Shown here: piece after piece, positions 1-35,909 of the stretch
Layout of the letters: each line of letters begins with the position of its first letter
Numbering within the stretch: position 1 is the stretch's first letter
Assembly (NCBI GenBank): GCA_029863525.1
Contig: JAOTVL010000024.1
Coordinates: 1 to 35,909 of the forward strand
Direction: 5' to 3'
From: Gemmatimonadota bacterium
Lineage (GTDB): Bacteria > Gemmatimonadota > Gemmatimonadetes > Longimicrobiales > Gaopeijiaceae
Length of the DNA stretch: 35,909 bases
Translations under genes and position numbers: made by a program
The notes under the pieces: generated by a model
The model's database searches: none
What the model saw: the letters and a program-made list of their open reading frames with translations, nothing else
Told to the model about the DNA's origin: nothing

Positions 1-1
1 G

Positions 2-1090
2 GAGATGGACTTCCAACAGGAAGCCCGGAACCTGGCGCGCTTCAAGGAAGTCTTCGCAGCGGATCGAAAGGTTCGGGCGCCCGACGTGATCGAGCGTTTC
101 ACTCGCCGGCGCGTCCTCGTCATGGAGTATATCGAGGGCACGAAGATCGACGGGCTCGGGCGCCATTTCGAGTCCGGTCGGCTGTCGTTCAAGCAGGTCA
201 TGGAGACGCTGACCACGGTCTATCTTCGAATGCTCATGGTGGACGGCTTCATGCACGCCGACCCGCATCCGGGCAATCTACTCGTGCAGGACGACGGAAC
301 GCTGGTCGTGTTGGACTGGGGTGCCGCGCTCGAAGTCCCGAAGTGGACCCGGGAATCGATCCTGGGAATCGCGCTCGCGCTGAGTCGCGAAGACCTCGAC
401 GGCGTCATCAACGAGATGTACAGGCTCGGGATGATCAGCCCCGAGGTGTCGCGCGGTGACATTCGCGAGGCCGCGACGGAGATCCTCAGGATCGTCGACC
501 GTGCCAGAACCACGAATTCTCAGATGATCGTGGAAGATGTCATAGCGGAGCTGCTCGACACCTTCTACACCTGGCCGCTCGTGCTCCCGCAGGAGCTGGT
601 GTACTTCTTCCGCACGTCTGCGCTCATCGAAGGGCTGGCCTTTCACTACGACAGCCGCTTCGACGGACTCAGGTTCATCAAGGGCGTCGTCCTCGACAAC
701 AAGGCGGAGTTGCTCAAGACGACCGGTCAGCAACCGACCCAGATCGCGCGCAGTTTCGTGGAAGAGTCGCAGTCGGTTGTGCGGTCGGTGCGCGATCTCG
801 TGAGCAGGGCGGAACGGGAAGAGCTGCGTGTACGCGTGCATCCGCGAGACATCCAATCCCAGGAGCGTTTTCTTCATCTGCAGGCTCGTAGGCTGCTCTT
901 GAGCATCTTCGCCTCGGTGACCGCCGTGATCTCGTCGATCCTCTTCATCGCGTTGCGAAACTGGTGGCTGCTCGGCATCGGCCTGCTGGCGTCCCTCATC
1001 ATGTTCATCGTGGTGCTGTTCATCCCCACCCACCTACTCGAGAATCCGTTGCGGCACGCCAGGGGCATCCGCCCTCCGGGTGGTCTCTGA
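2..1090 (+). CDS. ABC1/UbiB-family atypical kinase-like protein, 3' part (5' end outside window)
   Basis: The reading frame is open from the window edge, so this is the C-terminal part of a longer gene. Counting from the Met at position 5, residues 38-45 (LVMEYIEG), the HADPHPGN motif at 84-91 and LDWGAA at 103-108 are hallmarks of the ABC1/ADCK/UbiB fold. HADPHPGN corresponds to the catalytic-loop region and the Asp of LDWG to the metal-binding DFG Asp. Two hydrophobic segments near the C terminus (about 297-317 and 321-341) match the paired transmembrane helices typical of bacterial UbiB proteins, so it should sit at the inner membrane. The family supports ubiquinone or other isoprenoid-lipid metabolism, but I cannot assign this member's substrate. 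An unusual detail is DWG where DFG is usual. It ends 17 nt before meaB, suggesting co-transcription. Confidence 0.85.
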   Translation, partial: EMDFQQEARNLARFKEVFAADRKVRAPDVIERFTRRRVLVMEYIEGTKIDGLGRHFESGRLSFKQVMETLTTVYLRMLMVDGFMHADPHPGNLLVQDDGTLVVLDWGAALEVPKWTRESILGIALALSREDLDGVINEMYRLGMISPEVSRGDIREAATEILRIVDRARTTNSQMIVEDVIAELLDTFYTWPLVLPQELVYFFRTSALIEGLAFHYDSRFDGLRFIKGVVLDNKAELLKTTGQQPTQIARSFVEESQSVVRSVRDLVSRAEREELRVRVHPRDIQSQERFLHLQARRLLLSIFASVTAVISSILFIALRNWWLLGIGLLASLIMFIVVLFIPTHLLENPLRHARGIRPPGGL

Positions 1091-1107
1091 CAAGGATCGT
1101 CTCGCGC

Positions 1108-2169
1108 ATGAGTCGAATCGAAACGCTCGATGCACGCACCGTGGAGCTGCTCGCCCGCTTCCGGACCGGCGCGGTGCCTGCCTTGGCCCGGGCCATCTCG
1201 GTCGTGGAGGGTCAACGGCCCGGATTCCAGGCGCTGCTGCACGAGGTCATGGCCTCTGGACCGCAGGCGCGCCGGATCGGTTTCACCGGCCCGCCGGGGG
1301 CCGGCAAGTCGAGTCTGGTGGCCGCGGCTGCCACGACCTACCGGGTTCGTGACGAGCACGTCGGCGTCGTCGCGGTGGACCCGACGTCTCCATACTCGGG
1401 GGGTGCGCTCCTGGGGGACCGCATCCGGATGAATGACGTCGCGACCGACCCCGGTATCTTCATCCGCTCGATGGCGACGCGTGGATCGCTCGGTGGGTTG
1501 GCGACCACCACCAAGGAAGTCGTCGACCTCATGGACGGATTCGGCTTCGCCCGGATCTTGATCGAGACCGTCGGCGTCGGACAGACCGAGCTCGAGATCA
1601 CGGCCGCGGCCGACACGGTGGTCGTGGTGCTCGTGCCTGAGTCGGGCGACGCGATCCAAGCCATGAAGGCTGGACTCATGGAGATCGCGGACGTCTTCGT
1701 GGTCAACAAGGCCGACCGACCCGGCTCGGCGAGGCTGGTCAAGGAGCTCCGACAGGCGCTGCACCTGCGGGCCGGTAGCGCGCTCAAGGACATCCCGGCG
1801 CATCACGGCGTCGATCTCGGCCGGGCGTTGAAGAGGGAGCGCACGACCGACTCGGCCGCGCAAGAGGTGGAGGACTGGCCCGTACCGGTGCTCACCACGA
1901 ACGCGTTGACGAACGAGGGCGTCGACGACCTCGTGGACGCCGTCGAACGGCACCGGAGTTGGCTCGTGGAGAGCGGTCAGTTGGAGGAACGCAGGAGGGA
2001 CCGCGCAGAAGGGCGCGTGCGGGACGTGGTGAACCGTGAGCTCCAGCGCATAACCTGGAGTTCGGACGAGGTGCGGAGGCTGCTCGGGGAGGGCGTGCTG
2101 GGGATCGCCGGGGGAGAGGAGACGCCTTATTCGGTGGCGCGCCGCATCACGGATGCGCTGCTCCGGTAG
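1108..2169 (+). CDS. meaB: MeaB/ArgK-type G3E GTPase, chaperone of B12-dependent acyl-CoA mutase
   Basis: The 353-residue product has a Walker A motif GPPGAGKS at 61-68, the family signature VDPTSPYSGG at 90-99, ILIETVGVGQTE at 150-161 and the guanine-specificity motif NKAD at 200-203. These identify a MeaB/ArgK P-loop GTPase. MeaB proteins gate adenosylcobalamin loading and protect or reactivate coenzyme-B12 acyl-CoA mutases in the cytoplasm. The frame is open further upstream, but the ATG at 1108 gives the family's usual N terminus and follows an AAGGA at 1092-1096. The mutase large-subunit gene follows after 86 nt. In organisms with separate IcmA and IcmB subunits the partner chaperone is called MeaI. 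Since the mutase here looks ICM-like, this protein may be functionally a MeaI. The old arginine/ornithine kinase (ArgK) annotation should not be used. Confidence 0.93.
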   Translation: MSRIETLDARTVELLARFRTGAVPALARAISVVEGQRPGFQALLHEVMASGPQARRIGFTGPPGAGKSSLVAAAATTYRVRDEHVGVVAVDPTSPYSGGALLGDRIRMNDVATDPGIFIRSMATRGSLGGLATTTKEVVDLMDGFGFARILIETVGVGQTELEITAAADTVVVVLVPESGDAIQAMKAGLMEIADVFVVNKADRPGSARLVKELRQALHLRAGSALKDIPAHHGVDLGRALKRERTTDSAAQEVEDWPVPVLTTNALTNEGVDDLVDAVERHRSWLVESGQLEERRRDRAEGRVRDVVNRELQRITWSSDEVRRLLGEGVLGIAGGEETPYSVARRITDALLR

Positions 2170-2255
2170 GGGTGGATGGGGCGTAAACCCTCCGCGCCAC
2201 CGGACAGGATGAGTATCTTTAGAGGCTGAGGTCCGTGGTTCGATGAGGGGTGCCC

Positions 2256-3977
<1,722 letters not shown>

Positions 3978-4011
3978 TGACGATCACCTGATCACGAGCC
4001 AAACTCGATTC

Positions 4012-4425
4012 ATGTCCGAAGAACGCAAGATCCGAATCCTCGTGGCGAAGCCGGGCCTCGACGGTCACGACCGAGGGGCGAAGGTCATCGCGAGCGCGTT
4101 CCGCGACGCGGGCTTGGAGGTCATTTACACCGGGCTCCATCAGACGCCCGAGATGATCGTGAGCGCGGCGGTACAGGAGGACGTGGACGTAGTCGCGATG
4201 TCCGTTCTCTCCGGTGCGCACATGACGCTCTTCCCGCGTGTGAAGAAGCTCCTCGACGAGGCAGGCGCCGACCACGTCCTGCTCACGGGCGGCGGCATCA
4301 TTCCCGAGGACGATGTCGCGGCGTTGGAGGCACAGGGCGTCGGGCGTCTCTTCGGTCCAGGCACGCCGACCTCGGCCGCCATCGAGTACGTCAAGGAGTG
4401 GTTCTCGGCCCAGAACACGGCGTGA
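4012..4425 (+). CDS. icmB: Cobalamin-binding small subunit of the acyl-CoA mutase
   Basis: The 137-residue protein is a complete B12-binding Rossmann-like domain. It carries the DxHxxG motif at residues 17-22 (Asp17, His19, Gly22), where His19 should replace dimethylbenzimidazole as the lower cobalt ligand. It also has SVL at 64-66 and a GGG loop at 93-95, which hold the nucleotide tail. Length and sequence fit stand-alone IcmB-type subunits rather than the fused domain of one-chain methylmalonyl-CoA mutases. The ATG at 4012 lies 34 nt after the large-subunit stop. The ribosome-binding site is weak, but the preceding residues in frame are not conserved in type. It should assemble with the product of 2256-3977 in the cytoplasm. 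Confidence 0.92.
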
Positions 4426-4450
4426 GACCCCCCTCGTCGACAGCTGGCCC

Positions 4451-6082
4451 GTGAGCGCCGACGTCGTGGCCGGCCCGACCGGCCGGCTGAGCACGCTCGC
4501 GGGCGAGCTCAAAGAGCTTCGCGAGCGGCTGAGTCAGGGCGGGGGTGCCAAGCGGATCGAGCGTCAGCACGACCAGGGCAAGCTCACGGCGCGGGAACGA
4601 ATCGCATTGCTCCTCGACGACGCGGAGCCCTCCGTCGAAATCGGGATGCTGGTGGCCTACGACCAGTACGACGGGCAGGCACCCAGCGCCGGCGTGGTCA
4701 CGACGGTGGGGCGTGTCGAGGGCCGCGAAGTCGTCGTGGTGGCGAACGATGCCACGGTGAAAGCGGGTTCGTGGTGGCCGGAGACGATCACGAAGATCCT
4801 GCGGGCCCAAGAGATCGCCATGCGCTGCCGCATCCCGATCGTGTACCTCGTCGACTCGGCCGGGGTGAACCTCCCCTACCAGGGTGGCGTCTTCCCCGGT
4901 CAGTACGGTGCGGCTCGGATCTTTTACTACAATTCCGTCATGCGCCGCTATTTGCGCATTCCGCAGCTCGCCGCGGTCATGGGACCGTGCATCGCGGGGG
5001 GGGCGTATCTACCGGCGCTCTCCGATGTGATTCTCATGGTGGAGGGCACGTCGTTCATGGGGCTCGGCGGCCCGAACCTCGTGAAGGGGGCGACCGGGCA
5101 GACAGTGGGTACCGAAGAGCTCGGGGGAGCGTCGGTGCACACGCGGCTAAGCGGGGTTGCCCACTACATGGTGCCGGACGACGAGGCGTGCATCGGGCGG
5201 CTCCGCCGATTGGTCTCCGAGCTGCCGATGGCCGAGGACGCGCCCCGACGCATGCCGACCCCACCGAAGCGGCTCGCCTACGAGCTGTACGACCTTCTTC
5301 CAGAGGACCATCGCCAGCCGTACCAGATGCGGGAGGTGCTCGAGTGTATTCTCGACGGTGAGGAGCTCGACGAATTCCAGCCCGAGTACGCTCAGGAGAT
5401 GATCTGCGGCACGGGATTCGTGGACGGCGTCCCGGTCGGTGTGATCGCCAACGCGCGCGGTATGTTCAAGAGCGCGAGCGGAGGGACGCCCAGGTTCGGG
5501 GGCATCGTCTACACCGAGAGCGCCCGGAAGGTGGCGTACTTCATCGAAACGATGAATCGGCACGATACGCCGCTCCTCTTCCTGCAGGACGTCTCGGGCT
5601 TCATGGTCGGGCCGGAGGCCGAACACTCGGGAATCATCCGCGCCGGCGCGGAGTTCGTCGAGGCCATGGCGACCGCGACGGTACCGAAGCTGGTCGTGAC
5701 GCTGAACCACGCGTCCGGAGCCGGCTACTACGCCATGGCCGGTCAGGGATTCGACCCCGACTTCATTCTCTCCCTTCCCACGGGTCGCATGGGTGTGATG
5801 GAGGGAGCGAGCGCGGTGATGGCGCTCTTCAGCGGACAACTCGACCGGCTCAAAGCGGACGGCGAAGTGCCCGACGAAGATCTGACGACCCGCATGGACG
5901 AGGTGCGCGAGGAATACGACCGGCAGCTCGATGCCCGCTTCGCTGCGGCGCGTGGCTTCGTCGACGAGGTCGTGCTACCCGAAGAGCTCAGGCCCGCTCT
6001 GGGTCTGCTGCTCCGGGCCGCACTCCAGAACCCGGGTCCGCACATCGGTGCGTTCCAGCTCTCCTCGGGGGACGTTCGATGA
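4451..6082 (+). CDS. Biotin-dependent acyl-CoA carboxylase, carboxyltransferase (beta) subunit
   Basis: The 543-residue protein is a complete two-half carboxyltransferase of the crotonase superfamily. The first oxyanion-hole region is GPCIAGGAYLPAL at about 178-190, followed by GGPNLVKGATGQ; the second is HASGAGYYAMAG at about 420-431. It would transfer CO2 from carboxybiotin to an acyl-CoA. The GGAYLPALSD form resembles methylcrotonyl-CoA, geranyl-CoA and glutaconyl-CoA type enzymes more than propionyl-CoA carboxylase, which has GGAVYSPALTD at this place. Neither a biotin carboxylase nor a biotin carrier gene is in the window, so these must be encoded elsewhere. The GTG at 4451 is the favoured start, 25 nt after the B12-subunit stop; no strong ribosome-binding site is visible and a GTG at 4466 is possible. 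The next gene starts at the ATGA overlap. The substrate is not determined. Confidence 0.88.
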   Translation: MSADVVAGPTGRLSTLAGELKELRERLSQGGGAKRIERQHDQGKLTARERIALLLDDAEPSVEIGMLVAYDQYDGQAPSAGVVTTVGRVEGREVVVVANDATVKAGSWWPETITKILRAQEIAMRCRIPIVYLVDSAGVNLPYQGGVFPGQYGAARIFYYNSVMRRYLRIPQLAAVMGPCIAGGAYLPALSDVILMVEGTSFMGLGGPNLVKGATGQTVGTEELGGASVHTRLSGVAHYMVPDDEACIGRLRRLVSELPMAEDAPRRMPTPPKRLAYELYDLLPEDHRQPYQMREVLECILDGEELDEFQPEYAQEMICGTGFVDGVPVGVIANARGMFKSASGGTPRFGGIVYTESARKVAYFIETMNRHDTPLLFLQDVSGFMVGPEAEHSGIIRAGAEFVEAMATATVPKLVVTLNHASGAGYYAMAGQGFDPDFILSLPTGRMGVMEGASAVMALFSGQLDRLKADGEVPDEDLTTRMDEVREEYDRQLDARFAAARGFVDEVVLPEELRPALGLLLRAALQNPGPHIGAFQLSSGDVR

Positions 6083-7455
6083 GCGACCGCGTGGTCCGAG
6101 TCGCGGGCGGGCAGGGCTTCTGGGGCGACGACCTCGAGGCACCGGTGCGCCAAGTCGAGGGAGGCTCGATCGACTACCTCATGCTGGACTATCTGGCCGA
6201 AGTCACGATGTCGATCATGCAAAAGCAGCGGGCACGGGATCCCGAAGCCGGGTTCGCGCGCGACTTCGTGCCGCTCATGGAGCGCATTTTCCCGAAGTGC
6301 ATCGAAGACGGGGTCCGGGTCGTGACCAACGCGGGGGGCGTGAATCCGGACGGGTGCGCCGAGGCTCTCGTGGAAGCCGGCCGCCGGGCGGGCGTCGCGG
6401 GGCGCGCGAAGATCGGGTTGGTCACGGGGGATGACCTCATGGACCGCCTGGACGAGCTGCTCGCCGGCGGTCACGAGTTGGCCAACATGGAGACCGGAGC
6501 GCCCCTCTCGACCGTCTTGGGCCAGGTGCAGAGCGCGAACGCGTACATCGGCGCGGCCCCGATCGTCGAGGCGCTGTCGCGAGGGGCGGACGTGATCGTC
6601 ACGGGCCGGAGCACCGACACCGCGCTGACGTATGGTCCGCTGATCTACGAGCACGGGTGGGACGAGGGGGACCACGACCGGATCGCGTCCGGGGTCGTCG
6701 CTGGGCACATCAACGAGTGCGGCGCCCAGTGCACGGGTGGCAACTGCCTCATCGACTGGTGGACGATCCCAGACATGGAGAACGTGGGCTTCCCCATCGT
6801 CGAGGTCTCGCAGGACGGGACCTTCGTGGTGACGAAGCATCCCGGCACGGGGGGGCGAGTCAGCCGGGCGACGGTTTCCGAGCAGATCGTCTACGAAATG
6901 GGCGACCCGACGACGTACATCACACCCGATGTCGTCGCCGACTTCACCACGATCCACCTGGACGATCTAGGCAACGACCGGGTCCGTGTCCACGGAGTGA
7001 AAGGCGGGCCGAGAACGGATTTCCTGAAGGTCTCGATCGCCTACTCGTCGGGTTGGAAGGCGACCGGGACGCTCACCTATGCGTGGCCCGATGCGGCCGC
7101 GAAGGCTCGGTCGGCCGACGTCATCCTCCGTCGGAGGCTCGACAGGCTCGGCCTCCAGTTCGACGAGATCCGGACGGAGTTGGTCGGGTGGGACTCCACG
7201 CACGGCCCGCTCGTCGGTGAACCGCCCGCCGACCTTCCCGAAGTACAGCTTCGTGTGGGGGTCCGGTCGTCGGACCGGGCGGCGGTGGAGCGATTCACGC
7301 GTGAGATCGCGCCCCTCGTGTTGACCGGCCCACCCTCCGTCACGGGCTTCGCGGGTGGTCGGCCCCGGGTTCAGGAAATCATGGCCTATTGGCCCGCGCT
7401 CCTCCGTCGCGAGGTCGTCGAGTCCCACCTCCAGGTGGAGGTGCGAGAGGTATGA
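6079..7455 (+). CDS. AtuA-family protein (DUF1446), N-terminal part as a separate gene
   Basis: The 458-residue product matches the acyclic-terpene-utilisation AtuA family (DUF1446). The N terminus VRVAGGQGFWGDD, the VVTNAGGVNPDGCAE block near residue 75-90 and the later ECGAQCTGGN stretch are family-typical. AtuA is needed for growth on citronellol-type terpenes in Pseudomonas, but no biochemical activity is firmly established for the family. In AtuA a second domain usually follows in the same chain; here it is the next gene (7452-7856). The ATG overlaps the carboxyltransferase stop as ATGA, so translation is probably coupled. Co-occurrence with a carboxyltransferase and a hydratase mirrors atuC and atuE in terpene clusters, but no geranyl-specific gene is present. 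It likely acts in the cytoplasm, since no signal peptide is seen. Confidence 0.87.
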   Translation: MSDRVVRVAGGQGFWGDDLEAPVRQVEGGSIDYLMLDYLAEVTMSIMQKQRARDPEAGFARDFVPLMERIFPKCIEDGVRVVTNAGGVNPDGCAEALVEAGRRAGVAGRAKIGLVTGDDLMDRLDELLAGGHELANMETGAPLSTVLGQVQSANAYIGAAPIVEALSRGADVIVTGRSTDTALTYGPLIYEHGWDEGDHDRIASGVVAGHINECGAQCTGGNCLIDWWTIPDMENVGFPIVEVSQDGTFVVTKHPGTGGRVSRATVSEQIVYEMGDPTTYITPDVVADFTTIHLDDLGNDRVRVHGVKGGPRTDFLKVSIAYSSGWKATGTLTYAWPDAAAKARSADVILRRRLDRLGLQFDEIRTELVGWDSTHGPLVGEPPADLPEVQLRVGVRSSDRAAVERFTREIAPLVLTGPPSVTGFAGGRPRVQEIMAYWPALLRREVVESHLQVEVREV

Positions 7456-7856
7456 AGAAGATCCCCCTGGTGCACTTGGCGCACGCCCGCTCGGGCGACA
7501 AGGGCGACACCGCCAACGTGGGTGTCATCGCGTACGACGAGGCACACTACGGGCTGCTCCGCGACGCGCTTACACCCGCTGCGGTGAAGGCGCATTTCGG
7601 TCCGATGGTCAAAGGTGAGGTAGAGCGTTTCGAGCTGCCGAATCTCTACGCGCTGAATTTCCTGCTGCACGGTGCGTTGGGGGGCGGTGGCACGATGTCG
7701 CTCATGAACGACGCTCAGGGCAAGGTCTTCAGCACGGCCCTCCTTCGCATGCGCGTCGAGGTACCCGACGACGTGGCGGAGGCCGTGCGAGGGCGGGGGC
7801 GCGTGCCCCCGGGCTGGACGCCGGACCGACAGGGGAGCGGGAGCGACGGACAGTGA
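7452..7856 (+). CDS. AtuA-like C-terminal (ferredoxin-fold) domain protein, stand-alone
   Basis: This 134-residue protein starts at an ATGA overlap with the AtuA-like gene. Its N-terminal signature LAHARSGDKGDTANVGV (residues 9-25) is diagnostic of the domain normally fused to the C terminus of AtuA/DUF1446 proteins. The two products together (458 + 134 residues) equal the approximate length of a single-chain AtuA, so they most likely form one complex. The frame differs from the upstream gene, which means this is a true split or coupled pair rather than one continuous reading frame. The tail from about residue 110 is rich in Gly, Arg and Pro and looks disordered. No function is known. An open frame extends upstream to 7389, but those codons lie inside the preceding gene. 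Confidence 0.85.
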   Translation: MKKIPLVHLAHARSGDKGDTANVGVIAYDEAHYGLLRDALTPAAVKAHFGPMVKGEVERFELPNLYALNFLLHGALGGGGTMSLMNDAQGKVFSTALLRMRVEVPDDVAEAVRGRGRVPPGWTPDRQGSGSDGQ

Positions 7857-8632
7857 GCTCCCTGCTCGAGATCGCGGTCGATGATGCTGGGGTGGCTACG
7901 CTCACGCTGAACCGCCCCGAGAAGCGCAATGCGCTGAATGGCGAGTTGGTGGCGGCGCTCAAGGGCGGCCTCCAGTCGGCCGCGTCCGACGACTCCGTGC
8001 GTGTCGTAGCTCTGCGCGGTGCCGGTCCCGACTTCTGCTCGGGCGCCGACTTGGCCGAGCTCGAGCGGATCGCGAGCATGGGCGAGGAAGAGAACCTCGA
8101 GGACGCCCGATCGCTTGGCGCGCTCTTCGCGCAGATGCGATCGCATCCGAGGCCGATCGTAGGCGTCGTGCACGGGCGAGCGCTCGCCGGCGGGTGCGGC
8201 CTCGCGTCGGCGTGTGACCTCGTGTTGGCCCGTGAGGACGCCGAGTTCGGTTACCCCGAGGTCCACCTCGGCTTCGTACCGGCGCTCGTCATGACCATCC
8301 TTCGCCGCAAAGTCGGAGAGGGGGAGGCGTTCCACCTCGTTGCCCAGGGCGAGCGCTTCGACGCGGGCGAGGCGAAGAGGCTCGGGCTCGTGACGCGCGT
8401 CTTCTCGACCGAGGCCTTCGACGGCGAAGTCGATCGATACCTCGGCCGCTTGGCGGCCAAGCCGCCGTCGGCGATCACGATGACCAAGGCGCTTCTTTAC
8501 GAGCTCGACGCGCTCGACTTCTCGTCGGGCCTCGAGCGTGGTGCCGAGGTGAACGCAGAGGCCCGCATGACTGAGGCGTGTCGAGACGGCGTGCGCCGCT
8601 TTCTCGACAAGTCCTCGGGTGGCGCCGTCTAG
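7853..8632 (+). CDS. Enoyl-CoA hydratase/isomerase, methylglutaconyl-CoA hydratase (LiuC/AtuE)-like
   Basis: The 259-residue crotonase-fold protein starts at GTG 7853 in a GTGA overlap with the previous stop, preceded by AGGGGAGCGGGAG. It has the N-terminal LNRPEKRNALNG block (19-30), the oxyanion-hole segments CSGADL (62-67) and AGGCG (112-116), and YPE at 134-136. Relative to rat enoyl-CoA hydratase, Glu136 corresponds to Glu164, but the Glu144 position is Gly116. From memory, bacterial methylglutaconyl-CoA hydratases of the Liu/Atu type have Gly here as well. This fits its place beside a methylcrotonyl/geranyl-type carboxyltransferase. The expected role is hydration of a branched 2-enoyl-CoA (a 3-methylglutaconyl-like thioester) in the cytoplasm. 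The exact substrate is an inference. Confidence 0.88.
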   Translation: MSSLLEIAVDDAGVATLTLNRPEKRNALNGELVAALKGGLQSAASDDSVRVVALRGAGPDFCSGADLAELERIASMGEEENLEDARSLGALFAQMRSHPRPIVGVVHGRALAGGCGLASACDLVLAREDAEFGYPEVHLGFVPALVMTILRRKVGEGEAFHLVAQGERFDAGEAKRLGLVTRVFSTEAFDGEVDRYLGRLAAKPPSAITMTKALLYELDALDFSSGLERGAEVNAEARMTEACRDGVRRFLDKSSGGAV

Positions 8633-8677
8633 GGTGCCCCTGCTGCGCGGGATCCCGATCGGGCCGGAGACCCCGTC

Positions 8678-8917
8678 GTGTTCGTAAGCCGGCGGCGGCG
8701 CCACGACCCGCTCCTCGAGTGGAAGGTCCGGCTCTTCTCCGTCGCGGCGGTCCTCGTCGTGTTGGGCCTCTATTTCGGCGAGCGCTGGATGACGGGCGCG
8801 GCCATCGTGATCCTTCTCGGGGCGATGCTTCTCCGTTTTCTACCCCATGCGGGGGATGCGGCCCATGAGGAGGCGGACGAGGACGACGACGTTTCTGGCG
8901 AGAGCGCGATCAGTTGA
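8678..8917 (+). CDS. Small two-helix membrane protein of unknown function
   Basis: The 79-residue product has a basic N terminus (VSRRRRHD), two hydrophobic segments (about residues 19-34 and 39-54) and an acidic tail rich in Glu and Asp. It is predicted to be an inner-membrane hairpin with both ends inside. The GTG at 8678 follows a GGAG about 10 nt upstream and lies 45 nt after the hydratase stop, so it may be the last gene of the acyl-CoA operon. Its last 8 bases overlap the end of the convergent ompA-like gene. I do not recognise a family. The alternative is that it is a chance frame, but the clear membrane topology and charge layout favour a real gene. Confidence 0.6.
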   Translation: MFVSRRRRHDPLLEWKVRLFSVAAVLVVLGLYFGERWMTGAAIVILLGAMLLRFLPHAGDAAHEEADEDDDVSGESAIS

Positions 8918-10298
8918 TGCGCTCCAGCTCCACTCGACGGTTCATGCGGCGTCCTTCTTCGGTCTCGTTGGTGGCCACGGGTCTGTCGGGTCCGAAGCCG
9001 GCACTCTCCAACCGCTCGGCCGCGACGCCCCGCTCGGTCAGGTAGCGAACCACGGACGCCGCCCGGTCCTCCGAGAGGGTCAGGTTATACGACCGCAGGC
9101 CAACCGAGTCGGTATGCCCGACGACCCGCACACGGACGTCGGGACTGCGCAGCAGCGATTCGGCCACCGCGTCGAGGACTTCGGTCGCGGAAGCGGTGAG
9201 GTCGGCGCTCGCGGTTTCGAAGGTCACGCCTTCCAGAACCACGACGGATTCCTCGCGCACGAACAGGACCTCGCAACCGGATGTGTCGACCTCGACACCT
9301 CGTGAAGTGTCGCGGCACAGGTCGTCCTCGTCGAAGACGCCGTCCTGGTCCCCATCGAGGCGGCACCCTCGACCGTCCACGCCGACACCGGCCGGTGTCG
9401 CCGCGCAGAGATCGCGATGGTCGGGGACGCGGTCGCCGTCCGTATCGAGCGCGCACCCCGAGGGGTCGACCGCCACGCCCTCCGGTGTGTTCGGGCAGAC
9501 ATCGTCCTCGTCAAAGACCGAGTCGCGATCGCCGTCCACGCGGCACCCTTCCAGGTCCACCCGAACCCCGGCGGGCGTCGCTGCACAGGCGTCGTCTTCG
9601 TCGAAGATGCGATCCCCATCCTCGTCGAGGCGGCACCCCGACTCATCGACTCCCACGCCCCGCGGCGTGTCCGGGCACGCGTCACGGTGGTCGTACACGA
9701 GATCTCCATCGCGATCCGAATAGCGTCCGGGTCCGATATCGAGCGATAGGCCCGCGGCCAGGCTCCAATTGACGTGCTTCGACACGGCCGAGCTCGAGAC
9801 GCTCTCACCCTGGTTGAACGGTGAGGAGATCCAGTCGATCGTCACGTCACTCCGAAAGGACCACCGATCACGGAGGTAGGTCTTGAAGCCGGCGAGCGCC
9901 GTGACGCCGTTGTCGGCCTCACGAAGTCCGTCGCCATACCCGTTGCGGACCCAGCCGACACCGGCCATCGGGTAGAAGTTTTCGGTCACCGGTAGTTGAT
10001 ACGCGATCGTCGCCCGAAACGGCACCCAGGACACGCTCGGACTCGGGTCGGCGGCCGTCTCAGACCAGGTAAAGGACGTCGTCGCGGCGAGGAGGAGGTT
10101 CGGATAGACGTAGAGGCCGAGCCGACCGCCGATGCCCGGGGCCGTGCCGAAGGCGAGCGTGGTCAGCTCGTCGAAGGCGGTGCGCTGCGCGAAGAGGCCG
10201 ACCTCGACGGTCCCCGTCCGTTGTGCGGACACGGGACGCCCGAGGGGCGCCATGACGCCAGCGATCAGCAACACCAAGAACCAGCCCGGTCGATTCAC
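8910..10298 (-). CDS. Outer-membrane protein with OmpA domain and five TSP3-like calcium-binding repeats
   Basis: The 462-residue protein starts at GTG 10298. A longer in-frame ORF exists, but ACCTCC on the + strand at 10303-10308 (GGAGGT on the coding strand), 4 nt upstream, fixes this start. Residues 1-25 are a signal peptide ending near VSAQ. Residues 26-190 look like a beta-barrel, with alternating hydrophobic and aromatic strands. Residues 195-344 are five 30-residue Asp-rich repeats with two Cys each. Residues 345-462 are an OmpA-like peptidoglycan-binding domain (FETASADL, GHTDSVG, NRRVELERI). The protein would tether the outer membrane to peptidoglycan. It converges on, and overlaps by 8 bp, the small membrane-protein gene. 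A good sigma-70-like promoter lies upstream at 10364-10392. Confidence 0.93.
   Translation of the reverse strand: MNRPGWFLVLLIAGVMAPLGRPVSAQRTGTVEVGLFAQRTAFDELTTLAFGTAPGIGGRLGLYVYPNLLLAATTSFTWSETAADPSPSVSWVPFRATIAYQLPVTENFYPMAGVGWVRNGYGDGLREADNGVTALAGFKTYLRDRWSFRSDVTIDWISSPFNQGESVSSSAVSKHVNWSLAAGLSLDIGPGRYSDRDGDLVYDHRDACPDTPRGVGVDESGCRLDEDGDRIFDEDDACAATPAGVRVDLEGCRVDGDRDSVFDEDDVCPNTPEGVAVDPSGCALDTDGDRVPDHRDLCAATPAGVGVDGRGCRLDGDQDGVFDEDDLCRDTSRGVEVDTSGCEVLFVREESVVVLEGVTFETASADLTASATEVLDAVAESLLRSPDVRVRVVGHTDSVGLRSYNLTLSEDRAASVVRYLTERGVAAERLESAGFGPDRPVATNETEEGRRMNRRVELERIN
9267..9716 (-). repeat. Five tandem 90-bp repeats coding TSP3-like units
   Basis: Within the OmpA-like gene, five consecutive 30-codon units repeat without spacers. 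Each has the form D-x-D-x-D-x-(V/I)-x-D-x-x-D-x-C, then roughly T-x-x-G-V-x-V-D-x-x-G-C. The units have diverged at the base level but keep every Cys and most Asp positions. TSP3-type repeats bind calcium through such Asp clusters, and the paired Cys could form one disulfide per unit in the periplasm. Tandem in-frame repeats can change in number by recombination, so copy number may vary among strains. Confidence 0.88.
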
Positions 10299-10363
10299 GT
10301 CAACCTCCGAGGCGAGTGCGCCAGAACGCGGCGGTGGATCCCACGGGTTCAGTGGCGGCATCG

Positions 10364-10392
10364 TCTATAATCGCCCCGAACGGCCCTTCCAA
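10364..10392 (-). promoter_or_regulatory. Candidate sigma-70-type promoter for the OmpA-like gene
   Basis: On the minus strand, TTGGAA (+ coordinates 10387-10392) and TATAGA (10364-10369) are separated by exactly 17 bases. Each matches the consensus at 4 of 6 positions. Initiation near 10357 would give a leader of about 59 nt before GTG 10298, with the strong GGAGGT inside it. On the + strand the same place reads TATAAT (10366-10371), but no acceptable -35 lies upstream in the recQ direction. The call is by eye only. Confidence 0.45.
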
Positions 10393-10540
10393 TGAAGTCG
10401 ATCGGGCATCGGGAGACGTGGAGCTCGTCGAAAACGACCTGCTGCTGGAAGGGCGAGCTGGCTCCACGCCGCGTGCCCCGGATGAAGCAGCGCACCCGAT
10501 TCGACATGGTGCTGTCCCGCTTCGGTCGCTTTGGTTCGCG

Positions 10541-12010
10541 ATGCACGCCGACCCCGTCGCGACCCTCCGGAGCGCGTTTGGCTATCCCAGATTCCGGCCC
10601 GGACAGGAGGAGCTCGTCCGGGCGGTTCTCGAAGGTCGCGACGCGCTCGGCGTTCTCCCGACCGGTGGGGGCAAGAGCGTGTGCTACCAAGTGCCGGCGC
10701 TGATGCTCGACGGAACGGTTCTGGTCGTCACCCCGCTCGTTTCGCTCATGCAGGACCAAATCCGCCGGGCTCGAGCGATCGGGCTCGGGGCGGAGTGTCT
10801 GAGCGGCACGCAAACCGCCTCGGAGCGGCAACGGGTGATCGAGCGGTTGCGGGCCGGCCGCGTGAGTTTGCTCCTCGTCTCGCCCGAGCGGCTCGAGATC
10901 GCGGGGTTCCGCTCGCTCCTCGACGCGGTACGCGTGTCACTGGTCGCAGTCGACGAAGCGCACTGTATCAGCGAGTGGGGGCACGACTTCCGTCCGGCGT
11001 ATCGGCGAATCGGTCGACTCCTCACGCTCGAAGCTCCGGTCCTCGCGCTCACGGCGAGCGCCACCCCCGCCGTACGGGCTGACATCGTGGAGAGCCTAGG
11101 GCTTGTCGATCCGCTCCGGGTCGTGCGCTCGTTCGACCGTCCCAACCTCCGGTGGGTCGTAGAGCGGCGTGGTCCGGGCGACGATCGAATCAGCGCTGTT
11201 CGCCGGGCTCTCATGGGGGGCGAGGGTGCGGGCATCGTCTATGCGCCGACGCGTCGCGCCGCAGAGATCCTTCGGGACGGACTCGCCGCGCGGGGGCACT
11301 CTTGCGATGTCTACCACGCGGGCCTCACGGGAGCGGAACGCTCCAGCGTTCAGGAGCGATTCCTGAACCGCGACGTGCGCGTGGTCGTCGCGACGAACGC
11401 GTTCGGCATGGGCATCGACAAGGCCGACGTCCGCGCGGTGATCCACCTCCAACTCCCCGGAACGCTGGAGTCGTATTACCAGGAGGCAGGGCGCGCCGGG
11501 CGAGACGGCGAGCCCTCGATCTGTGTCGCGTTCCACAATCGAAGCGATCGTCGCCTGGCCAACCGGTTCATCGCCCGCACGCACCCACGCCGTAGCGTGC
11601 TGGTCCGTCTTTGGCGCGCCCTTCGCGGAGCGTCGCTGATGGGCGAGGTGGCGGACATCGACCACCCGAAGGTCGTCAGAGCCCTCTCCGAGCCCGCGCG
11701 GACGTGGGCCGAGGGCGACCCCGTCGGAGCGCTGGGCGCTCTGGAGCGCATAGGGGCGATCTGTCGCGTCGAGTCGGTCACGGGTCGGACCGAGAGAGTC
11801 CTGGTTCGGTCCGAGCCCGACTGGACGGCTGCCGCGGGCCTCCGTCGCCGCGCGATGGACAAAGTCGCTGACGTCGAACGCTACGCTCGCGAGCGTCGAT
11901 GTCGCCGAAACGCGTTACTGAGGTACTTCGGAGAGAAGCGCGTAGATCGCTGCGGGCAGTGCGACCGGTGTGGCTGGCGCATGGCGGACAGCCGGGAGCG
12001 CCGACCGTGA
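10541..12010 (+). CDS. recQ: RecQ-family ATP-dependent DNA helicase, short form
   Basis: The 489-residue protein has the RecQ helicase motifs in order: motif 0 FRPGQEE (18-24), Walker A TGGGKS (41-46), DEAHCISEWGHDFRP (138-152), TASATP (171-176), then TNAFGMGIDKADVR and GRAGRDG in the second RecA lobe. The C-terminal zinc site has Cys454, Cys471, Cys474 and Cys477, the same 17-3-3 spacing as E. coli RecQ. The protein ends 12 residues after the last Cys, so the winged-helix and HRDC domains of long RecQ proteins are absent. It should unwind DNA 3' to 5' in repair and recombination. The ATG at 10541 is chosen because family homology begins there; the frame is open further upstream, with no clear ribosome-binding site at either place. 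Its upstream region is shared with the divergent ompA-like gene. Confidence 0.92.
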   Translation: MHADPVATLRSAFGYPRFRPGQEELVRAVLEGRDALGVLPTGGGKSVCYQVPALMLDGTVLVVTPLVSLMQDQIRRARAIGLGAECLSGTQTASERQRVIERLRAGRVSLLLVSPERLEIAGFRSLLDAVRVSLVAVDEAHCISEWGHDFRPAYRRIGRLLTLEAPVLALTASATPAVRADIVESLGLVDPLRVVRSFDRPNLRWVVERRGPGDDRISAVRRALMGGEGAGIVYAPTRRAAEILRDGLAARGHSCDVYHAGLTGAERSSVQERFLNRDVRVVVATNAFGMGIDKADVRAVIHLQLPGTLESYYQEAGRAGRDGEPSICVAFHNRSDRRLANRFIARTHPRRSVLVRLWRALRGASLMGEVADIDHPKVVRALSEPARTWAEGDPVGALGALERIGAICRVESVTGRTERVLVRSEPDWTAAAGLRRRAMDKVADVERYARERRCRRNALLRYFGEKRVDRCGQCDRCGWRMADSRERRP

Positions 12011-12126
12011 ACCGGGTGGACCCGCCCGGGAATCAGGAAGACGCTCAGGCAGTTGCCGTAACTCTCCAGCCCGAATCAATTGGGGCTCGACCGCACATTC
12101 CTTGGAACGCCGAGTGGTGCAGCCAC

Positions 12127-13026
12127 ATGAGAACCAGTTGTGTCGTCTTGGTGCTCGCGAGTCTGTTCACCGCGTCCGCCGACGCCCAGCGAAGGCCGAT
12201 GACGCCGGAAGAGCGGGCCGCGCGAGCGGCCGCCCGGGAGGCGGAGCTGAACGCGCCGCGGCCCATCGAGGCGGTCGAGAGCGTATGGCTCGAGGAGCTG
12301 ACCTGGATGGAAATCCGTGACGCCGTTCGGGCAGGGAACACGACGGCCCTGATCCTCACCGGTGGCGTCGAGTCCAACGGCCCTCATTTGGCGTCGGGGA
12401 AGCACAACTACTCGAACAAGCTCATGGGCGAGTCGGTCGCTCGTGCCCTTGGCGCGACGCTCGTCGCACCCCTGGTCACCCTCGAGCCGGGTGATCCGAG
12501 CCGGCCGGTGACGGTCGGGGCGACCGGGCCGATGGTGTCTCAGGAGACGTACATCGCGTGGCTGACCGACATGGGCGACAGTTTGCGCGGCATGGGATTC
12601 ACAGAGGTGTACTTCCTCGGCGACAGCGGGGGCAATCTCCGCGGCATGCAGGCGGCGGCCGACGCCCTCAACGAGCGATATGGCGGTATTCCGACCCGCT
12701 TCCATCACGTGCCGGAGTTCTACAATCACGTGCAGGTCCGTCAGTACATCCAGGAGACCCTCGGGATTCCCGAACAGATGGACTACAACGCCAGCTCCGG
12801 CTCAGACGGGATCCACGAGGAGCTGTCGATTGCGTCGATCATGTCCGTTATCGATCCGACCTCGATTCGCTTCGACCAGCGGGTGCGAGCGGGCAGGGCA
12901 TCGATCAACGGCATCAGCCTCGAACCGCTTGCGGAGACACAGGAGCTCGGACGGAAGGTCATCGAATTCCGGACGAAGCTGACCGTGGACGCAATCCACG
13001 CGCTTCGCGCGGGATCGAACGACTGA
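12127..13026 (+). CDS. Secreted creatininase-family protein with altered metal-ligand positions
   Basis: The 299-residue product begins with a signal peptide (residues 1-20, cleavage near ADA-Q), so it is probably periplasmic. LILTGGVESNGPH (76-87) and FLGDSGGN (163-170) match the creatininase/creatinine amidohydrolase fold. Family members usually read EQHGPHLPLGTD and NGHGGN, where Glu, His, Asp and His bind two metals. Here Glu82 remains, but the next His is Asn84, the Asp position is His93 and the NGH His is Ser167. The protein is therefore either a divergent hydrolase with a rearranged metal site (nearby His87, His93, Asp166 and His230 could serve) or a non-catalytic relative. The residues between the signal peptide and the fold are Ala/Arg/Glu rich. 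The gene starts 116 nt after recQ and converges with the cytochrome c gene. Its substrate is unknown. Confidence 0.8.
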   Translation: MRTSCVVLVLASLFTASADAQRRPMTPEERAARAAAREAELNAPRPIEAVESVWLEELTWMEIRDAVRAGNTTALILTGGVESNGPHLASGKHNYSNKLMGESVARALGATLVAPLVTLEPGDPSRPVTVGATGPMVSQETYIAWLTDMGDSLRGMGFTEVYFLGDSGGNLRGMQAAADALNERYGGIPTRFHHVPEFYNHVQVRQYIQETLGIPEQMDYNASSGSDGIHEELSIASIMSVIDPTSIRFDQRVRAGRASINGISLEPLAETQELGRKVIEFRTKLTVDAIHALRAGSND

Positions 13027-13051
13027 CCGCAAGCCGAGCGAGCGTCCCGCT

Positions 13052-13498
13052 CTAGCGTCCGGGGAGGTGCGTCCCGTTCGACAGGCTCCATACGTACGCT
13101 GCGAGCGAAGAGTACTGAGCCCAGGTCGGATCGGCTCCCCCCCCGGGGTTCATTTCGAACCGCCACGCCGGGTCGGAGAACGCCTCTCGACGCACGCCCC
13201 AGAAGATCGTCCTGCGGATCCCCTCGAGCGATCCGTCGCTCTGCACCCACGTGCTGTCCGTGAGGTCCGGTCCGTTTCGCCCACCCGAGCCGTTGTCCCC
13301 GTGGCACCGTCGGCAACTCTGGGAGTTGAAGATCGAATCGCCCTCGGCGATCATCGCGGCCCATCGCTGAGCCTGATCCCGTGCGAGCCATTCGCGCACC
13401 TCCGGTGGCAGCTCGACGGCCTGTGCGGCCGCCGCGTCGGGTCGGGCGATTCCCAGCGCCGCACCCATGACGACCACGCCCAACAGCGTTCTCCTCAT
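13052..13498 (-). CDS. Secreted single-heme c-type cytochrome
   Basis: The 148-residue protein starts at ATG 13498, preceded on the coding strand by GGAGGGAAG directly upstream; a longer in-frame extension to 13573 lacks such support. Residues 1-26 are a signal peptide. The heme-binding motif CRRCH is at 62-66, and Met116 in RFEMNPG is a plausible sixth iron ligand. A SLAAYVWSLS helix near 131-140 is typical of small class I cytochromes c. It would carry electrons in the periplasm. The partner oxidase or dehydrogenase is not in the window. It converges on the creatininase-like gene with 25 nt between them. A weak promoter candidate is TTGAAA (13584-13589 on the complementary strand), with TGTGTT 18 nt downstream of it. 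Confidence 0.88.
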   Translation of the reverse strand: MRRTLLGVVVMGAALGIARPDAAAAQAVELPPEVREWLARDQAQRWAAMIAEGDSIFNSQSCRRCHGDNGSGGRNGPDLTDSTWVQSDGSLEGIRRTIFWGVRREAFSDPAWRFEMNPGGGADPTWAQYSSLAAYVWSLSNGTHLPGR

Positions 13499-13624
13499 CT
13501 TCCCTCCTCTCTCGGTTTCGTCCGAACCGTGCCCACCTCGGCCATATCGGCGCCCGGGGAACACATTGTGCATTCCCAGGGTCTTTCAAGGGCACCCTCG
13601 AGGGCGGCCCGGGGCTGAGACCTT

Positions 13625-13636
13625 AGTCGGCCGACT
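13625..13636. promoter_or_regulatory. 12-bp perfect palindrome, possible operator
   Basis: AGTCGGCCGACT is its own reverse complement. It lies in the 207-bp region between the divergent cytochrome c and acyl-CoA dehydrogenase genes, about 70 nt upstream of the dehydrogenase start and 11 nt before a TATGCT that could serve as a -10 box. Its position overlaps where a -35 element would be, as expected for a repressor site. No regulator gene is nearby, so this is a suggestion only. Confidence 0.3.
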
Positions 13637-13705
13637 CCCCATTCCGCTATGCTAGGTTAGTGCCTGGATCGAGTCGGCGCTTGCGGACTACGGTTTAGGG
13701 AAGAG

Positions 13706-15013
13706 ATGCGGACGGGACTTCGACGCAGGACTCCGAGATTGATGGATAGATATCTGACCCCCGAACACGTTGCGCTGGTGCGACGCGTGAACGACTTCGC
13801 CCGCGAGGCCATCGAGCCCGTCGCGCGCGATCTCGACGAGACGGGCGAGTTTCCTTGGGACAACGCCAAGAAGATGGCCGAGATGGGCCTCTTCGGTGTT
13901 CCCGTCCCGCGGGAACTGGGCGGTATGGGGCTCGACTACCTCAGTTACATCCTGGTTGTCCAGGAGCTCGCCAAGTTCGACGCGAGCCATTCGATCACGG
14001 TTTCTGCGCATACGACTCTGGGGCTTTCGCCGATCCTGTCTTTCGGGACGGAAGAGCAAAAGCGCCGGTTCGTTCCACCGCTCGCGACCGGCGACGTGCT
14101 CGGGGGATTCGGGCTGACAGAGCCCGGTGCGGGGTCCGACGCGTCCGGCACCCGGACGCGCGCAGAACGTGAGGGCGACGGCTACCGGATCAACGGGTCG
14201 AAGATCTTCATCACCAACGCAGGGGTCGGTGAGATCTTCGTCGCCACGGCGGTCACCGAGCCAGGCAAGGGACCGAAGGGCATCAGCAGCTTCATCGTCT
14301 GCAAGCCCACGTACGACGTCGACCGCGCCCAAGCGGTCGGATGGGGACATCGGGAGGACCTACCGTTCACCAGCGGTGTCCGCTGCGGAGAGAAAGAAGA
14401 CAAGATGGGGTGGCGTGCCTCGGATACGCGTGAGCTGCACTTCGAAGAGGCCTTCGTGCCGGAGAGCCACCGTCTCGGCGCCGAAGGGGAGGGGTTCGTC
14501 AACTTCATGAAGACCCTCGACGCGGGACGCATCGGGGTCGCGGCGCTCTCGCTTGGTTTGGCGGAAGGGGCGCTGGAGGCGGCGGTCCGTTATACCAGCG
14601 ACCGCCGGCAGTTCGGCCAGCGTGTGTGGGACTTTCAACAGGTGCAATTCAAGCTCGCCGATGTCGCGACGGACATCGAGGCAGGAAAGCACCTCACGTA
14701 TCATGCGGCCTGGCTCAAGGACCAGGGCCAGCCGTTCGGAAAGCAGGCCGCCATGGCCAAGCTCTTCTGTTCGGAGCTGTCGATGCGTGCGACGCTGGGC
14801 GCCATCCAAGTCATGGGCGGCGCCGGCTACACGAGTGACCATCCGGTGGAGCGCATGATGCGCGACGCCAAGATCTGCGAGATCGGAGAAGGGACCAACG
14901 AGATTCAGCGGCTTGTCATCGCCCGAAGGCTGTTGAAAGAGGTGCTGGCCGAGTCGCCAGAGCGGTCCGTGCCGGACCGGGTGTTGGAGCCCGCCGGCAT
15001 CGAAGCGAACTGA
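13706..15013 (+). CDS. Acyl-CoA dehydrogenase (FAD-dependent)
   Basis: The 435-residue protein is a full acyl-CoA dehydrogenase. The N-terminal helical domain is followed by the FAD/substrate signature [14 protein letters not shown] (about 135-148), the middle beta domain ([12 protein letters not shown]), and the C-terminal helical domain with DRRQFGQ and VMGGAGY. It ends with [10 protein letters not shown], whose first Glu sits at the catalytic base position of the short- and medium-chain family. It introduces a 2,3-double bond and passes electrons to electron-transfer flavoprotein. The ATG at 13706 has AGGGAAG close upstream. The ATG at 13742 gives the family's usual N terminus (MDRYLTPEH), so the true start could be either. 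The gene is monocistronic by spacing. Substrate chain length cannot be read from sequence; butyryl-CoA or a branched acyl-CoA are both plausible here. Confidence 0.92.
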
Positions 15014-15123
15014 TAACACAAGAACGTCGGCCCGTGCGGGCAGGCGGAGCGCGTCCGATAGAAGGTCTGGAAGACGCGGCCGCGGCCCCGCCCGAGTGCG
15101 CCGGAGACCAGGCGGTCGCCGAA

Positions 15124-15153
15124 GCTGCTCGCTCTGCACTCGCAGCGAGCAGC
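15124..15153 (+). other. Stable hairpin upstream of RNase G gene
   Basis: GCTGCTCGCT (15124-15133) pairs perfectly with AGCGAGCAGC (15144-15153) around a 10-nt loop. An alternative fold pairs CTGC with GCAG inside the loop. No T-tract follows. It lies 110 nt after the acyl-CoA dehydrogenase stop and about 60 nt before the RNase G start. It could be an end-of-transcript structure of the upstream gene or part of the RNase G leader. In E. coli the related enzyme RNase E regulates itself through hairpins in its 5' leader, but nothing here proves that. Confidence 0.45.
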
Positions 15154-15215
15154 CGCGGGACGTGTCCGGTCACCGGTGAGGGTTTTCGGGACCGGCCCTA
15201 CATTTGGAGAGATCG

Positions 15216-16748
15216 TTGAGGAGAGAAATCCTCGTGAGTTCGAACCCGCGTGAGTCGTGGGTCGCGCTCCGTGAAGACAATCAGCTCGTGGAAGTGATGT
15301 TCGACCGGCCCGATCAGAATCGGGTCCTCGGTGACATCTTCCTCGGAAAGGTCGAGGCCGTGCTGCCGGGCATCCAGGCAGCGTTCGTCGACATCGGGAC
15401 CGGCAAGGCCGGCTTCCTGCATGTTTCCGACTTGATCCTCGACGACGAGGACGACGACGGGAACGGCAACGGTGGGCGGCGGGGTCGCCGCAGTCAGAAG
15501 CTCCCTCCGATTCAGGATCACCTGAAGAAGGGCGACGAGCTCCTGGTGCAGGTGACGAAGGAGGCGATCAGCACCAAAGGACCGCGGCTCACCGCCGAGA
15601 TCTCCTTGCCGGGACGCTTTCTCGTGTACATGCCACACTCATCGCGGGTGGGCATCAGCCGAAAGATCGAGGGGCGGGATCAGCGGTCGAAGCTGCGGAA
15701 GATGGCCCAGGAGATCCTGCCGAAAGACAGCGGCGGGCTCATCGTCCGCACGGTCGGAGAAGAGGTCACCAAGGAGAAGCTCGAGCGCGAGTTCAACAGG
15801 CTCCACGAGCGGTGGCAGGGGATCGTCTCGACCGCCGAAGAGAGGAGCGCCCCGGCCGCGATCCATCGCGAAGCGACCCTCATCAGCGGGGTCATCCGCG
15901 ACCTGTTCAGCGACAAGTTCGAGGCGCTGAGAGTCGATTCGAAGCAGGCCTACGACGAAATCGTCGACTATGTGCGGACGGTGGACGAAGAGCTGCTCGA
16001 TCTGGTGCACCTACATCACGGTCACGGGTCCCTCTTCGACGAGTATGGGGTGGAAGAGGAGATCCAGAAGGCCTTCCGTCGCAACGTGCCTCTGAAGTCC
16101 GGGGGCAGCTTGGTCATTGAGCCCACGGAAGCGCTCGTCTCCATCGACGTGAACACCGGGCGGTTCACGGGGAAGGGGAAAAAGGACCCGGAGCAGACGA
16201 TCCTGCGCAACAACATCGAGGCGGCACGCGAGATCGCGAAACAGCTACGGCTGCGCGACGTCGGTGGCATCATCGTGGTCGACTTCATCGACATGGAGTC
16301 ACAGGAAAACCGGGACAAGGTCCTGCGGGAGCTCCGATCGCACCTGGGTAGAGACCGGGCTCGGACGAAGGCGTTCGAAGTGTCGAACCTCGGGCTGGTG
16401 GAGATGACCCGTCAGCGTGTGCGCCCCTCGATCTTCAATTCGCTGACCGCGGTCTGCTCCTCGTGTGGAGGTGTGGGTCGGGTCTACACGCCCGCGACGG
16501 TCGTTCGTCAGATCGAGCGGACCATCAAGCGCGCCGCGGCGGCCAAGGAGGAGAAGAGTCTCGTGGTACGCGTGCACCCCGAGGTGGCGCTTCGCGTGAT
16601 CGAGGAAGAGCCGGAGCTCCTGAAGCGACTCAAGGGTCGTACCCGCCTGGAGTTGAGGCTTCGAGACGACCCGCTCATGAGACTCGACGAGTTCCGCCTC
16701 TTGTCCGGCCCGGCGGAGACCGACGTGACGGAGAAGTACGCGGCGTAG
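15216..16748 (+). CDS. rng: Ribonuclease G / RNase E family endoribonuclease
   Basis: The 510-residue protein has an S1 RNA-binding domain near residues 38-130, interrupted by an Asp- and Gly/Arg-rich insert (75-93). The RNase E/G catalytic region follows: SIDVNTG with Asp311 and VVDFIDM with Asp356, the two Mg-binding aspartates. CSSCGG at 414-419 is the zinc-link motif for dimer pairing. It cleaves single-stranded, 5'-monophosphate RNA in rRNA maturation and mRNA decay. The TTG at 15216 is preferred. GGAGAG at 15206-15211 is 4 nt upstream, and the resulting N terminus (M-RREILVSSNPRE) aligns with the typical M-KREILIN start. TTG 15204 and GTG 15234 are weaker options. The long C-terminal scaffold of RNase E is absent. 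It precedes the L21/L27 genes, an arrangement known from several phyla. Confidence 0.94.
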   Translation: MRREILVSSNPRESWVALREDNQLVEVMFDRPDQNRVLGDIFLGKVEAVLPGIQAAFVDIGTGKAGFLHVSDLILDDEDDDGNGNGGRRGRRSQKLPPIQDHLKKGDELLVQVTKEAISTKGPRLTAEISLPGRFLVYMPHSSRVGISRKIEGRDQRSKLRKMAQEILPKDSGGLIVRTVGEEVTKEKLEREFNRLHERWQGIVSTAEERSAPAAIHREATLISGVIRDLFSDKFEALRVDSKQAYDEIVDYVRTVDEELLDLVHLHHGHGSLFDEYGVEEEIQKAFRRNVPLKSGGSLVIEPTEALVSIDVNTGRFTGKGKKDPEQTILRNNIEAAREIAKQLRLRDVGGIIVVDFIDMESQENRDKVLRELRSHLGRDRARTKAFEVSNLGLVEMTRQRVRPSIFNSLTAVCSSCGGVGRVYTPATVVRQIERTIKRAAAAKEEKSLVVRVHPEVALRVIEEEPELLKRLKGRTRLELRLRDDPLMRLDEFRLLSGPAETDVTEKYAA

Positions 16749-16780
16749 CAGGGCTCGCGGCGGATCCGCTCCTCACCTCC

Positions 16781-16811
16781 GTGGGGGCGACCCTTGGATG
16801 TCGCCGCCCAC
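16781..16811 (+). terminator. Strong hairpin between rng and rplU
   Basis: GTGGGGGCGAC (16781-16791) pairs with GTCGCC-G-CCCAC (16800-16811). The stem has 11 base pairs with one bulged G and an 8-nt loop. No T-tract follows, so it is either a terminator without U-tract at the end of the rng transcript or a structure in the L21/L27 leader. A TTGACC at 16832-16837, about 70 nt before the L21 start, could be the -35 of a fresh promoter for rplU-rpmA. No convincing -10 is seen at the right distance. Confidence 0.45.
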
Positions 16812-16904
16812 CCGCCGGGGGGGAGCGCGCCTTGACCCGGTCGGTGTCTCTTGTGAGTTTTACCTGCTCTACAGCGAAGGCCGACGCCCTGTATGGGATT
16901 TCAT

Positions 16905-17222
16905 ATGTACGCAGTGTTTGAAACCGGTGGGAAGCAGTTCCGGGCCGAGCCCGGAGCCCGCATCCGTATTCCGTCGCTCGACGTCGAGCCCGGGCAGTCG
17001 GTGACGTTCGATCAGGTTCTGCTCGCCGGTGACGGAGAGGAGAAGATCCAGGTTGGAGCGCCCATGGTGGACGGCGCATCGGTCAAGGCCGAGGTCATCC
17101 GCCACGGTCGGGGCGACAAGTTGATCGTCTTCAAGCGGAAGCGCCGCAAGGGCTACCGCAAGAAGCAGGGTCACCGCCAGAACTTCACGGAGATCCGGGT
17201 CGAAGACGTAGCGCTCGGCTAG
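16905..17222 (+). CDS. rplU: 50S ribosomal protein L21
   Basis: The 105-residue protein begins with the standard L21 N terminus [13 protein letters not shown]. It carries the [14 protein letters not shown] segment and ends with the basic RNA-binding region [21 protein letters not shown]. It binds 23S rRNA in the large subunit. A second in-frame ATG at 16893 would add four residues (MGFH), but L21 proteins almost always start at MYA, so 16905 is chosen. No strong ribosome-binding site is visible. It is followed after 30 nt by the L27 gene, the near-universal bacterial pairing. Confidence 0.97.
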
Positions 17223-17252
17223 CGCACCGACCCTCTCGATAGCGAGACAGTC

Positions 17253-17507
17253 ATGGCACACAAAAAGGGTGTAGGCTCGAGCCGAAACGGCCGAGACAGC
17301 AATCCGAGCTTCCTCGGCGTGAAGAGGGCGGGCGGTCAGCCCATTCGGGCCGGCGGCATCATCGTTCGGCAGCGCGGGACGAAGTTCCATCCGGGGCGTA
17401 ACGTCGGGAAGGGCAAAGACGATACGCTGTTCGCGATGGTCGACGGGGTCGTGACGTTCGAGCGCATGCGTGCGCGCAACGTCGTTTCGGTCTACGCCGC
17501 AGAGTAG
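17253..17507 (+). CDS. rpmA: 50S ribosomal protein L27
   Basis: The 84-residue protein starts [16 protein letters not shown] and contains [17 protein letters not shown] and [11 protein letters not shown], all diagnostic of L27. The N terminus reaches the peptidyl-transferase centre. There is no cleaved N-terminal extension of the Firmicutes type. It is co-transcribed with L21. The gene obgE, which often follows, is absent here. A lytic transglycosylase comes next after a possible terminator. Confidence 0.98.
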
Positions 17508-17536
17508 TTCGTTACAATTCGATGGAGTCCGGGGGC

Positions 17537-17566
17537 GTCGGCGGTTCGCCGGCTCTCGGGCTCTTT
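17537..17566 (+). terminator. Possible terminator after the L21/L27 operon
   Basis: GTCGGCG (17537-17543) and CGCCGGC (17547-17553) form a 7-bp stem (one G-U pair) with a GTT loop. A run TTTT occurs at 17563-17566, 9 nt after the stem, which is farther than in canonical intrinsic terminators. It sits 30 nt after the L27 stop, the right place for operon termination. Confidence 0.4.
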
Positions 17567-17686
17567 TGCATAGCTGCACCGTCGAGTGCAGTGGAACGCT
17601 CGGTCCACCCCCGGGGTTCTTGCTCAGAACCTCGGCCCCCCGACTGCACGTAGGGTAGGGTTGAGCGACAACGAAGGAGGTGGACG

Positions 17687-18709
17687 ATGTCTACCCCGAA
17701 CAATCGCGGGCCCAGTTGCCGTGCCGATAGATCGGACTCGCTCGTCGGGTCCTTGCGGGAGTGTCTGGTGGGGGCATCTCACCCCGGTTGGTTCAAGACG
17801 CTCTCGGCAGTCAGCCTCTTGGCGATCCTCGCCGCCTGGACCAGGGAAGAGCCGGTTCAGGGCATTGCGATGATGGACGCCATATCGGTGTCGGAAGCAC
17901 CGACCCGGACACTGCCGCTCGAATCGAATGCCCGCGTCGATCGCTGGGTGCACGCGTTCGAGACTTCACGCCGTCCGGAGTTCGAGCGACTCATGAGTCG
18001 TCGCGCGCTCTTCTCGGATATGATCCGATCGAAGCTGCGCGAACGGGACATGCCGGAGGAGTTGCTGTACATCCCGGTGATCGAGTCTGGGCTGTCACCC
18101 TTCGCGGTGTCACGTGTCGCCGCCGTCGGGCTCTGGCAGTTCATGAGCCCGACCGCGATGCAGTATGGCCTGCGTGTGGATGAGTACGTGGACGAGCGCC
18201 GCGACCCGGTGCGCGCCACCGATGCGGCTCTCGACTACCTCTCGTGGCTGCATGACCGCTTCGGTGGCTCTTGGTACCTCGCGGCGGCTGCGTTCAATGC
18301 GGGACCGGGACGGGTGGAGCGCATCGTCAATCGTCACGCCGACGGCCGAATGGAGGACGACGTCTTCTGGGAGATCCTCGAATATCTCCCACGGGAGACG
18401 CGGGAGTACGTCCCGAAGATGATTGCGGTGACCATGCTCGCTCGCGAGATCGGCGCGGGGACGTTCTACGACGCGGACCTCGAGCCGTACCGGTACGACA
18501 ACGTCTTCGTGCCCGGGAACACGACGCTCCGAAGCGTCGCCCGAGCCCTCGACATCGAGACTCGGGTCCTACGCTATTTGAATCCCCACCTGATCCGGGG
18601 CGTCACGCCCCCAGGCGAGATCTACGGGGTTCGGGTGCCGGTCGGGGCGCACACGTCGGTGGTCGAGGCGATGTCGGACAGGTCGACCGGGGTTCGCGCG
18701 GACGACTGA
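17687..18709 (+). CDS. MltD-like lytic transglycosylase with SLT domain
   Basis: The 340-residue protein has one N-terminal hydrophobic segment (about 33-51) that would anchor or export it. A GH23 SLT domain follows: YIPVIESGLSP at 128-138 with catalytic Glu133, GLWQFM at 148-153 and AFNAGPGRV at 202-210. Near residues 280-325 lies a LysM-like peptidoglycan-binding segment (TTLRSVARALDI, YLNPHL, YGVRVPVG). It cleaves the glycan strands of peptidoglycan with formation of anhydromuropeptides. The ATG at 17687 has an excellent GGAGGT just upstream. The 64-residue region before the catalytic part is unusually long and polar for a signal peptide. It converges on the symporter gene, with 41 nt between them. 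Confidence 0.92.
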   Translation: MSTPNNRGPSCRADRSDSLVGSLRECLVGASHPGWFKTLSAVSLLAILAAWTREEPVQGIAMMDAISVSEAPTRTLPLESNARVDRWVHAFETSRRPEFERLMSRRALFSDMIRSKLRERDMPEELLYIPVIESGLSPFAVSRVAAVGLWQFMSPTAMQYGLRVDEYVDERRDPVRATDAALDYLSWLHDRFGGSWYLAAAAFNAGPGRVERIVNRHADGRMEDDVFWEILEYLPRETREYVPKMIAVTMLAREIGAGTFYDADLEPYRYDNVFVPGNTTLRSVARALDIETRVLRYLNPHLIRGVTPPGEIYGVRVPVGAHTSVVEAMSDRSTGVRADD

Positions 18710-18750
18710 GACTCGTCGCGCGGCTCCATCACGCCTTTTCTGGCGGTCGG

Positions 18751-20208
18751 TCACGACAGATAGCCGGCGAGGTGCTCCTCGCTCTGGGCAGGCGTCGCGA
18801 GGCTCACGGTTACGAGCACCGGCACATGGACGAGGAGCCCGAGAATCCCCTCGTGCATGTCGAACGGCTTGAGGTCGGGGTTCTGCCAGAAGAAGAACGC
18901 CGTCGCCGCACCCGCGATCAAGCCGGCGACGACCCCGGCCGTGGTGGCCCGCCGCCAATAGAGGGCGGCGATCACGGGCGGAGCGAACTGCGAGATGATG
19001 CCATACGCGGAGGCGAGCAAGAGGACGAGCGACGAGTCCGGATCCTGAGCGAAGACGTACGCCACGGCGCCGGTGAACAGCACCAGGAGCTGCATCAGCC
19101 GTCGCTGCATCTTCTCGTCCAGGTCGACGAACTTCGCCACGCCGTCCTCGACGAAGACGGACGCCGAGGCATGCAGCAGGGCGTCGCCCGTCGACATCGA
19201 GGCGGACAATGCTCCGGCGCAGAAGAGCCCGACCACGATCGCGGGTAGCTCAGTCTCGAGGATCATGAACGGCAAGATGAAGTCCGGCGCGGGGGGTGAG
19301 CCCGCGAAAAGGACGCCGGAGAACCCGATCAGGAAGACCGGGATCAAGAACAACTGGAAGGTGGGGAACAGGATCACCGTTCGACGCATCGTGTCGTCGT
19401 CCTTCGCGGTGAACGCCTTCATGAAGAGGTGGGGCCACATCATCAGGCCGACCGCGCTCACGAGGATGAACGTGGAGAACGCGCCCCACGTCCACGGCTC
19501 GCCCGCTGCGTCGAGTCCGGGCGGCGTGAGTAGATCGGGGCGTGCGACCTGGATCTGGGTGAACATCTCTCCGATGCCCCCGTACAGCCGGTACGGAAGG
19601 TAGAGACCGAGCGTCCATGCGATCACCACCATGAAGACGCCCTGAAACGTGTTCGTCCATCCCACGGCCATCGCTCCGGCCGACAGGACGTAGACGATGA
19701 CGATCCCGTAGGCGACGAGCGAGCCGAGCCAGATCGGGACATGGCCGTCCGTGACGGCTTCGATCACGATCCCCGCGCCCCTCATCTGGAGGGTCACATA
19801 GGGGACGAACGCGACGAGACTGAGCAGCGCGATCAGGGCGGACAGTCCCTTCGACGGGAAGCGGCCGGTGATCAACTGTGCCTGCGTCACGTAGCCGTGC
19901 TTCCTACCCAGTGCCGCCACGCGAGGCCCGATCCAGTAGAACGGGGCCATGCCGATGGCGCCGTACGCCAGGATGTAGAAGGCCGCCCCTCCCCGCGAAT
20001 AGGCCCACCCCGGTCCTCCGAGGAAAGCGAACGCGCTGAAGACCGACGCCCCGGTCACGAAGTACATCACCAGGAGCCCGAAGCTCCGGTCGGCCGCGAC
20101 ATAGCCGGTGACGCTGTGCGTCGAACGTCTCCCGGCGAGGAGCCCGATGGTGAGCGTCACGCCGAGGTAGACGGAGATGATGATCGTAACGACGACCCAC
20201 TGCTCCAT
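18751..20208 (-). CDS. Sodium:solute symporter (SSS family)
   Basis: The 485-residue protein is hydrophobic throughout, with about 13 predicted membrane helices. It has the SSS hallmarks GYVAADRSFG (35-44), TGASVFSAFAFLGGPGWAY near 52-70 and, later, ALSASMSTGDALLHASASVF. It imports a solute with sodium across the inner membrane. The substrate is not readable from sequence. Partnership with a DUF3311 subunit is known for monocarboxylate-type carriers such as MctP, and the neighbouring acyl-CoA genes make a carboxylic acid plausible. The ATG overlaps the DUF3311 stop as TGATG, so the two are translationally coupled. It is the last gene of the minus-strand run. Confidence 0.92.
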   Translation of the reverse strand: MEQWVVVTIIISVYLGVTLTIGLLAGRRSTHSVTGYVAADRSFGLLVMYFVTGASVFSAFAFLGGPGWAYSRGGAAFYILAYGAIGMAPFYWIGPRVAALGRKHGYVTQAQLITGRFPSKGLSALIALLSLVAFVPYVTLQMRGAGIVIEAVTDGHVPIWLGSLVAYGIVIVYVLSAGAMAVGWTNTFQGVFMVVIAWTLGLYLPYRLYGGIGEMFTQIQVARPDLLTPPGLDAAGEPWTWGAFSTFILVSAVGLMMWPHLFMKAFTAKDDDTMRRTVILFPTFQLFLIPVFLIGFSGVLFAGSPPAPDFILPFMILETELPAIVVGLFCAGALSASMSTGDALLHASASVFVEDGVAKFVDLDEKMQRRLMQLLVLFTGAVAYVFAQDPDSSLVLLLASAYGIISQFAPPVIAALYWRRATTAGVVAGLIAGAATAFFFWQNPDLKPFDMHEGILGLLVHVPVLVTVSLATPAQSEEHLAGYLS

Positions 20209-20429
20209 CAGTCCGCCTCTCCGTCCCGGTACCGCTTTTCAACCCGGTCGACCAGGAACAGGACCACCACACTTCCCGCGATCCATGCCGCGATCCATGA
20301 CATCGCGAAGGGAAGGCCGAAGATCAGTGGCTCGACCCGAGAGAACGGCACGAGGCCCGGCCACGTCACGGCGACCGTCATCGCCACGAAGTACGCGGCC
20401 GCGAGCACCCGGGTGGTCCTCAGGCTCAT
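20208..20429 (-). CDS. DUF3311 small membrane protein, partner of the symporter
   Basis: The 73-residue protein has two hydrophobic segments (about 8-28 and 36-62) and a charged C terminus (DRVEKRYRDGEAD), the layout of DUF3311 proteins. Members of this family often lie directly upstream of SSS symporter genes and are thought to be accessory subunits, though their role is not established. Its ATG overlaps the stop of the serine hydrolase gene (TGATG), and its stop overlaps the symporter start in the same way. All three should therefore be made together. Confidence 0.8.
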   Translation of the reverse strand: MSLRTTRVLAAAYFVAMTVAVTWPGLVPFSRVEPLIFGLPFAMSWIAAWIAGSVVVLFLVDRVEKRYRDGEAD

Positions 20430-21376
20430 CAACGGCTTCCGCTCACGCGACGCTTCACGTCGAGCGGCACCCTCGTGCCGTACTCGGTGACGCCCGAGAG
20501 TCGACTGAAGTAGCTGTAGGCCAGCGCGGACACCGCCTCGATCACGGCCCCACCGTTACCCCCGTAGTTCGACATGACCACGAGGACGTACGGGCGGTCG
20601 GGCACGTCGACCAGGCCCCAGACCGTCGAGACCCCCGTGATGCCACCCGGCTTGAACGCGATCGGGACGGAGTTCGGGACCGGGGCCCGGATCGGGCCCC
20701 CTTTGAACAGCTCGAGGATCTCACGGACGCGCGCGCACGACGCCTCGCTCATCGGTAGCTCGCAGCGGGCGATCTTTTCCATGATCAACGCGGCGTCGCG
20801 TGGCGTGGAGAGGTTCTCGTTTCCTCGAGCGGATTCCTCGGGCCGGATCATCTTCCGCTGGAGGAGGGTCTGCGTCGTACCCAGCGAGCGAGACAATGCG
20901 TTGATCGCATCCATGCCCAGCTCGTCGATGAGCACGTTGGTCGCGGTATTGTCCGAGTGCACGATCATGTAGATCGCGTAGTCCTCCAACGACAGCGCCG
21001 AACCGCCGTCGGTGAGGACCTGAAGCACCCCGCTCCCCGCGGTGCGGACCTCGTCGGTCAGCTCGATCCTGCGCCCCAGCAGGCCCGGCTCGGATTCGGC
21101 ACGTCGGAAGAGCTCGAGCAGAATCGTGACCTTGATGGCACTGGCCTGGGGAAAGACCATGTGATCCTGCACCGCGAAACGGTCGCCGTTGGTCAGATCG
21201 ACCAGATGCACGCCCGCGACGCCTTCGTAATCGTCCACGACGGCCATGAGGTCGGTCTGGAGCTTTTCCCTCAGGATCTCCAGGTGCTCGGCTTGGGCGC
21301 GGGCTGGCCCGGGACCGAAGGCGGTCAACGCAAGGCACGCAACGAGGACGGTCGGGTCGAACTTTCGACGGCTCAT
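20429..21376 (-). CDS. Secreted serine hydrolase, class A beta-lactamase-like fold
   Basis: The 315-residue protein has a signal peptide (residues 1-28, ARA-Q cleavage) and the penicilloyl-serine motifs: SAIK at 79-82 (SxxK), SDN at 141-143 and KPG at 242-244 in place of KTG. The overall order and length match class A beta-lactamase-like proteins. The omega-loop ExxLN motif that supplies the deacylating Glu of true class A enzymes is not recognisable (RPEESARGNENLSTP occurs there). I therefore call it a serine hydrolase, possibly a peptidase or esterase, rather than a resistance enzyme. GGAGAG precedes the ATG. It is coupled to DUF3311 and the symporter, so it may release a transported product in the periplasm. 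That role is inference. Confidence 0.83.
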   Translation of the reverse strand: MSRRKFDPTVLVACLALTAFGPGPARAQAEHLEILREKLQTDLMAVVDDYEGVAGVHLVDLTNGDRFAVQDHMVFPQASAIKVTILLELFRRAESEPGLLGRRIELTDEVRTAGSGVLQVLTDGGSALSLEDYAIYMIVHSDNTATNVLIDELGMDAINALSRSLGTTQTLLQRKMIRPEESARGNENLSTPRDAALIMEKIARCELPMSEASCARVREILELFKGGPIRAPVPNSVPIAFKPGGITGVSTVWGLVDVPDRPYVLVVMSNYGGNGGAVIEAVSALAYSYFSRLSGVTEYGTRVPLDVKRRVSGSR

Positions 21377-21450
21377 CCGGCTCTCCGGGGTCAGGGGACG
21401 AAGGCCATCGTAGTGCCATGCAGGGTGCTTCGCACGGCCTCCGGGGCGGA

Positions 21451-22233
21451 TCAGCGCCCCTTGAAGTCGGGCTTCCGCTTCTCCACGAACGCGCGCACGC
21501 CTTCCTGGCCGTCCTCGGACGCGAACGCGTCGAGGAAGCGCTCCTTTTCGTACTCGATTCCCTCGGCGAGCGGCAGCTCGTACGCCGCCCGAATCGCGTC
21601 CTTGGCCAGCCTCAGCGACACGGGACTCCAGCGGACCATCCGCCCCGCGAGCTCGAGGGCCCGGTCGAGGTGCTCACCCTCGTCGACCAAGACGTCCACG
21701 AGCCCGATCCGATACGCCTCGTCGGCTTCGACGAAGTCCCCGGTCAGGCTGATGATCGAGGCCCACCCCCGGCCGACCAGCCTCGCGAGGCGTTGCGTGC
21801 CCCCTCCGCCCGGAATGAGCCCGATGCGGATCTCTGCCTGGCTGATCCGGGTCGTACGGTCCGCTACGCGGACATCGCACGCCAGCGCGAGCTCCGAACC
21901 GCCTCCGATGCAGAAGCCGTGAAGCGCGGCGATGACGGGCTTGGGGAAGTCGGCGACGGTTTCGTAGATTCGCCGCTCACGATAGACGGCGCGCTGTTCG
22001 TCCGGCGTGCGCGTGTGGAACTCCGTGATGTCGGCTCCCGCGACGAAGGCCTTCTCTCCCGCGCCATGGATGACGACGGCACGAACGTGGTCGTCTCCGG
22101 CCAGCTCGTCGAACGCCTCGCGCAGGATTCGGCGGACCTCGCCGTTCAGCGCGTTGAGCTTCTCGGGTCGGTTGAGCGTGAGGACCGCGATGTGGTCCTC
22201 GCGTCGCTCCACCAGGACGGGCGTGTCGGACAT
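21451..22233 (-). CDS. Enoyl-CoA hydratase (crotonase), both catalytic Glu present
   Basis: The 260-residue crotonase-fold protein has LNRPEKLNALNG (20-31), the oxyanion-hole segments VAGADI (64-69) and GGGSE (110-114), and QAEIRIGLIPGGGGTQRL (132-149). Glu114 and Glu134 match Glu144 and Glu164 of rat mitochondrial enoyl-CoA hydratase, and the C terminus FVEKRKPDF is also typical. It should hydrate short-chain trans-2-enoyl-CoA, such as crotonyl-CoA, to the L-3-hydroxy form. GGGAG lies 6 nt before the ATG on the coding strand. It lies 65 nt downstream of the 3-hydroxyacyl-CoA dehydrogenase gene, the next enzyme of the pathway. Confidence 0.93.
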   Translation of the reverse strand: MSDTPVLVERREDHIAVLTLNRPEKLNALNGEVRRILREAFDELAGDDHVRAVVIHGAGEKAFVAGADITEFHTRTPDEQRAVYRERRIYETVADFPKPVIAALHGFCIGGGSELALACDVRVADRTTRISQAEIRIGLIPGGGGTQRLARLVGRGWASIISLTGDFVEADEAYRIGLVDVLVDEGEHLDRALELAGRMVRWSPVSLRLAKDAIRAAYELPLAEGIEYEKERFLDAFASEDGQEGVRAFVEKRKPDFKGR

Positions 22234-22298
22234 TCGCTACTCCCTGGGTGTGCGGTCTGATCGCCGGCCCCTCACTCCCCGGCCCGGGACGGGGTTGT

Positions 22299-23153
22299 TC
22301 ACCATGCGTAGAAGCCGCCGCCGCTCTTCTTCCCGAGCTTGCCCTCCGCGACCATCCTGCGCAGTAGAGCCGGGGGCTCGAACGCGTCGGATCCGAGCCG
22401 CTCGTGCAGGTACTCGGCGATGCCCAGGCGGACATCGAGACCCACCAGATCGGTGAGCCTCAGAGGCCCCATGGGGTGGCGATATCCGAGCTCCATCGCC
22501 TTGTCGATGTCCTCCGCGCTTGCCACCTCCTGCTCGACCATCCGGATGGCCTCCATGCCCAAGACGATACCGAGCCGCGAGGAGGCGAAGCCCGGCGCGT
22601 CCTTGACGACGATGGGCTCCTTGTCGAGCCGCCGGGCGAAGTCGACCGCGGCGTCCCGAGTGGCGTCGGACGTCTCGGGGCCCCACACGACCTCGACGAG
22701 CTTCATGATGTGCACCGGATTGAAGAAGTGCATGCCGACGAAGCGGGACGGATCTCGAACGACCGAAGCGATTTGTCCGATCGACAGCGAGGAGGTGTTC
22801 GTCGCGAGGATCGCTTCCTCAGGCGCCGCGACGTCGACTTCGGAGAAGATCGACTCCTTGAGCTGTATCGACTCGGGGGCGGCCTCCACCACGAGGTCGA
22901 CGCCGTCGACCGCCTCCGCGATCGATGTCGTCGTCGAGAGGTTGGCCATGATCGCGTCGCGCTCGTCCGCGGTGACCTTCCCTCGTTCGATGCCTTTGTC
23001 GAGGTTGGCGCGCACCCGCGCGAGTCCGGCCGCGACGGCGCCTTCGTCGATGTCGTAGAGTCGCACCGCGCACCCGGCGGCGGCGCTCACCTGTGCGATG
23101 CCGTGTCCCATCGTGCCGGCCCCGAGCACCGCGACCGTATCGATCGTGCTCAT
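22299..23153 (-). CDS. 3-hydroxyacyl-CoA dehydrogenase (3-hydroxybutyryl-CoA type)
   Basis: The 284-residue protein has an N-terminal NAD-binding Rossmann fold with GAGTMG at 11-16 and an acidic Asp34/Asp36 that prefers NAD. The catalytic residues are Ser121 or Ser122 (NTSSLS), His142 (MHFFNPVH) and Glu154 (KLVE). The GFIVNR loop that carries the active-site Asn of human HADH reads GFASSR here, with Ser192 at the Asn position. I recall this form from actinobacterial relatives, so it may mark a subfamily. The enzyme oxidises 3-hydroxyacyl-CoA to the 3-keto form. The ATG overlaps the thiolase stop (ATGA). The gene is full length for single-domain, Hbd/PaaH-type enzymes. Confidence 0.92.
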
Positions 23154-24352
23154 GCTCGCTCCACGAGGCTGGCGATGCCTTGGCCGACCCCGATGCACAT
23201 CGTGGCCAACCCCCGGCGTGCGTCCTGGCGCCTCATCGCGTGGAGGAGCGTGACCAGGATTCGCGCCCCCGAGCAACCGACCGGATGGCCGAGCGCGATC
23301 GCTCCCCCGTTCACGTTCACACGCTCGGGATCGAGGCCGAGCTCCGCGATGCAAGGCAGGGCCTGGGCCGCGAAGGCTTCGTTGAGCTCCACGAGGTCGA
23401 GATCGCTTACGCTCCACCCGTAGCGGTCGAGCGCCCCTCGGGTCGCGGGCACCGGTCCGATTCCCATGCGATGGGGCTCCACACCGGCGACGGCACCGCC
23501 CACGATGCGTGCCATGGGCGCGAGTCCGTGAGCGCGGCCGTAATCCGCCGACACGACCAGGAGCGCAGCCGAGCCGTCGTTGATGCCCGACGAATTCCCC
23601 GCCGTCACGGTACCGTCTCTCTTGAAGACTGGCCGCAGACGGGCGAGTGACTCCGCGGTGGTGTCGGATCGGGGGTGCTCGTCGGTGTCGACCACGATCG
23701 GCTCACCTTTTCGGCGAGGCACTGAAACGGGAACGATCTCGTCGTCGAACCGCCCCGCGGCGATGGCGCGCTCAGCGCGCTGTTGGCTTTCGGCCGCGAA
23801 CGCGTCCTGCGCGCCGCGCGAGACGCCGAACTCCTCGGCGACGACCTCGGCCGTTTCTCCGAGTCCGATCGTCCACTCCGGGGTGAACGCCGGATTGGGG
23901 AATCGCCAACCCAGCACTGTATCCGCGGTTTCGGGATGGCCGCGCTGATAGCCGACGGACGGCTTGAGCATGACGTAGGGAGCACGGCTCATGCTCTCGA
24001 CGCCACCCACGACGAACGCGTCGCCCTCACCGGCGGCGATCGCCTGGTTGGCGGAGAGGACCGCCTGCATTCCCGACCCGCATAGGCGATTCACCGTCTG
24101 ACCCGGCACGGTCACTGGCAGCTCGGCGCGTAACAGCGCCATACGCGCCACGTTGCGGTTGTCCTCCCCCGCCTGATTCGTGCATCCGAAGATCACGTCG
24201 TCGACGGAGTCCGGCGCGATACCCGTCCGTTCGAGCAGCGCGCGAATCGTCACGGCCGCGAGGTCGTCGGGCCGGATCGACGCGAGAGCCCCTCCGTGTC
24301 GGCCGATCGGTGTGCGGACCGCGTCGATGATCCACGCCTCTCGCTCAGCCAT
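23150..24352 (-). CDS. Thiolase, beta-ketoadipyl-CoA (PcaF/PaaJ)-like acetyl-CoA C-acyltransferase
   Basis: The 400-residue protein has the nucleophile Cys91 in [19 protein letters not shown] with the catalytic His near the C terminus, and CIGVGQG carrying the second Cys. The block [18 protein letters not shown] (55-72) is a signature of beta-ketoadipyl-CoA and 3-oxoadipyl-CoA thiolases (PcaF, PaaJ), although general acetyl-CoA acetyltransferases in some phyla share it. It cleaves a 3-ketoacyl-CoA with CoA to give acetyl-CoA. ATG 24352 overlaps the aldehyde dehydrogenase end by 8 nt, and its stop overlaps the next start. Whether it works on acetoacetyl-CoA or a dicarboxylic substrate is not settled. 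No other aromatic ring-degradation gene lies in the window. Confidence 0.9.
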
Positions 24353-25802
24353 CGACGGCCACCCACACGCTCTTCGTCTGCGTGTACTTGTCGAGCGCCG
24401 CGGCGTAGCCGAGATCCCGACCGAAGCCGCTCTGCTTGTATCCGCCGAACGGCGAAGCAGAATCGTACTGGTTGTAGGTGTTGATCCACACCGTGCCCGC
24501 CTGGATTTCGCGGGCGACTCGGTGTGCCTTGCCGATGTCGCGGGTCCAGACGCCCGCGGCGAGTCCATAGATCGTGTCGTTGGCGGTCCGGATGGCGTCC
24601 TCCACGTCGTCCACGGGGATGACTGCCGCGACCGGGCCGAAGATCTCTTCCCGAGCGATTCTCATCTCGGACGCCACGTCTGCGAAGACCGTGGCCGTGA
24701 CGAAGTTGCCCTTCCCGTCGACCGTGGTGCGCTCGCCACCGCTCACGAGGCGCGCACCCTCTGCTTTTCCGGCCTCGACGTATGCCATGACCCGATCGAG
24801 CTGCTCCTCGCTCACGATCGCTCCGAGGCGAGTGCCCTCGTCCATCGGGTCGCCGACCGTCGCCTTGCTTGCGCGCTCCGCGAAGGCGGCCACGAACTCG
24901 TCGTAGATCGGCCGCTCGACGAGCACTCTGGATCCGGCGGCGCACACTTCGCCCTTGCCGTAGAAGATGCCGGTCGACGCCCCGCGGACCGCGCTCTTCA
25001 AGTCGGCGTCCGCGAGGACGATGTTCGGCGACTTCCCGCCCAATTCGAGAGACACCTTCTTGAGCGTCTCGGCGGCTTCGCGCATGACGATCTTGCCCAC
25101 CTCGGTCGAGCCCGTGAACGCGATCGCGTCGACGTCGGGGTGTCGAACCAGTGCGGCGCCGGCGCTTTCGCCGAAGCCGGGGACCACGTTGAGCGCGCCG
25201 GGGGGGAAGCCGACCTCGGCCGCGAGCTCGCCGAGGCGGAGCGCCGTCAGGGGGGTCTGCTCGGCCGGCTTCAGGATGACGGCGTTCCCGCACGCGAGCG
25301 CGGGCGCGACCTTCCAGGCCGCCAGCGAAAGAGGGAAGTTCCACGGGGTGATGCAGCCCACGACGCCCACCGGCTCCCGCAGCGTGTAGTTGAGGAACGG
25401 TCCCGCGACCGGGATCGTGTCTCCCTGGATCTTGTCGGCGAGGCCAGCGAAGTAGCGGAAGTTCTCGACCACGCTGGGCAGATCGACCTTCCGAGCCTCG
25501 AAGTACGGCTTGCCGTTGTCCGCCGTCTCGAGCGCGCCCAACTCGTCGGCGTTCGCCTCGATGGCGTCGGCGAGCTTCCACAGAAGCTTCGAGCGCTTGT
25601 GGGGGTTCATACCGCGCCACCCCTTGTCGACCATCGCAGCGCGCGCCGAGGCGACCGCCTTGTCGACGTCCGCAGCCTGGGCGGACGCGACGTCTGCGAT
25701 TCGCTCACCCGTGGCGGGATTCACCGTTTCGAACGTCCCACCGTCGTTCGCGTCGACCCACTCGTTTCCGATCCACATGCGGTTTCGCACGTTCTGCAGC
25801 AT
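24345..25802 (-). CDS. NAD(P)-dependent aldehyde dehydrogenase
   Basis: The 485-residue protein is a standard non-acylating aldehyde dehydrogenase. It has the cofactor-binding block ITPWNFPLSLAAWK, FTGSTEVGK, the general base Glu in LELGGKSPN, the catalytic Cys in GEVCAAGSR (usually GQxC), EEIFGPV and the C-terminal FGGYKQSGFGRD. It oxidises an aldehyde to an acid. The closest overall look is to betaine- and phenylacetaldehyde-type enzymes, but the substrate is open. The ATG at 25802 follows GAGGTGG on the coding strand, which decides it over an in-frame start at 25835. It heads the unit that continues into thiolase and hydroxyacyl-CoA dehydrogenase by overlaps, so its aldehyde probably feeds the same CoA pathway. 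Confidence 0.93.
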   Translation of the reverse strand: MLQNVRNRMWIGNEWVDANDGGTFETVNPATGERIADVASAQAADVDKAVASARAAMVDKGWRGMNPHKRSKLLWKLADAIEANADELGALETADNGKPYFEARKVDLPSVVENFRYFAGLADKIQGDTIPVAGPFLNYTLREPVGVVGCITPWNFPLSLAAWKVAPALACGNAVILKPAEQTPLTALRLGELAAEVGFPPGALNVVPGFGESAGAALVRHPDVDAIAFTGSTEVGKIVMREAAETLKKVSLELGGKSPNIVLADADLKSAVRGASTGIFYGKGEVCAAGSRVLVERPIYDEFVAAFAERASKATVGDPMDEGTRLGAIVSEEQLDRVMAYVEAGKAEGARLVSGGERTTVDGKGNFVTATVFADVASEMRIAREEIFGPVAAVIPVDDVEDAIRTANDTIYGLAAGVWTRDIGKAHRVAREIQAGTVWINTYNQYDSASPFGGYKQSGFGRDLGYAAALDKYTQTKSVWVAVDG

Positions 25803-25866
25803 CTGTCCACCTCGGCTTCGGGGTCCACCACTCATTGTGGGCGAACCCGCTCATGTCGAACGAGCG

Positions 25867-25899
25867 AAGCGGGATCCGGGCGCGCGCCGGACCCCGCTT
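25867..25899 (-). terminator. Long hairpin between hydratase gene and aldehyde dehydrogenase operon
   Basis: Positions 25867-25879 and 25887-25899 are inverted repeats forming a 13-bp stem with a single A-C mismatch and a 7-nt GCGCGCG loop. It lies 27 nt after the stop of the minus-strand hydratase gene and 65 nt before the aldehyde dehydrogenase start. No T-run follows on either strand. It probably ends or attenuates the hydratase transcript, so the downstream genes may have their own promoter in the remaining gap, though I saw none. Confidence 0.45.
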
Positions 25900-25925
25900 C
25901 AGAGACTCGGGCGTCGTCGGTCCGG

Positions 25926-26726
25926 TCAGCTGCCGGAGAACTCGGCCTTCCGTTTTTCTACGTAGGCGTTGAGCCCCTCCTTCGCGTCGGAGCTCGCGAA
26001 TAGCTGTGCCTGAAGCTCTCGCTCGAGCGCCAGCGCCAACTCGAAGGGGAGTTCTGCACCCGTCTGCACGGACCGCTTGATGAGGCCGACGGCCTTCGTC
26101 GCCTTGTTCGGCGTCGTGAACTGACGCGCGTATTCCAGCACCGCTTCGACGAACGAGTCCCGGTCCTCGTGGTCGTAGATCTCGTTTACGAGCCCGTGCT
26201 TGTGGGCGTCGTCGAAGCCGAACGTGGTTCCCTCGGCCATCATCTGGATGGCGACTGGCTTGCCGACCAGCCTGACCAACCGCTGCGTCCCACCGGTTCC
26301 GGGCAGAACGCCCAGCGCCACCTCGGGCAGGCCGACCTTACCGGCGTCCTTGCGTGCGATCCGGATGTCGGCGGCCATGGCGATCTCGAGACCGCCACCC
26401 ACCGTGTGTCCGTTCAGAGCCGCAATGACGAGCTTCGGAGTATGCTCGAGGCGGTTGAGGGTCTCATTGGCGTGCAGACAGAAGCAGTACTTCCAGTCCG
26501 GGTCGGCCTCCGAGAGCATGCCGATGTTGGCTCCCGCGCAGAAGAACTTCTCACCGGCACCCGTGAGCACGATGACCTCCACGCTCTCGTCGAAGCGGGC
26601 CTCGATGATGGCCTGGTCGAGTTGCCGCATCATCTCGTGGGTGTACGTGTTGGCGGGCGGGTCGTCGAGGGTGAGCACCGCGACCTTGTCGTTCACCTCG
26701 TAGTGGACCAAGACCGAATCGGACAT
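25926..26726 (-). CDS. Enoyl-CoA hydratase/isomerase family protein
   Basis: The 266-residue crotonase-fold protein starts at ATG 26726 with AAGGGAA upstream; the longer frame to 26855 shows no family similarity. It has LDDPPANTY (20-28, in place of the usual NRP), CAGANI (63-68), GGGLE (110-114) and LPEVALGVLPGTGGTQRL (133-150). Glu114 and Glu135 are at the two catalytic positions, so water addition to a 2-enoyl-CoA is likely. The C terminus YVEKRKAEF is typical. The loop at residues 75-95 (DPDWKYCFCLHANE) with two Cys is unusual. It is divergent from nfeD and separated from the next minus-strand gene by a hairpin. It could be a second hydratase with a different chain-length or branching preference from the one at 21451-22233. 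Confidence 0.9.
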   Translation of the reverse strand: MSDSVLVHYEVNDKVAVLTLDDPPANTYTHEMMRQLDQAIIEARFDESVEVIVLTGAGEKFFCAGANIGMLSEADPDWKYCFCLHANETLNRLEHTPKLVIAALNGHTVGGGLEIAMAADIRIARKDAGKVGLPEVALGVLPGTGGTQRLVRLVGKPVAIQMMAEGTTFGFDDAHKHGLVNEIYDHEDRDSFVEAVLEYARQFTTPNKATKAVGLIKRSVQTGAELPFELALALERELQAQLFASSDAKEGLNAYVEKRKAEFSGS

Positions 26727-26990
26727 CTGGGCGTTCCCTTGCAGATTTTGAATGCGGATCGGCGCTCCGGGAGCTCGCGCGTGGACCCGAACCATAGGGC
26801 TCGGCCGGCGGTCCTGAAGAGCCTGAAAGGTCCCGAAGTCGGGCCCGAGGGTCAACCTGGCGTCCAGCGCTCAAAACCAGCTCGGGGGCCGGAGGATCGA
26901 AGGATTTGGCTCGTTCGCACGTACTCACGTTGTGTGGGGTATGAGAGTCCGTACCTTGATGTCGATGGAGATCCCGTGGAGCCTCTACGC

Positions 26991-28346
26991 ATGATTCGCC
27001 AGTTCACTCTCGCAACGGTCGTCGCGGCCGTGCTCGCAGCGCTTCCCGTTCCGGGGACCGCCCAGTCGGGGCATGTCTATCGCGTGCCCGTGACGGGGGT
27101 CGTGGAGCTCGGCCTCGCGCCGTTCATCGAACGGAGCCTCGAAGAGGCCGCTGCGGACGGTGCCGCAGCGGTCGTGCTCGACATGGACACGCCGGGTGGT
27201 CGGGTGGACGCGGCTGAGCGGATTTCGGACGCGCTCGGCGATTCGCCCGTGCCGGTGTACACCCTGGTCAACCGACGCGCGTTTTCCGCCGGTGCGCTCA
27301 TCGCGCTGTCGACGGACGGGATCTACATGCGGCCGGGCTCGGTGATCGGCGCGGCCACGCCCGTCGACGGCACCGGAACGAAGGCCCCGGAGAAGATCGT
27401 GTCGGCCATGCGCACCGAGATGAGAGCGCTCGCGGAGGCGGCCGGTCTCGACCCCCTGGTCGCTGAGGCGATGGTGGACGAGGACACCGAGATCGACGGT
27501 CTGGTCGAAAGAGGGAAGCTGCTTACGCTCACGACCCAGGAAGCGGTCGAGATCGGCTACGCTACGGAAGTCGAGGATTTCTCTTCGCTCCTGGCGGATC
27601 TGGGCCTCAGCGGTGCCTCGGTCGTGACTGCGGAGGCGAACTGGGCCGAGCGGGTCGTGCGGTTCTTCTCGAACCCCGTCGTCGCCCCGTTCCTCCTTAC
27701 GCTCGGGTTCCTCGGCCTCATCACGGAAATCAAGACACCCACCTTCGGCATGGCCGGCGCCGCGGGTCTCCTCTCCCTCGGGCTGTTCTTCGGCTCGCAC
27801 ATGATCGTGGGGCTCGCCGGGTGGGAGGACGTCATCGTCTTCGGCGTCGGGCTGGCGCTCGTGGGGGTCGAGATCTTCCTGATTCCCGGCTTCGGCTTCT
27901 TTGGACTCATCGGCGGGCTCGGGATCGTCGCGGGCCTATACATGAGCCTGCTCGGAGGCCTCCCGACCTCGCCCGACTTCACCCGAGCCGGATTGGTGAT
28001 CAGCACGACCATCGTCCTGATCGCCGTCTCGGCGTGGGTGGTCATCCGATCACTTCCTGGGAGCTCCCGGCTGGCGAAGAGCGGGATCTTCCTGCTCGAC
28101 CGCACGGATCGATCCATCGGGTACGAATCGGCAGCGCGTCGCTCGGACCTGATCGGGAAGACCGGCAGAGCGATCACGGATCTCCGTCCGTCCGGGACCG
28201 CGTTGTTCGGCGACGAGCGGGTCGATGTCGTCTCGGAATCGTCGTGGATCGTCGAAGGCACCCCCGTACGCGTCGTCGCGGCCGAGGGGTATCGGCACGT
28301 CGTGCGTGAACTGACCGAGGACGAGGCGGCCGCGCCCATGGCGTAG
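26991..28346 (+). CDS. NfeD-family membrane serine protease (ClpP-like domain plus membrane region and OB fold)
   Basis: The 451-residue protein has a signal peptide (1-24) and a ClpP-class protease domain: [12 protein letters not shown] at 64-75, with the nucleophile Ser99 in [12 protein letters not shown]. The Lys partner is probably Lys131 or Lys135. Residues about 205-330 contain several membrane helices, and the C-terminal 80 residues are the NfeD OB-fold domain ([27 protein letters not shown]). The archaeal homologue PH1510 cleaves a stomatin, and in bacteria NfeD genes pair with flotillin genes. The flotillin gene follows after 41 nt. ATG 26991 was chosen for the signal peptide, with TGGAG about 9 nt upstream; a GTG at 26976 in the same frame is possible. 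Confidence 0.9.
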
Positions 28347-28387
28347 CAGCCCGTCCAGACTCTCAATCCAAACTCAGAGGCCAACCC

Positions 28388-29386
28388 ATGGGTGGTGGCG
28401 AAATCATTGCGCTGAACGTCTTTCTCGCCGTCGTCATCGTCTTCATCGTCGGCTTTATCGCGTGGGCCGTTCCGGTGCGACTCTGGATCGAGGCGATCTC
28501 AGCGGGGGTTCGAGTCGGCATCGGTTACCTGGTCGGTATGCGGCTGAGGAAGGTCTCTCCACCGGCTGTCGTCCGGCCCCTGATCTGGGCCACGAAGGCT
28601 GGCCTGGACCTCAACATCTCGAACCTCGAGGCTCATTACCTCGCCGGGGGCCAGGTCGATCGCGTGGTCCGGGCGCTGATCTCCGCCGACAAGGCCAACA
28701 TCGATCTGTCGTTTAATCAGGCCGCCGCGATCGACCTCGCGGGCCGCGACGTGTTCGAAGCGGTGCAGGTGTCGGTGAACCCGAAGGTCATCAACACGCC
28801 GAAGGTCGCGGCCATGGCGAAGGACGGTATCCAGCTCATCGCCATCGCGCGCGTCACGGTCCGGGCCAACATCAACCGCCTCGTCGGTGGCGCGGGTGAG
28901 GACACGATCCTCGCGCGTGTAGGTGAGGGCATCGTTTCGACGATCGGATCCGCCGACTCGCACAAAGCGGTGCTCGAGAATCCGGACGCCATCTCCAAGA
29001 CGGTCCTCGGGAAGGGGCTGGACTCGGGGACCGCCTTCGAGATTCTCTCCATCGATATCGCGGACGTCGATGTCGGAAAGAACATCGGTGCCGAACTCCA
29101 GACCGATCAGGCCGAAGCGGACAAGCGTGTCGCTCAGGCACGGGCCGAGGAGCGTCGCGCCATGGCGGTGGCGAAGGAGCAGGAGATGAAGGCGCTGGTG
29201 GGAGAGATGAAGGCCGAAGTCGTGAAGGCGGAGGCACAGGTCCCGCTGGCGCTCGCGGAGGCCTTCCGGTCCGGCAACCTCGGGGTCATGGACTACATGC
29301 GGTATCGCAACGTCGAGGCCGACACCGACATGAGGAAGGCGATCGCCGGGCCGGACGACGGCGGTTCCCCGCAGGTAAGCGACTAA
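28388..29386 (+). CDS. floA: Flotillin-like protein FloA (SPFH domain)
   Basis: The 332-residue protein has an N-terminal membrane segment (about 8-30) followed by [19 protein letters not shown], then an SPFH region. After about residue 230 comes an Ala/Glu/Lys-rich coiled coil ([18 protein letters not shown] and similar stretches). This layout and length are those of bacterial FloA (YqfA). FloA scaffolds membrane microdomains and works with NfeD proteins. AGAGG lies 8 nt upstream of the ATG. The gene sits between nfeD and a single-pass proline-rich protein, all on one strand with gaps of 41 and 7 nt, so the three are probably co-expressed. Confidence 0.95.
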
Positions 29387-29393
29387 GAGTTCG

Positions 29394-30167
29394 ATGGAAG
29401 AGCTGATCTTCTTCGCCGTCATCATCTTCTTCTCGATCCTCGAGTCGATCGCCCGCACCCGTAGGGCGAAGAAAGGTGGCGACGGCGGAGAGGAACGGAG
29501 TCCGCTGCCCGATCCCCGGGAACCGGGGGCGCGACTTCCCGACTTCGAGCTGGAGCGGGCCGGGCAGGGCGGGCCCACGCCCGACGACGAGGACTTGTCG
29601 TACGCCGAGATCGCCACTCGCAAGAGGAGGCAGAAGGAGGATCGTACCCTCGAGCGGTACACGGGCGCTTACGGGTCCGAGCCGGACGAGCCGGAGTCGG
29701 AGCCACCCCGAGTCTCGTCGTCCGAGGCGATGCTTCCGGGTGATCTGCTCGCACAATTGGAGGACTTGGCTCGGAGCCGTCAGCCGCAGAGGCGGCCTCA
29801 ACCGCGCGATCGAGTCGAGGACGCGCGTACCCTCGACCTTCCCACCCAGTCGCCGCAACTTCCCGCACCGACGAAGAGGAGAGAGGTGGGGACCCGTCGA
29901 GCGCCGTCACCCGAGCCCCGGGCGCCGATTCGAGAGCACGTGGTCCATCGCGCGCACGCGGGGTACGGAACGGATCCGTCGAGCCGCGCCCCTTCCGAAC
30001 AAGACGGACTGGACCCACTCGCCGAGCGGCTGGGCGCGGACGCTTCGGCCGCGCGCGAGCAGCTGCGCGGGCTGAGCCGTTCCGCCCTACGTCAGGCGAT
30101 CATCCTCCAACAGGTCCTCGGTCCTCCCGTGACGCTTCGGGACGAAACGCCCTCGACGATCATCTAG
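29394..30167 (+). CDS. Single-pass membrane protein with disordered proline-rich body, unknown function
   Basis: The 257-residue product has one N-terminal hydrophobic helix (3-18). Then follows a long stretch rich in Pro, Arg, Glu and Ser with no fold visible (19-200), and a short conserved-looking C-terminal segment, LRQAIILQQVLGPPVTLRDE. From memory, similar short tails ending in an ILGPP-type motif occur in hypothetical proteins of several Gram-negative phyla. The start is 7 nt after the floA stop, which points to a role with FloA/NfeD at the membrane. Low-complexity coding makes chance ORF calling a concern. The membrane anchor, the operon position and the absence of any better frame support a real gene. 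It converges with aconitase, leaving 7 nt between stops. Confidence 0.75.
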   Translation: MEELIFFAVIIFFSILESIARTRRAKKGGDGGEERSPLPDPREPGARLPDFELERAGQGGPTPDDEDLSYAEIATRKRRQKEDRTLERYTGAYGSEPDEPESEPPRVSSSEAMLPGDLLAQLEDLARSRQPQRRPQPRDRVEDARTLDLPTQSPQLPAPTKRREVGTRRAPSPEPRAPIREHVVHRAHAGYGTDPSSRAPSEQDGLDPLAERLGADASAAREQLRGLSRSALRQAIILQQVLGPPVTLRDETPSTII

Positions 30168-30174
30168 GGGCCGA

Positions 30175-32970
30175 TCACATTTCCCCGCGGGCCATCTTCC
30201 TCAGAACGGTCTGCAGGATACCACCGTTGGCGTAGTAGTCGACGTCGACGTCGGAGTCCAGGCGCGCGATGGTCTCGAACGTGGTCTTCGACCCATCCTC
30301 GTGCGTCGCCGTCACCTCGATGGTGCAGCTCGGTTCGAGGCCGTCGGCGATGCCTAGGATGTCGAACGTCTCTCGCCCGTTCAACCCCAGCGTCGTGGGG
30401 CTTTCGCCGTCCTTGAACTGGAGCGGTAGGACACCCATGCCGACCAGGTTGCTTCGGTGGATCCGCTCGTAGCTTTCCGCGATGACTGCTCTCACCCCCA
30501 GCAGGATCGTCCCCTTCGCGGCCCAGTCGCGTGAGCTACCCGTTCCGTATTCCTTCCCGGCGAGCACCACGAGGGGGATGCCGTCGGCCTGGTACTTCAT
30601 CGAGGCGTCGTAGATGGGCATGACCTCGTCGGTAGGGAAATGGACCGTGTACCCGCCCTCCTTGCCGTCGAGGAGGAGGTTCTTGATGCGCACGTTCCCG
30701 AAGGTGCCGCGCATCATCACTTCGTGATTTCCACGACGTGACCCGAAGGAGTTGAAGTCACGCGGCTTCACCCCATGCTCCTGCAGGTACAGGCCGGCAG
30801 GCTCGTTCTTGGGGATCGCGCCCGCTGGTGAAATGTGATCCGTGGTCACGGACTGGCCGAGCTGCACCAGGACCCGAGCGCCGCGCACGTTCTCGGGGTG
30901 CGGCGTGTCGGCGTCCATGCCCTCGAAGAACGGAGGAAGGCGCACGTACGTCGAGTCGTCCTGCCACTCGTAGAGGCTGCTCTCTTCCGGAACCGGGAGC
31001 GCGCGCCAGTTCTCGTCTCCCTCGTTCACCTCCCCGTATCGCTTCGTGAACATCTCGGGCTTCAGCGACGTCTGAATCGTCGCCTTCACCTCCGAGGGAG
31101 TCGGCCAGAGATCGGCCAGGAACACCGGCTTGCCATCGCTACCGTGGCCCAGAGGCTCGTTGTAGAGGTCGACGTCGATGCGGCCCGCGAGCGCGAACGC
31201 CACGACCAGCCCCGGGGAGGCGAGGTAGTTGGCGCGGACGAGGGGGTGGATTCGTGCCTCGAAGTTTCGGTTCCCGGAAAGAACCGAAGCGACCACGAGC
31301 CCATGCTCCTCGACGGCCTTGTGGATGTTCTCGGGCAGTGGTCCGGAGTTGCCGATACACGTTGTGCAGCCGTACCCGACCACGTCGAAGCCGAGCTTCT
31401 CGAGGTGCGGAAGCAGCCCCGCCTGCTCTAAATAGTCGGTCACGACCTTGCTGCCGGGGGCCATGGAGGTCTTCACCCATGGCTTCACGTCCAGTCCGAG
31501 CTCCACCGCTTTCTTGGCGAGCAGGCCGGCCCCCACCATGACGGAGGGGTTCGACGTATTCGTGCACGACGTGATTGCGGCGATGACGATCGAGCCGTCC
31601 GTGAGGTCGCACGCTTGGCCGTCGCAGTCGATGGTGACGCGACGCGGATCGTCGACCGTCTCGACTTGGACCGCGGCGCTGCCCCCTTCGCCCACCCAAC
31701 TCTCCGAGGGCCGACGCTCGCCGTTCGCAGCCGGGGGAAGCCCGAAGCCGGCCGGCACGAGGGCGGGGAGGTCCTTCCTGAACTGCGTGACCATGTCCGC
31801 CATCCGGATCCGGTCCTGAGGCCGCTTCGGCCCCGCCAGGCTGGGCTCCACCGTCGACAGGTCCAGCTCCAACTTCGACGTGAACTGCGGATCGGGCGTG
31901 TCGTCCGTACGGAAGAGGTCGAGCTCCTTGGAGATCCGCTCGACGCGCTCGACCAGACCCGGGTCGCGGCCCGTGCCGCGGAGGTATTCGAGCGTGGATG
32001 CGTCGACCGGGAAGAAGCCGATGGTGGCGCCGTACTCCGGGGACATGTTGGCGAGGGTCGCTTTGTCCGGGAGCGTGAGGTTGCTCAGGCCAGCGCCGTA
32101 GTATTCGACGAAACGGCCGACCACTCCGTGCTCGCGGAGCATCTCGGTGACGCGGAGTACGAGGTCGGTCGCAGTGGCGCCTTCCGGCAGCACGCCCGTG
32201 AACTTCATCCCGACGACTTCGGGAAGCAGCATATAGTACGGTTGACCGAGCACCACAGCCTCGGCTTCGATGCCGCCGACGCCCCAACCGACGACGCCCA
32301 GGCCGTTGATCATCGTCGTGTGCGAATCGGTGCCGACGAGCGTGTCCGGATAGGCGAGCTGTGTGCCGCCGTGCGGCCGACGGTGCACCACGGAGGCGAG
32401 GTACTCGAGGTTCACCTGGTGGACGATGCCCGTGCCCGGCGGCACCACCGAGAAGTTGTCGAAGGCTTCTTGAGCCCATCGGAGCAGAGTATACCGCTCG
32501 TGGTTTCGTTCGAACTCCCGCTCGACGTTGAGGCGGTATGCGTCCGGCGTTCCGAAATAGTCCACTTGCACCGAGTGGTCGATCACGAGGTCGGCGGGCA
32601 CGACCGGGTTGATCCGAGAGGGGTCGCCGCCGAGCGCCTTGATGCCGTCACGCATCGCGGCGAGGTCGACGACCGCTGGGACACCCGTGAAGTCCTGCAG
32701 GACGACGCGCGAGGGCATGAATGGTACGTCGGCCCCCGAATTCGTAGGGCTCCATTTCGTGACCGCTTCGACGTGCTCGCGGCTGACGTAGTCACCGCCG
32801 GCGTGGCGGAGCGTATTCTCGAGTAGGACCCGGATGGAGAAGGGAAGCCGGTCGAGCGAATCGACGATCCCTTCGGCTTCGAGGTGCGAGAGCCTGTAGA
32901 ACGAGGTCGACCCCTCGGAGAGGTCGACGGAGGTAAGAGCACCGAAAGGGTCGTTGAGTTGATTCGCCAC
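30175..32970 (-). CDS. acnA: Aconitate hydratase A
   Basis: The 931-residue protein is a full AcnA/IRP-type aconitase. The three iron-sulfur ligands are Cys469 ([12 protein letters not shown]), Cys535 and Cys538 ([10 protein letters not shown]), with the 66-3 spacing of E. coli Acn[27 protein letters not shown] (212-237) and the C-terminal swivel-domain segment [13 protein letters not shown] are also present. It interconverts citrate and isocitrate in the citric acid cycle. The start is GTG 32970, supported by GGGAG 6 nt upstream on the coding strand. It is transcribed alone. A candidate promoter lies at 33020-33048. The gene shares its upstream region with the divergent universal stress gene. 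Confidence 0.97.
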
Positions 32971-33019
32971 GTTGGCTCCCGGGTTCGAGCTGCGCCGAAC
33001 GTCGTTTTTCGAAACCCTA

Positions 33020-33048
33020 ATGATGATCGAAGTCGGAGAGCGTGTCAG
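33020..33048 (-). promoter_or_regulatory. Candidate sigma-70-type promoter for aconitase
   Basis: On the minus strand CTGACA (+ coordinates 33043-33048) matches 5 of 6 bases of the -35 consensus and CATCAT (33020-33025) 4 of 6 of the -10, with a 17-nt spacer. Initiation near 33013 gives a leader of roughly 43 nt to GTG 32970. Seen by eye only. Confidence 0.4.
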
Positions 33049-33225
33049 GGGCCGCGGGCGGGGAACGGATGGGTGTGGGAACCCCTACGGCCCTATCAGT
33101 GAAAACCCGACTCATTCCCGTCGAGCCATTCCGTAACTTGCTGTACGGGAGCGTAGAGCATCCCCACCTGCCGCCAGGGCCATTCTTGAGCGCCCCGAGC
33201 ATAGGGGGCGAAGGAGGGGAGTCCG

Positions 33226-34152
33226 ATGTTGGCCTCCGTGTTGGTGCCCCTCGATGGGTCCGAGATGGGTGAGTGGAGTCTTCCGCTTGCCTCCAAGGTC
33301 GCCCGGTCCACCGGGGCCAGGTTGCACCTGGCGCACGTGCACGTCCCGTACGAGCCCGAGCAGTTGTTGTCCAACAGCTCCTTCCAATGGGAGGGTGTCG
33401 ACCTGCACGACTACGACATCCGCCACGTGGCTCGGGAGGAGGAGTACCTGACGCGCTGGGAGAATCGTCTGGAGAGCCAAGGCGCGGCTGTCGACGCCAC
33501 GGTGTTGAACGGAACCCCCATCGCCGACGAGTTGGTCCAGTATGCGAAGGACGTGGGCGCGGATCTCATCGTCATGACCTCCCATGGACGGTCGGGTGTC
33601 CGGCGTGCGTTTTGGGGGAGCGTTGCGGACGAGATGATCCGCAAGACCGCGTTGCCCGTCTTGGTGATCCACCCCGATCACCGGGAGGTGGCCTACCAGA
33701 CTCCTCGCACCATCGACCACGTGCTGGTTCCTCTCGACGGATCGACGCTGGCGGAGGCTGTGCTGGCCCCGGCGGCCGACTTGGCGAAAGCGACCGGTGC
33801 CCGGATGACCCTGACGCATGTCGTGGCCGATCCGGCCTACCTCGGTCCACGCGTACTGGGCTTCCGCCCCGATAGGCTCGAGCCCGAGCTCGACGGTGCG
33901 ATGGCGTATCTGGAGCCGATCGCTGAAGGGCTTCGACAAGACGGGTTGGACGTCCGAGTCCACGTCGTTCGGGGAGCGATGCCTGCCCGGACGATCACGG
34001 AGATTGCGGACGAGTTGAAGGTCGATCTCGTCGCGCTGGCGACGCATGGATTCGGCGGCGTGAAGCGAGCGATGTTCGGGTCCGTGGCAGATCAAGTCAT
34101 GCGGAGAACGGAGCTGCCGCTCTTGGTCGTGAGGCCTCCAGAGGCGAACTGA
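33226..34152 (+). CDS. Universal stress protein, tandem UspA domains
   Basis: The 308-residue protein has two UspA domains. The first (about 1-150) begins VLVPLDGSEMGEWSLPLA and ends with the nucleotide-binding HGRSGVRRAFWGSVAD. The second (about 163-305) repeats the pattern with VLVPLDGSTLAEAVL and HGFGGVKRAMFGSVAD. Both G-x2-G-x(n)-GS loops are intact, so ATP binding is expected in both halves. Such proteins help survival in stress or starvation, but the partner is unknown. AAGGAGGGGA sits just upstream of the ATG and predicts strong translation. It is divergent from aconitase and followed by a strong hairpin. Confidence 0.94.
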   Translation: MLASVLVPLDGSEMGEWSLPLASKVARSTGARLHLAHVHVPYEPEQLLSNSSFQWEGVDLHDYDIRHVAREEEYLTRWENRLESQGAAVDATVLNGTPIADELVQYAKDVGADLIVMTSHGRSGVRRAFWGSVADEMIRKTALPVLVIHPDHREVAYQTPRTIDHVLVPLDGSTLAEAVLAPAADLAKATGARMTLTHVVADPAYLGPRVLGFRPDRLEPELDGAMAYLEPIAEGLRQDGLDVRVHVVRGAMPARTITEIADELKVDLVALATHGFGGVKRAMFGSVADQVMRRTELPLLVVRPPEAN

Positions 34153-34171
34153 TCGGGCGCGGCGGTCATCG

Positions 34172-34203
34172 GTGGGGACGGGGCGATCTCGCCCCGTCCC
34201 CAC
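34172..34203 (+). terminator. 14-bp GC-rich hairpin after the universal stress gene
   Basis: Positions 34172-34185 and 34190-34203 are perfect inverted repeats (GTGGGGACGGGGCG against CGCCCCGTCCCCAC) with a 4-nt loop. The stem begins 20 nt after the stop codon. There is no T-run, so it may be a terminator of the U-tract-less kind or an mRNA 3' stabiliser. It is the strongest hairpin I saw in the window. Confidence 0.6.
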
Positions 34204-34411
34204 GACGCTTGCGCTCGCCTCGTAGGGAGAGAAACCAGCGAAGGGGAAAAGCCGCCGCCGCCGACGGATCATACCGACGCGCGAGCCTCGATTCCCCGGG
34301 GACTGATGCCCCTCGGTCCCGCTTGGTGATCGTGGGGCCTCCCGATACGTTTATCGCTCATCCGGATCGCCGTGTCGGGCCTCGGCGAAGCGACGGTTCG
34401 GATCTCACACG

Positions 34412-34494
34412 GCCGGGGTGGCGGAACGGTAGACGCGGCGGCCTCAAAAGCCGCTATCCCTTGGGATGTGCGGGTTCGACTCCCGCCCCCGGCA
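34412..34494 (+). tRNA. tRNA-Leu (anticodon CAA)
   Basis: The acceptor GCCGGGG (34412-34418) pairs with CCCCGGC (34487-34493), with A34494 as discriminator. The anticodon stem GCGGC/GCCGC encloses the loop CTCAAAA, giving anticodon CAA, which reads UUG. A long variable arm (TATCCC-TTG-GGATGT) marks it as class II, as for leucine. The T arm is GCGGG-TTCGACT-CCCGC. The 3' CCA is not encoded (TCA follows), so it must be added enzymatically. A weak promoter candidate, TTGGTG (34323-34328) and TACGTT (34346-34351) with a 17-nt spacer, lies about 60 nt upstream. No integrase or direct repeat suggests use as an attachment site. Confidence 0.95.
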
Positions 34495-34564
34495 TCATAT
34501 ATTTAGAGGCTTTGCACCAACGCAGCCGACCGTCCCCGCCGAAGACGGTCAAAACGGAGAGACC

Positions 34565-35875
34565 ATGGCAGAGAAAGGGAGCTCGGGTAAGAACACCCTC
34601 TCCATCCGCGACAACCGTACGGGTCGCGATTACGAGGTCGACATTCACGAAGGGGACGTGATCAGCGCCATGGATCTGCGCCAGATCAAGGTCAACGACG
34701 ACGACTTCGGGATGATGTCGTACGACCCCGCCTTCAAGAACACGGCGTCCACACGGAGCACGATTACCTACATCGATGGCGAGAAGGGGATTCTCCGCTA
34801 CAGGGGCTACCCGATCGACCAACTCGCCGAGCGGAGCAGCCATCTCGAGGTCTCGTACCTCCTCCTGAAGGGGGAGTTGCCGACGCAAAGCGAGCTGGAC
34901 GACTTCGTGCACGACGTGACGTATCACACCTACGTGCATGAAAACTTCGTCGAGCTCTTCCGCTCGTTCCGGTACGACGCCCACGCGATGGGCATGATGA
35001 CGTCCGGCGTTGCCGCGCTCTCTACGATCTATCCGGAGTCCAAGGACGTCCACGACCCGGTCAATCGCTGGATCCAGATCACTCGGCTCGTGGCGAAAAT
35101 GCCGACGCTGGCGGCATTCGCGTATCGCCACCATCGCGGTCTACCGCCGATCTATCCCGAAAACGAGCTCTCGTATACCGCGAACTTCCTGAACATGCTA
35201 TTCAGGATCGGCACACGGGACTACACGCCGAGTCCCGTGTTGGAGCGTGCGCTGGACGTCCTCTTCATTTTGCACGCCGATCATGAGCAGAATTGCTCGG
35301 CCACGACGATGAGGGTCATCGGGTCGGCCGACGCCGATCCCTACACGGCGCTGGCCGGTGCGATGGGCGCGCTCTACGGGCCGCTGCACGGAGGTGCGAA
35401 CGAGGCGGTCCTGCGCATGCTCCGGAGGATCGGGTCCGCGGATAACATCCCGGACTTCATGGAGGGCGTGAAGAGGAGGGAAGAGCGCCTCATGGGATTC
35501 GGCCACCGGGTGTACAAGGCGTACGACCCGCGCGCGGCCATCATCAAGCGCACAGCCGACGAGGTCTTCGAGGTCACCGGCCGCAACCCGCTGCTCGATA
35601 TCGCGCTCGAGCTCGAGAAGATCGCGCTCAACGAGGAGTTCTTCGTCGAGCGCAACCTCTACCCGAACGTCGACTTCTACTCGGGGATCATCTACCAGGC
35701 AATGGGCTTTCCGGTGGAGATGTTTCCCGTGCTGTTCGCGATTCCGCGGACGGTGGGATGGCTTGCCCAGTGGGAGGAGATGCTGGAGGACGACGAGCAG
35801 AAGATCGCGCGCCCCCGGCAGGTCTTCGTCGGCGCCGACGAGCGCGACTTCGTACCGGTCGAGAATCGCGGCTGA
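34565..35875 (+). CDS. gltA: Citrate synthase
   Basis: The 436-residue protein shows the type II citrate synthase pattern: GILRYRGYPIDQLAE (75-89), ILHADHEQNCSATTMR (235-250), GPLHGGANEAV (272-282) with the catalytic His275, and GFGHRVYKAYDPRA (311-324) with the oxaloacetate-binding His314. It condenses acetyl-CoA with oxaloacetate as the entry step of the citric acid cycle. The ATG at 34565 follows GGAGAG by about 4 nt; an upstream in-frame extension runs into the tRNA and is rejected. The gene lies 70 nt after tRNA-Leu, so it either reads through from the tRNA or has its own promoter in that gap. The last bases of the window (GGAGAGGA) look like the ribosome-binding site of a following gene. 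Confidence 0.97.
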   Translation: MAEKGSSGKNTLSIRDNRTGRDYEVDIHEGDVISAMDLRQIKVNDDDFGMMSYDPAFKNTASTRSTITYIDGEKGILRYRGYPIDQLAERSSHLEVSYLLLKGELPTQSELDDFVHDVTYHTYVHENFVELFRSFRYDAHAMGMMTSGVAALSTIYPESKDVHDPVNRWIQITRLVAKMPTLAAFAYRHHRGLPPIYPENELSYTANFLNMLFRIGTRDYTPSPVLERALDVLFILHADHEQNCSATTMRVIGSADADPYTALAGAMGALYGPLHGGANEAVLRMLRRIGSADNIPDFMEGVKRREERLMGFGHRVYKAYDPRAAIIKRTADEVFEVTGRNPLLDIALELEKIALNEEFFVERNLYPNVDFYSGIIYQAMGFPVEMFPVLFAIPRTVGWLAQWEEMLEDDEQKIARPRQVFVGADERDFVPVENRG

Positions 35876-35909
35876 CGCGAGGATCGCCGACACCGAGCAG
35901 GAGAGGAGA

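Follow-up and report, generated by a model that had tools for sequence, protein, structure and literature searches.

A PBP-A-like serine hydrolase gene beside a DUF3311-SSS carrier pair and a CoA-pathway gene run in Gemmatimonadota

Closest described systems and the three-gene set

PBP-A of Thermosynechococcus elongatus (2j9o, 2j7v, 2j8y) combines a class A-like fold with the SxxK and SDN motifs and has no Glu166. The accessible part of one report calls PBP-A a dd-carboxypeptidase/endopeptidase, describes its covalent inhibition by penicillin G and places it in cyanobacteria only (PMC11189452). LRA-5 (8eo5), a metagenomic class A precursor, also has a class A fold without Glu166, and its beta-lactam activity was insignificant according to the available portion of its description (PMC12777564). 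A third protein, 4ewf of Sphaerobacter thermophilus, labelled a 'beta-lactamase', has RKM at the class A Glu166 stretch. For transport, the closest described arrangement is the mctP operon of Sinorhizobium fredii NGR234, in which a small DUF3311 gene and an SSS carrier gene likewise share one operon. In the material available from that study, MctP, a member of the SSF family, carries alanine, pyruvate and lactate, growth on pyruvate hardly changed when the DUF3311 gene was deleted, and the operon is presented with no hydrolase (PMC9100948).

Here we describe a stretch of 35,909 nucleotides (the window) from a Gemmatimonadota genome assembly of 3,621,428 bases in 221 contigs that is 83.14% complete. 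Within it, a serine hydrolase gene, a DUF3311 gene and an SSS carrier gene lie in succession on the minus strand (Table 1), and at both junctions the genes overlap by one base, reading TGATG on that strand. This agrees with the earlier note, which had described three genes joined by two such overlaps. Its DUF3311 and SSS assignments also hold, with 41.2 bits against PF11755 (gathering cut-off 30) and 129.8 bits against PF00474 (22.8); the hydrolase scores 165.6 bits against PF13354 (cut-off 22). The carrier remains below the NCBIfam cut-off for the sodium/solute symporter superfamily (TIGR00813, 119.7 against 184 bits) and below those of the PanF (143.9/328.05), PutP (122.6/515.5) and MctP equivalogs. 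At 141.6 of 625 bits, it falls far short of MctP and in this differs from the NGR234 carrier. Among viral contigs, no stretch fitted the search patterns for a relative of the carrier.

Table 1. Genes and junctions in and around the three-gene set (positions in the window)
Feature	Position	Strand	Remarks
SLT-domain protein (lytic transglycosylase type)	17687..18709	+	convergent with carrier
Sodium:solute symporter (SSF), probable carrier of the CoA run	18751..20208	-	485 aa; PF00474
DUF3311 stop / SSS start, TGATG overlap	20206..20210	-	bases read
DUF3311 small membrane protein	20208..20429	-	73 aa; two hydrophobic stretches, 8-26 and 42-60
Hydrolase stop / DUF3311 start, TGATG overlap	20427..20431	-	bases read
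Putatively exported serine hydrolase, PBP-A-like	20429..21376	-	315 aa; PF13354; S79xxK82, S141DN143, K242PG244; Met176 at Glu166 place
Enoyl-CoA hydratase ECH (PaaF-like)	21451..22233	-	74 bases upstream of hydrolase
3-Hydroxyacyl-CoA dehydrogenase HBD (Hbd/PaaH-like)	22299..23153	-	
Thiolase, nearest 3-oxoadipyl-CoA thiolase PcaF	23150..24352	-	
Aldehyde dehydrogenase ALDH	24345..25802	-	
Second enoyl-CoA hydratase-family (crotonase-family) protein ECH2	25926..26726	-	first gene of run

The one-base overlap recurs in 17 of the 24 DUF3311-SSS pairs called in loci L034-L093. The hydrolase/DUF3311 junctions called in relatives show it in 0 of 11 cases, with spacings of -4 in eight and +44 in three, values that depend on the start codon picked by the gene caller. 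Between positions 18600 and 26900 we counted 0 promoter-like sites (0.3 in shuffles) and 5 terminator-like sites (3.4 in shuffles). The set exists as described but is fairly ordinary, and its parts are of known kinds. Its overlaps suggest coupled translation, not a common substrate.

Active site, fold and neighbours of the hydrolase

As read from its sequence, the hydrolase begins with a signal-like N-terminus ending in ARAQA and carries S79-A-I-K82, S141-D-N143 and K242-P-G244, the SxxK, SDN and KxG elements of class A enzymes. When phmmer aligns the hydrolase with 4yfm, a class A enzyme, the Glu166 (ExxLN) deacylation base is missing: M176 stands opposite the Glu of the DRTEVQLN stretch of 4yfm, and the Asn of that stretch (Asn170) faces E180. 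The earlier note's description of an exported SxxK/SDN/KPG hydrolase that lacks ExxLN is borne out by these features. We compared 45 homologues from 44 genomes (G133 has two copies) and found S79, K82, S141, D142, N143 and K242 invariant in all 45, inside and outside the CoA run. Met176 is Met in 44 of them, E180 is Glu in 39, and E187 and N188 are each kept in 44.

The nearest solved proteins by sequence (phmmer) were 4ewf (3.9e-21; 29-30% identity) and PBP-A tll2115 (1.9e-19; 28-31% identity). A predicted model of the hydrolase (pLDDT 91.0, pTM 0.87) gave only PBP-A or 4ewf chains at Foldseek ranks 1-15, PBP-A coming first. VIA Z scores ranked 6v4w best (32.9), with LRA-5, 4ewf, 4hes, PBP-A (31.2) and many class A enzymes within 2 Z. 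LRA-5 reached a Z of 32.5 (1.9 A, 257 aligned) but is only 18% identical to the hydrolase and has Val at position 166 where the hydrolase has Met. Since the PBP-A score ties with those of many class A enzymes, the predicted fold alone does not separate PBP-A from class A. The alignment and the predicted model together give a class A-like fold without Glu166, as in PBP-A, here in a protein of Gemmatimonadota.

Gene neighbourhoods of the relatives bear on the substrate. Close homologues adjoin type III PKS-like, FAD-oxidoreductase-like, D-aminoacylase-like and S9-like genes, and the close relatives in the named collection are titled Gemmatimonadales or Gemmatimonadota. For distant relatives we drew on 80 named loci, with a family scan on one locus per kind; the gene caller found no hydrolase in eight of the 80 (L097, L102, L106, L108, L156, L167, L170 and L173). 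In a Pelosinus locus (L144), an oligopeptide ABC carrier, the hydrolase, SBP_bac_5, S66 (LD-carboxypeptidase) and M20 peptidase genes stand together; a Pontibacter locus (L117) has the hydrolase with two murein amidases (Amidase_3 and Amidase_2), an Aminicenantes locus (L124) has SLT/LysM, hydrolase, MR_MLE and NlpC/P60 genes, and another locus from outside Gemmatimonadota has an Amidohydro_3 protein of D-aminoacylase type beside the hydrolase relative. The relatives with these murein-type neighbours share 27-46% identity, and at many loci the neighbours are of other kinds.

We also compared near and far genes of 90-720 aa in 37 of the 80 loci, which were picked after the neighbours were known, to drop near-copies, and still include several similar clusters. 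The 130 genes at most two places from the hydrolase included oligo_HPY 9 times, NLPC_P60 4 times, and S66, Amidase_3 and MR_MLE 3 times each. Among the 116 genes at least five places away, oligo_HPY occurred 3 times, and NLPC_P60, S66, Amidase_3 and MR_MLE fell outside the 25 families listed, the smallest of which counts 2. ABC_tran (10 near, 6 far), SBP_bac_5 (4 and 2) and Amidohydro_3 (2 and 2) differed little.

Because of its sequence, its fold, the missing Glu166 and the neighbours of its relatives, we infer an activity on murein peptides. The protein would be exported and form an acyl-enzyme on the SxxK serine, and its role would most likely be that of a D,D-peptidase or D-amidase, not that of a beta-lactamase. 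A doubtful but possible alternative is a serine esterase or amidase with a target other than murein, placed in the run by accident. The very mixed neighbourhoods of close homologues would fit such an enzyme, and so would its scarcity in the order (44 of 146 genomes), unexpected for a housekeeping murein enzyme; PBP-A among the nearest structures and the murein-peptide neighbours of some distant relatives argue against it.

Distribution of the hydrolase and the carrier

Genes were taken as linked when they lay on the same contig with starts less than 8 kb apart. Linkage counts used the single best match per genome, which left out second matches in G011 and G133, and the HBD set comprised 104 rows at 55% identity or more, taken from a capped listing that extended below this identity, the remainder being treated as paralogues. 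Across 146 genomes of the order, we found the hydrolase in 44 (1e-30), the carrier in 84 (1e-100) and the HBD of the run in 104. Linkage of hydrolase and carrier was found in 16 of the 146 genomes; hydrolase, DUF3311 and carrier genes are directly adjacent in 15 of these, and one extra gene intervenes in G119. The set recurs more than by chance, and uniqueness to the window genome, named in the earlier note as a refuting outcome, does not apply. A literature search found no report of a Gemmatimonadota serine hydrolase together with a solute symporter.

Of the 71 genomes with both carrier and HBD, 63 have the two linked. The position beside the CoA run noted earlier also recurs, and the carrier belongs with the run. 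The hydrolase behaves otherwise. Among its 44 genomes, it lies with carrier and HBD in 15, with the carrier while HBD is on another contig in one (G080), with HBD and no carrier in three, and apart from both in 24, where it has the same active-site residues; one genome, too fragmented at its contig ends (G135), was counted neither as linked nor as apart. Seen from the 63 carrier-HBD runs, the hydrolase is in the run in 15, elsewhere in the genome in 16 and unmatched at 1e-30 in 32, which makes 48 of the 63 runs in which none was found.

Of the 12 genomes sampled from the window's genus, 10 carry the hydrolase, always in the run. The hydrolase is missing from G100. In G116, whose carrier is 90% identical, the run is kept, and all that lies of the hydrolase between ECH and DUF3311 is two short remnants; these match hydrolase residues 166-190 (68%, 2.4e-4) and 290-313 (83%, 1.7e-7). 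In a phylum sample of 346 genomes, which includes the order, genomes outside the order yielded the hydrolase in 13 (1e-30), the carrier in 28 (1e-100) and both in 0. Within the 146 genomes, the hydrolase and the carrier co-occur more often than expected, the carrier being present in 35 of 44 genomes with the hydrolase against 49 of 102 without it (p 5e-4), by counts that ignore relatedness.

On a tree of 51 rows, none of them PBP-A, the label "in the run with the carrier" requires 4 changes, compared with 13.9 in shuffles, and is clustered; G001 sits on a very long branch with an unsure place, and G080 is labelled as in the run although its HBD lies on another contig. At least 3 of the 4 changes are forced by starred branches. 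It is therefore likely that the hydrolase moved in or out of the run more than once.

The earlier note had proposed that the exported hydrolase frees an acid or amino acid that DUF3311-SSS imports and the CoA run degrades; the source would be a peptide, an amide or an ester. Retention of the hydrolase in the run in most of the sampled genus, its overlap with DUF3311, the peptidase-like character of some other proteins found at the same place and the alanine, pyruvate and lactate carried by the SSF member MctP (PMC9100948, available part) would all suit this chain. It is nonetheless unlikely, given that most carrier-HBD runs have no hydrolase, that over half of the hydrolases stand apart, that the two genes share none of the sampled genomes outside the order and that G116 has only remnants of the hydrolase with the rest of the run in place. 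Murein peptides are also what the neighbours of some distant relatives suggest. Within the genus, where the hydrolase mostly keeps its place, the chain may still hold.

The CoA run and its guests

The gene order of the run in relatives is ECH2, ALDH, thiolase, HBD, ECH, a slot, DUF3311, SSS, often followed by a chorismate-mutase-like gene. Next come the convergent SLT gene and a pair of ribosomal-protein genes, which we take to be those for L27 and L21. In eight of the 40 loci L054-L093 (L056, L061, L062, L078, L082 and L091-L093), the gene caller called neither anchor. The convergent SLT gene also adjoins runs without the hydrolase. The slot between ECH and DUF3311 is empty, or holds the hydrolase alone or together with an S51 cyanophycinase-type, M28-like or M1-like protein. 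Other guests are S51 proteins of cyanophycinase type (L090, L098, L099, L101), an M28-like protein (L070) and an M1-like protein (L046), the M28 and M1 names being motif-based rather than from a family scan, as well as non-peptidase proteins of 83-87 aa in three f2 loci (L064-L066). Three genomes, G010 and G019 (both of family f2) and G032, have the hydrolase downstream of ECH, and the carrier is absent there.

The genes of the run resemble those of the lower phenylacetate (paa) pathway in having a thiolase near PcaF, an Hbd/PaaH-like and a PaaF-like protein, an ALDH and a second crotonase-family protein. The thiolase scores 553.6/605 and 544.3/597 bits against the NCBIfam 3-oxoadipyl-CoA thiolase models and passes the broad acetyl-CoA acyltransferase model. 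Nearest NCBIfam models are Hbd and PaaH for HBD, short-chain hydratases and PaaF for ECH, and StyD and betaine-aldehyde dehydrogenase for ALDH. A PaaA/PaaC-type locus lies elsewhere in the window genome, away from the run; its two proteins score 198.3 and 90.1 bits against PF05138 (cut-off 28.5) and 125.6/280 and 63.6/133.35 bits against the PaaA and PaaC equivalogs. A further likeness to the paa pathway is that a PaaA-like gene is present in 93 of 104 genomes with HBD, compared with 9 of 42 without it.

Unlike the paa pathway, the run proteins reach no NCBIfam equivalog cut-off among the matches listed, and the ligase PaaK is nearly absent. A search at 1e-3 gave 0 PaaK matches in the window genome (83% complete), and at 1e-60 only 7 of the 146 genomes of the order matched, none above the cut-off; in the control, 6 of 14 genomes matched, one of them above the cut-off. 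Likewise, the long-type phenylpyruvate oxidoreductase (PF20169), an alternative source of phenylacetyl-CoA, was found in 0 of 146 genomes at 1e-20, with 1 of 14 control genomes matching. Phenylacetate import as a plain answer is weakened because PaaK is missing, and a CoA ligase other than PaaK may stand at the pathway entry. Leaving the entry step aside, the run looks by its sequences like a lower-phenylacetate-like route.

A genuine beta-lactamase, with Glu180 or another base in place of Glu166, is improbable. E180, opposite Asn170 of 4yfm and kept as Glu in most homologues, might be a relocated base, and PF13354 and the class A fold would be as expected for such an enzyme; however, Met176 occupies the Glu166 place, the NCBIfam class A model NF033103 is missed by a wide margin (81.2 bits, cut-off 200), and on the available parts of the sources LRA-5 is insignificantly active without Glu166 (PMC12777564) and penicillin G inhibits PBP-A covalently (PMC11189452). 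Among the matches listed in a literature search, none addressed by title the relocation of the carboxylate. Still more remote is the idea that the set scavenges aryl-acyl amides. The Glu166-less hydrolase would cleave an aryl-acetyl amide or a related conjugate extracellularly, DUF3311-SSS would import the aromatic acid, and the run and the unlinked PaaA-like epoxidase would degrade it with no need of PaaK. This would parallel the beta-lactam-eating route, in which beta-lactamase, amidase and phenylacetate genes act together.

The reading that we favour, with moderate confidence, is that of an exported PBP-A-like murein-peptide enzyme lodged as a guest in a degradation operon that has DUF3311-SSS for its own carrier. 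ECH2, ALDH, thiolase, HBD, ECH, DUF3311 and SSS would form this one operon, with DUF3311-SSS as its uptake carrier. Their linkage is repeated across genomes; we infer the single transcript, the function and the substrate. The slot between ECH and DUF3311 would take guests, exported peptidases among them, and in the window's genus the guest would be the PBP-A-like serine hydrolase. The carrier pair most likely belongs to the run itself, and the hydrolase is likely a guest with its own task on murein peptides. Retention in 10 of the 12 genus genomes, the mixed neighbourhoods, the low identity of the relatives with murein-type neighbours, the VIA Z ties, the guests that are not peptidases, E180 as a potential relocated base and the SLT gene beside runs without the hydrolase count against this reading.

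Together, these results caution that gene overlap does not mean a common substrate: reading a shared substrate from the overlaps is unsafe because the same hydrolase stands elsewhere in relatives. The carrier gene pair stays with the degradation run, while the hydrolase is present at some runs and missing from others. With this hydrolase, the Glu166-less, PBP-A-like enzymes, a group that bears on the origin of beta-lactamases, gain a branch in Gemmatimonadota.

Apparent hydrolase remnants and neighbouring genes

In G116, a genome of the same genus, two short stretches between the enoyl-CoA hydratase (ECH) and DUF3311 genes match residues 166-190 and 290-313 of the exported serine hydrolase. 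These stretches are apparently what is left of a degraded hydrolase gene. In several relatives (loci L090, L098, L099, and L101), an S51 cyanophycinase-type protein lies immediately upstream of the hydrolase in the same slot, the assignment coming from a family scan that covered L090 only among the four. At the other side, the end of the SSF carrier is overlapped by a chorismate-mutase-like gene in many relatives, L054 among them, and this gene is absent from the window.

Features located in related loci and in the window's genome
Feature	Locus	Position	Context or basis
Two short hydrolase-matching stretches	L055 (G116)	9521-9866	between ECH and DUF3311
S51 cyanophycinase-type protein	L090	9711-10709	in slot; family scan
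Chorismate-mutase-like gene	L054	2725-3063	PF01817
Long hydrolase frame, 583 aa	L035 (G101)	13999-15750	same gene in L011
Two PaaA/PaaC-type genes	L176 (G000:C25)	7059-9480	PF05138; Pfam
PaaD-like gene and 77-aa gene	L176 (G000:C25)	within 7059-9480	PF01883 (PaaD-like); between the two PF05138 genes

Hydrolase homologues

The long hydrolase frame of G101 carries an additional C-terminal part of ~270 aa. Public databases also contain hydrolases 72-78% identical to that of the window in records bearing the titles Acidobacteria, Chloroflexi, Gammaproteobacteria, and Pseudomonadales (L095, L096, L102, and L105), which could reflect either mistaken titles or movement of the genes.

PaaA/PaaC-type genes

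The 77-aa gene of the PaaA/PaaC-type locus had no Pfam match. One internal stop codon was reported in many PaaA-like matches (G053, G045, G011, and others), perhaps a stop just ahead of the end of the aligned stretch. PaaK is almost missing across the order, despite the co-occurrence of the CoA degradation run and a PaaA-like gene in 93 of 104 genomes.
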